From positions 91,315,648 through 91,379,647 of the forward strand of contig OZ020267.1 of assembly GCA_963971225.1 (NCBI GenBank): a stretch of 64,000 nucleotides of DNA, written 5' to 3'. The notes under the pieces are model-generated. The model was not told the origin of the DNA, did no database searches, and saw only the letters and a list, made by a program, of their open reading frames with translations. The position numbers were made by a program, and so were the translations under genes. Below are positions 1 to 64,000 of this stretch, one piece after another; position 1 is the stretch's first letter, and each line of letters starts with the position of its first letter. The stretch is from Melieria omissa (Eukaryota; Arthropoda; Insecta; Diptera; Ulidiidae).

Positions 1-760
1 CAAATTCTGAGCGCCGACGAAACGCCAATATCACTGGTCACGGCTCTTCCTCGACGTAATGCTCTGCCACTACTTATCGACTCATCATCGACTTATCAAC
101 GACTTCCGCGATCTTACTGCGGCGGCCGCTTATAAAGGCAAATTTTGCCGCAACAGCGCATAATCGCCTGATCTTCCAAATTCCAGCAGATCACCCCACT
201 TCTTTGCAGAAATGCGACAAAATTTGGTGCATGGGGTGACCTTTACGTGGTTGGTGGAATGCAGCAGCCAGAACGGCAAAGACTTCACCAGCTGCACGAC
301 ACAACAACAACATGCTTGGAATAGCAAGTGCCGGCAGCCGAAATGCATCCTACCAACACTTCGCGCAAGGTCATAAAGTGCAGCGCGGCCGAAGTGCACT
401 ACCACCGCCACACCCCACTATCTGCTGGATACGCAGATTCGATTTAAGAGCGCCGCGCTAGCGCAGTACGAACGCACAGCAAAAGAGAATGCGCAAGTGA
501 AGCGCGAAAGTTCTGCGCTCACGTTCGCCAGTAACAACATCGAAAGTGATAAGACGTGTATTCGAATCGCTCCGAAAAATCTTGTACTCTAGTGTGTTTA
601 ATCAAATACAAAATCAATCAATTGTACAATCTATGAGACAGTGACTCTTTGGCAATTGTGCGAAAAACAAAAACCAAAAAAATAAATAAATAAGCAAAAT
701 TCTTGCTTATACTAAAATAAAAGCATAAACAAACTCCGATAAGGTTCCAAAACAATCACT

Positions 761-2369
761 ATGTCTGTCGTTCGCCAGAGCGAACGCAGGCTCTCAACAT
801 CAAGTGTAGACAAGAGAAACGCGTACCTCACAATAGTAGCAGACAGCGTGAGATCCGACTCAACTGAACCGCGAGCGCGATCTTCCTCACCATCGATGCA
901 AGCCGCTATCGACATAAAAAACTGTGCGGAACTGAAAGGCGCGAAAACGGCACTCGCTTATGCAAAAACAACTCCCCAAACTCTCGCAGAAACTGAGTCT
1001 ACCACTGCCAGTAACCTGCATGTACGCACATCTGTTGGTACTCCCAGCTGGAGCGAACAGTGTGAAACACCCACACAAACATGTCCCTCAGTTTTCGCTC
1101 AAGCAACACCAACAATCAACATTCCCGTAACGACTCTCGCATCGGTCATTGAAAACACAACAACAACGTCTGTAGTTATGACGTCTGCCCCAATTATGTC
1201 TGCTGGCATCTCCACTCTTCAGCAAAAGAAACAACTACCAACACCAAATGAGAACAACCCAACAAAACGTACGCGCAACTCTCCCGATAAAACAAGCGAA
1301 AGCACTAAAGCAAATAAAAAACATAAAACACAAACAACAAAACAAACGTCGCTAACATCATACTGGCTGAGTGAGTCCAATAGATTTGCGCCACTAGCAA
1401 ACATTGAGCAATGCGAAAATGTCTCACAAGAACGTGACAGTGGGACAATTAAATCAACAAACCAACAAAATCAAAACACGGCAAATATGCCAAAACCACC
1501 ACCAATTTATGTGCAAAATGTTGAGAACGTTAACAAATTAACCGCCGCCTTAAACTCTATTTCTAATGTTAAATACGAACTCCGAGTACTACAAAATAAC
1601 GAAATAAAAATCCAAACAAATAATTCACCAAACTATACTATACTATATATATTCAACCAATACAGACGAAATTATACAACATCTTAACGAATACGGCCAT
1701 GAAGTGACGCATATCCATAACATACTACAATCAGGTACGAAAAAACCACTACCAATGTTCTCGATTGAACTGAAACCAAACCACAATAACAAAGACATAT
1801 ACTCGATAACATCTCTACTTCACTGCAAGGTGAATTTTGAACCGCCACACCCAAAAAGAATCATACCTCAATGCACGAATTGTCAAAAATACGGACATAC
1901 CAAAAACTTTTGTACAAAAATCTCTATATGCGTCAAATGTGCAGGTGAGCACAAAACAAATGACTGTAAGATAAGTCCGGACCACAATAATATCAAATGC
2001 GCTCTATGTGGGGGAAATCACACCGCCAACTATAAAGGGTGTATGGTTTATAAAGCACTGAGAATCCAACGCTTTCCAGCACTAAGACAAAAACACTTGA
2101 CCTCGAATAACATAGACGAAAAAAAGCAAACCCAACCACTAAGCGCAAATAACAAACCCTCGCAAACATCAACAGTGACACCTAATATGACATTTGCCCA
2201 GACAGCAGCTTTGAACTCCGTACCACAACAAGTATCACCTGAACCTCCACCAGCAATTAACGAACTCCACGAAATAAAGGATATGATGAAACAACTAATC
2301 TCGCAAATGTCTAACATGATGTCCATTATCACGCTCCTAGTAACGAAATTAAATGACCAGACAAAATAG
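761..2369 (+). pseudogene. LINE ORF1 (RNA-binding, CCHC), one frameshift
   Basis: ORF1 protein of the jockey-type LINE, expected to bind element RNA and form the ribonucleoprotein. The first part (761-1687) is low-complexity and rich in Ser, Thr, Asn and Gln. The second part (open from before 1660 to 2369) carries the region that precedes zinc knuckles in jockey/F-type ORF1 proteins, then three CCHC knuckles between about 1870 and 2045. The two halves lie in different frames. The break is inside the AT-rich run at about 1635-1655, consistent with a single small indel in a simple repeat, so the product would end before the RNA-binding knuckles. ORF1 overlaps the ORF2 start by 17 nt (2353-2369), a normal arrangement in this clade. 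Confidence 0.85.
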
Positions 2370-5058
2370 CTTAAAAATCGCACTTTGGAATGCAAACGGC
2401 TTATGCCAACATACCCACGAACTTAAATCGTTCCTGATTGACAACACAATTGACATCCTGCTAGTGGCTGAGACTCATCTGACAAACAAGAGCTACGTTA
2501 AAATACCCAACTACAAAATATTCCACACTAATCATCCGGACAATAAAGCGCATGGAGGCACAGCTATCATCATTCGACATAAAATCAAATGCATCGAACT
2601 TGACGCCTATAGGAGAGAGAACATACAAGCTACGACAATTCAAATAGAAGATCAATCCGGATTCCTGACTATATCTAGTACTTACTGCCCGCCGAAACAC
2701 AACAACACAGCTACTCAATACCTTGACTACCTAAAAACCCTTGGCAACAGGTTTATTGCTGGAGGCGACTACAACGCGAAAAACTCAGCATGGGGATCCA
2801 GATTGACAAATCGTAAAGGCAAAGAACTACTCGACGCAATAAACAAAAATAAAAGTGACCATATAAGCACCGGAGAGCCCACTTACTGGCCCACTGATAT
2901 GAAGAAGAAACCAGACCTTATTGACTTCTATATCTACAAAAACGTAAGCCGTAACCACTTGACAATAGAGCCTAATTACGATTTATCTTCTGACCACTCA
3001 CCAATATTCTTGACATATCTCACCGCGCCTGACCTCGAAATACATCACGGTACACCATATAACAAACTTACTAACTGGAATTCATTTCGTCAAAAATTAC
3101 AACATACTCTAAACCGCGACGTACCACTCAAAACGGAAGAACAGATTGACAGCGCAGTAGCACACTTTGCCGACGTAATTATGGACGCGATCTCTAGATC
3201 AACACCATTATTAAGGACCAAAGATGTTAAAAATGACATCCCAAATTCAATAAAAAAGGCAATAAAATTAAAAAGAAGATTAAGGAAACAGTGGCAAATA
3301 ACAAGACTTCCCGCAGACAAATCACGACTTAACAAATTAACTAAGGACATCAAAGAGATGCTTAAGGACAACGAAAATAAAAAAATGCAAATCTTTCTAT
3401 CTGGTCTTGACACCACAAAAAACAGTAATTACTCTCTCTGGCGAGCAACGTCGAAGATAAAGAGGTCAACACCACATCAACATGCAATACTAACATCAGA
3501 CAACACTTGGGCCAAAACACCATTGGAGAAAGCTAGTGTGCTTGCTAAACACTTTAAAACGACCTTCACAAATTCAAAAGACACCAAAGAATATAACCTA
3601 CCTATTCTTCCTGACGCTGAATATAAAGCATTCAAAAAAGTAACCCTGGACGAAATTAGGCGAAAGATCAAGGCCATAAATAACAAAAAATCCCCGGGTT
3701 ATGACAAAATCAATGGACATATACTAAAAGAACTACCTGACGATGGAATTATATACCTTAGAAACATCTTCAACTCTTCAATAAGAATAAAACACTTCCC
3801 TGCACCATGGAAAGTATCCGAAATCATTGCACTGCCAAAACCGAACAAAGACGCGACTAAGCCATCATCATACAGACCTATTAGTCTTCTACCCATCCTC
3901 TCTAAACTATTCGAAAACTTGATTCATGACCGCCTTGACCCAATAATACAAGAAAAGAAGATAATTCCCAGCCATCAATTCGGATTTCGACGAAAGCATT
4001 CGACAATTCAACAAGTGCACAGAGTGACCAACAAAATATTAAATGAAATTGACAAAAAGAACTTCTGCGCTGCAATCTACCTTGACGTGGCGAAGGCTTT
4101 TGATAGCGTATGGCACCCGGGACTATTATTTAAGTTAAAACAAATATTTCCACCTGACTATTATCAACTACTCCGAAGCTATCTTAGCGACCGCTATTTC
4201 TATGTTAAATATCAGGACGAATGCTCAGAGATATTAAAAATGGAGGCTGGAGTGCCACAAGGTAGCGTTTTGGGACCATTACTGTACATCATCTATACAC
4301 ATGACATACCCAATCCAATGGACGACAGAATGATTGCCACTTTCGCCGACGACACTGTTCTAATAGCGTCTGACAAAAGCATAAACGTTGCTTCATTGAA
4401 GCTGCAGCAGCTGATCAACACAACGATGACCTGGTTCACGAAATGGGGAATTGAAGTAAACGCAGACAAAACTGTCCAAGTAATTTATACAAACCGAAAA
4501 TATGACCATCAAATCCTGACAATTAATAACACACCAATCGCACAAGACAAAAAAGCCAAATATCTGGGCATAATCATTGACGCAAAGCTGACTTGGAAGG
4601 ACCACATAATTCAGAAAAGGAACGAAGTGAAAAACCGATTCCGACAACTGTACTGGCTACTCAACAAGGACTCAAAACTGTCGCTATTCAATAAACTATT
4701 AATATATAAAACGATGATAACACCAATATGGAAATACGGCATAGAACTATGGGGGACAGCCAGCAAATCAAACATACAAATAATCCAACGACTACAATCA
4801 AAAATTTTAAGGACTATCACCAATGCACCCTGGTATATAACGAATGACGATATCCACCGCGACTTAAACATAGAACCCGTCAAAGACGTAATCGAGAAAA
4901 GCAGTACCAAGCACGCACTTAGACTCCTAACCCATTCAAACAAAGAAGTGCAACGAATACCTCAAATGGAACTAACAAAGGAGAGAAGACTGAAGAGAAC
5001 TACACCGACAGCATTAACAGACACAAGCGCTATAATAGCAGAAATTACTAAAACATAA
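2353..5058 (+). CDS. LINE ORF2: APE-type endonuclease and reverse transcriptase
   Basis: An uninterrupted 901-residue ORF, close to the size seen in jockey-clade elements. The N-terminal part is an apurinic-type endonuclease: NANG near residue 14, an AETHL motif near 38, GGDYNAKN near 137 and SDHSP near 218. The RT domain follows, with the motif CAAIYLDVAKAFDSVW (about 575), PQGSVLGPLLY (about 635) and the catalytic FADD (about 663). No RNase H domain follows RT, as expected for jockey. It would nick target DNA and prime reverse transcription from the nick. All catalytic motifs are present and there is no internal stop, so the enzyme could be functional even though ORF1 of this copy is broken. 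Confidence 0.93.
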   Translation: MTRQNSLKIALWNANGLCQHTHELKSFLIDNTIDILLVAETHLTNKSYVKIPNYKIFHTNHPDNKAHGGTAIIIRHKIKCIELDAYRRENIQATTIQIEDQSGFLTISSTYCPPKHNNTATQYLDYLKTLGNRFIAGGDYNAKNSAWGSRLTNRKGKELLDAINKNKSDHISTGEPTYWPTDMKKKPDLIDFYIYKNVSRNHLTIEPNYDLSSDHSPIFLTYLTAPDLEIHHGTPYNKLTNWNSFRQKLQHTLNRDVPLKTEEQIDSAVAHFADVIMDAISRSTPLLRTKDVKNDIPNSIKKAIKLKRRLRKQWQITRLPADKSRLNKLTKDIKEMLKDNENKKMQIFLSGLDTTKNSNYSLWRATSKIKRSTPHQHAILTSDNTWAKTPLEKASVLAKHFKTTFTNSKDTKEYNLPILPDAEYKAFKKVTLDEIRRKIKAINNKKSPGYDKINGHILKELPDDGIIYLRNIFNSSIRIKHFPAPWKVSEIIALPKPNKDATKPSSYRPISLLPILSKLFENLIHDRLDPIIQEKKIIPSHQFGFRRKHSTIQQVHRVTNKILNEIDKKNFCAAIYLDVAKAFDSVWHPGLLFKLKQIFPPDYYQLLRSYLSDRYFYVKYQDECSEILKMEAGVPQGSVLGPLLYIIYTHDIPNPMDDRMIATFADDTVLIASDKSINVASLKLQQLINTTMTWFTKWGIEVNADKTVQVIYTNRKYDHQILTINNTPIAQDKKAKYLGIIIDAKLTWKDHIIQKRNEVKNRFRQLYWLLNKDSKLSLFNKLLIYKTMITPIWKYGIELWGTASKSNIQIIQRLQSKILRTITNAPWYITNDDIHRDLNIEPVKDVIEKSSTKHALRLLTHSNKEVQRIPQMELTKERRLKRTTPTALTDTSAIIAEITKT

Positions 5059-5522
5059 ACCTAATAATGTACTCAAAATCGTTAAACATATTACTTAAGT
5101 ATTGATTTAATGTAGTAACTATCTTCCCACCCCTGTTAACTCAATTACTAAGTGCCCACGGGCAGATGTAATCAATTTGGGATGTAATAAAAAAAAAAAA
5201 AAAAAAAAAAAACGTTCGCCAGCGAGGGTGGCTCAGCATGACAACAACAACAACCATGTTGGCTGCCGAGTGTGAATACGAGCACTAGCTAGCGCTCACT
5301 CGATCACTGCTGAACAAGTCTAGTTTGATTAGCGCTAGGCTGATTAGCGCTGGGCTGATTAGCGCTAGCGATTAGTGCAGTGCGTCGCATTAATGCGCGG
5401 CCCTGTTTTATGTATCTGAGTCTTTATATGCAGCCCAGTACAACACAAAAATTGCGGCACAGCTGCAAGTTTTGGAAAAGGGATGCGAATTAAACTTTCC
5501 TCTCCTGTATGTCTTTCCTATG

Positions 5523-8500
5523 TTAAATCTCTCGCTTCCCTGTTTCTTCATCTTCCAACTCGTACATATTGTTACCTTTCTTGCCTATAACTTTCGCCTT
5601 TAGGAATTTGGGTGCAAACTTAGCACAAAATCGTTTGCTTGCATCGCTAAGAACAAAATTACGCCTAAATACTGTGTCGCCTATCTCGAACTGTTTTGTC
5701 GAACTACGCAAATTGTAACGATTTGCAGAACTCTCGTAAGCTTTAGCTATATTTGCGCTTAAAGCTTCGCGTATTAGCTTGATTTTGTCCTGCCTTTCTA
5801 TCACAGTATCATCAAATGATTGCAGTTTTCGCAACAACACATAGTCGCGTCCGTGCGACAACATTTGTTGGCCCGTCAACGCAAAATATGGCGAGCAGCC
5901 GATAGTTTGATGATAAGCGCTGCGCAATGCTTCTGCAATATTAGCCAAATTGCGGTCCCAAGTCGTTTGGTCTTTGCCAATATATGACCGGATGCCTACC
6001 AGAATGGATCTATTAACACGCTCGCTTGCGTTCGCTTGTGGACTATACAGCGCCGTGTACATGTGTCGTATGCCTCGCTCTTTTAAGAACTCGTTGAAAT
6101 GTGTGGACTTGAATTGTTTACCATTGTCGGTTAAAATTATTTCGGGAGTCCCGAATACGCTGAAGACATTTTCGCGCAGAAAATCGCAAATGACATTGGA
6201 GTTGGCTTTCCTAATGGCTTTCAACAGCGGGAATTTTGTCAAATGATCGAGGACAATAAGTATAGCCACATTGCCTTGTTTCGAACGCGGATAAGGACCT
6301 AACAAATCAATATATAATTTTTGAAAAGGACGTTGCGTACTGTATTGACCAGACATTGGCGGACGTAGAATTCGGTTTGGAGCTTTGCTCTGCCCACAAA
6401 CTGTACATTTGCCAATAAAGTCCTTGACGTCGACAACCATATTCGGCCAAAACAAATTTTTCCGCAAGTGCTCTAGTGTTTTGCCTATACCACCGTGACA
6501 TTTATTTGGAGGACAATGAGCACTACTAATTGCTTCTGCAATTAATTCTTTTGGTAGCCACAGCTTCCAATTTGATACTTCCCGTTCAGGGTTACCATCT
6601 GCGAATTCGTTGCGTTTGTAAACGTGTTTGCCGACAATACGCAGATCAGGCAATCGTGCTTCGTTTTCAGAAATTCGCTGCTTCAAATCAAGATAATCCG
6701 CAGACTCAAAAGCTGGAGATTCCAAGTCAACAATGGGTAGAGCTTCAATTTCGCATAAGTTATTTTCAAATTCTTGCCGCGACAAGCAATCAGGCACTAC
6801 ATTTTGGGAGCCACGTCGGTGCTCAATTTTAAATTTAAAGCCCTGAAGCTTCAAAGACCAGCGTGCGAGTCTACCAGACAAATCCGGCTGTCGCATGAGC
6901 CACTGCAAACTTGCATGATCCGTCACTATAGTGAATTCCTGGCCTTCAACATACGCTCGGAATTTCTTCAAGCTCAACAGTGCAGCAAGACATTCTAGCT
7001 CTGTAACGCTATAGTTACTCTGCGCTTTGTTCAATTTGCGCGAGAAATACGCAATCGGTACTTCGACTCCTTCAGTATTTTTCTGAGCTAAGACTGCTCC
7101 TAACCCTAGCGTACTAGCGTCGCATTGTATTATAAATGGCTTGTTGTAGTCCGGATTGGCTAACACTGGCGCGGATGTTAGTTTTTCTTTTAAAACATCA
7201 AACGCGACCTGAGCTTCGGCTGACCACTCGAATCCTTTACCTTTCTTTAAAAGATTGGTAAGCGGAGTTGTTATGGCTGCGTAATTGTCGATGAAACGAC
7301 GATACCAGCCAGTCATACCTAAAAATCGGCGCAAGCTTTTCACTGTAGTGGGTGGCGGATAATCGTGTATGGCTGACACTTTCTCCGGGTCAGTACGAAG
7401 TGTACCATCACCTACAATGTAGCCCAGATATTTCACTTCCTTTATGCAGAACTTGCTTTTGTCAACATTAATCGTCAAGCCTGCTTTTCTTAAGTGATGC
7501 GCTACATCAGCGAGAACAGACAGATGATCAGCAAAAGTTTCAGACACAATTAGGAGATCATCTAAATACACGAAAACTTGGTCTTTCAGTTGAGGAGGGA
7601 TTACTCGATCCATCAAACGACACAGTGCTTGTGGCGCATTGCACAAGCCAAAAGGCATAACGCAATAGCGATATAAAGGTCGATTAGGCACCGTAAAACA
7701 AGTGTAATCGCGGGACGATTCAGCTAAAGGAATTTGCCAAAATGCACGACGAAGGTCGAGCGAAGATATGAATTTGGCTTTTGGCAATCTGCTCAAAATA
7801 CCTTCAATATGCGGTAGCGGATATGCGTCCTTGATTGTGACTGCATTGACTTTTCGCGAATCTAGACACAGACGGACTTTTTCTCCCTTGCGGACTAACA
7901 CGACAGGACTGGACCACGGACTATTAGGGGACTCTTCTATTACACCAAGGCTCAACATTTCATCGATCTCCTTGTGCACTAACTTCTCAATTGCCGGAGA
8001 AATTGGAAAATATCTCTGCTTAATCGGACGGACATTCGGCTCAACGTCGATTATGTGTTCCATGAGGGTTGTTTTTCCTAACCCCTCAACTTCACATGAT
8101 GGAAATGACTTCTTTACTGTCTCTAAACTTCTCTTCTGCTGTTCTGTCAACACAATCAAATTTTCATCTGCCTTCTTATCGTTTGCGCAGATATCAATTT
8201 GAGCTATGATATCTGGTGCAATCTGAAACGCTCTCCAAAAATCTACGCCTAAGATAAGTTCTTGCGATAAATTTGGTACTACATAAAAATTAATAAGCGC
8301 TTTCTGCGCCTTAAATTGGATTTCAATTGGGAAAATTCCAAAAACTACTTGTTTCCTGCCATCAGCAGTTTTTACTGTTGTTTTGTGCTGCCTGAATTCC
8401 TTTCTTTCGCAAAATTCTTTTGCTAACGGACCACCCATGCATGAAACTTGCGCGCCACTGTCAAGCAAACCAAGGTGTGATTTGTCAAAAAGCTTGATTT

Positions 8501-8765
8501 TGACATATGGACGCGAATCGAATGGCTTATGCTCAATCGCACAAATATTGGCAACATGCCTTCGTTGTTGCTTCACCTTCTGCCAAAATTTACGCATACG
8601 CGTTGATGTTCTTCGCGGGATTGCTGTCTCTACTACTGATTCACTGTTAAAAATTCGATTTCGTATAGCTTCATATTTTTTTAACCTATCTTCATAAGAA
8701 ATAATTTCATTACGCTTACATTCATCTAGCTTAGTTTCTATTGGATCCTCGTGAGCAGGTGGCAT
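5523..8765 (-). CDS. pol: Element A copy 1 pol polyprotein (PR-RT-RH-IN)
   Basis: An open 1080-residue pol. Retropepsin motif LLDSGA is at about residues 100-105. RT has the PFGLCNAP segment and catalytic YLDD at about 398-401. RNase H begins with QCDAS at about 545. Integrase has an HHCC zinc-binding segment at about 750-795 and D, D, E residues at roughly 820, 877 and 913, within DLLGPYP, LTDNGKQF and SERVNRS. Pol begins 9 nt past the gag stop in the -1 frame, and the pol frame stays open back into the gag end, so expression by -1 frameshifting or re-initiation is possible; no classic slippery site was recognised. The frame ends with TAA at 5523-5525, then nine more readable codons that resemble the end of related integrases, so the protein may be slightly truncated in both copies. 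Confidence 0.93.
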   Translation of the reverse strand: MPPAHEDPIETKLDECKRNEIISYEDRLKKYEAIRNRIFNSESVVETAIPRRTSTRMRKFWQKVKQQRRHVANICAIEHKPFDSRPYVKIKLFDKSHLGLLDSGAQVSCMGGPLAKEFCERKEFRQHKTTVKTADGRKQVVFGIFPIEIQFKAQKALINFYVVPNLSQELILGVDFWRAFQIAPDIIAQIDICANDKKADENLIVLTEQQKRSLETVKKSFPSCEVEGLGKTTLMEHIIDVEPNVRPIKQRYFPISPAIEKLVHKEIDEMLSLGVIEESPNSPWSSPVVLVRKGEKVRLCLDSRKVNAVTIKDAYPLPHIEGILSRLPKAKFISSLDLRRAFWQIPLAESSRDYTCFTVPNRPLYRYCVMPFGLCNAPQALCRLMDRVIPPQLKDQVFVYLDDLLIVSETFADHLSVLADVAHHLRKAGLTINVDKSKFCIKEVKYLGYIVGDGTLRTDPEKVSAIHDYPPPTTVKSLRRFLGMTGWYRRFIDNYAAITTPLTNLLKKGKGFEWSAEAQVAFDVLKEKLTSAPVLANPDYNKPFIIQCDASTLGLGAVLAQKNTEGVEVPIAYFSRKLNKAQSNYSVTELECLAALLSLKKFRAYVEGQEFTIVTDHASLQWLMRQPDLSGRLARWSLKLQGFKFKIEHRRGSQNVVPDCLSRQEFENNLCEIEALPIVDLESPAFESADYLDLKQRISENEARLPDLRIVGKHVYKRNEFADGNPEREVSNWKLWLPKELIAEAISSAHCPPNKCHGGIGKTLEHLRKNLFWPNMVVDVKDFIGKCTVCGQSKAPNRILRPPMSGQYSTQRPFQKLYIDLLGPYPRSKQGNVAILIVLDHLTKFPLLKAIRKANSNVICDFLRENVFSVFGTPEIILTDNGKQFKSTHFNEFLKERGIRHMYTALYSPQANASERVNRSILVGIRSYIGKDQTTWDRNLANIAEALRSAYHQTIGCSPYFALTGQQMLSHGRDYVLLRKLQSFDDTVIERQDKIKLIREALSANIAKAYESSANRYNLRSSTKQFEIGDTVFRRNFVLSDASKRFCAKFAPKFLKAKVIGKKGNNMYELEDEETGKREI

Positions 8766-8776
8766 ATGCGATACAT

Positions 8777-10327
8777 TTATTTCCGTTGATTTACGTCGTA
8801 GCGAGGACTCGCATACCGATCCTTGCTCGCTTTCACGTTTCCCGGATTACATTTCTTACAATTTGGCTTGTATTCGCCTACCGCACCACATCCATAACAA
8901 AATATCGAACGAGCTTCTAAACAATCAAAATATCTGTGACCGTCCTTACGGCAATTCCAACAAACTAATTTTAAAATACTACGTCTAGTTACTTCTTCTA
9001 CCTCCATTTTGACTTCATTGTCATCTAAATCTGCTATATCTAATTCGTTACCAAGATCAACTTCGTTTACTTGGCGACGCGGAAAATTACCTCGCGGATT
9101 TGGTAAAGAATGTGCAACGCTCGCCTTTGCAATTTCGTTTTGCAGACTTTCGCCTTTTAGACAAAGTCGACGCAACTCGGCCATTGAGTTAATGTTGACG
9201 TACAGCAACTGCTGTCGAATACGCGGTCGTAAGCCTCTTTGCAAAATTCCCACAAGTTCAGATTCAGATATCGGTGAATTAAGGTTTTCAGATATTCGCA
9301 AAACTGCGTTTCGATACTCATCGAATGATTCAGCGGCGCCTTGGCGTCGGCTGCGCATGGCCTCTTTGATATCTGTATCTGTCTTGTGCTCCCCAAAATG
9401 AGTACGCAGAGCTTGACATAACGACGACCATTCGATCCTGTCTACTGAACGCCGGTTTCTCCAATACCAATCCTTGGCCTCGTTAACAAACAAACTTTGT
9501 ACGTGCTCGCACAATAAACTAAAATCCCCACCTAGGGTATCTATAACCTGCAATTCAATCCTAAAGATAAAATTATCTACTGACAATTTAGGACCACCAT
9601 CAAACTTGATATCCCAACTCGAGATAAGATGCGCAATTTTGCCTGAATTGGTGACGGTCGATCCGTCACTGACGCGAAACGGAACCGGAACCTGACCATC
9701 ACGGTTGTTGTTGTTGTTGTGTGCATACGGCAACTCTTGCGGAAATGTTGGTGTTGAGTTGTGAGCTGAAAACTGGTTGTGCTCACGTTGTGCACCTTGC
9801 AAATTCAACCTGCTCAACACGTTACTCAAGCTAGCCTCTAGCTTTCCTTCAATCAGCTGTGTCACTCGTGATTCCAAACCATCCAGAATTGTGGCTTGCC
9901 TAGCTGACACAATAGCTCCCACCACACTTCTGATTCGGCTTTCGTCTGAAAGGTCACTTGCCCCATTGGCTGCTGCATCGGCAACCGCATTACTGGTTCG
10001 AGTTGGCGTGCCAGACATCTGCGCTGCTGCTGCTGCTGCTTGCGATGTGGATGGACGAGGGTCTTCCGCTTCCTCTGACGGATTTGCTTGCGATCGCGTT
10101 TGCATACCAGTAGACTTGGCTGAAGCTTTCACAAATTCTCGACTGCTACACGCAGCTCGACATTGTGGACATGAAGAATAACGCTTCAGGTAGTTTAAGA
10201 GACACGATCTGTGGAAAGTATGGCTACACGCCGTCCGTAATACATCACTGCCTTCAATAAAAATCGCACGGCATAATGTGCAAACCGATTGCATAGTCAA
10301 ATTGTCAGTACTGTGTCTCAGCGACAT
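8777..10327 (-). CDS. gag: Element A copy 1 gag with N-terminal RING-H2 finger and CCHC knuckles
   Basis: A 516-residue gag. Residues 16-56 carry a complete RING-H2 ligand set: C16, C19, C34, H36, H39, C42, C53, C56. A Ser/Ala-rich linker follows, with a run of alanines at about 95-100. The capsid-like region (about 225-400) has the usual retrotransposon gag pattern around DWYWRNRR and ESFDEYRNAVLRI. The C-terminus has one good CCHC knuckle (CWNCRKDGHRYFDC) and a second in which the histidine is replaced by glutamate (CYGCGAVGEYKPNC). Gag should form the particle and package RNA. A RING finger is the signature of E3 ubiquitin ligases and is not a usual gag module; its activity here is unknown. 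Copy 2 gag keeps the same domains. Confidence 0.92.
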   Translation of the reverse strand: MSLRHSTDNLTMQSVCTLCRAIFIEGSDVLRTACSHTFHRSCLLNYLKRYSSCPQCRAACSSREFVKASAKSTGMQTRSQANPSEEAEDPRPSTSQAAAAAAQMSGTPTRTSNAVADAAANGASDLSDESRIRSVVGAIVSARQATILDGLESRVTQLIEGKLEASLSNVLSRLNLQGAQREHNQFSAHNSTPTFPQELPYAHNNNNNRDGQVPVPFRVSDGSTVTNSGKIAHLISSWDIKFDGGPKLSVDNFIFRIELQVIDTLGGDFSLLCEHVQSLFVNEAKDWYWRNRRSVDRIEWSSLCQALRTHFGEHKTDTDIKEAMRSRRQGAAESFDEYRNAVLRISENLNSPISESELVGILQRGLRPRIRQQLLYVNINSMAELRRLCLKGESLQNEIAKASVAHSLPNPRGNFPRRQVNEVDLGNELDIADLDDNEVKMEVEEVTRRSILKLVCWNCRKDGHRYFDCLEARSIFCYGCGAVGEYKPNCKKCNPGNVKASKDRYASPRYDVNQRK

Positions 10328-11137
10328 CTTTATTCAAACAAATGTGTTGTACCAACAAAAATTAAAAAAAAACTCAAATCCAAAAATTCATCAACCAAAA
10401 AAAATATATATGGCCAGCCAAAAGTTTATCAAAGAAAAATATATTACCAGCCAAAAATTCGCAAAGCCAAAACCAAAAAAAATCAAACCGCAAACGAAAT
10501 AAATTTAAAAATATAATTTTTGTACCAACAAACTCTCAAAATGTACCAACAAGATAAAGATAAAGATAACGGTAAATATAAAGATAAGCCATCAAAACAA
10601 AATCATCAATCGCAAAAAAAATCACCAAAAAAAATCAATCAACGATATAACTTTCTAGTTTGGTCTGTATGAAGGGTGTAAGGAGATTTTCCGGAGGAAA
10701 ATGAAACAACTAGCAGCTCGCTTCAACGATCAAATGCATTTGCAATGAGGTTATAAGCTACTACCACGGGCTTAAAAAAAATCCGCACTGCAAAGCTATC
10801 GCGAAAACGAAAATTCAAAAACATTTTATAAAAATGAAGAAAAACATATATCCTCAAGCATATCGGTTTTCCCCTCAGCATTCGTGCCGGTTAGCTCAAC
10901 CAACATTTAGTTGAAGCTGTGCTAAGAATCCAAAGCATGAAGCTAATAAAGAAAACATCCGATTGCAAAAAAAATCTTTTCGAAGCGATTCAACGTTCGT
11001 AGGCAGTGGTAAGAAGTTATAGTATTCAACCAAAACATCAAAAATCCAATCATGCCTAACAAACGCAATGCTTCAAAAAGCCAAACGGACCGACGGACAA
11101 TTACCCTTTGGTAAAATTCGGCCCCACTTACGTAGCG
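10328..11137 (-). other. Element A copy 1 untranslated leader
   Basis: About 0.8 kb between the innermost primer-binding site and the gag start. It has no supported gene. The sense (minus) strand is T-rich, and the plus strand shows A-rich stretches and short GATAAA repeats at 10551-10590. It is repeated nearly unchanged upstream of gag in copy 2 (19265-20074). Confidence 0.7.
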
Positions 11138-11416
11138 GCCCCACGTTGGGCGCCATTTTCTGTTATGTGCATGTGTGCGGTCGATCATACGGCATGGCCC
11201 TGTTCGTAGCGGACTCACGTTGGGCGCCATTTCCTAGTAGGTGTTTGTATGTACCCACATGTGGCCTGCCCCACGTTGGGCGCCATTTTCTGTTATGTGC
11301 ATGTGTGCGCGGTCGATCATACGGCATGGCCCTGTTCGTAGCGGACTCACGTTGGGCGCCATTTCCTAGTAGGTGTTTGTATGTACCCACATGTGGCATG
11401 CCTCCCGTTGAGCGCC
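11138..11416 (-). promoter_or_regulatory. Tandem tRNA-Lys-type primer-binding sites, copy 1
   Basis: On the minus strand TGGCGCCCAACGTGGGGC, the complement of the 3' end of insect tRNA-Lys(CTT), occurs perfectly at 11138-11155 and 11268-11285. Two further copies match its first 13 bases or so at 11213-11229 and 11345-11361, and a degenerate one is at 11401-11416. They sit in a duplicated block of about 130 bp (11138-11267 and 11268-11397). Primer-binding sites prime minus-strand DNA synthesis just inside the 5' LTR. Only one is normally present, so which one is used cannot be read from the sequence. The two perfect sites are preceded (minus strand) by ATAACA-GAAAA, which could be an LTR end plus a 5-nt spacer. 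Confidence 0.8.
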
Positions 11417-14400
11417 ACGAATTTAGATCGGTGTGTCTAGCTGTTGGGTTTCTAGCCTTTTGCTTCTGCTGCCGCTGCACCTCCTCAGTCCTTGGGGCAG
11501 GTTACCGCTAGTCGTCCTCATGTTGCATGTATGCCGGCACCCTACATTCGACCGGTGAGCACGAGTATGACTACGGGGCCAGCGGTTTTGTTGGACGCGT
11601 GCATCTGGCTTTGGTTATCCCGTAGCTTCAGCTGGCGTGGGTTCCACTCCAACAAGTCCGCTCCGTAGCCATACCGCCTCACCTACAGCCATTTGGATCT
11701 ACATCCGCAAACACCGCAACGACGACCTAGCAGCCTACAGCCGGAAAATCATAACAAAAGATACATACACACATACACTAACATACAATTATTTTTATGC
11801 ACACGCTTTAACTCCTGACATAGCGGACGGACATGGTAGCAAGTACCATTGCTGCTGTTGTTCCTATTCCTCAGCATCGCCTCATTGAATGGGATGCTCT
11901 TAACCCGCCCTGCCATTTGTTTCCTAAGGTGAAATTTGGAAACCCAATTGGAAAATATTAACCCTCCTTACCCCACTTCAGTGACAGACCAAACATTATT
12001 TAAGCTTAAGCAATCATACTAACAATTTTATTTCCATAATCTTAACCTAATACAAAATCAAATTCTTCATCTAATTTCCAAACTATTTGGCATGTTCAAA
12101 TTATGATTAAATTTTAATTGTAATTTTATTTATTAAGTTTCAAAAAAAAAAAAGTATCAACAAAAGCTTAAAATTAAATTAACTCGAGAAGAAAAAATGC
12201 CTTTTTCAGTTACTTAGATCATACCGTTTTCTTAGACTTAGACAAATATTCCAAAAAAAAATTAACCAACATTTCATCATAAAAAAAAAACCAAAAACCA
12301 TACTTTCAAAAATAGGAAAAAAAAAATAAATTTTCTTTCTCCCTTTTTCTTCCAATTTAAATTACTTTTCCAATCAAACTTTAAAATTAAAAAAATTCTT
12401 TTTGTTTCTCAAAATTCCTTTTTCTTATTTTAACTAATTCTCAGAATTTTCCGCAAATTGTATTGTTATTTTTTTTTTCTTAGACATTATCCCTTTTTCG
12501 TTTCTTTTCTTTCCTTTTTTTTTCAAATAAACGCACGAAAACCCATATATATAAAAATATATAAAAATATATTAAAATGTTATTGGTTCACTCACGGTTT
12601 TTCTCGCTCCATCGATGCGTTGGGCCCAGCGACATGATGCGCGTCTTCAGGAACGTGATGTGCTAAATAGGGTTTTGTGGAACGAAAATTTGTCATAGGT
12701 GTAAGTGCGTTTTTCTGTCTTTTTCGATATAACCCAGTTGTTTTGGTTTTTTTTTTTTTTTTGTCTTCGCTTTTCTTTTGCTAAATATTTCGTAAATTTA
12801 ATTTTTCATAGGATAAATTCATGTTTCAGTTATAATTTTTAATGAAAAAAAAAACGCTTTTAAAAATAGAATAGTGAGAAGAAATAACCTTTTTGACATT
12901 TTCATTTTGGTTTCCCTTTTTTTCTAAAAAAAAATGGTAGTTAACTTTTAATAGTTTTAATTGTTAACAAAAATTAAATCTTAAGAATAAAATATTAATA
13001 GAAAAAAATATATGTATATTTTTGCTTTGTTTAGCACAATTTTTCATATACATGTTTTCTTTTAAATAAATACACCACATTTTTTTTTGTCAAAATTTTA
13101 ATAAAAAAAAAAACACATGTTATCATGAATAATATAAATTTTGTATAAGGATTTTAGTTAGAAAAAAAATGTCTTCCCATTTTGGAGTTAGTTATTAGCA
13201 AATTTAATTTAATAAAAATTTAGAAATATGACGCACCTATTTTAAGAAATTTTAATTAGCTTTTATATTATAAAAAAATTCAACAACTTTGCACGCTCCT
13301 AGAATATCCTGGTATGAGTCTCGCAGCTTCTAGAGACTCCAACGATGACTGGTCTTTCAGCATTCTCAGCAGCATTCCCGGGCAGCAGTAGTATTCGTTA
13401 TTCAGCATTTCTTTTTCGTCGACTTTTCACTCACAGTTTCGGTTGGCATAGTAATAACTTGGCTTAGTTTTAGTTTAGCTAGTATTTTCTTTTGGTTAAC
13501 AGATTGGATCAGGTTTGTGACACTAGCATTTTTCCCACTTTGGCCGGATTCACAAATTTTTGGGCTGTATTATGAATCGGAATTTTTATGGCAGAATTCG
13601 GAATAGTTATTGCACACGCATTTTATAAGATAGTTTTTAGCACCACAGTTGGTTGCTGAACTTTGGCCTTGCGAAATGTTGCCCACACACTTGGTACTGG
13701 ATAATTCGGCTTTAAATTATGCCATTGCTTTGGCCACTTTGTCCGCGCACTTTACCACTTTCATTTTGGTTTTGTCTGTACCAAAGTCTTCTGTCACTAG
13801 TGGCCGAACGAACTTTCACAGGCCAAATTCTGAGCGCCGACGAAACGCCAATATCACTGGTCACGGCTCTTCCTCGACGTAATGCTCTGCCACTACTTAT
13901 CGACTCATCATCGACTTATCAACGACTTCCGCGATCTTACTGCGGCGGCCGCTTATAAAGGCAAATTTTGCCGCAACAGCGCATAATCGCCTGATCTTCC
14001 AAATTCCAGCAGATCACCCCACTTCTTTGCAGAAATGCGACAAAATTTGGTGCATGGGGTGACCTTTACGTGGTTGGTGGAATGCAGCAGCCAGAACGGC
14101 AAAGACTTCACCAGCTGCACGACACAACAACAACATGCTTGGAATAGCAAGTGCCGGCAGCCGAAATGCATCCTACCAACACTTCGCGCAAGGTCATAAA
14201 GTGCAGCGCGGCCGAAGTGCACTACCACCGCCACACCCCACTATCTGCTGGATACGCAGATTCGATTTAAGAGCGCCGCGCTAGCGCAGTACGAACGCAC
14301 AGCAAAAGAGAATGCGCAAGTGAAGCGCGAAAGTTCTGCGCTCACGTTCGCCAGCGAGGGTGGCTCAGCATGACAACAACAACAACCATGTTGGCTGCCG

Positions 14401-14574
14401 AGTGTGAATACGAGCACTAGCTAGCGCTCACTCGATCACTGCTGAACAAGTCTAGTTTGATTAGCGCTAGGCTGATTAGCGCTGGGCTGATTAGCGCTAG
14501 CGATTAGTGCAGTGCGTCGCATTAATGCGCGGCCCTGTTTTATGTATCTGAGTCTTTATATGCAGCCCAGTACA
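11291..14574 (-). repeat. Shared middle LTR of the element A array
   Basis: This segment is both the 5' LTR of copy 1 and the 3' LTR of copy 2. It is nearly identical to 20228-23509, and its right part to the leftmost LTR. With edges at plus-strand TGTTATG (11291) and AGTACA (14574) it has TGT...ACA ends and a length of about 3.28 kb, unusually long for an insect gypsy-type LTR. The inner edge could instead be at 11161 or near 11417, depending on which primer-binding site is real. 11900-13300 is extremely A/T-rich with homopolymer runs and holds no gene. A TATA-like TATAAAG lies close to the minus-strand LTR start (about 14555). Confidence 0.65.
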
Positions 14575-14654
14575 ACACAAAAATTGCGGCACAGCTGCAA
14601 GTTTTGGAAAAGGGATGCGAATTAAACTTTCCTCTCCTGTATGTCTTTCCTATG

Positions 14655-17600
14655 TTAAATCTCTCGCTTCCCTGTTTCTTCATCTTCCAACTCGTACATA
14701 TTGTTACCTTTCTTGCCTATAACTTTCGCCTTTAGGAATTTGGGTGCAAACTTAGCACAAAATCGTTTGCTTGCATCGCTAAGAACAAAATTACGCCTAA
14801 ATACTGTGTCGCCTATCTCGAACTGTTTTGTCGAACTACGCAAATTGTAACGATTTGCAGAACTCTCGTAAGCTTTAGCTATATTTGCGCTTAAAGCTTC
14901 GCGTATTAGCTTGATTTTGTCCTGCCTTTCTATCACAGTATCATCAAATGATTGCAGTTTTCGCAACAACACATAGTCGCGTCCGTGCGACAACATTTGT
15001 TGGCCCGTCAACGCAAAATATGGCGAGCAGCCGATAGTTTGATGATAAGCGCTGCGCAATGCTTCTGCAATATTAGCCAAATTGCGGTCCCAAGTCGTTT
15101 GGTCTTTGCCAATATATGACCGGATGCCTACCAGAATGGATCTATTAACACGCTCGCTTGCGTTCGCTTGTGGACTATACAGCGCCGTGTACATGTGTCG
15201 TATGCCTCGCTCTTTTAAGAACTCGTTGAAATGTGTGGACTTGAATTGTTTACCATTGTCGGTTAAAATTATTTCGGGAGTCCCGAATACGCTGAAGACA
15301 TTTTCGCACAGAAAATCGCAAATGACATTAGAGTTGGCTTTCCTAATGGCTTTCAACAGCGGGAATTTTGTCAAATGATCGTGGACAATAAGTATAGCCA
15401 CATTGCCTTGTTTCGAACGCGGATAAGGACCTAACAAATCAATATATAATTTTTGAAAAGGACGTTGCGTACTGTATTGACCAGACATTGGCGGACGTAG
15501 AATTCGGTTTGGAGCTTTGCTCTGCCCACAAACTGTACATTTGCCAATAAAGTCCTTGACGTCGACAACCATATTCGGCCAAAACAAATTTTTCCGCAAG
15601 TGCTCTAGTGTTTTGCCTATACCACCGTGACATTTATTTGGAGGACAATGAGCACTACTAATTGCTTCTGCAATTAATTCTTTTGGTAGCCACAGCTTCC
15701 AATTTGATACTTCCCGTTCAGGGTTACCATCTGCGAATTCGTTGCGTTTGTAAACGTGTTTGCCGACAATACGCAGATCAGGCAATCGTGCTTCGTTTTC
15801 AGAAATTCGCTGCTTCAAATCAAGATAATCCGCAGACTCAAAAGCTGGAGATTCCAAGTCAACAATGGGTAGAGCTTCAATTTCGCATAAGTTATTTTCA
15901 AATTCTTGCCGCGACAAGCAATCAGGCACTACATTTTGGGAGCCACGTCGGTGCTCAATTTTAAATTTAAAGCCCTGAAGCTTCAAAGACCAGCGTGCGA
16001 GTCTACCAGACAAATCCGGCTGTCGCATGAGCCACTGCAAACTTGCATGATCCGTCACTATAGTGAATTCCTGGCCTTCAACATACGCTCGGAATTTCTT
16101 CAAGCTCAACAGTGCAGCAAGACATTCTAGCTCTGTAACGCTATAGTTACTCTGCGCTTTGTTCAATTTGCGCGAGAAATACGCAATCGGTACTTCGACT
16201 CCTTCAGTATTTTTCTGAGCTAAGACTGCTCCTAACCCTAGCGTACTAGCGTCGCATTGTATTATAAATGGCTTGTTGTAGTCCGGATTGGCTAACACTG
16301 GCGCGGATGTTAGTTTTTCTTTTAAAACATCAAACGCGACCTGAGCTTCGGCTGACCACTCGAATCCTTTACCTTTCTTTAAAAGATTGGTAAGCGGAGT
16401 TGTTATGGCTGCGTAATTGTCGATGAAACGACGATACCAGCCAGTCATACCTAAAAATCGGCGCAAGCTTTTCACTGTAGTGGGTGGCGGATAATCGTGT
16501 ATGGCTGACACTTTCTCCGGGTCAGTACGAAGTGTACCATCACCTACAATGTAGCCCAGATATTTCACTTCCTTTATGCAGAACTTGCTTTTGTCAACAT
16601 TAATCGTCAAGCCTGCTTTTCTTAAGTGATGCGCTACATCAGCGAGAACAGACAGATGATCAGCAAAAGTTTCAGACACAATTAGGAGATCATCTAAATA
16701 CACGAAAACTTGGTCTTTCAGTTGAGGAGGGATTACTCGATCCATCAAACGACACAGTGCTTGTGGCGCATTGCACAAGCCAAAAGGCATAACGCAATAG
16801 CGATATAAAGGTCGATTAGGCACCGTAAAACAAGTGTAATCGCGGGACGATTCAGCTAAAGGAATTTGCCAAAATGCACGACGAAGGTCGAGCGAAGATA
16901 TGAATTTGGCTTTTGGCAATCTGCTCAAAATACCTTCAATATGCGGTAGCGGATATGCGTCCTTGATTGTGACTGCATTGACTTTTCGCGAATCTAGACA
17001 CAGACGGACTTTTTCTCCCTTGCGGACTAACACGACAGGACTGGACCACGGACTATTAGGGGACTCTTCTATTACACCAAGGCTCAACATTTCATCGATC
17101 TCCTTGTGCACTAACTTCTCAATTGCCGGAGAAATCGGAAAATATCTCTGCTTAATCGGACGGACATTCGGCTCAACGTCGATTATGTGTTCCATGAGGG
17201 TTGTTTTTCCTAACCCCTCAACTTCACATGATGGAAATGACTTCTTTACTGTCTCTAAACTTCCCTTCTGCTGTTCTGTCAACACAATCAAATTTTCATC
17301 TGCCTTCTTATCGTTTGCGCAGATATCAATTTGAGCTATGATATCTGGTGCAATCTGAAACGCTCTCCAAAAATCTACGCCTAAGATAAGTTCTTGCGAT
17401 AAATTTGGTACTACATAAAAATTAATAAGCTTGATTTTGACATATGGACGCGAATCGAATGGCTTATGCTCAATCGCACAAATATTGGCAACATGCCTTC
17501 GTTGTTGCTTCAACTTCTGCCAAAATTTACGCATACGCGTTGATGTTCTTCGCGGGATTGCTGTCTCTACTACTGATTCACTGTTAAAAATTCGATTTCG

Positions 17601-17702
17601 TATAGCTTCATATTTTTTTAACCTATCTTCATAAGAAATAATTTCATTACGCTTACATTCATCTAGCTTAGTTTCTATTGGATCCTCGTGAGCAGGTGGC
17701 AT
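14655..17702 (-). CDS. pol: Element A copy 2 pol, protease active site deleted
   Basis: A 1015-residue pol, identical in design to copy 1 except that 65 residues are missing after RPYVKIK (about residue 91). The lost block contains the retropepsin LDSGA motif and most of the protease fold. RT (YLDD), RNase H and integrase (HHCC, D-D-E) are retained and in frame. The deletion is 195 nt and its joint lies in a short AAGC shared by both copy 1 edges, pointing to microhomology-mediated or template-switch loss. Copy 2 also carries a Leu-to-His change next to the integrase core (LIVHDHL where copy 1 has LIVLDHL). Without protease this polyprotein could not self-process and would depend on protease from another copy. 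Confidence 0.92.
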   Translation of the reverse strand: MPPAHEDPIETKLDECKRNEIISYEDRLKKYEAIRNRIFNSESVVETAIPRRTSTRMRKFWQKLKQQRRHVANICAIEHKPFDSRPYVKIKLINFYVVPNLSQELILGVDFWRAFQIAPDIIAQIDICANDKKADENLIVLTEQQKGSLETVKKSFPSCEVEGLGKTTLMEHIIDVEPNVRPIKQRYFPISPAIEKLVHKEIDEMLSLGVIEESPNSPWSSPVVLVRKGEKVRLCLDSRKVNAVTIKDAYPLPHIEGILSRLPKAKFISSLDLRRAFWQIPLAESSRDYTCFTVPNRPLYRYCVMPFGLCNAPQALCRLMDRVIPPQLKDQVFVYLDDLLIVSETFADHLSVLADVAHHLRKAGLTINVDKSKFCIKEVKYLGYIVGDGTLRTDPEKVSAIHDYPPPTTVKSLRRFLGMTGWYRRFIDNYAAITTPLTNLLKKGKGFEWSAEAQVAFDVLKEKLTSAPVLANPDYNKPFIIQCDASTLGLGAVLAQKNTEGVEVPIAYFSRKLNKAQSNYSVTELECLAALLSLKKFRAYVEGQEFTIVTDHASLQWLMRQPDLSGRLARWSLKLQGFKFKIEHRRGSQNVVPDCLSRQEFENNLCEIEALPIVDLESPAFESADYLDLKQRISENEARLPDLRIVGKHVYKRNEFADGNPEREVSNWKLWLPKELIAEAISSAHCPPNKCHGGIGKTLEHLRKNLFWPNMVVDVKDFIGKCTVCGQSKAPNRILRPPMSGQYSTQRPFQKLYIDLLGPYPRSKQGNVAILIVHDHLTKFPLLKAIRKANSNVICDFLCENVFSVFGTPEIILTDNGKQFKSTHFNEFLKERGIRHMYTALYSPQANASERVNRSILVGIRSYIGKDQTTWDRNLANIAEALRSAYHQTIGCSPYFALTGQQMLSHGRDYVLLRKLQSFDDTVIERQDKIKLIREALSANIAKAYESSANRYNLRSSTKQFEIGDTVFRRNFVLSDASKRFCAKFAPKFLKAKVIGKKGNNMYELEDEETGKREI

Positions 17703-17713
17703 ATGCGATACAT

Positions 17714-19264
17714 TTATTTCCGTTGATTTACGTCGTAGCGAGGACTCGCATACCGATCCTCGCTCGCTTTCACGTTTCCCGGATTACATTTCTTACAATT
17801 TGGCTTGTATTCGCCTACCGCACCACATCCATAACAAAATATCGAACGAGCTTCTAAACAATCAAAATATCTGTGACCGTCCTTACGGCAATTCCAACAA
17901 ACTAATTTTAAAATACTACGTCTAGTTACTTCTTCTACCTCCATTTTGACTTCATTGTCATCTAAATCTGCTATATCTAATTCGTTACCAAGATCAACTT
18001 CGTTTACTTGGCGACGCGGAAAATTACCTCGCGGATTTGGTAAAGAATGTGCAACGCTCGCCTTTGCAATTTCGTTTTGCAGACTTTCGCCTTTTAGACA
18101 AAGTCGACGCAACTCGGCCATTGAGTTAATGTTGACGTACAGCAACTGCTGTCGAATACGCGGTCGTAAGCCTCTTTGCAAAATTCCCACAAGTTCAGAT
18201 TCAGATATCGGTGAATTAAGGTTTTCAGATATTCGCAAAACTGCGTTTCGATACTCATCGAATGATTCAGCGGCGCCTTGGCGTCGGCTGCGCATGGCCT
18301 CTTTGATATCTGTATCTGTCTTGTGCTCCCCAAAATGAGTACGCAGAGCTTGACATAACGACGACCATTCGATCCTGTCTACTGAACGCCGGTATCTCCA
18401 ATACCAATCCTTGGCCTCGTTAACAAACAAACTTTGTACGTGCTCGCACAATAAACTAAAATCCCCACCTAGGGTATCTATAACCTGCAATTCAATCCTA
18501 AAGATAAAATTATCTACTGACAATTTAGGACCACCATCAAACTTGATATCCCAACTCGAGATAAGATGCGCAATTTTGCCTGAATTGGTGACGGTCGATC
18601 CGTCACTGACGCGAAACGGAACCGGAACCTGACCATCACGGTTGTTGTTGTTGTTGTGTGCATACGGCAACTCTTGCGGAAATGTTGGTGTTGAGTTGTG
18701 AGCTGAAAACTGGTTGTGCTCACGTTGTGCACCTTGCAAATTCAACCTGCTCAACACGTTACTCAAGCTAGCCTCTAGCTTTCCTTCAATCAGCTGTGTC
18801 ACTCGTGATTCCAAACCATCCAGAATTGTGGCTTGCCTAGCTGACACAATAGCTCCCACCACACTTCTGATTCGGCTTTCGTCTGAAAGGTCACTTGCCC
18901 CATTGGCTGCTGCATCGGCAACCGCATTACTGGTTCGAGTTGGCGTGCCAGACATCTGCGCTGCTGCTGCTGCTGCTTGCGATGTGGATGGACGAGGGTC
19001 TTCCGCTTCCTCTGACGGATTTGCTTGCGATCGCGTTTGCATACCAGTAGACTTGGCTGAAGCTTTCACAAATTCTCGACTGCTACACGCAGCTCGACAT
19101 TGTGGACATGAAGAATAACGCTTCAGGTAGTTTAAGAGACACGATCTGTGGAAAGTATGGCTACACGCCGTCCGTAATACATCACTGCCTTCAATAAAAA
19201 TCGCACGGCATAATGTGCAAACCGATTGCATAGTCAAATTGTCAGTACTGTGTCTCAGCGACAT
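17714..19264 (-). CDS. gag: Element A copy 2 gag (RING-H2, CCHC)
   Basis: A 516-residue gag nearly identical to copy 1; the visible changes are Asn to Tyr within DWYWRNRR and Lys to Glu near the C-terminus. All eight RING-H2 ligands (C16 to C56) and the first CCHC knuckle are conserved, and the second knuckle has the same His-to-Glu change, so both features predate the duplication. The ORF is open, so this copy could supply gag even though its pol lacks protease. Confidence 0.92.
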   Translation of the reverse strand: MSLRHSTDNLTMQSVCTLCRAIFIEGSDVLRTACSHTFHRSCLLNYLKRYSSCPQCRAACSSREFVKASAKSTGMQTRSQANPSEEAEDPRPSTSQAAAAAAQMSGTPTRTSNAVADAAANGASDLSDESRIRSVVGAIVSARQATILDGLESRVTQLIEGKLEASLSNVLSRLNLQGAQREHNQFSAHNSTPTFPQELPYAHNNNNNRDGQVPVPFRVSDGSTVTNSGKIAHLISSWDIKFDGGPKLSVDNFIFRIELQVIDTLGGDFSLLCEHVQSLFVNEAKDWYWRYRRSVDRIEWSSLCQALRTHFGEHKTDTDIKEAMRSRRQGAAESFDEYRNAVLRISENLNSPISESELVGILQRGLRPRIRQQLLYVNINSMAELRRLCLKGESLQNEIAKASVAHSLPNPRGNFPRRQVNEVDLGNELDIADLDDNEVKMEVEEVTRRSILKLVCWNCRKDGHRYFDCLEARSIFCYGCGAVGEYKPNCKKCNPGNVKASEDRYASPRYDVNQRK

Positions 19265-20074
19265 CTTTATTCAAACAAATGTGTTGTACCAACAAAAATT
19301 AAAAAAAAACTCAAATCCAAAAATTCATCAACCAAAAAAAATATATATGGCCAGCCAAAAGTTTATCAAAGAAAAATATATCACCAGCCAAAAATTCGCA
19401 AAGCCAAAACCAAAAAAAATCAAACCGCAAACGAAATAAATTTAAAGATATAATTTTTGTACCAACAAACTCTCAAAATGTACCAACAAGATAAAGATAA
19501 AGATAACGGTAAATATAAAGATAAGCCATCAAAACAAAATCATCAATCGCAAAAAAAATCACCAAAAAAAATCAATCAACGATATAACTTTCTAGTTTGG
19601 TCTGTATGAAGGGTGTAAGGAGATTTTCCGGAGGAAAATGAAACAACTAGCAGCTCGCTTCAACGATCAAATGCATTTGCAATGAGGTTATAAGCTACTA
19701 CCACGGGCTTAAAAAAAATCCGCACTGCAAAGCTATCGCGAAAACGAAAATTCAAAAACATTTTATAAAAATGAAGAAAAACATATATCCTCAAGCATAT
19801 CGGTTTTCCCCTCAGCATTCGTGCCGGTTAGCTCAACCAACATTTAGTTGAAGCTGTGCTAAGAATCCAAAGCATGAAGCTAATAAAGAAAACATCCGAT
19901 TGCAAAAAAAATCTTTTCGAAGCGATTCAACGTTCGTAGGCAGTGGTAAGAAGTTATAGTATTCAACCAAAACATCAAAAATCCAATCATGCCTAACAAA
20001 CGCAATGCTTCAAAAAGCCAAACGGACCGACGGACAATTACCCTTTGGTAAAATTCGGCCCCACTTACGTAGCG

Positions 20075-20353
20075 GCCCCACGTTGGGCGCCATTTTCTGT
20101 TATGTGCATGTGTGCGGTCGATCATACGGCATGGCCCTGTTCGTAGCGGACTCACGTTGGGCGCCATTTCCTAGTAGGTGTTTGTATGTACCCACATGTG
20201 GCCTGCCCCACGTTGGGCGCCATTTTCTGTTATGTGCATGTGTGCGCGGTCGATCATACGGCATGGCCCTGTTCGTAGCGGACTCACGTTGGGCGCCATT
20301 TCCTAGTAGGTGTTTGTATGTACCCACATGTGGCATGCCTCCCGTTGAGCGCC
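20075..20353 (-). promoter_or_regulatory. Tandem tRNA-Lys-type primer-binding sites, copy 2
   Basis: The same array as in copy 1: perfect 18-nt sites at 20075-20092 and 20205-20222, shorter matches near 20150-20166 and 20282-20298, and a degenerate one ending near 20353. Conservation between the copies shows that the array existed before the tandem duplication or arose with it. Confidence 0.8.
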
Positions 20354-23300
20354 ACGAATTTAGATCGGTGTGTCTAGCTGTTGGGTTTCTAGCCTTTTGC
20401 TTCTGCTGCCGCTGCACCTCCTCAGTCCTTGGGGCAGGTTACCGCTAGTCGTCCTCATGTTGCATGTATGCCGGCACCCTACATTCGACCGGTGAGCACG
20501 AGTATGACTACGGGGCCAGCGGTTTTGTTGGACGCGTGCATCTGGCTTTGGTTATCCCGTAGCTTCAGCTGGCGTGGGTTCCACTCCAACAAGTCCGCTC
20601 CGTAGCCATACCGCCTCACCTACAGCCATTTGGATCTACATCCGCAAACACCGCAACGACGACCTAGCAGCCTACAACCGGAAAATCATAACAAAAGATA
20701 CATACACACATACACTAACATACAATTATTTTTATGCACACGCTTTAACTCCTGACATAGCGGACGGACATGGTAGCAAGTACCATTGCTGCTGTTGTTC
20801 CTATTCCTCAGCATCGCCTCATTGAATGGGATGCTCTTAACCCGCCCTGCCATTTGTTTCCTAAGGTGAAATTGGGAAACCCAATTGGAAAATATTAACC
20901 CTCCTTACCCCACTTCAGTGACAGACCAAACATTATTTAAGCTTAAGCAATCATACTAACAATTTTATTTCCATAATCTTAACCTAATACAAAATCAAAT
21001 TCTTCATCTAATTTCCAAACTATTTGGCATGTTCAAATTATGATTAAATTTTAATTGTAATTTTATTTATTAAATTTCAAAAAAAAAAAAGTATCAACAA
21101 AAGCTTAAAATTAAATTAACTCGAGAAGAAAAAATGCCTTTTTCAGTTACTTAGATCATACCGTTTTCTTAGACTTAGACAAATATTCCAAAAAAAAATT
21201 AACCAACATTTCATCATAAAAAAAAACCAAAAACCATACTTTCAAAAATAGAAAAAAAAAAATAAATTTTCTTTCTCCCTTTTTCTTCCAATTTAAATTA
21301 CTTTTCCAATCAAACTTTAAAATTAAAAAAATTCTTTTTGTTTCTCAAAATTCCTTTTTCTTATTTTAACTAATTCTCAGAATTTTCCGCAAATTGTATT
21401 GTTATTTTTTTTTTCTTAGACATTATCCCTTTTTCGTTTCTTTTCTTTCCTTTTTTTTCAAATAAACGCACGAAAACCCATATATATAAAAATATATAAA
21501 AATATATTAAAATGTTATTGGTTCACTCACGGTTTTTCTCGCTCCATCGATGCGTTGGGCCCAGCGACATGATGCGCGTCTTCAGGAACGTGATGTGCTA
21601 AATAGGGTTTTGTGGAACGAAAATTTGTCATAGGTGTAAGTGCGTTTTTCTGTCTTTTTCGATATAACCCAGTTGTTTTGGTTTTTTTTTTTTTTTTGTC
21701 TTCGCTTTTCTTTTGCTAAATATTTCGTAAATTTAATTTTTCATAGGATAAATTCATGTTTCAGTTATAATTTTTAATGAAAAAAAAAACGCTTTTAAAA
21801 ATAGAATAGTGAGAAGAAATAACCTTTTTGACATTTTCATTTTGGTTTCCCTTTTTTTCTAAAAAAAAATGGTAGTTAACTTTTAATAGTTTTAATTGTT
21901 AACAAAAATTAAATCTTAAGAATAAAATATTAATAGAAAAAAATATATGTATATTTTTGCTTTGTTTAGCACAATTTTTCATATACATGTTTTCTTTTAA
22001 ATAAATACACCACATTTTTTTTTGTCAAAATTTTAATAAAAAAAAAAACACATGTTATCATGAATAATATAAATTTTGTATAAGGATTTTAGTTAGAAAA
22101 AAAATGTCTTCCCATTTTGGAGTTAGTTATTAGCAAATTTAATTTAATAAAAATTTAGAAATATGACGCACCTATTTTAAGAAATTTTAATTAGCTTTTA
22201 TATTATAAAAAAATTCAACAACTTTGCACGCTCCTAGAATATCCTGGTATGAGTCTCGCAGCTTCTAGAGACTCCAACGATGACTGGTCTTTCAGCATTC
22301 TCAGCAGCATTCCCGGGCAGCAGTAGTATTCGTTATTCAGCATTTCTTTTTCGTCGACTTTTCACTCACAGTTTCGGTTGGCATAGTAATAACTTGGCTT
22401 AGTTTTAGTTTAGCTAGTATTTTCTTTTGGTTAACAGATTGGATCAGGTTTGTGACACTAGCATTTTTCCCACTTTGGCCGGATTCACAAATTTTTGGGC
22501 TGTATTATGAATCGGAATTTTTATGGCAGAATTCGGAATAGTTATTGCACACGCATTTTATAAGATAGTTTTTAGCACCACAGTTGGTTGCTGAACTTTG
22601 GCCTTGCGAAATGTTGCCCACACACTTGGTACTGGATAATTCGGCTTTAAATTATGCCATTGCTTTGGCCACTTTGTCCGCGCACTTTACCACTTTCATT
22701 TTGGTTTTGTCTGTACCAAAGTCTTCTGTCACTAGTGGCCGAACGAACTTTCACAGGCCAAATTCTGAGCGCCGACGAAACGCCAATATCACTGGTCACG
22801 GCTCTTCCTCGACGTAATGCTCTGCCACTACTTATCGACTCATCATCGACTTATCAACGACTTCCGCGATCTTACTGCGGCGGCCGCTTATAAAGGCAAA
22901 TTTTGCCGCAACAGCGCATAATCGCCTGATCTTCCAAATTCCAGCAGATCACCCCACTTCTTTGCAGAAATGCGACAAAATTTGGTGCATGGGGTGACCT
23001 TTACGTGGTTGGTGGAATGCAGCAGCCAGAACGGCAAAGACTTCACCAGCTGCACGACACAACAACAACATGCTTGGAATAGCAAGTGCCGGCAGCCGAA
23101 ATGCATCCTACCAACACTTCGCGCAAGGTCATAAAGTGCAGCGCGCCCGAAGTGCACTACCACCGCCACACCCCACTATCTGCTGGATACGCAGATTCGA
23201 TTTAAGAGCGCCGCGCTAGCGCAGTACGAACGCACAGCAAAAGAGAATGCGCAAGTGAAGCGCGAAAGTTCTGCGCTCACGTTCGCCAGCGAGGGTGGCT

Positions 23301-23509
23301 CAGCATGACAACAACAACAACCATGTTAGCTGCCGAGTGTGAATACGAGCACTAGCTAGCGCTCACTCGATCACTGCTGAACAAGTCTAGTTTGATTAGC
23401 GCTAGGCTGATTAGCGCTGGGCTGATTAGCGCTAGCGATTAGTGCAGTGCGTCGCATTAATGCGCGGCCCTGTTTTATGTATCTGAGTCTTTATATGCAG
23501 CCCAGTACA
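20228..23509 (-). repeat. Outer 5' LTR of element A copy 2
   Basis: Nearly identical to 11291-14574, including the A/T-rich core and the AGCGCT-based short tandem repeats near 23392-23440. The match stops exactly at plus-strand AGTACA (23509), after which sequence unrelated to A begins. This clean TGT/ACA end is the best evidence for the LTR border. The matching target duplication would lie left of base 1 and cannot be checked. Confidence 0.75.
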
Positions 23510-24237
23510 CCTCACATGAATCAAATGACACAAGGAACATATCGAGTGGCTCTTTACTTTTCCACTTTAGTTTATTTATAGCAGCAATAGCTTTAAAGCC
23601 TTGATTTTCTAAATCTTCTACAACTTCTTTCCCATCCCAGGAATGGTGGAGGTTTTTGACCATTACTTTGATAGGTCTGTCCTGTTTATTTTCGTATGAG
23701 TACCATGAGAGTTTATCCAGGGATAATTGTTTCGTTAATGCTCTGTAGTCAGTGCTATCAGAGACGTTAGTTTTATAGACACCATTGTTTAGGATTTTGA
23801 TGCTAAATTTATTCTGTACTATATTAAGTACTGAAGAGTAGAAATTTTTGTAATTATTAATATCGCTGACCATAACGGGTGGTGGCCTATAAGATTTCTC
23901 GATTTTACTTTGCTTATCTTTTTGCTGGTCTCCATCCTCAACAACCCTTTCAGATTCTCCGCGCATTGTATCTTCTGGGGAAGAAAGTACCTTGCGTTTT
24001 TTTTACAGCCATAGAAATTTTTGACTTTTTGCGTATCCATTCTGTTTCTAGGGCTAATTCCTCTTCATCAGTCTCATAAACTGGCTGCCGCTGTACAGGC
24101 AAAGCAGGAAAGCTACTGCTACGTTTCAATTGCTGATTTTCAATCTTTAATACACCGATTTCAGATTGCAGCATAGTGCATAGAGCTTCAAGTTCTTGTA
24201 ATTTTATTAATAGATTGCTGTTATCAGTTGGTTCCAT
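23510..24237 (-). pseudogene. Jockey-like LINE ORF1 fragment, cut by element A
   Basis: Minus-strand ORF1 start beginning with a Leu/Glu-rich coiled-coil-like segment (24237-24130), then a linker and the domain that precedes CCHC knuckles in jockey/F ORF1 proteins (RPIKVMVKNLHHSWDG, PLDMFLVSFDS). The frame breaks at the A-run 23998-24006, explained by a single-base indel. It then runs into the element A LTR at 23509, so the zinc knuckles and all of ORF2 are missing here; if A inserted into this LINE, they should lie to the left of this window. It is a different family from the LINE at 532-5211. Bases 24238-24358 upstream would be its 5' untranslated region and carry no other recognisable feature. 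Confidence 0.75.
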
Positions 24238-24360
24238 ATTTATTATGTGATGGCAACCCTGACTGATAGTTGAACAGCCCTGTACCCATCTGATACTGAC
24301 ACTAGAGGGCGCGGCATACGTTGTGCCAATTCAGATGATCCGACAGCTGATCCTTATATA

Positions 24361-24960
24361 GGGTGTTTTTTTTAGAGGTATAGAACTTCGAATTGAAATA
24401 AAACACAAGAAAATCGTTTTAATGTCCATCAATTTGGCTTTATTGGAAGGATAATTTTATGCCATTAATGTTTAAATATGATTTCGGGCATGTGGCCGCC
24501 GCGGCTGGCTCGAATAAAGCCAATTCTACAGGTCCAATGTTTAAAGTTGATGGACAAAGCTCCAATTGCTGTCGTTTCATTCGGGTCCTCTTCAACATTT
24601 TCCTCTACAGCGGCAATTGTTTCTTCAGCGCGCACTGTTCGACGTCTCTGCGGATGCGTATTATCACATAGAGTAAACGTAGTGCGAAAACGACCCATGG
24701 TTAACCGATGGATGGACCGATTTTGCTCTGATGGACGATTATGTCGACCATAGAATGGACGGAGCTTGCGGTAAACTTCGCGAACTGAACCATTATTTTC
24801 GAAATAAATTTGCACGATTTGCAAGCGTTGTTCTTTTGTCAACCTGTTCATGATGAAATGGCAAACCAAACTGAACATAAATGACATTAGAGTTGCCAGA
24901 TTTGACCACAAAATGCCAGTTTTATCTCTATTCGAAAAACAAACCTCTAAAAAAACACCC
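24361..24960 (-). mobile_element. 600-bp mariner-like (IS630-Tc1-mariner) deletion derivative
   Basis: Terminal inverted repeats GGGTGTTTTTTTTAGAGGT (24361-24379) and its complement at 24943-24960 differ by one T, and TA is present on both sides (24359-24360 and 24961-24962). Both are hallmarks of IS630-Tc1-mariner elements. The interior keeps only the start of a transposase, so the element is non-autonomous. Confidence 0.88.
24465..24851 (-). pseudogene. N-terminal fragment of a mariner-like transposase
   Basis: Starts MNRLTKEQRLQIVQIYFEN, a helix-turn-helix typical of arthropod mariner-like transposases, followed by a segment with the family pattern RRRTVRAEETIAAVEENVEE. The similarity then stops and the DDE/D catalytic domain is absent, so it cannot catalyse transposition. 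It lies wholly inside the 600-bp inverted-repeat element and explains that element's origin by internal deletion. Confidence 0.75.
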
Positions 24961-24962
24961 TA

Positions 24963-25616
24963 TACATTTTGTTGCAATGTTTCGTGTCTTACCGATATAT
25001 TTTAAATTGTTGTTGGTTAATGGTGTGAACAAAAATTGTTTGAAAAATACAAAAATTTGTTCAACCTGTGGCGTCCTTGCCAAAAACCTGCAGATCGCAC
25101 GTCGCCTCAACAGTCCGAGCCACGCGTGCACACAGGAAGGCCTAGCCAGGAGTGCGTATTTCAGGAACAAAACGTAAGATTTTGGGAGCTTACTAAAAAA
25201 ACACAACTGTTCTCGCCAAGTGAGTACAATCAAAAAAAGAATAAGGTAATAGCATCCCCGCAACACCCAAAACCACATGTATTTTGTTGGTAGGATTGTT
25301 TTTTCGCTACTGTCAAAATTACCTGATGTTTTCCGACGAAAGAGGGAGAAACTGAAAACAAACAAAACTGATTGTTGCCAGATGCTGCTGTATTTGAGTG
25401 AAAAAACGGGAAAAGTGCTCAGGTCAGTTGTTTTCAGTCAGGTATTTTCATTTCAACCGATGCGGCAACACAGCACACCGACGATTTTGACAAAAGCGAT
25501 AAACGATCAGCCGGTGGCTTGCTACAACTTTGTAGTCCAGCCATGGGGGAAATCGACTTCATTTTAGGGGCATTGCTTGAAATCCATCAAGCAACACTGG
25601 GAACGTAGCTACTATA
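24963..25616. other. Unassigned DNA, no supported gene
   Basis: About 650 bp between two DNA transposons. Short ORFs occur on both strands, none with recognisable motifs or splice structure. A CG-richer stretch lies at 25065-25160. No repeat or gene is called here. Confidence 0.5.
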
Positions 25617-26131
25617 AGCGGCCTTTAGACGGTCGCACATGTTTGCAATCATGTGCGATGGGGGAAATGGACGATGAGCGTTTACACGGTCACACATGTG
25701 CGCAAACTTCAGTTGTCTCGCTGCTGCCAACGAAGCAACATAGTATGCGCTTTCGCATCAATTTCTTGAAATTTGCATAAAAGCACCTCTATGCTGCGTT
25801 TCTTTTCATTTTTATTTTTATAATCTTCACCTTTTACTTCTCACAGTTCGGGATTGTGTCTATACACCTCAAAGAACTCCTTCCACAATATTTCATTTTT
25901 TTGCGACGCCATCCTCACTGCTCGCTGTTTACCGATCGAATGAAAAAGTGCACTATGTATGTCACACAGCCGTTTACACGGTCGCACATGTGCGTCACGC
26001 CGACAGAGAAATCAAAAAATTTCGAAAACCGTCGCACATGTCCGACGACAAGAATTTCTTGCGTTTACACGGTCATTCTTCTCGTCGCGCCGCACATGAT
26101 TGCGGACATGTGCGACCGTCTAAAGGCCGCT
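25617..26131. mobile_element. 515-bp foldback MITE with repeated CACATG core
   Basis: A 25-bp perfect inverted repeat beginning AGCGGCCTTTAGACGGTCGC sits at 25617-25641 and 26107-26131. Internal copies of the motif TTTACACGGTC(G)CACATG occur in both orientations near 25680, 25971 and 26060. There is no coding capacity. No target duplication is evident, partly because the right edge was used as target by the next element; superfamily unknown. Confidence 0.75.
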
Positions 26132-26132
26132 A

Positions 26133-26788
26133 TTGGGACAGGACGATACCTCAGAGTATCGATACTTGTACTCATTTAAAATTTCAGCTCTTGGTATCGA
26201 GTACCAAGTAAGTATCAAACAAAAAGTATCGATATTACTCGATATCGCAAGTAGTTTTGGAATAAAGCAAACAAACAACAATATTAAAGGCTTATTTAAG
26301 CCAAACACTTATATGCATGATACAAAAATAAAATTGACAATCGGAAAAACATATCTTTTTTAAAAATTCTGTGCAGTAGAAGCTCACAAATTAGAACCAC
26401 TTGGTTTTTCGTGTAGTTTGAATTTGCGAAACTATTTCCTTTTAAGTATTTGGGTTGCATTTGCGGTGTCACGCCCCTTCGTCCTAGCGGTATCAAATAT
26501 ACTTTGCACCCTATTCTGATAACTACCAAATATATATATGCACGAAATTTCGTAAAAATCATCAATCAATCAAATGTAGCCGACCCAGTAAGTTTTGGGA
26601 AGTGTTGCCTACTTTTCAATAAGCGCACAAATTACCAATAAATTGGATATTTTCCAGTACGTTCGAAAATGGTATCGAAAGAAGGTATCGATAAATATAC
26701 TTACAATTTTTTTTAATTGTATCGATACCAAAAGTACTCACTTTTCGAGGGAAACTATCGATACATTACTTGTATCGTCCTATCCCTA
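26133..26788. mobile_element. hAT-like non-autonomous element next to TMCO1
   Basis: Imperfect terminal inverted repeats (TTGGGACAGGACGATAC on the left, TAGGGATAGGACGATAC reading in from the right) enclose 656 bp rich in TATCGATA and GTATCGATACC motifs. The flanking octamers GGCCGCTA (26125-26132) and AGCTGCTA (26789-26796) match at 6 of 8 positions, as expected for an ageing hAT 8-bp target duplication. No transposase ORF. The right end lies 31 bp before the TMCO1 start codon. Confidence 0.7.
26157..26763. promoter_or_regulatory. Cluster of five TATCGATA (DRE-type) motifs
   Basis: Perfect TATCGATA octamers at 26157, 26227, 26686, 26720 and 26756 (start positions). TATCGATA is the DRE bound by DREF, and CGATA is the core bound by BEAF-32, in Drosophila core promoters of housekeeping genes. 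All five lie inside the hAT-like element. The nearest is 57 bp upstream of the TMCO1 ATG. That they drive TMCO1 is an inference from position. Confidence 0.5.
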
Positions 26789-26819
26789 AGCTGCTAGCTT
26801 GTGTAATTACAGCCGTGAA

Positions 26820-27560
26820 ATGTGGGGCGATACCATCCTTATTGTTTTTATATCAATTTGTACGGCCTTTTTGGGTGAAGGTAAGAAATCTCTACTCTAG
26901 GATTTCCACGCGCCAGTCAAGACGGAATCTCTTTATATATTTATAGGTCTCACGTGGTTGTTGGTTTATAGAACTGAAAAGTATCAGAAGCTTAAGGGAG
27001 AAGTGGAAAAACAGAGCAAAAAGTGTGAGTGTAAATTTCATTAAATTTTCGATTGGGCTTTTTATGAAGAAATATGTGTTGTGCGTAGTGGAAAGAAGGA
27101 AGGAAATTCATGGTGATTCGTTGGATAAGTCGCAAAAGCGGAAAATTGAGCGCGATGAGGAGAAGCTAAAAAACAACAACCGAGACCTGTCGTTGGTTAA
27201 AATGAAGTCCATGTTTGCCACCGGATTCGCCTTCACCGCGCTGCTAAGCATGTTCAATAGCATGTAAGCTATTGTGTTGCCCCATTAAACCTTTAGCTGT
27301 TTTCTTAAATTTCTTTGTATAGATTTGATGGGCGTGTTGTTGCGCAACTGCCATTCACACCGATTTCCTGGATTCAGGGGTTAAGCCACAGGAATCTCTC
27401 TGGCGACGACTACACGGACTGCTCATTCATATTCCTTTACATTTTGTGTACGATGTCCATTCGTCAGAATATACAGAAACTATTGGGTTTCGCTCCCTCG
27501 CGGGCGGCAAGTAAGCAGGGAGGAGGACTATTTGGCCCCGCACCCGGACAATTCAAATAG
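26820..27560 (+). CDS. TMCO1: TMCO1 (ER calcium load-activated channel protein), four exons
   Basis: Exons 26820-26880, 26947-27024, 27089-27263 and 27323-27560 join into a 183-residue protein (human TMCO1 is 188). All three introns are short (66, 64 and 59 bp) with GT-AG ends. The protein shows the family order: an N-terminal membrane segment (TILIVFISICTAFLGE), a Lys/Glu-rich coiled coil (about residues 30-85), KNNNRDLSLVKMKSMFA, a second hydrophobic segment (FAFTALLSMFNS), DGRVVAQLPFTP and GLSHRNL, and a C-terminus with TDCSFIFLYILCTMSIRQNIQK. TMCO1 is an ER membrane protein reported to act as a calcium-leak channel under calcium overload and as part of a ribosome-translocon insertase complex. 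The start is the first in-frame ATG and aligns with the family N-terminus. Upstream DNA is entirely transposon-derived. It is convergent with FOXRED1, with stops 147 bp apart. Confidence 0.96.
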
Positions 27561-27707
27561 GTGGCTTATTGTGCCCCGGGGAGTCACAAACAGTAACACA
27601 ATGCAATCGTACACGCATGTTCAGTCGATAAAAGTTGCAGGTCAACACTATTGTCGTTTTATTTATCGAATGAATCCACTGTTCATTGCATGCCTGAAAT
27701 TTTTCTT

Positions 27708-29390
27708 TTAGGCTAAGTTGGATAGCATGCTTGTTTCGAACATCGGCCGATCGACAATTATGCGATCGAATCCGAATCTAGATAGGTCGATCGTTCGAAA
27801 TTGGCCATCTATTATCAGTTCAGAAATGGCGCGTCCCACTGCCGGCGCCAAGTGAATACCGCGGGCGCTAAAGCCGGTTGCTATGTACAAATTGTTGTAG
27901 TAGGCGTGTGGACCGATTATCCCGTTCTCATCGAAAATATTACATGCGCTAAAACCTTCCCAACTGCGGTAAAGCTTCGCAGAATTAAAAGCCTTCACAC
28001 GTCGTGCTAGCGCGGGTTGGACTTCTTTTTCAAAATATTCCTGCTGCGAGTTTTGGTTTTTGGTCAAATCGTCAACAATCTTGCTGCCCACGTAATTGCC
28101 AGTCAGACCGTCGCTCCAAAAGTGTGTACCATCGCTGTGAATGGTGAAAGGACTACAGAGACCAGGTGCGTTACGATCCTCGGTACTGAATGCGTAAACA
28201 TATCGTCGTTGTGGCTCCACAGGCAGAGGCACTCGCAGAATCCCTGCGCCAGTGCCAATTCTCGCTAGTCGCGCTACTTTACCAGACTGTTCACCCGCCG
28301 CCAGCACACACAATGCAAATTTAATAGTTTTCTCTTCTCCATTTGGCATTTTGACCACAGCTTTATCGATAGCTTTGTAGGAAGACGCATCACCGGCTGC
28401 CACATTTTCAATCACCATGTCTGGTTGATTTTGGAACTCGAAACCTATCAGTTCTGCATTAACAAAGTGGCTGCCGAATTCGGTGGCTTTCTGCTTAAAG
28501 CCGATTAGAAGCGCCCAAGGATCAAACCAACCTTCTTTCTCAACCCCAAGGCGACCTAAAGGAGAAATACAGCTAATTTAAAAAATATACTTCGCAAAAT
28601 TAGAGGATGCGGCCATGCCTAGTACTATGTCTTCAGTGTTCAGCCAGGGGAATTTTGTTTTCAGACTGTTAGATGTGAGAAGTTCATTTCGAGCGCCGTA
28701 CTCATTTTGCAGGTTTGAGCTTCGCTTCACTGCCTCCGCTCCGTCTTCAGATGCCAGCACAAGGCATCCATGGGGTGTGTAATTAAGATTTATATCAAGG
28801 TTTGCCTTTGCATCGCGAATAAAATCCACACCAAATAGTGACATTTGAATGTGCTCAGGTAATGAATACTGGTGCCGTAGTCCGCTTGCTGGCATCGCTG
28901 TCGTTGTGTGCGCGTACTGCAAGAATTCCTGGTTAAATTACACTTTCTCACTAGCATGTTAGTGTAAAATCCTTATTCTTACAGTGGCATCACGTTCAAT
29001 AACCACCACGTTCAGCGCTTGTCGTGCTTTTCGCTTTAACCAGTAAGCAACAGATGCACCTGTTATGCCACCTCCCACCACAAGAACATCGCAATGGGTT
29101 TGAAAAACGTTATTGTCCTGCGGTCCGCTAAACTCGGTTTTTGGGACGCCAAGAGTATATTCTGCGTTATCTTTACCATGGTTGAACATGGGTGTGGATG
29201 GGGATGGTATAAAGAAGTTCTTCACTTTAGTCATGTCGTTCCGAAGTATTCGGAGTGTTCGACGAATGGGATGTTGCCGTTCGTCACCGGAGTCTGAAAA
29301 GACTCTTACGGCTCTGCAGCTGTGAATCCATTGCCTATTCTCGCTTAGGAATTGTCTGAACTGCCGTCCTATTAACATCTTTGAAACCAC
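27708..29390 (-). CDS. FOXRED1: FOXRED1 (mitochondrial complex I assembly oxidoreductase), three exons
   Basis: Exons 29390-28983, 28916-28619 and 28555-27708 (minus strand) join in frame into 517 residues. The first 60 or so residues are basic and Ser-rich, as for a mitochondrial presequence. The FAD-binding Rossmann motif [15 protein letters not shown] is at about 104-118. The DAO-type body includes [12 protein letters not shown], and the C-terminus has [21 protein letters not shown], the conserved FAD-contacting end of the family. FOXRED1 is needed for assembly of respiratory complex I. Intron 1 (66 bp) is GT-AG. Intron 2 (63 bp) keeps the frame and matches family spacing only if its donor is GC (28618-28617); the nearby GT donors break the frame. 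Start chosen at the first ATG; a second is four codons later. Confidence 0.94.
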
Positions 29391-30275
29391 TTCCAGACAC
29401 TAGACCTTTACCAGAGACAAATTGTCTCTGCCTTTACAACTATAATCTCCTACAATTGGACTGTCTGACAAAATGTTCGCCGCCAGATTCCTTTTTGGGA
29501 CGAAGAGGTACGGGCAGAGACTATCTGTAAAAAGATTTGGCAGCACCCATCCGCGCTGTCAATATCCATCCCTACCAGCGTTGCCAGAAACATTTGCGAA
29601 ACAAATGTTTCAACCTGTGGGGGGAAAAAATCGTAATTTATGTTTATTTGTTTTAACAAAGTTTGTTGCATGATACAATAAAATCAAAGAATATAGAATA
29701 TAAAGAATACGCATCTTCAAAAATTTGTCAAGCGTGTTTCTTGATGCGGGCGGGAAGAGATGAGCGGAGGCATAGCTTGCGGGAAATTTGCTCGCGCTCA
29801 ACAGTTTGCGATCTTGTTCGTCGAAGCGCAAGCGAAGAGTAAACAACGAACCAAAGCATCATCATCGTCGTTTCAACGAAGATGATTCGGGATTCGCTAA
29901 TGTTTTTGGTGTTGTCGTTTATTGTGTGTATGCTTTTTTGTGTTGTGATTGATTTTGCTGCAATGTCACCAGCAATCGAATATTTGTGGTGTATGGCTTT
30001 TTGCTGGCCAATGCTTTGATTAATTTAAAAATTTGGTGGTTGATCCACTTCAAAATTCGTGAAACACTTGAAATTAAAAATAATTAGATGTGTGTTTTAA
30101 TTTTTTTTTATCGAAATCTAACGGAGGGTTAGAAGATTGTATGGAAAAACATAATTTAACTTCAAACTTTCAATAGGGCGAAAGCACTACTAAAGCACTA
30201 AATAAAGAAATAATAAGACAAGTATTTTGTCATAAGAAAATTGTATTACGGCATGCCTACGTTTAAAAATAGTTT
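29391..30275. other. Intergenic DNA upstream of FOXRED1
   Basis: Contains the presumed FOXRED1 promoter. A 66-codon plus-strand ORF starts at 29473, 82 bp from the FOXRED1 ATG, with a basic, amphipathic-looking N-terminus, but nothing identifies it. The rest (29700-30275) is AT-rich with no supported gene. Confidence 0.5.
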
Positions 30276-30795
30276 AAATGTTCTACACCTGAATGATTCC
30301 ATGGCGAATGATGTGATCATAAATTTACAATATTTGATTTTCTTATTTTAGTTCTTTTAAACAAGCATTATATGTGGGCCATTTTTTATTGATTACTTAT
30401 TATTTATTTTTTAATTGCCTGTAGCGATCATATAGGTCGCCATGCCAGCCATATTTTATTTTCTTTTCTATGATTTTGCGCACACTACAGTCGGCAGTGA
30501 ATTCAGGAGCAATATGCGACGCTGTGCAGGCTTATAGAAGAAGAACAAAAGCCAGCCAGAAAATATAAATCGTTTTACAATTTCAGCTTTTCGCCAGCGC
30601 AACAACAAGAACAACAGCACATCGTCTTCCTCCTCTTCGGACAATTGAGCGAGAATGAACGAGTGAGCACAGACGCGGCATTCGTGTTTCTATGATTTGC
30701 GCTCAGAGCATTGTGCTGTCATTACAAGTGTTTCCTCTTGTTGTCTACCCCCCCGCATCAAGAAGACGGGTGGCGATATCAGCACCCGCATTCAA
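30276..30795 (+). repeat. Direct repeat, left copy
   Basis: 520 bp repeated at 32669-33261 with a few percent difference. It includes the segments GTAGCGATCATATAGGTCGC and CAGTCGGCAGTGAATTCAGG. The right copy has about 77 extra bases (around 32773-32849). No coding content. The two copies bracket the broken transposase-like gene at 30995-32017. Confidence 0.85.
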
Positions 30796-30994
30796 TCGAA
30801 TTTATCGAATAATAGTGTATGTGGCACTTACACTGTTTTTTATTCCAGCGACGAAATAATTTCAAATCTTTATATACACTGTTTTAATTTTAAGAAAGTA
30901 TTATACACTGTTTTATACCGAATAAAAACTATATTATACTATATTAGTTATAAGGAATAGAGCCTATATAATTACACAATTCTTATCAATTTGC

Positions 30995-32017
30995 TTGTAT
31001 ATTGCATATATGATGAAAAATACCTTCACATTATACCGGCGAAAGTGCCAAGTGCAGTGCAAGTACAAATGCAGTGAATGGTTTTCTGGACAGGATCGGA
31101 TTGAAATAAATGAAGAGTTTTGGAGTTTAGCCAACTTGGCCAAGCAAGCGCAATTTAAAAATAATACCATCCTAACCACACCGGGCAAAAGGATGACAGT
31201 GAGCTCAAACAGGCGACAAAAAAGTTTTGAGTTAGGCTACGTGAATAAAAAGTTTGCAAGCAAATTTTATCTCAAAACGCTGAATGTGTCTAATGGAACT
31301 GTCATGGTTTAAAAAAAAGAAAAGTTCGGGAAAAGATTTCACATTAGACAGTCGTGGAACCCAGCGAAATAATAAAAAAATGATGTATTAGTGTTAAGCT
31401 ACGTTGGGTCACATAATACTTCATTTCTCTGCGTTGAGGCTCATTACGTACGAAAAAGTTCAATGCGATTATACCTATCTCCCCACTCAAATATTACACG
31501 GATTTTTGAGTTTTTTAAGGGATTGCATCTCAATTCTATGATTAAGTATCACAAATATAAACAAATCTTTACAACGAATATAACAACGCTTTTCATCAGC
31601 CAAAAAAAAGATGCTGGCACAAAATTGTTTGTTTATAAAAATACAGTCAATAAAAATTTGTAATTTGTTCACAAGTCAGTTCTTTTTATTATACATAAAA
31701 GTAATTAAGGCTTGCAAGCACGATAGCTCCCAAATTTTCTTTCAAACGGATTGGGAAGCGGAGCAGTTCAACAGTATACCAGTAAATCCACCAAAGATTG
31801 TTCGAAAAACATGGACTTCAAAAAAGTCAAGCTAAAAAAATACTCCTCACATCTTCCGGTATCTGCAGCCAAACAGCGGGACTTATTAAAACTATTTGCT
31901 CAAGGATTGCTGAATAAAGCAGCTGAATTGTTTTTTGAGAACTTACAGACCTCACAATTGGTAAAGGATTGCTTACCGGAACCAGACATTTTGGAAGATG
32001 ATGAAAGCGATGGTTAA
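30995..32017 (+). pseudogene. Broken transposase-like gene (N- and C-terminal pieces)
   Basis: Two plus-strand pieces: 30995-31312 (105 codons, with a CQVQCKYKCSE cysteine cluster and KKFASKFYLKTLNVSNGTV) and 31751-32017 (88 codons, with LPVSAAKQRDLLKLFAQGLL and an acidic end). Both resemble the start and end of a widespread, poorly characterised arthropod family with a cysteine-rich head and FFL-TLG-like motif, often linked to DNA transposons; this is recognition from memory. The middle, which should hold any catalytic residues, is missing or decayed. Inverted motifs flank it: TATACACTGTTTTA-like at 30880-30920 and its complement at 32385-32425, as if these were transposon ends. Confidence 0.45.
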
Positions 32018-32668
32018 ATTAATTAAATATGTTAAACCAAATCCTGTTTTTATTTCTTATTACCTAAATTTACATATCTACCTCTTGGTGTAACTTCTTA
32101 CCTTATTGTTGTTTATTCTCACACACACCTGTTTACCTTTACTATTCTTTTATTTGTCTTACCTTTATGTGTGTATTTACTTCATGTAAATTCATACTTA
32201 TAATAAATCATTCGCAATCGGGCATCATTCGAACCGCGGGCATCTATTCTCTCTATTCATTCTGTGACCATAACATAAGGTCATTTACGCTGTTTTTTAT
32301 TCTGTTTTTACTTTGTATTAAAATAACAAAAAAGTATATAATCGGAAATGAAATGATGTATCCCATACAAATAAAATAGTGTATAATGATTTCATATAAA
32401 AATGTTCAAAGATAAAATAGTGTATAAGCAGATGCTTTCAGAAAAATGGGCTTCAATGGTATTTCTAAGTAAACATGATTACATTTTTTTTTGGTGGATT
32501 AACAGCTAAGGTATCAGTGAAAAGTATTGTGTATTTAAGATGTAAATATTTTTAATAAGACGCGGACAATTAAAGTTCAAAGTAGATCGACTGGATTATA
32601 AAAACTTCCAATACGTTTTTCTCAAAACTATACTTTTCATGTTACACTATTTGATTATTCCAGCGACG

Positions 32669-33261
32669 AAATGTTCTACACCTGAATGATTCCATGGCGA
32701 ATGATGTGATCATAAATTTACAATATTAGATTTTCTTATTTTAGTTCTTTTAATTAAGCATTATATGTGGGCCGTAAGAAAAGTGCCAAAGAACGAGACG
32801 GAAAATTATTACGGGTAATAAAAACGTTTTCTTTTCTTTCCAATTCCATTTTTTATTGATTACTTATTATTTATTTTTTAATTGCCTGTAGCGATCATAT
32901 AGGTCGCCATGCCAGCCATATTTAATTTTCTTTTCTATGATTTTGCGCAGACTACAGTCGGCAGTGAGTTCAGGAGCAATATGCGACGCTGTGCAGGCTT
33001 ATAGAAAAAGAACAAAAGCCAGCCAGAAAATATAAATCGTTTTACAATTTCAGCTTTTCGCCAGCGCAACAACAAGAACAACAGCACATCGTCTTCCTCC
33101 TCTTCGGACAATTGAGCGAGAATGAACGAGTGAGCACAGACGCGGCATTCGTGTTTCTATGATTTGCGCTCAGAGCATTGTGCTGTAATTTCAAGTGTTT
33201 CCTCTTGTTGTCTACCCCCCGCATCCAGAAGACGGGTGGCGATATCAGCACCCGCATTCAA
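32669..33261 (+). repeat. Direct repeat, right copy
   Basis: 593 bp matching 30276-30795, interrupted by about 77 bp (32773-32849) absent from the left copy. Both copies begin next to the same short words: ATTCCAGCGACGAAAT stands directly before this copy and also at 30846-30861, just beyond the left copy. Between it and the transposase-like gene (32018-32668) the DNA is AT-rich with no gene. Confidence 0.85.
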
Positions 33262-33515
33262 ATTTTTGCTTGTATGAGATGCACACTCTTTATGTTTCAT
33301 ACTTTTTGATAAAATACAGGTAGTTTCATAAAGACAGATAAGAAGAAAATTGACAAATGAGAAATAAAATGTTCAGTTCAGCACTCCAGCAATCCCTACA
33401 GAGTCATTTTTGGAATGTATTAAAAATAAGAAGTTCGTATCAGTAGGCAATGAATTTACCGTTATCAGGTTAAAATTTTGTAGAACTAGCTTTTTATTAG
33501 TGATTTTTATTCGCG

Positions 33516-34493
33516 ATGGAGTTTGCTGCTCGGAAATTAATTGTGAACAAATTTGTAGAAAATCCGACATGGTCAGGATCAAAAATTGCTAAAATATTAA
33601 ATTTGTCCAAAACTACTGTTTGCAGAGTAATAAAACGGTTCAAGGATACCCTGAGCCTTGAAAGGAAGAAACAACAATTTAAAAAAATACAAAAAATGAC
33701 TCAAAACTAAAAAGAAGTGTTCTAGCCTCAATTAAGAAGAATCCCGGCTTATCTGACAATGATCGCGCTTAAAAAATGGAACTAGCTTATCGAAAGCTAG
33801 GCGAATACGCGTTAAAGCAGGACTGAAATCATATCGAGCTATTAAATTCCCAAATCGGTCAGATAAACAAAATGTAATAGCGAAAAGACGCGCTCGTGAA
33901 CTTTATAACAACATTTTGACCAAATTTAATGGGTGCCTTTAATGAATGATGAAACCTATGTTAAACTTGACTTTAAACAAATCCCAGGACAAAAGTTATA
34001 TGCTTCAAAGAAACGGGGTGATGTTCCTTCAAAATATTAATGCAAAAAAATTGATAAATTTGTCAAAAAGTGATGATTTGGCAAGCTATTTGCAGCTGTG
34101 GTCTGAAGAGTAGGGCATATGTGGCTTTGAGGGCTATGATGTCCGAAGTATACAGGAAGGAATGCTTGTAGAAACTTATACTGCCTTTAATTGATCATCA
34201 TCGTTCTTCAGTAAAGTTTTGGCCAGATTTGCCGAGCATTCATTATTCACAGGCAACAATGAATTGGTATCAAGCCAAAAGTGTCGATGTAGTGCCGAAA
34301 GATAGCAATCCACCAAATTGCCCAAATTTACCCCCAATCGAAAAATATTGGGTTATTGTTAAAAACAAAATGAGCAGAAATGATGGTGCTATCAAAAACG
34401 CAGGATCAATGATTAAGTGAAACAAGTTTGCTGCTCAGGTCACTTGATCGGATGTTCAACGAGTAATGGACAGCATTAAAAGAAATGCCCGCA
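33516..34493 (+). pseudogene. Dead Tc1/mariner transposase, DD37E type
   Basis: Starts with a helix-turn-helix (MEFAARKLIVNKFVENPTW, then SGSKIAKILNLSKTTVCRVIKRF) in an open stretch of 64 codons, then continues in shifted frames with many stops. Catalytic landmarks survive: NDETYVKLDF around 33945 (first Asp), FWPDLPSIHY around 34213 (second Asp) and NPPNCPNLPPIEKYW around 34310 (Glu). There are 37 residues between the second Asp and the Glu, matching the ITmD37E group described in mosquitoes. Clear terminal inverted repeats were not found. The gene is non-functional. Confidence 0.8.
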
Positions 34494-34674
34494 AATTCAT
34501 ACATTCACATTAAACATAAAATTTTTGTTTCCTTATTTGAATAACTGAATAAATACCCTTTTGTTTGAGCTATAGAATATTATCGTGTGCTTGTTTTTTC
34601 AAGAGATATAACCTCATTTGTACGTACCAATTTTGAGTGAACAGTGCTTTAGTTATGTAGTTACGTATCATAAA

Positions 34675-35668
34675 AGTAAGGGAGAGGGCTGGGTTGTGAA
34701 CCAGGCTGGGTTGTGAACCAGGCTGGGTTGTGAACCATTACTGTTTTTTCTTTCCCTAATTGACATATCGCCAATCTTTCAACTGTCAGGTTTGTCTTAT
34801 GATATGACTCTGCTTTTGTGGTTTCACCGAAGTACAAACACGTATTGCTTGTGGCAGCAATCGAGTTTGAAAGACACCGTGTTTGAAAATCGACTGCGAA
34901 AACTTTTTTGCTTTTTTTAAAGCAAGTTATTGAAGTTATTGCAAAAATGTAAGTGTAACACATATTTATTTAGGGTATTGATTCTATTTTACGATCCAAT
35001 ATTTGTTTATGTTGAAATATGATTGGAAGTGTCGTTGTTTTAAAAGTTTACAAAATGGCATCGTGGTTGGGCTGTGAACCACTGTGGGGGCTGGGTTATG
35101 AACCACCTGGTTTTCGGACTACATTTGCACTAGGACGGTCAAATATCGCCGGATTTATTAAAATAAAGTAATTTTATGTAATGTCACTCGATTTCGGTGA
35201 GTTCATTTGAAGTGGGCCAATGCGAGAACGCGTTCGTATGTCATATGCAAACATTGCGACACCGATTAGGATGAAAACAAACAAATATTGAGCACTTACA
35301 TTCATTGCGATTTTTTGGCCTAAGTGGCGTCATTATAACCTTTTTTCACGTCTTGAGTCTTCCTGATTAAATAAATTTTCAACTTATATCAAAATTATGG
35401 GTGTTTTCTTCGTATTTTTCGACTTCAATTGCGATTTGCCAGATGGTTCACAACCCAGCCACTTTTTTGGAAAAGCGAAAAATCACATCCTTAGAAAATT
35501 GGACGTAGAGAGTTAAATGTTAATCAAAACGGTAATCTGTCTTCATAACAAATTTGCGCGTTATATTTACCTTTCCAACGGTATCTTCGATGTTTCGATA
35601 TCTTTATTCTGTGAAAAGTTAGAGCCAAAAAACAAAACCCGGTTCACACCCCAGCCCTCTCCCTTACT
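34675..35668. mobile_element. 994-bp MITE with GGCTGGGTTGTGAACC repeats
   Basis: Perfect inverted ends AGTAAGGGAGAGGGCTGGG (34675-34693 and 35650-35668), extending to about 28 bp with one mismatch. A 17-bp unit containing CTGGGTTGTGAACCA is tandemly repeated three times at the left end (34686-34738), and related words occur inside in both orientations (about 35062-35106 and 35443-35460). No transposase. No clean target duplication was seen, so the superfamily is open. Confidence 0.75.
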
Positions 35669-36080
35669 ATAAGAATTAATGTAAGAACACATTTTTCCTA
35701 CATGTTTGCGCGGTGACCGGGAGAAAAAAGAAAGCAGGTTTTTGGGTTGAAGCGTGGTGGTGTGTTTTATTAAAAGTGCGAGTTTTGGTCATGTCTGCCA
35801 CCTCCGATATACCCCAAAATGTGTTAGAATAGATCTTTAACCTTCAATTAACAACTTATCTTGCGTGTGCACGATTTGCGTGGTTCTAATAGACTAAGGG
35901 CCGTTTTCTCATCTTCCCGTTAACTTTAAAGTTCACTTTAACGGGCCGATAAACGCATTTTCGTTTTCTCATCTGCCCGTTAAGCTATCCTCCCGATAAA
36001 ATTTACCGGGAGAATTGAGTGCCTGTTAAACTTTAAAGTAACTTTAAGTGGAAGTGGCGCCAAGTACATGCATATGTTTG
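35669..36080. repeat. Palindrome-rich spacer (CCCGTTAAC...TTTAACGGG)
   Basis: 35669-35898 shows nothing recognisable. 35899-36057 contains repeated, partly self-complementary words (TTTTCTCATCTGCCCGTTAA, CTTTAAAGT, CCCGATAAA), the kind of subterminal structure found at ends of DNA transposons. It may be the end of the element that carried the Myb/SANT-like gene just to the right. Confidence 0.45.
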
Positions 36081-36256
36081 TTTACAAACAAAAAACAGCT
36101 GATAATGAAATTACAATTTTAAATGAAATTTGAATTTGAGATCTTTCGGTATGGAAAATAGGCGTGTTTCTTAAATTCATGCACTGGAAGACGCTTTTGA
36201 AGTTACGGAGTCGCAAAATGCGGCAAATAAAACATATAACAGCCAATTGGACTATT

Positions 36257-36469
36257 TCACTGCTTTGCACTGCTGACATGTCCAATCGCTGCTGGGCCGC
36301 CACCTGTGCGATACGTCTCGCTCTTCTGCGCTGCAAGTTCCAGCTTGGACTTACGCTTCAAGCTGTCAAACTTGTCCCTCAACGATTTCCAACGTCGGTA
36401 CGCGTCCCATTTGGCAGTAAAAGCATCAACAAGATTTTGCCAGTCAAAATTTTTGTTTTTTTTCTTCAA
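36257..36469 (-). pseudogene. Myb/SANT-like (zeste-type) DNA-binding domain fragment
   Basis: A 70-codon minus-strand ORF with the pattern of Myb/SANT-like or zeste-type DNA-binding proteins carried by PIF/Harbinger transposons: WQNLVDAFTAKWD, WKSLRDKFDSLKRK and a final YRTGGGP. Harbinger elements encode such a protein as partner of their transposase. Only this domain is recognisable, the transposase is not in the window, and no ATG-to-stop gene of normal length is present. Confidence 0.5.
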
Positions 36470-36479
36470 AAATAATTAT

Positions 36480-37393
36480 AATTTTTCACAAACAGCTGAT
36501 TGCGCCGCCAAGTACTGCCCATCGTAGACCAGTGTCGGGTTCAAGGCTGGGCGAGAAGCAAAATTGTTCTTAACATTTAACGCTTTTTTTATAAACCTTT
36601 TTAATCGGTTATACCGGAAATTAATAATGTGTTCAAAAAATGTGATATAAATGAATCGGCACTACAAATTTTGTGCATGATCAAAGAATATAAAGAAAAT
36701 AATTTTCTTTGGCATGATACATACACATCGGTGCTAAGGCAACGCATTGTCAACAGCTGCGGCGCCAGCAGGTCTATCCTCTGCGTCGGCGTAACTGTAT
36801 TGCGACAATGAAGTGACCGCTGAACAATTACATTCGTTTTAGAATATTTGCCGATCTTTTCATTTTTTTTGCGAAAAGCAAGTGCCTGGGCCTACCCAGC
36901 AACAAATTAAAGAGGGCAAGACATAACTACATTTCCGAATTCAGAATATAAAATTCAAATAGAATAGAATATAGATTTCTGAGCATATGTATATAAAATA
37001 TAGAATTATGTAGGGGGAGCTACCCTCCTCTACCCATACCTAGGTACGCCCATGAGCGCCTGTAATCATCAACTGAATCTTTTTGCTGTATGGTTGTTTG
37101 TAACCGTATGCTGCGCTTGGTTGATTGATTTTAAAACTTGCGAACAATTATATTTTCCTTGGCCGCTGGACATCTATATGATGAGTTATCTGTGATTATA
37201 GTGTCCATATAATGTACGTCTTTAATGTCCATAACTTGTATGACAAACCACAATGTAAGTTTGTAGTTTAGTCTTTTAAAAATCACAACATTTTAATAAC
37301 TTAATACCCAAATTCATGAAATTTGCGCGCAGCGGTTGTAATGTTCAATTTACAGAACAAAATTACAGCAGTTATCCATTATTTGATCGCATA
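36480..37393. other. AT-rich unassigned DNA
   Basis: No supported gene. A 60-codon plus-strand ORF at 36629 has weak resemblance to the start of a MADF domain (LQILCMIKEYKENNFLWHD) but is too short to call. Confidence 0.5.
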
Positions 37394-37404
37394 AATTGTT
37401 AAAA

Positions 37405-37735
37405 AAGACAGCCGCCGTGGCTCAGTTGGTTAGTGCGTTGGACCGCGAGTCGAAGGCAGCGACCCAGGTTCAAATACTGCCTTTAATAACACCTAAAAAA
37501 AAAAACGGGAAAACTCGTTTCTCTTTCGGTGGCTGTCCTCTCAGCTGGAAATGGCAAACCTCTAAGAGTAAAAATTGCCTATGAAAAAGCTCCCAACCTG
37601 CCGTTCGGAACCGGCATAAAACTGTAGGTCCCTTCCACCCGCGTACAAAATTCACACGCACAACACGGGTGGTTGCGGGAAGCTAGGCCTTAGTATCGCG
37701 TAAGCGGGCTGTCGTGCCAGTCAATTAAATTAATC
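37405..37735 (+). mobile_element. tRNA-derived SINE (source-like locus)
   Basis: Head contains Pol III promoter boxes: A box TGGCTCAGTTGG at about 37418 and B box GGTTCAAATAC at about 37468. A family body of about 240 bp follows (AGCTGGAAATGGCAAACC, CCAACCTGCCGTTCGGAACC) and then a short AT-rich tail. It is flanked by an 11-bp direct repeat AATTGTTAAAA at 37394-37404 and 37736-37746, the expected target duplication. Bases 37747-37921 to its right are unique flank, also present in inverted orientation at 47054-47227. Confidence 0.85.
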
Positions 37736-37921
37736 AATTGTTAAAATTAACTACAACTACTATTTCTGAATAAATTTCCTACCATTCATATATTTTTCTG
37801 CATCATTGAAATTGTCTTCTTATTTGTCAAAAAAGCAACTGACTTTTAAATTTTATGGAATGAAATTACCTGAATATTATTGTATCATAGCTTGTCGAAT
37901 AACTGTGAAGCACTAATATAT

Positions 37922-39357
37922 TGTTACGAATGCTAGTTCTAGTGGGCTAGTACTAGGGATCGCAATTTTTTGCCATTTTGCCATCCCGGGATTTTCGGGA
38001 TTGAAAAGTCAAATCCCGGGATCCCGGGATTTAATCCCGGGATTCAAATAACAAATTTTTTAAATAAAACAATTTTACCAAATTGCATAAATACTTGTTT
38101 ACAATATATTTACCATAAAAATGGACACAGTTTAATCACATTTGGGGTAGTTTTAAGATTTTTTATCTTGAATTTAATCACATTGTAAGGCGGAAAGGGA
38201 GGCAGTCGGTGTTGAGTCGTCGAAGTGGTTGGTTGTGCGCGGCACATCACCAAAATCCAGTTGTTATTTACAATCAGTTGTCAATTACATTCAAAATTGT
38301 CAGCTTAAATTTAAATCAAATAAATAAACATAGTCATCCTTGACAACATTTTGTTTAACTTAAAAGTTTTTCATTTGACATTTAACTTCAGTTTGATAAC
38401 ATTTTGTTTTATCCAAAAATGACACTTAAACATAACTTATTGCTTTGCATCAAATGTATCATAAAGTACGCATATACGCATATTTGATAAAAAAATAAAA
38501 TAGTTAATTTGTTAGTACTTTTAGTTTTACTTCGATTATTTCGATAAAAAAGTTAAGCGTTGTGATTAACTAAAAACTGAGATCTTAAAAATACTAAGGC
38601 ATTAAATGTTTTGCCCTCTAATCTAGAGCGAAATTTATTGCAAATAAACCCTGCTGAGAGAAAACATCTTTCAGATTCAACACTTGCTGGTTGAATGCTT
38701 AGTAAATAATTATAAGCCTTTTGCAAAAGACGCCCTCTATCCCCTCCCTCCTCCTTCAGATAAGGAATTGGGATTTTTTTCTTTTAAATTTATTTCATTT
38801 GAACTTTGAAGCATCTTTTGCAATCCCGAAAATCCCGGGATTAAAAGATTTGAATCCCGGGATTTTCGGGACTGGAAAAAGTCCGGGATCCCGAGATCCC
38901 GGGATCCCGGGATTGCGATGCCTAGCTAGTACGTATCAGTGGATTATGCAATTTGAAGATAAAACAACTTTAATTATCCAAACGCAGTCAATGAAAACCA
39001 ACAATCACTTTATTTCACCAATTTCACACTTTACTGTCTTTACACTTAATTATTTGCTTAATTACTCCGTATTGCACCTTCACTAGTCAAAATCAGACTG
39101 ACTCGCTGCGCCGCACCCGGCTGCCTTTCATACCTGTCCGGCCATCGCGCAAATCGTTCTCGCACATTCCGGAGTGGACTAAAGGTTTCCATGATGATCG
39201 CGACCATCATTGCCAGGTTGGACTAAAAGTTTCCATCATTGCCAGGTTGGACTAAAAGTTTCCCTTATTATCGCGGCCGTCGTTGCCAGATTGAATTATA
39301 GCACGGCGCGTAGTGACAGGGTTGCTTTGCACAGCGATAGACTGTCTTATCGTTACA
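37922..39357 (-). mobile_element. Solo LTR of element B, carrying a nested hAT element
   Basis: Plus-strand TGTTACGAA at 37922 to CGTTACA at 39357 is a complete element B LTR in reverse orientation once the hAT insertion (37954-38924 plus one 8-bp duplication) is removed, leaving about 457 bp. ATAT stands on both sides (37918-37921 and 39358-39361), a 4-bp target duplication. No internal element B sequence is present, so this is the product of LTR-LTR recombination. A unit of about 29 bp containing GTTGGACTAAAAGTTTCC is tandemly repeated inside. Confidence 0.88.
37954..38924. mobile_element. hAT-like element rich in ATCCCGGGAT palindromes
   Basis: 971 bp with imperfect inverted ends (TAGGGATCGCAAT on the left, TAGGCATCGCAAT reading in from the right) and a perfect 8-bp target duplication GCTAGTAC at 37946-37953 and 38925-38932. 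Both subterminal regions are packed with (A)TCCCGGGAT words. No transposase ORF, so it is non-autonomous. It is absent from the otherwise matching LTR at 46611-47053, which dates it after that copy was made. Confidence 0.9.
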
Positions 39358-39451
39358 ATATTATATCTTATGTCCCGTTCTGACTATGTCATATATGGTG
39401 TCATTTGTAGTCAGTTAAATGAGAACGGGTGGTGTCATTTGCGTTAACCTG

Positions 39452-39670
39452 CATGTACAGGGTGGTGCATCTAGCGTTTGGAATTTGAACTACGCTTTAT
39501 TTCGAGAATGGCAGTCCAAATGTCAAACAACCCGTTCCCGTTCTCACACAGTGCGCACAGCCGGAAACATTGCTTTTGTAGCAGAAAATGTGCCTGAACA
39601 TCCATCAACGTCAACTCGCCATCGCTCTCAGGAATTGAACCTTTCCCGCATTTCTTTGATGCGACAAAGC
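39452..39670 (+). pseudogene. Mariner-like transposase N-terminal fragment
   Basis: A short open stretch encodes a helix-turn-helix-type segment ending with RTAGNIAFVAENVPEHPSTS and TRHRSQELNLSRISLMR, a pattern seen in arthropod mariner-like transposases. It stops at the 3' end of the LINE at 39677. No catalytic domain follows. Confidence 0.5.
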
Positions 39671-39676
39671 AAAAAA

Positions 39677-40425
39677 TTTTTTTTATTTATTATTTATACT
39701 TACTTAGTCTATGTACATGAATATACTTACAGACTAAGGCATTAATTGAATATTTCAAATAGACTCAGTTTAAATTTAGCAATATTTACAGCAAAATTTA
39801 TCACATGGGAATATGAATTTATGACCCGAATGCATCTCGCGAAGGGCTTCTTATGCACGTAATTCGTTGTATGAGTGCATTCCTCGAACAAACGTGCTTG
39901 TCTAAGATTGTGACGCGGAGTGTGAACGTTAATAAGAGCAACAAAGTCTCGACAATTTATCTTGCCATTTGACGTATTATAAGCGAACATAATTGATAGA
40001 TATAATCTTCTATCAGACAGAGACTGCAACCCTAATAATTTCCTTCTGCTATCGTAGCCTGGAAGGATGGGCCACCCCAGTCGCCTCAACGCAAACTTCG
40101 TAAACATACGCTGAACTCTTTCAATTTTGTTCGAATGAGTCTGATAGTAAGGGTTCCACACTATGCAACAATAGTCTAAATGACTCCTCACCAGAGCGAT
40201 ATAGAGCGATTTAAGCGTAAACGGGTCAGAGAAGTTCCCCGTGTTTCTACGAATGAACCCAAACATCCTAAATGCTTTTGTAATGATATAGTCAAGATGT
40301 TTAGAAAAAGTCATTTTGTGATCAAATATGACCCCTAAATCCTTAATTTCTTTCTTACGTTGCAATCTACAGCTATTTAGAGTGTAGTCATGAATAATGA
40401 AAATGCTTCTCTTTGAATATGATAC
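39677..40425 (-). pseudogene. 3' part of a LINE reverse transcriptase gene (segment 3 of 3)
   Basis: On the minus strand, from the B1 insertion site, the frame reads SYSKRSIFIIHDYTLN, KDLGVIFDHKMTFSKHLDYI and YIALVRSHLDYCCIVWNPYY to a stop at 39742, followed by a 3' untranslated stretch ending in an A-run (39677-39684 on this strand as T). These are post-catalytic RT motifs common in CR1/jockey-group LINEs. The frame continues directly into 46504-46527 and then 59763-59905 once the two LTR elements are taken out, so this is one older LINE split by insertions. It is presumably 5' truncated. Confidence 0.85.
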
Positions 40426-40852
40426 TGTAACGATGAGACAGTCTGTCGCGGTGCAAAGCAACCCTGCCGCTGCGTGCCGTGCCATAACCCAATCTGGCAA
40501 CGACGGCCGCGATAGTAACTTTTAGTCCAACCTGGCAACGATGGTCGCGGTCATCAGGGAAACTTCTAGTCCAATCTGGCAACGTGCGAGAACGATCTGC
40601 GCGACGGCCGGACAGAGTATAAAAGGTGGCCAGATGCGGTGCAGCGAGTCAGTCTGGTTTTGACAAGTGAAGTTGCCACACGGAGTGATTAAGCAAATAC
40701 TTAAGTGTACGAACAGTAAAGTGTAAACTGTGAATAATAAAGTGACTGTTGGTTTATTTTATTGTCTGCGTTTAAGAAACTGACTGTGTTTTATTTTCAA
40801 ATTACACAATCCAGAGATACGCAACAGCCCACTAGACTTAGTATTCGTAACA
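40426..40852 (+). repeat. B1 5' LTR
   Basis: TGTAACG...CGTAACA ends. TATAAAA at 40618-40624 and an AATAAA-type signal near 40738 mark the promoter and polyadenylation region. Repeated words of the form AGTCCAACCTGGCAACGATGG lie in the U3-like part. Confidence 0.92.
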
Positions 40853-40854
40853 TT

Positions 40855-40872
40855 TGGTGTCAGAAGTGGGAT
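40855..40872 (+). promoter_or_regulatory. B1 primer-binding site (Leu-type tRNA)
   Basis: TGGTGTCAGAAGTGGGAT begins two bases after the LTR. This is the site type used with tRNA-Leu in several insect gypsy-like elements such as mdg3; the tRNA assignment is from memory. The same sequence stands next to the B4 5' LTR in reverse orientation (59318-59335). Confidence 0.8.
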
Positions 40873-40921
40873 TGTGGAAAATTGAAAATAACTAAATAAA
40901 TAAAATTATAAAAGTACGGAC

Positions 40922-42469
40922 ATGGTTAAACTCGAGCTGCTGAAGGTAGACCAGCTGAAGAGGGAGCTGGCTGCCTGGAATTTGCCGACTGCTGGCGGAA
41001 AGGTGGAGTTGCAGTTGCGCTTGCGAGAAGCATGTGAGGCACGAGGCGTCGATTGGACTGTGCACGAGTTCGGAGCGCAAGAACCAGAGGCGTCGGCCAA
41101 GGTGGAGGAGTCGCCGGCGGGTGCTGCTTCGCTACAGAGTACAGCTGCAGCGGCTGCGCCAATACAAGCGTTGGACATGAGCCAACTAATGGCTGCACTC
41201 AAAGGCATGTCGGCGCAGATGGAAACGGCGAATCGAGAAATGGCAGCGAAGCTGGAGACTGCAAATCGTGAGAATCGTGAGATGTCGGCGCGGATGGCAG
41301 CGAAAATGGAAACTGCGAATCAAGAGATGGCAGCGAAGCTGGAAGCTACGAATCTCGAAATTTCGGCAAAAGTCGAGACGGCGACTCAGGAAATATCGGC
41401 GCAAGTGGCAGAGCGAATGGAAGTCAAGCTTCAGGAAAATTCTGCGCGTTTGGAGCAGAAAGTGGAGGAAATCTCAGACAGGATTAATGGGAAAGTCGAG
41501 CACCTGGAGACGCGGGTAGAGCACTTGGATAAACGAGTCGACGACCTGGATGATGCCCTGAACAAACGAGTTGGCGACCTGGATGATTCCCTGAACAAAC
41601 GAGTTGATAGTCTGGAAGACTCGATGAACAGAAAAATGGACGAGCGGCTTAGGGAGGTACAGCCACGAGAGTGTTTGCCACCGGTTCAGGACGGTTTTGC
41701 TGGCAGAACAGAAGTGCCTACTTATGATGGTGCTGCGCCGTTCGATACATTTAAATTGCAATTCGACTTGGCTGCTTTGGAAAATCAGTGGACAGATATC
41801 AGGAAAGGTCGGAGGTTGGCACTGGCGCTGAAAGGTCCTGCGGCGGAGGTAATCAAATCAGTTCCAGAATGTTTAAGAAGTGATTACGGTGCCATCATGA
41901 GAGCGTTGGCAGCGAAGTATAGCAACGAGCACAACCATGCGCTATACTACTGTGAGCTGAAGAACCGCAAGCAAAGAGCCAACGAGGCGCTGCAGACATA
42001 TGCAGCAGACATTGAGCGGCTCGTACAGTTGTGCTACCCCAAATTTGGTGCTGATGATCTCGAGAGGATGAAGATTGAGTCGTTTATTGAAGGTCTTCAT
42101 GATCCAGAAACGCGTCGCAGTGCGTTGATGATGGGCAAGCCGACATTTAAGGAGACGGTGACCAGCGCGATGACATATGAAGCGGCATGGATTGGGAGCA
42201 CTCGGTATGCACCTGCAAGGATACGCCAGATTCAGGCGGACAACGACATTCCGATCCAGGCCATAAGCTCTGAGATACCGGGCAGGCCACGAGTGGTCTC
42301 CTCTAAAGTTGTCTGCTGGGTATGTGGCAAGCAGGGTCACATATCACGAGAGTGCCGCCAACGGAAGAGGCGTTCCCGTTCCCGATCGCAATCGCCTGAA
42401 GCGAGGAATACTGAAAATCGAGGCCCAGCCAACAATCGCAGGGCTGAGGACGGCGAGTCGTTAAACTAA
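40922..42469 (+). CDS. gag: B1 gag with SAP domain, coiled coil and CCHC knuckle
   Basis: A 515-residue gag. Residues 2-36 (KLELLKVDQLKRELAAWNLP onward) fit a SAP domain, a small helix-loop-helix that binds AT-rich DNA in chromatin proteins. Residues about 95-245 are a long heptad coiled coil built from near-repeats of ETANREMAAKL and then KRVDDLDD-type units. The capsid-like part (about 260-430) contains YDGAAPFDTFKLQFDLAALE and EALQTYAADIERLV. A single CCHC knuckle (CWVCGKQGHISREC) and an Arg/Ser-rich tail end the protein. The last codons read TTA AAC TAA, giving GTTAAAC before the stop, a possible -1 slip site into pol. Confidence 0.93.
   Translation: MVKLELLKVDQLKRELAAWNLPTAGGKVELQLRLREACEARGVDWTVHEFGAQEPEASAKVEESPAGAASLQSTAAAAAPIQALDMSQLMAALKGMSAQMETANREMAAKLETANRENREMSARMAAKMETANQEMAAKLEATNLEISAKVETATQEISAQVAERMEVKLQENSARLEQKVEEISDRINGKVEHLETRVEHLDKRVDDLDDALNKRVGDLDDSLNKRVDSLEDSMNRKMDERLREVQPRECLPPVQDGFAGRTEVPTYDGAAPFDTFKLQFDLAALENQWTDIRKGRRLALALKGPAAEVIKSVPECLRSDYGAIMRALAAKYSNEHNHALYYCELKNRKQRANEALQTYAADIERLVQLCYPKFGADDLERMKIESFIEGLHDPETRRSALMMGKPTFKETVTSAMTYEAAWIGSTRYAPARIRQIQADNDIPIQAISSEIPGRPRVVSSKVVCWVCGKQGHISRECRQRKRRSRSRSQSPEARNTENRGPANNRRAEDGESLN
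42460..42469 (+). promoter_or_regulatory. Possible -1 frameshift site at the gag end
   Basis: GTTAAAC directly precedes the gag TAA. GUUAAAC is a known functional variant of the X-XXY-YYZ heptamer. The pol frame is exactly -1 relative to gag and is open from here through 42559 and on to the protease, with no ATG required. The same bases are kept in the decayed B4 copy (57879-57888). Confidence 0.5.
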
Positions 42470-42558
42470 AACGGGTCAGCCCAGAGGGGCGTGAGCTGAT
42501 CCCCACAATCTGCCGCCCCACCGTCCTGGTCTCACAGCCGAAACGACAGCCCAGCAGC

Positions 42559-45500
42559 TTGACAATTGAAGGAAGGATAGATGGAAAGTTGTTCGTGTTG
42601 ACACTGGATACTGGAGCGTCACATTCGATCATAAAAAGGAGGCTGCTAAAGAACTGGGAACCGCTGCATGGCATACAGCTGCGGACTGCGACTGGCGAGC
42701 GCGCGCCGGTAAGAGGTAAAGTTACAAAAACGATTGCTATCGGCACCAGCAGCCTGGAACATGAGTTCATCGTCGCGGATATAATGGACGACGTGATTAT
42801 CGGCGTGGATTTCATGATTAGGCACGGTTTTACGCTGGACCTGAAGGAAAATGTGCTGAGATATGCCAACGTTGAATTCCCGCTGCACACCGGCTATGAG
42901 CGAAACGTGGCGGTAAGGAAGGTTGTATCGTGTCAACACAGGAGGATACCAGCGAATTCTGAGGCGATTGTGTGGGCAAAGGTGGACGAGGACGATGGGA
43001 CGAGTCGGCTGTGGGTAGTAGAAGCACCGAAACAAGGACACGACAACATCATCATCGGACGTACATTAGTGGAACCTAAAAATGGCAGAATACCAGTCAG
43101 AATACTGAACCCCCTGAATGCACCCAGATATGTCGGGAGAGATGAGGTAATTGGCGAATGTAAGGAAGCTGTAGCAGTGGTCAATTGCGAGAGTAGCCCG
43201 CCTGGAGGTGATAAGAAGAGCGGGTTTAACATGGACGCCATACCGCAGGAGAACCAGTGGATAAGCGAGTTGACGGCCAAGCAGAAACAGAAGGCGAGGT
43301 CACTCCTGCAGCACTATGGGTCAATATTTGCGGCAGAAGCAGGCGGAAGAACAGCCATAGTGAAGCACAACATCGACACCGGAAGTGCAAAACCGATTCG
43401 CCAACCGCCACGACGAGTTCCTCTGGCCAAGAGGGAGGAGGTCACAAATTTGATCGAGAACATGCAGAAAGACAAGGTCATAGAGCCTTCTTCGGGCCCC
43501 TGGTGCTCGCCGGTCGTGCTAGTCAAGAAAAACGATGGCAGTACCCGGTTTTGTGTGGACTATCGGAAGCTCAATGATGTGACCAAGAAGGACAGTTATC
43601 CACTACCTCGGATCGATGACACCCTGGACACACTGTCAGGCACGCAGTGGTTCTCCACGCTCGACTTACGCAGCGGCTATTGGCAGGTAGAGCTTGCAGA
43701 CAAGGACAAGGAGAAAACGGCTTTCAGTGTTGGCGATGGTTTGTGGCAGTTCACCGTCATGCCGTTTGGACTCTGCAACGCACCAGCAACATTCGAGCGG
43801 CTAATGGAACGCGTGTTAAAAGGGCTGCATTGGCGGACGTGTCTGGTGTACCTCGACGACATAATCGTAATGGGTAAAAGCTTCGACGACCACCTGGGAA
43901 AGCTGAAGGAGGTATTTGAGCGGATACAACAAGCCGGGCTTAAACTCAACCCAAAGAAGTGCTCGCTGTTCCAAAAGGAGGTCAAGTATCTGGGCCATAC
44001 GGTTTCCGCCCGCGGAGTGCATACGGATGAAGGCAAAATCACGGCGGTGAAGGAGTGGCCCCGACCACGCAATCTACACGAACTCCGCAGTTTCCTGGGC
44101 CTGTGTACATACTACCGCCGATTTGTTCCGGGATTCGCGAACATAGCCAGCAGCTTGCACAAACTGACGAAAAAGAGCCAAGCTTTCGAGTGGAGCGAGG
44201 AGCAGGAACAGGCTTTTGCACGTCTGAAGGAAAAACTGTGCAGTGCTCCAATTCTGGCCTTCCCCGTGCCTGGGGAGATGTTTGTGCTGGATACAGATGC
44301 AAGCGGGAATAGTATTGGCGGTGTGCTATCACAGATAATAGACGGCCAGGAACAAGTGATAGCGTACTACAGTAGGGTTCTATCGAAACCGGAGCGCAAC
44401 TACTGTGTGACACGGAGAGAACTGCTGGCGGTATTGGACTGCGTAAAACACTTCCACAAATACCTGTATGGACAAAAGTTTCGCCTGCGCACAGATCATG
44501 CGGCATTGAGATGGCTCCTGAACTTTAAAGATCCTGAAGGGCAATTGGCGCGGTGGATCGAGCGACTGCAGAGCTACGACTACACGATAGAGCATCGCAA
44601 GGGCAGTAACCATGGAAATGCCGATGCCTTGTCACGCCGTCCGTGCAAAGTCGAATGCAGGCAATGCTCGCGAGCCGAAAGCAAAGAACAGATAGTGGAC
44701 GTCCGGTTGGTAAGCGTTATGCCAGAGGAAGAGTGGTCTGCGGAGAGGCTACAAAAAGACCAGCATGAGGATGCGGATCTTGCAAAAATCGTCGAAGGCA
44801 AGGAGCAAGGCGCACGTCCAGACTGGCAGGAGATGGCTGGTGAAAGCCCGATCGCTAAGGCTTACTGGGCACAGTGGAAAAGTTTGCGGCTGAAGGAAGG
44901 CTGCCTGTACCGCGAATGGGAGAGCGCGGATGGTCGTACCAGCAACCCCCTAATGGTAGTGCCGAAAAGCAGAATCAACGAGGTCATCGAGGCATACCAT
45001 AACGACTCCAGTGGAGGGCACCTAGGCATCACCAAAACCGTCGCCAAAATAAAAAGACGATTCTACTGGGTAGGATGTCAGGAGTCTGTAGCCGAGTGGA
45101 TTAAGAGCTGCGACCGATGTTCAGCCGCGAAAGGGCCGACAAGAAAATCTCGAGGCCGCATGCAGCAGTACAACGTGGGAGCGCCCTTCGAGCGGATTGC
45201 TATGGACGTCGCCGGCCCATTCCCAACTAGCACTCAAGGCAACAAATATGTGCTGGTCGTAATGGATTACTTCAGCAAATGGCCCGAAGTGTACCCTATT
45301 CCTAACCAGGAGGCCACCACGATCTCGGAAAAGCTGGTAAACAACTGGGTAGCCCGGTTCGGAGTTCCGTTGGAGTTGCACTCAGATCAAGGCCGGAATT
45401 TCGAGTCTGCGGTATTCAAGGAAGTGTGTGGGCTGCTGGGGATAAAGAAAACGCGTACCACTCCTTTGCACCCACAGTCCGACGGTATGGTGGAACGCTT

Positions 45501-46065
45501 TAACCGGACGCTGGAGGAATACCTGCGGAAAGTGGTAGGCAGGAATCAAAAGGATTGGGACACGCATATCCCCCTGTTCCTGATGGCGTATAGGTCAGCC
45601 CCGCACGACACGACATCACTCACTCCAGCCCGAGCAGTGTTCGGCACAGAGTTGCGGTTACCCGCTGACTTGAAGTTCGGGGTAGTCAGCACGACGGGAG
45701 GCGCTAAGACGGAATACGTGGCCAATAAGCGGGCGGAACTGGAGGAAATTCACCAATTTATAAGGGGCCGCACCAAACTGGTCAGCGATAAGGCGAAAGC
45801 CAGATACGATCTACGGGCCAACTCAGCAGGGTTCCAAGAAGGCGATTTGGTAATGCTCTACAACCCGCAGCGGAGGAAAGGTTTGTCTCCGAAACTTCAA
45901 GCGTCATGGGAAGGACCTTACGAAGTCGTGACTAGGATTAACGACGTGGTATACCGGATTCAACGTTGCAGCAATAGAGGCGCTAAGCTGAAGGTAGTCC
46001 ATTTGGAGCGCCTGGCGCCTCATCACAGCGGAGCCTCGGCACTTGTTCGGGACGAACAAGTCTAA
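42559..46065 (+). CDS. pol: B1 pol polyprotein (PR-RT-RH-IN), intact
   Basis: 1168 residues counted from 42559; that codon is TTG and the frame is open further upstream, so translation probably enters from gag. Retropepsin LDTGAS is at about residues 15-20. RT has LPRIDDTLDTLSGTQWFSTLDLRSG and catalytic YLDD near 430. RNase H begins near 575 (LDTDASGN). Integrase has the HHCC segment at about 815-855 (CDRCSAAKG), then D, D and E in AMDVAGPF (about 880), HSDQGRNFES (about 942) and DGMVERFNRTL (about 977), and a GPY-type C-terminal module (SWEGPYEVVTRIND, about 1115). All catalytic residues seen are standard and there is no internal stop. Confidence 0.95.
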   Translation: MTIEGRIDGKLFVLTLDTGASHSIIKRRLLKNWEPLHGIQLRTATGERAPVRGKVTKTIAIGTSSLEHEFIVADIMDDVIIGVDFMIRHGFTLDLKENVLRYANVEFPLHTGYERNVAVRKVVSCQHRRIPANSEAIVWAKVDEDDGTSRLWVVEAPKQGHDNIIIGRTLVEPKNGRIPVRILNPLNAPRYVGRDEVIGECKEAVAVVNCESSPPGGDKKSGFNMDAIPQENQWISELTAKQKQKARSLLQHYGSIFAAEAGGRTAIVKHNIDTGSAKPIRQPPRRVPLAKREEVTNLIENMQKDKVIEPSSGPWCSPVVLVKKNDGSTRFCVDYRKLNDVTKKDSYPLPRIDDTLDTLSGTQWFSTLDLRSGYWQVELADKDKEKTAFSVGDGLWQFTVMPFGLCNAPATFERLMERVLKGLHWRTCLVYLDDIIVMGKSFDDHLGKLKEVFERIQQAGLKLNPKKCSLFQKEVKYLGHTVSARGVHTDEGKITAVKEWPRPRNLHELRSFLGLCTYYRRFVPGFANIASSLHKLTKKSQAFEWSEEQEQAFARLKEKLCSAPILAFPVPGEMFVLDTDASGNSIGGVLSQIIDGQEQVIAYYSRVLSKPERNYCVTRRELLAVLDCVKHFHKYLYGQKFRLRTDHAALRWLLNFKDPEGQLARWIERLQSYDYTIEHRKGSNHGNADALSRRPCKVECRQCSRAESKEQIVDVRLVSVMPEEEWSAERLQKDQHEDADLAKIVEGKEQGARPDWQEMAGESPIAKAYWAQWKSLRLKEGCLYREWESADGRTSNPLMVVPKSRINEVIEAYHNDSSGGHLGITKTVAKIKRRFYWVGCQESVAEWIKSCDRCSAAKGPTRKSRGRMQQYNVGAPFERIAMDVAGPFPTSTQGNKYVLVVMDYFSKWPEVYPIPNQEATTISEKLVNNWVARFGVPLELHSDQGRNFESAVFKEVCGLLGIKKTRTTPLHPQSDGMVERFNRTLEEYLRKVVGRNQKDWDTHIPLFLMAYRSAPHDTTSLTPARAVFGTELRLPADLKFGVVSTTGGAKTEYVANKRAELEEIHQFIRGRTKLVSDKAKARYDLRANSAGFQEGDLVMLYNPQRRKGLSPKLQASWEGPYEVVTRINDVVYRIQRCSNRGAKLKVVHLERLAPHHSGASALVRDEQV

Positions 46066-46076
46066 GTGGTGGGCAG

Positions 46077-46503
46077 TGTAACGATGAGACAGTCTGTCGC
46101 GGTGCAAAGCAACCCTGCCGCTGCGTGCCGTGCCATAACCCAATCTGGCAACGACGGCCGCGATAGTAACTTTTAGTCCAACCTGGCAACGATGGTCGCG
46201 GTCATCAGGGAAACTTCTAGTCCAATCTGGCAACGTGCGAGAACGATCTGCGCGACGGCCGGACAGAGTATAAAAGGTGGCCAGATGCGGTGCAGCGAGT
46301 CAGTCTGGTTTTGACAAGTGAAGTTGCCACACGGAGTGATTAAGCAAATACTTAAGTGTACGAACAGTAAAGTGTAAACTGTGAATAATAAAGTGACTGT
46401 TGGTTTATTTTATTGTCTGCGTTTAAGAAACTGACTGTGTTTTATTTTCAAATTACACAATCCAGAGATACGCAACAGCCCACTAGACTTAGTATTCGTA
46501 ACA
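46077..46503 (+). repeat. B1 3' LTR
   Basis: Starts TGTAACG right after AGTGGTGGGCAG, the likely polypurine tract, and ends CGTAACA. No difference from the 5' LTR was found by eye over 427 bp. Confidence 0.92.
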
Positions 46504-46527
46504 ATACTATGGCACATTTATTAATAT
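46504..46527 (-). pseudogene. 24-bp LINE segment between B1 and B4 (segment 2 of 3)
   Basis: On the minus strand these bases read in frame between 59763-59905 and 40425, giving LNINKCAIVSYSKR across the joints. They carry the ATAC duplication of B1 on the left and the ATAT duplication of B4 on the right, proving two independent insertions 20-24 bp apart. Confidence 0.85.
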
Positions 46528-46577
46528 TGTTACGAATACTACGTCTAGTGGGCTGTTACGTATCACTGGATTGTAAT

Positions 46578-47577
46578 AATAATAATAATAATTGATAATT
46601 GATAATTGTCACTACGCGCCGTGCTATAATTCAATCTGGCAACGACGGCCGCGATAATAAGGGAAACTTTTAGTCCAACCTGGCAATTATGGCAACTTTT
46701 AGTCCAACCTGGCAATGATGGAAACTTTTAGTCCAACCTGGCAATGATGGTCGCGATCATCATGGAAACCTTTAGTCCCCTCCGGAAAGTGCGAGAACAA
46801 TCTGTGCGATGGCCGGACAGGTATAAAAGGCAGCCGGGTGCGGCGCAGCGAGTCAGTCTGATTTTGACTAGTGAAGGTGCAACACGAAGTAATTAAGCAA
46901 ATAATTAAGTGTAAAGACAGTAAAGTGTGAAATTGGTAAAATAAAGTGATTGTTGGTTTTCATTGACTGCGTTTGGATAATTAAAGTTGTTTTATCTTCA
47001 AATTGCATAATCCACTGATACGTACTAGCCCACTAGAACTAGCATTCGTAACAATATATTAGTGCTTCACAGTTATTCGACAAGCTATGATACAATAATA
47101 TTCAGGTAATTTCATTCCATAAAATTTAAAAGTCAGTTGCTTTTTTGACAAATAAGAAGACAATTTCAATGATGCAGAAAAATATATGAATGGTAGGAAA
47201 TTTATTCAGAAATAGTAGTTGTAGTTAATTTTAACAATTGATTAATTTAATTGACTGGCACGACAGCCCGCTTACGCGATACTAAGGCCTAGCTTCCCGC
47301 AACCACCCGTGTTGTGCGTGTGAATTTTGTACGCGGGTGGAAGGGACCTACAGTTTTATGCCGGTTCCGAACGGCAGGTTGGGAGCTTTTTCATAGGCAA
47401 TTTTTACTCTTAGAGGTTTGCCATTTCCAGCTGAGAGGACAGCCACCGAAAGAGAAAACGAGTTTCCCGTTATTTTTTTTTTTTTTGGTGTTACTACATG
47501 CAGTATTCGATCTTGCGTCGCTCTGCATGCGACTCGCTGGACCGCGCACTAACCCACTGAGCCACGGCGGCTGCTGG
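46578..47577 (-). mobile_element. Retroposed SINE with transduced flank and solo-LTR sequence
   Basis: Read on the minus strand from 47577: tRNA-derived SINE head (A box near 47565, B-box-like GATCGAATAC near 47512), SINE body, then about 175-230 bp of the same unique flank that follows the SINE at 37735, then about 440 bp of an element B LTR, ending in an (ATT)n tail at 46578-46612. The 10-bp ACTGGATTGT stands at both edges (46568-46577 and 47578-47587) as target duplication within the B4 LTR. A head, a transduced 3' flank, a simple tail and a duplication together indicate LINE-mediated retroposition of a read-through transcript. Confidence 0.85.
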
Positions 47578-47964
47578 ACTGGATTGTGCAATTTGAAAAT
47601 GAAATAACTTTAATTTTTCCAACGCAGCCAATTCAAAACCAACAGTCACTTTATTATTCACAGTTTTACACTTTACTGTTCGTACACTTAAGTATTTGCT
47701 TAATTACTCCGTGTGGCAACTTCACTTGTCAAACCCAGACTGACTCGCTGCGCCGCACCCGGCTGCCTTTTATACCTGTCCGGCCATCGCGCAGATCGTT
47801 CTCGCACATTCCCGAGTGGACTAAAGGTTTCCATGATGATCGCGACCATCGTTGACAGATTCGACTAAAAGTTATTATCGCGGCCGTCGTTGCCACATTG
47901 AATTATAGCACGGCGCGAAGCGGCAGGGTTGCTTTGCACAGCGACAGACTGTCTTATCGTTACA
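47578..47964 (-). repeat. B4 3' LTR, larger part
   Basis: Continues the LTR begun at 46528-46577 after the SINE-unit insertion, ending CGTTACA at 47964 next to the pol 3' end. Confidence 0.88.
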
Positions 47965-47975
47965 CTGCCCACCAC

Positions 47976-48256
47976 TTAGACTTGTTCGTCCCGAACAAGT
48001 GCCGAGGCTCCGCTGTGATGAGGCGCCAGACGCTCCAAATGGACTACCTTCAGCTTAGCGCCTCTATTGCTGCAACGTTGAATCCGGTATACCACGTCGT
48101 TAATCCTAGTCACGACTTCGTACGGTCCTTCCCGTGACGCTTGAAGTTTCGGAGACAAACCTTTCCTCCGCTGCGGGTTGTAGAGCATTACCAAATCGCC
48201 TTCTTGGAACCCTGCTGAGTTGGCCCGTAGATCATATCTGGCTTTCGCCTTATCGC
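47976..48256 (-). pseudogene. pol: B4 pol, C-terminal end (separated by LINE)
   Basis: Encodes the last 90 or so residues of integrase, including the GPY-type module, with the normal stop at 47976-47978. The reading frame is interrupted at 48256 by the LINE; it resumes at 54576 with the same 13-bp TTCGCCTTATCGC repeated. Confidence 0.88.
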
Positions 48257-48548
48257 GGGGATCTGGGTTTGGGTCCATAAGGTAAAGCTCCTGACTGCAC
48301 GGATGGGGACATGGTCTGCATCTTCGGCTGCGATCCTTATGGGTACCAGGCCAAGCGGACTCAACGCCTCCACGTAGGTTGCTTCTGTAACCGGGCGGTC
48401 CCTGGGCGGCTGTTGGAGCCAGTCTTCTCAGCCGGCTAAGTTTTAGCGGCGGAAATCCAAGAGCGTCTGACCCACAGTGGGCGGCTCCTTGGTCAGCGTC
48501 TGATCCCCATGTTAGGGGCGGCTGTTCTTCTCATCATCTTTTGGTGGC

Positions 48549-50873
48549 GTGATAGATGTCAAAGAAACGCCACAGGGGAAGGCGACCCCCTTCATCAAAA
48601 CCATTCTGGAGGGCTCCCATAAGGACTCTTTTACGGTGCAGGGAGTCGGATCCCCAGTACCGGCGGTAGACAGTGAGCGAGCGGGCTGTCTGGCGTCGTT
48701 ATCCAACGACCGCTTAGGCTGTGCAGCGGGACCCCAGGCTGTGCAGTCTACAAATGCTACTGGGAAGCAGGAGGCGCCCAAACCTGCATTAAGCAGGCAA
48801 AAGGCGCAGGAGTCCACAGCACAGGATGGTCCCTCACTTTCGGGGGTGGTGGCTCAGCTCCGGGGCCTTCGACTCGACGCTGCTATAGAGGGGGAATCTA
48901 TGATTCTCTCGCAAAGTAGCGGCGCCGGGTCGGTGGACTCTGAGGCGGAGGCGGCACTCCTGGAGGAGGGAGACCGACCTGCGGCCACTGGCTCCACTCC
49001 TGGAATCTTACCGACGGGGGAACGCAAGGCGAGCAGTGCTGCGAAGAAAGCCAGAAATGGCTACCGGCGCTCTCTTGCGTTTCTCCGTAGAGTGAGCAAA
49101 GAGCCTGGATCCTTGTCCGATAAGGAGAAGGATCTGGTAAGGAAGCACCAGAAGATCGTGGCTAGATTCGAGAAGAAACAGGCGGCGATTTCTGGTGCAA
49201 AATGCACGATCGTTGCAGCAACGCCTGGTGACAGTGCCACGGCTGCACGGCCCACCGAAGGTGCAGTGGAGGCGGAAAAGCCTAGAAACAAGGCCACATC
49301 CTCCGTCACTGCACGGGTGGGAGTAAAGACGGGGACGGCAAAGCCTGGAAACAGTGCTGCGGTCGCCCCGTCAAGTGTGACTGGTCTGAGAGCCACCACC
49401 AACGATTAAGCGATGTGAAACTGGGAGAGTAAGCCGATTTTTGTGGGTTTTTTGCAATTCACGTACACAGTCCGTGTGTGTTGGCAGTGATCAGCTCTTC
49501 ACTGTGTCTGCTCTTTTCCCGATATTAGGGATTAGGGATTCCTTACAATTATTTGCTTTTTAAAGTATGTTCTCATTAATTTTATGAATTAAATGCCAAC
49601 ACATGAACTTTTTTGGTTTAATTATGTAAATATTAATGAAAAATATACCAAAGAAAACCAAGCTAAATGCATTGAATATGACGGGGTCAATTGTCGTCCT
49701 TTGTATTTCGCATTTCTTCATTTAGCGAATCTCTAACGATCAGGTATGATTTTTTTGCTAAATGCTGTAGTTGACCGCAGGGTTGTTTTTTTGAATGCAG
49801 CTTATAAAGTCTTAGTTTAATTGAATTAAAAGCATACCCAAAGATTATTTTGACGCTTTTGGACAATAATATATTTTTCTACTCAATTTTATACAAACGT
49901 ATTACGAAATGGCACCAAAAATATACAAATAAAAAGATAAATTTCTTTGGTCACAAAAAATTACTCACACCAGCTACACTGGCAATTTGAAATGAACTAG
50001 AACAACAACCCCGTTTTAGAAATTTATATGGAGGAAAAAGTACGTTCCTGATCAAGCTTGGGGCCTACTAGTAGGCCCCAAGGTTGCAATTTTGCAATAA
50101 TATTAGTGTAATTCTGTGCATGTATTTCTACCGGCTCTCCCAGTTTCACATCGCTTAATCGTTGCCCACCACCTCTTCAAGGCCCACTTCCACCACGGTG
50201 GAAAAGGCCGTAAAAAGGGGAAGATCGGGTGACGATCAGCCGACAGGGGAGGGGAAAAAGCTGAAGCCCTCAGCTAGCTTCTCTTCCCCACAAGAGTTGC
50301 AGATAGCCGTGGTGGACCGGAGCGATCCTGATGGAAAAATTCGCCCGGAAAACTGGCTTTCTGTAGAGGCGCGCATTCTGCGAGCGATGCTCGAGGCGGC
50401 TGACGGAGAAATTGACTTCGACGGCGCTGGCTGGCAGAAGGGTGTCAAAATCGTCGGTTGTGGGAACAAGGAGTCCCTCAACTTCTTGGTGCGCAATATC
50501 GGCGGTCTTGAGCCCCTCTGGCAGGGGGCGAAACTCGAGGTCATACCTCGTGACCGTCTGCCACTCCGGCCTATCGTCACACTGTGGGTCCCCCCTCCAG
50601 TTATGGAGGACGCCGACACGGTGAAGCTGATTGGCCGGCAGAACAGCGGCCTTAATACTGGAGAGTGGAGAATTGTATCCTCCACTACTTGTAAAAATGA
50701 GGCGGGCAAGGACATCGTGATCGCGGTAGATCAATCGTCCTTTTGCCCATCTGCGGGACTCCCTGGGAGTTGTTAAGTTCGGTTTGGGTTCCCTCAAAGC
50801 TCGCTTCCCTAACAAGGAGCGCGCCACACAAGGGAAGGCTGAAGGTAGTGCAGATAAAAATGCACCACTCTAA
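48549..50873 (+). pseudogene. Loa/I-type LINE ORF1, interrupted by a MITE
   Basis: First part 48549-49409: low-complexity, Ala/Ser-rich, with a basic segment (ARNGYRRSLAFLRRVSKEPG). Second part from 50159: continues after the MITE with KRGRSGDDQPTGEGKKLK and a folded-looking region (QIAVVDRSDPDGKI, NFLVRNIGGLEPLW, RPIVTLWVPPP). If the MITE is removed, the frame still meets TAA at the insertion site, so an in-frame stop existed or arose there. A further frameshift lies near 50740, after which the other frame reads to a stop at 50871-50873. No CCHC knuckle is seen. The protein would be the RNA-binding partner of ORF2. Confidence 0.7.
49410..50154. mobile_element. 745-bp TTAA-flanked MITE with subterminal hairpin
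   Basis: Perfect 20-bp inverted ends GCGATGTGAAACTGGGAGAG (49410-49429 and complement at 50135-50154), with TTAA on both sides (49406-49409, 50155-50158). TTAA duplication fits piggyBac or Kolobok type. A perfect 26-bp palindrome at 50057-50082 (half-site CTTGGGGCCTACT) lies near the right end. AT-rich interior, no ORF. Confidence 0.85.
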
Positions 50874-53800
50874 AGCCGCCACCCACGACCTTATGCAGTT
50901 CCTTGAGGACACTGGAGTTGACTTGGCTCTAATTCAGGAACCCTGAATCGTAGGAAACAGGGTTTGTGGGTTAGATTCAGGTCAATTTAGATTGCTTCAT
51001 TCACGCGGTGAAGGTAAGATACGAGCCTGTATTGTGTACAGAAAGTGCATTAATTTGTTTCTTTTGTCTCATTACAGTACTGGTGACCTGTGTGTGGCTG
51101 CATGCGAACGACGCGATGGGCGAGACTTGATCCTGTCGTCCGCATACGTGCCATTCGAAGAGGAGGAACCACCGCCGAAGGAAGTCCGGGACCTTGCTGC
51201 GCACGCCCGATCACGGAGGCTCGACCTTATCATCGGGTGTGATGCCAATGCACACCACATGCTGTGGGGAAGTTCCGACACCAACAGTAGGGGTGAGTCA
51301 ATTTTTGAGTTTCTTCTAGGCTCTAACCTTGTGCTGTGCAATAGAGGCAATACGCCGACTTTCCACAATAGGGTTAGGGAGGAAGTCATAGATATTACCT
51401 TAGTTACCGACTCCAACACTATCTCCGTGGTCGACTGGAAAGTACTGACGGAATGTTCGTTCTCGGACCACAACCGTATAGTCTTTTCAGTGGCCATAGA
51501 GGTTGGATGTCCACAAACTTATAGGAATCCGAGAAAGACTAACTGGCCTAAATTCAGTGCACTAGTTTCTCAGAAACTGGCATCGCGCAAAGCGATCGCT
51601 ACATTCGAGAGAAACAACATTGACAGGTCAGTTGGTCTTCTAACGAAAGTGCTTAACAAGTCTTTTAATGAATCTTGTCCTAAAAGTCGAGCTCCACGGA
51701 AAACCAACGCGGTGTGGTGGACCCCAGAGCTAAGACAACTTAGAACAGATACCAGATGTCTCTTCAATAAGGCTAAACTTAGCCGAACTGAAGAAGACTG
51801 GGAGCCTACAAGGCTAGCTTTAATAAGTTTAAGAAGACTATTAGGGCGGCCAAGCGCGATAATTGGAGGAAGTACTGTGAATCCCTCGACAATGTCAACG
51901 AGGCCGCCAGACTTCGCAAGGTGCTAGCCGGGGCATCACATACTCCTAGCAGCATTACGAAGTCTGACGGCTCGTGGACAGAATCGAGGGAGGAGCTTCT
52001 AGAGACTCTCATGAACACCCACTTTCCCGGCTGCACGAGTGTTGTTGAGACGACCACGCCTCATAGACAGCACTCGTCACGACCGGATGCTTTAGTTCAG
52101 GGGAATATCGATGAGGTCAAAGTGGCATGGGCGATAGACACCTTCAACCCGTACAAATCTCCGGGTCCCGATGGTGTCATTCCGGCTATGCTGCAATGGT
52201 CTAAGGAGGCAGTGGTCAAAGTCTTGGTGCGAATCTTTCGGGAATCTCTCCAACAGGGCTATGTACCACGCGCCTGGAAAGAGGTTAAGGTGGTGTTCAT
52301 CCCCAAGGCGGGGAAGTCAAACCACATCACTGCAAAAGACTACAGACCGATCAGCCTGTCATCGTTCTTTCTTAAGACTTTGGAGAGGCTGGTGGATGTC
52401 TATGTCAGGGGAGTGGCACAGTCCAGGGGACTCTGCAGGACGCAACATGCGTATTGCAGGGAAAAATCTGTAGACAGCGCCTTGCATGAGGTCGTTCAGA
52501 CGATCGAAAAATCGCTGAGCGTCAAGGAGTATACGTTAGCCGCTTTCCTCGATATTGAGGGGGCCTTTAATAACGTCACTCTAGAGGCAATAACCAGTGC
52601 ACTTAGAAAATTCGAAGTGGACGAGAAAGTGGTGAGGTGGACCAGCGATATGCTTAGTAGCAGAAGGGTTCACTCCAGCCTAGGCTCGTGCTCGGTGAGG
52701 AGGTTAACCACAAGGGGCACACCTCAGGGGGGCGTCCTTTCGCCTCTGCTGTGGCTGCTTGTGATAAACAACATCCTCGAGATCTTCGAATCCAGGAGGC
52801 TGCGAGTAGTAGCATATGCGGACGACGTCACTATCCTGATCCCTGGAAAATTTCTCTCCACCATCAGTGATCTCATGCAGTCTGCCTTAGAAGAACTCTC
52901 TAGGTGGGCAGAGCATAACGGTCTAGGAGTTAACCCCTCAAAGACGGTTATGGTACTGTTCACCCGGAGATACAAAATACCGGAGTGTAGGCTGCCGAAA
53001 CTCAGCGGCATCATTATCACCCTCTCACCCGAGGTGAAATACCTTGGCACCACACTCGACTCCAAGCTTTCTTGGAGACGCAACGTGGAAGAGCGGGCGA
53101 AGAAGAGCCTGAATGCCTTCGACGTCTGTCAGAAGGCCTTCGGGAAAAAGTGGGGATTGCGGCCGAGCATTGTCCACTGGATGTATACAGCGATCATTCG
53201 GCCGATCTTATGTTACGGAGCCATTGTCTGGTGGCCGGCTACGGACACCAGGTCCTTGGCGACGCAACTGATGAAGGTGCAGAGACTGGCGGCTATGGGA
53301 ATAGCAGGAACCGTCAAAAGCACCCCCCAGGCAGGCCTAGAGATGATTCTACATCTCCACCCAATAGAGCAGTTCATTAAGTGCTGTGCCGCTAAAGGCG
53401 CTCTCAGGCTGAGAGAGGCCAACTTGTGGAAAGAGCACGCTTATGGACACTCTGGGATCCTAAGGTCATTTACGAGGCCAGGTACGGTACATCAATGAGA
53501 TTCCTGTACGGACTATCTGATTCCATACCTGGATTTTGAGTCGCGCGCACTTACCTCCTTTCCCTCATGGGAAGAATGGGGACTTACAAGTGTGACAAGA
53601 GACGCCTCCATCACCATCTTCACAGATGGTTTCAAGATGGAGGAAGGTACAGGAGCTGGTCTCCACTCAGATGTACTAGGGGCTCAACGGTCTTTCAGAC
53701 TCCCGGACCTCTGTAGCATCTTTCAGGCGGAGATTTACGCAATCTGGAAAGCTGCTGAATTAATCCGCGACAGCGGATTATCACCCACGAATATCACAAT

Positions 53801-54455
53801 CTGTGTGGATAGTCAGGCAGCCCTTAAAGCGCTGGAATCAGCGACTGTGAAATCAAAGGTAGTGCAGAGTTGTCGCACTGCACTTCGCGGCATCGGACAT
53901 CATCGAGTCACTCTCTACTGGGTTCCGGGCCACTCTGGAGTAGCAGGAAACGAGGCAGCGGATGAGATGGCAAGAAAGGGGGTCGCCCTGCCTCTCACCG
54001 AAGTGGATAACTCTGTGCTCCCTCCGATATCTGCCCTGTATTTGCGTATTGACAGGTTGAGCAAAACTTACATCGAGTCCTCATGATGGAGCAAAACTGA
54101 TTGCAGTACCTGCCGGGCAATATGGCCTTCCCTTTCCGTGAGGAAAACACGATTTGTACTGTCCCTGAGTCGAACCTCTATTAGGCAGCTTGTTGGAGTC
54201 ATTACTGGACACTGCGCCATTGGATCTATGCTGGTCAAATGGTGCCTCTCGTCCAGTGATGTCTGCAGAAGCTGTGGAGATGAGGAAGAAGTGGAAACGA
54301 TCCAACACTACCTGTGCCACTGCCCGGCTCTGCAGGAACGCCGACTCCCTACCTTGGGGTCAAGGTTCCTGGTAGACTTGGCCTGCGCAGCAGTAGTTGA
54401 AATATCGGATCTACTCTCCTTCATCAAGAGGTCGAATAGGTTTGCCCCGAACTGA
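50860..54455 (+). pseudogene. Loa/I-type LINE ORF2 (EN-RT-RNase H), inactivated
   Basis: Begins ATG at 50860, overlapping ORF1. Endonuclease motifs: ALIQEP near 50925, GCDANAHHMLWGS near 51240 and SFSDHN near 51460. RT: SPGPDGVIPAML near 52165, IEGAFNN near 52560, RGTPQGGVLSPLLW near 52715 and catalytic YADD near 52820. RNase H: FTDGFKMEEGTGAG near 53620 and VDSQAAL near 53810, ending WVPGHSGVAGNEAAD near 53930. A C-x2-C...H-x3-C segment (CRSCGDEEEVETIQHYLCHC) follows near 54270. Disabling changes: TGA at 50944-50946 where Trp is expected after QEP, a frameshift near 51813, TGA at 53496-53498 and TGA at 54084-54086. The RT style (PISLSSFFLKTLERLVD, HFPGC) recalls the Loa clade. Confidence 0.85.
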
Positions 54456-54575
54456 GAGCCACTGGTTAGCTCCGGAATCTTCCATGAAGGGATTCACAAT
54501 GGGCCATTTTGGCCTCCGAGTGGAAGTGCTGCCCTTGGGACGCACACACCCTTCCCTACCTAACCTAACCTAACC

Positions 54576-57500
54576 TTCGCCTTATCGCTGACCAGTTTGG
54601 TGCGGCTCCTTATAAACAGGTGAATTTCCTCCAGTTCCGCCCGCTTATTGGCCACGTAGTCCGTCTTAGCGCCTCCCGTCGTGCTGACTACCCCGAACTT
54701 CAAGTCAGCGGGTAACCGCAACTCTGTGCCGAATACTGCTCGGGCTGGAGTGAGTGATGTCGTGTCGTGCGGGGCTGACCTATACGCCATCAGGAACAGG
54801 GGGATATGCGTGTCCCAATCCTTTTGATTCCTGCCTACCACTTTCCGCAGGTATTCCTCCAGCGTCCGGTTAAAGCGTTCGACCATGCCGTCGGACTGTG
54901 GGTGCGAAGGCGTGGTACGAGTTTTCTTTATCCCCAGCAGCTCACACCCTTCCTTGAATACCGCAGACTCGAAATTCCGGCCTTGATCTGAGTGCAACTC
55001 CAACGGAACTCCGAACCTGGCTACCCAGTTGTTTACCAGCTTTTCCGAGATCGTAGTGGCCTCCTGGTTAGGAATAGGGTACACTTCGGGCCATTTGCTG
55101 AAGTAATCCATTACAACCAGCACATATTTGTTGCCTTGACTGCTAGTTGGGAATGGGCCGGCGACGTCCATAGCAATCCGCTCGAAGGGCGCTCCCACGT
55201 TGTACTGCTGCATGCGGCCTCGAGATTTTCTTGTCGGCCCTTTCGCGGCTGAACATCGGCAGCTCCTAATCCACTCGGCTACAGACTCCTGACAACCTAC
55301 CCAGTAGAATCGTCTTTTTATTTTGGCGACGGTTTTGGTGATACCCAGGTGCCCTCCACTGGAGTCGTTATGGTATGCCTCGATGACCTCGTTGATTCTG
55401 CATTTCGGCACTACCATTAGAGAGTTGCTGATCCGACCATCCGCGCTCTCCCATTCGCGGTACAGGCATCCTTCTGTCAGTCGCAGACTTTTCCACTGTG
55501 CCCAGTAAGCCTTAGCGATTGGGCTTTCACCGGCCATCTCCTGCCAGTCTGGACGTGCGCCTTGCTCCTTGCCTTCGACGATTTTCGCAAGATCCGCATC
55601 CTCACGCTGGTCTTTTTGTAGCCTCTCCGCAGACCACTCTTCCTCTGGCATGACGCTGACCAACCGGACGTCCACTATCTGTTCTTTGCTTTCGGCTCGC
55701 GAGCATTGCCTGCATTCAACTTTGCACGGACGGCGGGACAAGGCATCGGTATTTCCATGGTTACTGCCCTTGCGATGCTCTATCGTGTAGTCGTAGCTCT
55801 GCAGTCGCTCGATCCACCGCGCCAATTGCCCTTCAGGATCTTTAAAGTTCAGGAGCCATCTCAATGCCGCATGATCTGTGCGCAGGCGAAACCTTTGTCC
55901 ATACAGATATTTTTGGAAGTGTTTCACGCAGTCCAATACCGCCAGCAGTTCCCTCCGTGTCACACAGTAATTGCGTTCCGGTTTCGATAAAACCCTACTG
56001 TAGTACGCTATCACCTGTTCCTGGCCGTCTACTATCTGTGATAGCACACCGCCAATACTATTCCCGCTTGCATCTGTATCCAACACAAACATCTCCCCAG
56101 GCACGGGGAAGGCCAGAATTGGAGCACTGCACAGTTTTTCCTTTAGACGTGCAAAAGTCTGTTCCTGCTCCTCGTTCCACTCGAAAACTTGGTTCTTTTT
56201 CGTCAGTTTGTGCAGGCTGCTGGCTATGTTCGCGAATCCCGGAACAAATCGGCGGTAGTATGTGCACAGGCCCAGGAAACTGCGGAGTTCGTGTAGATTG
56301 CGTGGCCGGGGCCACTCCTTCACCGCCGTGATTTTGCCTTCATCCGTATGTACTCCGCGGGCGGAAACCGTATGACCCAGATACTTGACCTCGTTTTGGA
56401 ACAACGAGCACTTCTTTGGGTTGAGTTTAAGCCCAGCTTTTTGTATCCGCTCAAATACCTCCTTCAGCTTTCCCAGGTGGTCCTCGAAGCTTTCACCCAT
56501 TACGATTATGTCGTCGAGGTACTCCAGACACGTCCGCCAATGCAGCCCTTTTAGCACGCGTTCCATTAGCCGCTCGAATGTCGCTGGTGCGTTGCAGAGT
56601 CCAAACGGCATGACGGTGAACTGCCACAAACCATCGCCAACACTGAAAGCCGTTTTCTCCTTGTCCTTGTCTGCAAGCTCTACCTGCCAATAGCCGCCGC
56701 GTAAGTCGAGCGTGGAGAACCACTGCGTGCCTGACAGTGTGTCCAGGGTGTCATCGATCCGAGGTAGTGGATAACTGTCCTTCTTGGTCACATCATTGAG
56801 CTTCGGATAGTCCACACAAAACCGGGTACCGCCATCTTTTTTCTTGACTAGCACGACCGGCGAGCACCATGGGCTCGAAGAAGGCTCTATGACCTTGTCT
56901 TTCCGCATGTTCTCGATCCAATTTGTGACCTCCTCCCTCTTGACCAGCGGAACTCGTCTTGGCGGTTGGCGAAACGGTTTTGCACTTCCAGTGTCGATGT
57001 TGTGCTTCACTATGGCTGTTCTTCCGCCTGCTTCCGCCGCAAATATTGACCCATAGTGCTGCAGGAGTGACCTCGCCTTCTGTTTCTGCTTGGCCGTCAA
57101 CTCGCTGCTCCACTGGTTCTCCTGCGGTATGGCGTCCATGTTAAAACCGCTCTTCTTATTACCTCCAGGCGGGCTACTCTCGCAATTGACCACTGCTACA
57201 GCTTCCTTACACTCGCCAATTACCTCATCTTTCCCGACATATCTGGGTGCATTCAGGGGGTTCAGTATTCTGACTGGTATTCTGCCATTTTTAGGTTCCA
57301 CTAATGTACGTCCGATGATGATGTTGTCGTGTCCTTGTTTCGGTGCTTCTACTACCCACAGCCGACTCGTCCCATCGTCCTCGTCCACCTTTGCCCACAC
57401 AATCGCCTCAGAATTCGCTGGTATCCTCCTGTGTTGACACGATACAACCTTCCTTACCGCCACGCTTCGCTCATAGCCGGTGTGCAGCGGGAATTCAACG

Positions 57501-57789
57501 TTGGCATATCTCAGCACATTTTCCTTCAGGTCCAGCGTAAAACCGTGCCTAATCATGAAATCCACGCCGATAATCACGTCGTCCATTATATCCGCGACGA
57601 TGAACTCATGTTCCAGGCTGCTGGTGCCGATAGCAATCGTTTTTGTAACTTTCCCTCTCACCGGCGCGCGTTCGCCAGTTGCAGTCCGCAGCTGTTCTTA
57701 TGCAGCTTCCTTTTTATGATCGAATATGACGCTCCAGTATCCAGTGTCAACACGAACAACTTTCCATCTATCCTTCCTTCAATTGTCAA
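54576..57789 (-). pseudogene. pol: B4 pol, main part, frameshifted
   Basis: Same domains as B1 pol. The protease DTG motif (near 57740) survives, but about 22 nt are missing just after it (near 57697), shifting the frame; 57661-54589 is then open for over 1000 codons through RT, RNase H and most of integrase. In RT the segment before YLDD reads CLEYLDD. In the integrase zinc segment the CDRC of B1 has lost its Asp and reads CRC, altering the cysteine spacing. The C-terminus is displaced to 47976-48256 by the LINE. Confidence 0.88.
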
Positions 57790-57878
57790 GCTGCTGGGCT
57801 GTCGTTTCAGCTGTGAGACAAGGACGGTGGGGCGGCAGATTGTGGGGATCAGCTCACGCCCGTTTGGGCTGACCCGTT

Positions 57879-59257
57879 TTAGTTTAACGACTCGCCGTCC
57901 TCAGCCCTGCGATTGTTGGCTGGTTCGATTGTCAGTATTCCTCGCTTCAGGCGATTGCGATCGGGAACGGGAACGCCTCTTCCTTTGGCGGCAGTCTCGT
58001 GATATGTGGCTCTGCTTGCCACATATCCAGCAGACAACTTTTAGAGGAGACCACTCGTGGCCTGCCCGGTATCTCAGAGCTTATGGCCTGGATCGGAATG
58101 TCGTTGTCCGCCTGAATCTGGCGTATCCTTGCAGGTGCATACCGAGTGCTCCCAATCCATGCCGCTTCATATGTCATCGCGCTGGTCACCGTCTCCTTAA
58201 GTGTCGGCTTGCCCATCATCAACGCACTGCGACGTGTTTCTGGATCATGAAAACCTTCAAGTTGTACTTGAAACGACTCAATCTTCATCCTCTCGAGATC
58301 ATCAGCACCAAATTTTGGGTAACACAACTGTACGAGCCGCTCAATGTCTGCTGCATATGTCTGCAGCGCCTCGTTGGATCTTTGCCTGCGGTTCTTCAGC
58401 TCACAGTAGTATAGCGCATGGTTGTGCTCGTTGCTATACTTCGCTGCTAATGCTCTCAGGATGGCACCGTAATCACTTCTTAAACATTCTGGAACTGATT
58501 TGATTACCTCCGCCGCAGGACCTTTCAGCGCCAGTGCCAACCTCCGACCTTTCCTGATATCTGTCCACTGATTTTCCAAAGCAGCCAAGTCGAATTGCAA
58601 TTTAAATGTGTCGAACGGCGCAGCACCATCATAAGTAGGCACTTCTGTTCTGGCAGCAAAACCGTCCTGAACCGGTGGCAAACATTCTCGTGGCTGTACC
58701 TCTCGAAGTCGTTCGTCTATCTTTCTGTGCATCGAATCTTCCAGACTGTCAACTCGTTTGTTCAAGGACTCATCCAGGTTGTCAACTCGTTTGTCCCAAT
58801 TGTCCATGCGCGTCTCAAGATGCTCAACTTTCCCGTTCAGCCTATTGGAAATTTCCTCTACCTTCTGCTCTATGCGCGCAGAATTTTTCTCAACTTTTGC
58901 CGAAATTTCAAGATTCGTCGTTTCCACCTTCGCTGCCATTTCTCGATTCGCCGTTTCCATTTGCGCCGACATGCCTTTGAGTGCAGCCATTAGTTGGCTC
59001 ATGTGCAATGCTTGTATTGGCGCATCCGCTGCAGCTGTACTCTGTAGCGAAGCAGCACTCGCAGGCGACTCCTCCACCTTGGCCGACGCCTCTAGTTCTT
59101 GCGCTCCGAACTCGTGCACAGTCGAATCGACGCCTCGTGCCTCACATGCTTCTCGCAAGCGCAACTGCAATTCCACCTTTCCGCCAGCAGTCGGCGAATT
59201 CCAGGCAGCCAGCTCCTTCTTCAGCTGGTCCACCTTCAGCAGCTCGAGTTTAACCAT
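57879..59257 (-). pseudogene. gag: B4 gag, shortened coiled coil and broken CCHC
   Basis: SAP-like N-terminus retained (KLELLKVDQLKKELAAWNSP). The coiled coil is much shorter than in B1, with several heptad units missing. The capsid-like region is intact. One extra A in the run at about 58030-58033 shifts the frame just before the CCHC knuckle, giving an abnormal C-terminus ending near 57947. The GTTAAAC TAA gag end is still readable at 57879-57888 in the original frame. Confidence 0.88.
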
Positions 59258-59337
59258 GTCCGTGCTTTTATAATTTTATTTATTTAGTTTTTTCTTGTTT
59301 ATTTTCAATTTTCCACAATCCCACTTCTGACACCAAA

Positions 59338-59762
59338 TGTTACGAATACTACGTCTAGTGGGCTGTTACGTATCACTGGATTGTGCAATTTGAAAATGAA
59401 ACAACTTTAATTATTCCAACGCAGCCAATTCAAAACCAACAGTCACTTTATTATTCACAGTTTTACACTTTACTGTTCGTACACTTAAGTATTTGCTTAA
59501 TTACTCCGTGTGGCAACTTCACTTGTCAAAACCAGACTGACTCGCTGCGCCGCATCCGGCTGCCTTTTATAGTTGTCAGGCCATCGCACAGATCGTTCTC
59601 GCACATTCCCGAGTGGACTAAAGGTTACCCTGATGATCGCGACCATCGTTGCCAGATTGGACTACAAGTTATTATCGCGGCCGTCGTTGCCACATTGAAT
59701 TATAGCACGGCGCGAAGCGGCAGGGTTGCTTTCCACAGCGACAGACCTGTCTTATCGTTACA
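59338..59762 (-). repeat. B4 5' LTR
   Basis: 425 bp, TGTTACG...CGTTACA on the plus strand, followed on the gag side by the Leu-type primer-binding site (59318-59335, minus strand). Adjacent ATAT at 59763-59766 is the outer target duplication. Confidence 0.9.
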
Positions 59763-59905
59763 ATATTCAAGTGCAGGTGGTTCAAGGAACACCATCTATC
59801 AAGAGCATTGAGATCGTTCTGAATGTCATAACAATCTGTGGTATTATTATTTTAAGGAACAACTTGACGTCATCGGCAAACATCAAGCACTTAACAAACT
59901 TGAAG
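59763..59905 (-). pseudogene. LINE reverse transcriptase, catalytic part (segment 1 of 3)
   Basis: Minus strand reads DLPNHFKFVKCLMFADDVKLF, containing the RT catalytic box FADD, then in a shifted frame IQNDLNALDRWCSLNHLHLN, which continues into 46527-46504 and 40425-39742. A frameshift lies near 59835. Upstream similarity fades by about 59925, so the LINE is 5' truncated or decayed there. Confidence 0.8.
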
Positions 59906-59925
59906 TGATTTGGAAGGTCTTTTGT

Positions 59926-61830
59926 CATGTCATGTCAAATTCGTTTGTGTTTGCATTTGAAAATGTGAACGTTTCGCCCCGTAATCGCTTGCCGAAACCG
60001 CGTGTTTTTTCATTGATGTGTAGCGATAGACGTGCCACAAGTTTTTTAATACTGATACAGGATACCAATCCTAAAGTTTCCCTGTTTTCGAATAACATTT
60101 GTTCACTCTGAAAATATGACGTCAAATCGTATTTGAATATCAAAGTGAGAACAACATGTCAGTCGACTGACACCGAAATTTTACTTCAATCGATGGCAAA
60201 CCTTGTCATAAGTATTTTTCGTCAGTTTTTGCCGTGCAATGAGAACGCATTTGACGCACATGACATATATGGCAGTGTTTGTCGTCAGTGAATATGACAT
60301 AGTCAGAACGAAGCATTAGTCAGTTTCATCATAAAGAAAGTATCATACATCACATTTTATTTGCAAATATCATAAGAATACATCAAATTTATTAAAAACA
60401 AATTTCAGATACCCTTTTGTTACAATACATAGTACTTGATTGCGTAAGTATCCTATTCAAGTCTAACAGACATAAGTACTTTCTAACTGTAACTTCCGGG
60501 ATTCGGGTGTAACCAAAAAACCTATCATTTGGTTTATGTTATTTAAATTTAATGAATATTTTTGCATTATAATACTTCGTGAAATAATATATTCGCTATC
60601 TGCATTCGCATTTTTTTTAAGATTTTAATTGGATGAGAATAGCAACAAAACCAAAACATAAAAATTCAAAAGTTGGAACATAGCAACATCTTTTTTTTTG
60701 TAGTAAGCTCGAAGCGCGAGAGAGTAAGCGCGAATTGATGTATACCCAGCGGGAAAAATAATGTATAGGAATGCATATTTGCTTGCAAGCTATGCATTAC
60801 AACATGCATGCATTTTCTCACGGTGATGTCCTACGAAATGTAATGCTTCCCTTTTTTGCATTACCTGGGAGTATATGAAGACATGCATCCCAAAAACATG
60901 TACGGTTTCATAATTCGCCTAGCATGTAGGAAATCGTACATTACTCGGTAATGCATAAAATGATCTACCAAAAACCTTTACACTCAAAATAAAATGTTTG
61001 TTGTTTTGCTTTATGTTAGTTTTTATTTTTAAAGTAATTGAAGTTAAGCACAAATTAAAAAACTAAAATACACTCACTTCAACAACATCCCTTGCTTCTT
61101 TGTTGGCCTTTGGACAGGCATTCTGAAAAAGGAAAATAACTCAATATTAAAAAAATACAGTAAACAAAGTTGTTTTGTAAATTCATACTTACCAAAGTTG
61201 CTTTGAATATTTTTGTGAATATTTCTTGTTTCGGTTAATCCACGGGGCTTCGTGATGTTCGTATGAAAACGCTGGGAGCTGCTAAAGATAAAAGATAAAG
61301 ATTAAAAAAGATTAATGAAATTAATTGTCTTTGCAAATGAAACTTTATTAAAACTCACCTCGTTTGATGCAACAATCCGCGCACTTGCTGTCTCAACGAT
61401 TTTTTTTATCAGAACTGAAGTTATTTTTCCGAAAATCAATAGAAGCGACCTTTTCAAAGAAACAGTTTCTTATTCTAAGAAAGATTGCGCCGATCTCTCA
61501 GAATTTCTTCGGAATTTTCTATATCTTTGGTATTAAAAACAAAGCACAATTAGAAGAACCGATAGCTATGCATTACACCCTCGCTTACGTGGTAATATAT
61601 GTTTTCTATTTGGGGTTTTCATATACGATATTGTACACGCATAGATTCTATGGTTTTGGGCTTTATTCTCATTTCGACAACAACACGCAATGTTGTTGCT
61701 TTCCGCAGCAAGCCAGCTTGGCTTGCTGCTCGTGCACATTGAAATGGTGGTTGATTTGGCAAAGCGATCGCCAAGGCAAATTCAATAGGTAGTTGCAGCA
61801 CCAGAACTGATTAAACTTTTTGCTTTGATA
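59926..61830. other. Unassigned DNA, possible spliced remnant on the minus strand
   Basis: 60292-60310 is an exact inverted match to 39376-39394. 60720-60960 is rich in ATGCAT/GCATGC words. On the minus strand, consensus splice sites are spaced like small exons near 61380-61350, 61277-61194 and 61122-61078, with codons reading KQEIFTKIFKATL and NACPKANKEARDVVE across the second junction but a stop upstream in the same frame. No gene is called. Confidence 0.4.
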
Positions 61831-61883
61831 ACACAGTACAACAGTAAAAAAAACCCGCGGAGTTTCTCAACTGTTCCTTATAT

Positions 61884-62922
61884 TTGCTACAATGTTGTGC
61901 TAATTACACAGTACAATTTTGCGGTTTTCAAAAAACCCGCGGAGTTTCTCAACTGTTCCTTATATTTTCGGAGTCGCTGAACCCGAATATGTAATTATTT
62001 TTTTCAGGTCACCTCTAGTTTGGGTTTTACAGGGTCTTGAAGTTACAAGCTACACCCCAATTACAAAAATTAATTTAAATGGTTGAACTTATCCTGGTCT
62101 AACAATATTGGTATCAAAAGAAAGAGAATTATGTCTCCAACTCAAATCAAATAATTTTGTTGTAATTATCCTGGCGAAAGGATATAAAAATGTCCTTTTA
62201 AGAATGTATGCTTAAGTATCCTGGAAGTTTTTCTACAAAAAAAATTGAAAAAAATATATTATAAAACCCTTACCATGCACCAACACATTGTGAAATTTCA
62301 TGAACTAGAGGTGACCTAAAAAAACAAATTACATATTCGTAATCAGCGGCTCCGGAATTATAAGGAGCAGTTCAGAAACTGGGCGGGTTTTGTGAAGAGC
62401 TGAAATTGTTTGCACTGTGAAAAATTTTGGAATAATTTAAGTTTTTGAGTTGAAATAAACTTCAACCAGTTTTTTCAGCTGAACCAATGGACTGATTAAC
62501 ATGAAATTTCACAATGTGTTGGTGAATGGTAAGGGTTTTATAATATATTTTTTTCAATTTTTTTTGTAGAAAAACTTCCAGGATACTTAAGCATACATTC
62601 TTAAAAGAACATTTTTATATCCTTTCGCCAGGATAATTACAACAAAATTATTTGATTTGAGTTGGAGACATAATTCTCTTTCTTTTGATACTAATATTGT
62701 TAGACCAGGATAAGTTCAACCATTTAAATTAATTTTTGTAATTGGGGTGTAGCTTGTAACTTCAAGACCCTGTAAAACCCAAACTAGAGGTGACCTGAAA
62801 AAAATAATTACATATTCGGGTTCAGCGACTCCGAAAATATAAGGAACAGTTGAGAAACTCCGCGGGTTTTTTGAAAACCGCAAAATTGTTGTACTGTGTA
62901 ATTAGCACAACATTGTAGCAAT
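61884..62922. repeat. Long inverted repeat (hairpin), about 420-bp arms
   Basis: 61884-62302 and 62500-62922 are nearly perfect reverse complements, with a 197-bp spacer. CACAGTAC-type ends followed by A(CAA)TTTTGCGG occur at 61907 and, inverted, ending at 62899. Diverged copies of the same end lie at 61832 (direct) and 62303-62419 (inverted, ending GCACTGTG). This looks like a long-TIR foldback transposon that has partly duplicated on itself. No ORF. Confidence 0.85.
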
Positions 62923-63366
62923 AGTTTTCCACTTATTATCACTTTCTTAATGCATCTTGGTTGTTTCAATATTTAACACATATATTTATTTTCATTGTAG
63001 CCATTTGTACTTTTTACAACTTCTATTTTACAAGCAGACAAAAGGAACTTATAAAATCCATTGAATTTTGGTATTTCCCGTAGTGCTACCACCTTATGTG
63101 CCTTGGCGATCGCTCAATCAATTTTTCGATGAAAACTTTGCCTGTCCACTTCTTGTTCTTGTTTGTAAAAAAGCAAGCGGAGAGCGAGCACCAAGGTAAC
63201 TCCTAAGTAGCGCCATTTTTGTTTGGCCGGACACCAAAGGCAGAGTTGCCGCACAAAGTGTTAGCCCATAACGATTTTCTGTTGGTTTTGGGAGTAAATT
63301 TGATGCCTAATTTTTTGACTGCTCTTTCCAATCAAGAAAAAAAGAAATGTTTGAAAGATTAAATAT
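62923..63366. other. Unassigned AT-rich DNA
   Basis: No supported gene or repeat is seen between the hairpin and the start of element B5. Confidence 0.5.
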
Positions 63367-64000
63367 TGTTACGAATACTAAGTCTAAGGCAGGGTTGCTT
63401 TGCACAGCGACAGACTGTCTTATCGTTACACTGCCCACCACTTAGACTTGTTCGTCCCGAACAAGTGCCGAGGCTCCGCTGTGATGAGGCGCCAGACGCT
63501 CCAAATGGACTACCTTCAGCTTAGCGCCTCTATTGCTCCAACGTTGAATCCGGTATACCACGTCGTTAATCCTAGTCACGACTTCGTACGATCCTTCCCA
63601 TGACGCTTGAAGTTTCGGAGACAAACCTTTCCTCCGCTGCGGGTTGTACAGCATTACCAAATCGCCTTCTTGGAAACCTGCTGAGTTGGCCCGTGGTCGT
63701 ATCTGGCTTTCGCCTTATTGCTGACCAGTTTGGTGCGGCCCCTGGTGAATTTCCTCCTGTTCCGCCCGCTTATTGACCACGTAGTCCGTCTTAGCGCCTC
63801 CCGTTGTGCCGACTACCCCGAACTTCAAGTCAGCGGGTAACCGCAACTCTGTGCCGAACACTGCTCGGGCTGGAGTGAGTGATGTGGTGTCGTGCGGGGC
63901 TGACCTATACGCCATCAGGAACAGGGGGATATGCGTGTCCCAATCCTTTTGATTCCTGCCTACCACTTTCCGCAGGTATTCCTCCAGCGTCCGGTTAAAG
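63367..64000 (-). mobile_element. Element B5, start of another B copy with a collapsed LTR
   Basis: Plus-strand TGTTACGAATACTAAGTCTA joins directly to AGGCAGGGTTGCTTTGCACA and ends CGTTACA at 63430, so only 64 of about 427 LTR bases remain. ATAT precedes it (63363-63366). Next to it the pol 3' end lies on the minus strand (63442 onward), with the integrase C-terminus present but shifted near 63690 and shortened near 63740 relative to B1. The element runs off the window. Confidence 0.88.
63442..64000 (-). pseudogene. pol: B5 pol C-terminus (partial, frameshifted)
   Basis: Integrase end matching B1 in two frames: 63442-63690 (GPY-type module, with a Ser in place of Pro in WEGSYEVV) and 63715-64000 (AYRSAPHDTTSLTPARAVFG). 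Small deletions between them break the frame. Continues beyond the window. Confidence 0.88.

Follow-up and report, generated by a model that had tools for sequence, protein, structure and literature searches.

LINE-1 transductions have been reported in dogs (PMC12458276). In humans, one Alu insertion that brought along 99 extra nt on the 3' side of the Alu was listed as 'transduction or recombination', and Alu transcripts typically stop at a downstream TTTT (PMC4859970). Other insect SINEs are described in PMC8010984, and filler DNA and templated insertions in PMC4423477 and PMC2895639. In flies, gene conversion among transposable elements (TEs) is common and is said to run generally between close sequences, with a median tract of 135 bp (PMC11226609). 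Among the literature matches listed, considered by title and the start of the abstract, none dealt with a long 3' transduction by an insect SINE, and we do not claim that none exists. Here, we analysed a 64,000-nt stretch of the Melieria omissa genome (the window), in which an earlier note had read a SINE with its downstream DNA as a 3' transduction.

The composite unit, with its SINE, carried flank, LTR piece and tail between duplications, is confirmed as real, and is inserted within the 3' LTR of the minus-strand Ty3-like element B (Table 1). Its end at 47577 stood as the earlier note had placed it, while its start is 46575, 3 bp away from the 46578 given there. The 10-bp duplications on its two sides are perfect (10/10 bp), in agreement with the proposed target duplication. 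On the + strand of the window, ACTGGATTGT is present at three places (46565-46574, 47578-47587 and 59375), and on the other strand at none. Considering that the copy at 59375 is single and lies in the uninterrupted 5' LTR of element B, this LTR serves as an empty-site reference, and an origin of the ten bases as part of an ordinary LTR repeat was ruled out. When the flanks, about 390 bp each, were compared with each other by BLAST, no significant similarity was found beyond the borders of the unit (best E = 0.78 on the 5' side and 0.062 on the 3' side). A segmental inversion or duplication was ruled out by this result, and no segmental inversion is needed to account for the large inverted repeat, as had been suggested. 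The insertion, its duplication, the empty site and the lack of outside similarity are direct observations. An assembly or haplotype artefact that fused two repeats would be conceivable in a repeat-rich region with several near-identical copies, but it is highly improbable given the perfect duplication, the clean empty site and the borders that coincide with element ends.

Table 1. Features of the composite unit, its donor locus and the surrounding elements (window coordinates).
Feature	Position	Strand	Details
Composite unit	46575..47577	-	1003 bp; SINE head and body, donor flank, antisense LTR piece, tail
Target duplication, left copy	46565..46574	+	ACTGGATTGT
Target duplication, right copy	47578..47587	+	ACTGGATTGT
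Tail of unit	46575..46606	-	(AATTATC)2(ATT)n; starts beside CA common to LTR
B-type LTR piece	46607..47053	-	447 bp; antisense to the LTR's own reading
Extra LTR repeat unit in copy	46688-46716		one unit, 29 bp
LTR patch	46779-46938		160 bp, 9 differences
Donor unique 3' flank, copied	47054..47228	-	175/175 identical (BLAST)
SINE body and first bases of donor 3' duplication	47237..47457	-	221/221 identical to donor
SINE head	47458..47573	-	unlike donor head; 13 mismatches/111 columns plus indels in the most lenient alignment
Donor SINE	37405..37735	+	between AATTGTTAAAA copies (37394-37404, 37736-37746)
Donor unique flank	37747..37921	+	
Donor solo LTR	37922..39357	-	B type; ATAT on both sides; copied as far as 39318
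hAT-like element in donor LTR	37954..38924	.	duplication GCTAGTAC; missing from copy
Ty3-like element B	46528..59762	-	duplication ATAT; 3' LTR 46528-47964 holds the unit; 5' LTR 59338-59762 is the empty-site reference
Young Ty3-like element B1	40426..46503	+	duplication ATAC; LTRs identical (427/427); between donor and copy
LINE interrupting element B	48257-54575		13-bp duplication TTCGCCTTATCGC

The order SINE, flank and LTR is the same at the donor locus and in the unit, except that the unit is without the hAT-like element, and the two aligned over 931 ungapped columns, which agrees with the order reported earlier. About 620 bases in the unit were copied from this locus a few kb away. The unique flank has two matches in the window, itself and 47228-47054 (175/175; E cut-off 1e-3). 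As previously described, the unit carries the SINE, this flank with the donor's own AATTGTTAAAA duplication, and antisense LTR sequence, for which the earlier estimate of about 440 bp was close to the 447 bp found. The carried DNA is contiguous with its source, with 519 identical nt running from the SINE body through AATTGTTAAAA into the flank and LTR. The match between unit and donor ends inside the LTR at GTGACA, position 39318, after which the unit reads ATTATCAATTATCAATTATTATT. The hAT-like element in the donor LTR has CCCGGGAT-rich ends and an 8-bp duplication, and is labelled as hAT from the duplication length alone.

Donor and unit are inverted relative to each other, and their nearest ends are 7.3 kb apart now. 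With B1 and its duplication removed the spacing is 1177 bp, so that the two would have been ~1.2 kb apart at the time of copying if B1 came later. Newly inserted LINEs or SINEs are not known to settle close to the locus that they came from. As such, the fact that donor and unit are neighbours favours a local DNA process, with the weight given to proximity being a matter of judgement, as only a nearby source is visible in a comparison limited to the window.

The pol ORFs of both B and B1 matched Pfam RVT_1, RT_RNaseH and rve in that order, which corresponds to reverse transcriptase, RNase H and integrase. The gag-like ORF of B1 has a SAP-domain match at its start, and a search of viral contigs for relatives of the B1 pol ORF gave one pattern match, unconfirmed by tblastn. 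The LINE within element B has endonuclease, RT and RNase H matches, and its 3' end reads CCTAACCTAACCTAACC, which we take to resemble insect telomere repeats. Elsewhere in the window, near-identical direct repeats (6088 bp at 99.8% and 3087 bp at 99.8%), ~9 kb apart at 5212-23509, may form a tandem array of a single LTR element. The gag-like ORF there, at 8777-10327 (minus), has an N-terminal RING-finger match, and the inverted repeat of ~420 bp at 61884-62921 (98.6%) is perhaps another nested element.

The window holds two copies of the SINE, whose head had been called tRNA-derived. Neither head matched a tRNA family in Rfam at E up to 10, and ARAGORN with default settings found no tRNA in the window. 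When its threshold was lowered, ARAGORN called the donor head at 70% and 60%, not at 80%, and the copy's head at none of four thresholds. Scored against box consensus strings, the A box had no mismatch in both heads and the donor B box had one mismatch at the expected place, while the best B box of the copy had three mismatches at another place, with three also at the expected place by eye. Taken together, these sequence features lend weak support to a tRNA origin of the head. In a wider Rfam search of 36000-49000, ten matches were obtained at E up to 1, and 10/10 were below the gathering scores of their families. An exact SINE-body pattern and a SINE-head pattern each had 0 matches in the viral contig collection and 0 in the prokaryote collection. 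The tail was compared with the end of the donor SINE, and an equal score was reached in 265/5000 shuffles and in 25/546 AT-rich stretches; the likeness is not clearly above chance. The only ATT run of at least four units in the window is the unit's own tail. Within the window, no LINE ending in (ATT)n was found as a partner; the two LINE-type elements examined end in poly(A) and in CCTAA units.

Identity between donor and unit is uneven along the unit. In the full alignment there were 31 mismatches, 22 of which fell in the head. The head count is inflated by gap placement: BLAST gave 16 head mismatches (528/553 identical, 9 gaps), whereas aligning the head by itself with affine gaps gave 13/111 plus indels, and the lowest count (13) was used in the tests. 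The next 519 nt, comprising the rest of the SINE, the flank and the first part of the LTR, had no mismatch (0/519; Fisher p ~9e-11 against the head), and a mismatch-free gap this long was found in 0/20,000 permutations of the 31-mismatch alignment. Past position 133, over 805 columns, all nine mismatches lie inside 160, which was as tight in 6/100,000 permutations, and the remaining LTR stretches are identical between donor and unit. When this patch was compared by eye with four further LTRs in the window, of which two are mutually identical, private changes were seen in donor and unit alike, which looks like a contribution from a third LTR copy. Unit and donor are thus a mosaic, in which the identity of the transferred stretch and the differing head were observed directly. 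When the SINE part was compared with its source along the whole length, the head failed to match, although later conversion could hide a match. Within the differing heads, TTGGACCG of the donor (37438-37445) is replaced in the copy (47537-47544) by CGGTCCAG, which is nearly its reverse complement, perhaps by chance.

The earlier note had favoured a single read-through transcript captured by a LINE. An RNA read through from the donor SINE should bear the donor head, and since the head differs, a single-RNA model is not supported. The end signals and the proximity of the two loci also speak against it. Upstream of the copy's end the donor holds a T5 run, two T4 runs, ATTAAA and AATAAA; of the 931 positions scanned, those past 444 hold no further T4+ run or AATAAA/ATTAAA, and none lies near the donor point where the (ATT)n tail joins. 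What stands of the transduction reading is a SINE unit flanked by a target duplication and carrying the donor 3' flank; what falls is its origin from one read-through RNA. The carried source duplication does not discriminate, as it is equally expected from outward copying of DNA.

The transcript could be retained if later conversion is added, such that a true 3' transduction was followed by replacement of the head and patch, in donor or copy, by other family members, or by homogenisation of the arms. A 3' transduction is marked by a duplication, a complete 5' end, a tail and the source's own duplication brought along (PMC4859970), all seen here, and the head (117 bp) and patch (160 bp) match the fly conversion tract size (median 135 bp; PMC11226609). 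However, at least two additional events would be required, the T runs and polyadenylation motifs would lie inside the donor transcript, and the RNA would have to stop at GTGACA, with no such signal nearby and no seed there for the (ATT)n tail. Landing beside the donor would also have to be random, and we regard this combination as quite unlikely.

To place the head in time, we used the host element. As the unit lies inside one LTR of B, the divergence of the LTR pair bounds the age of the insertion unless the LTRs were converted, and the two LTRs differ at 14/424. Measured against this pair, the head has diverged more (Fisher p 0.001) and the 519-nt stretch much less (p 1.2e-5), and the patch fits the level of the pair (p 0.23). 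Plain divergence of the head after insertion was rejected on this basis, assuming unconverted host LTRs. If the two LTRs were not homogenised, a foreign head is more likely than mutation after insertion, the counts being small. Since the divergence of the head is not significantly different from that of the patch (p 0.11), the unit may also be older, with its middle homogenised later between the inverted arms, which would allow an older RNA-mediated event.

Based on the mosaic, with its mismatched head beside an identical stretch, we favour ectopic copying of DNA into a resident SINE followed by joining to that SINE's own tail, with a rough probability of 0.48. In this sequence of events, a SINE (X) that had a head and an (ATT)n tail of its own would first have inserted into the 3' LTR of element B and generated the 10-bp duplication. 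A later break or stalled fork within X would have been repaired by ectopic copying, in which the end bearing the X head paired with the homologous inverted SINE at 37.4 kb. Synthesis would have proceeded outward for ~850 nt through the donor SINE body, the flank and part of the adjoining LTR, and the new end would have been joined to the remaining tail of X at a 2-base CA overlap. The 160-bp LTR patch would be a separate conversion. The prior residence of X, the copying at the DNA level, the assignment of the tail to X and the separate conversion of the patch are inferred.

Several features are consistent with this ectopic copying. The transferred stretch starts inside SINE homology and runs one way outward, with one join hidden in that homology and the other at the CA overlap, of which the two bases alone are no evidence. 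As the copying would be at the DNA level, the T5 and T4 runs, ATTAAA and AATAAA in the donor become irrelevant. The short distance between donor and unit also fits, as does TE gene conversion in flies, given how common it is and that it is said to favour close sequences (PMC11226609). Against ectopic copying, the LTR patch needs a further event, the likeness of the tail to the donor SINE's end is at a chance-like level, and filler DNA at repaired transposon excisions in rice is 1-123 bp (PMC4423477), far shorter than the present stretch. The paper that describes templated insertions in human cells takes these to be RNA-derived (PMC5110952), and RNA-level TE conversion is also reported in flies (PMC11226609); both count against a DNA-level origin.

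If template switching took place during one retrotransposition event, that event would explain at once why the head differs and why the SINE 5' end is complete, and where the tail and the 10-bp duplication came from. A LINE enzyme that had primed on the tail of a SINE (or LINE) would have moved to an RNA from the donor locus running antisense to the B LTR and copied the LTR, the flank and the SINE body. Homology would then have taken the enzyme across to another SINE RNA, at whose 5' end it finished. Chimeras, including triple ones, are known for several LINE clades (PMC4476161, PMC13174262). For this event, the donor would have to yield an RNA antisense to the LTR, the enzyme would have to switch twice, and the product would have to land by chance no more than 7.3 kb from the donor; a third source would still be needed for the LTR patch. 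We consider it rather unlikely. On such a course, one target-primed event with two template switches would have produced a new composite retroelement in an animal genome, made of a SINE head, genomic flank, antisense LTR and SINE-type tail, in an SVA-like birth outside the LINE-1 world; that outcome seems unlikely to us.

The mismatched front end of the unit suggests that it is not one simple copied transcript, and makes a template jump or repair of the local DNA the likelier cause. If local repair, and not read-through RNA, gives rise to SINE-headed units that carry flank, counts of SINE transduction that depend on a target duplication and a carried source duplication would be partly wrong, and comparing the head with the donor helps to tell local repair from read-through RNA. 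The locus also shows that a large inverted repeat can form without segmental inversion, although a single case proves no general rule.

Every part of the unit is of a known kind, while the combination is a single instance, a one-off genome scar. With LINE-1 and SVA 3' transductions it shares the target duplication, the 3' tail and a unique donor flank carried with the donor's own duplication (PMC4859970), and it differs in being headed by a SINE, in a head unlike the donor's, in lacking a polyadenylation end and in lying beside its donor. The human Alu case with 99 extra nt (PMC4859970) has the same ambiguity as the present unit. LINE template-switch chimeras similarly fuse a small-RNA 5' part to other sequence with one duplication around all (PMC4476161, PMC13174262), whereas here the fused part is genomic flank and antisense LTR, and one switch would fall within SINE homology. 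Templated insertions also bring in a patch from another locus, with a target duplication in class 1 and microhomology in class 2 (PMC5110952); here the marks of both classes are mixed, the donor is local and one join would be by homology. Gene conversion among fly TEs likewise leaves mosaic tracts of ~100-200 bp between copies (PMC11226609), whereas in the present unit the copying left the shared repeat for unique DNA and would have had to end by joining.
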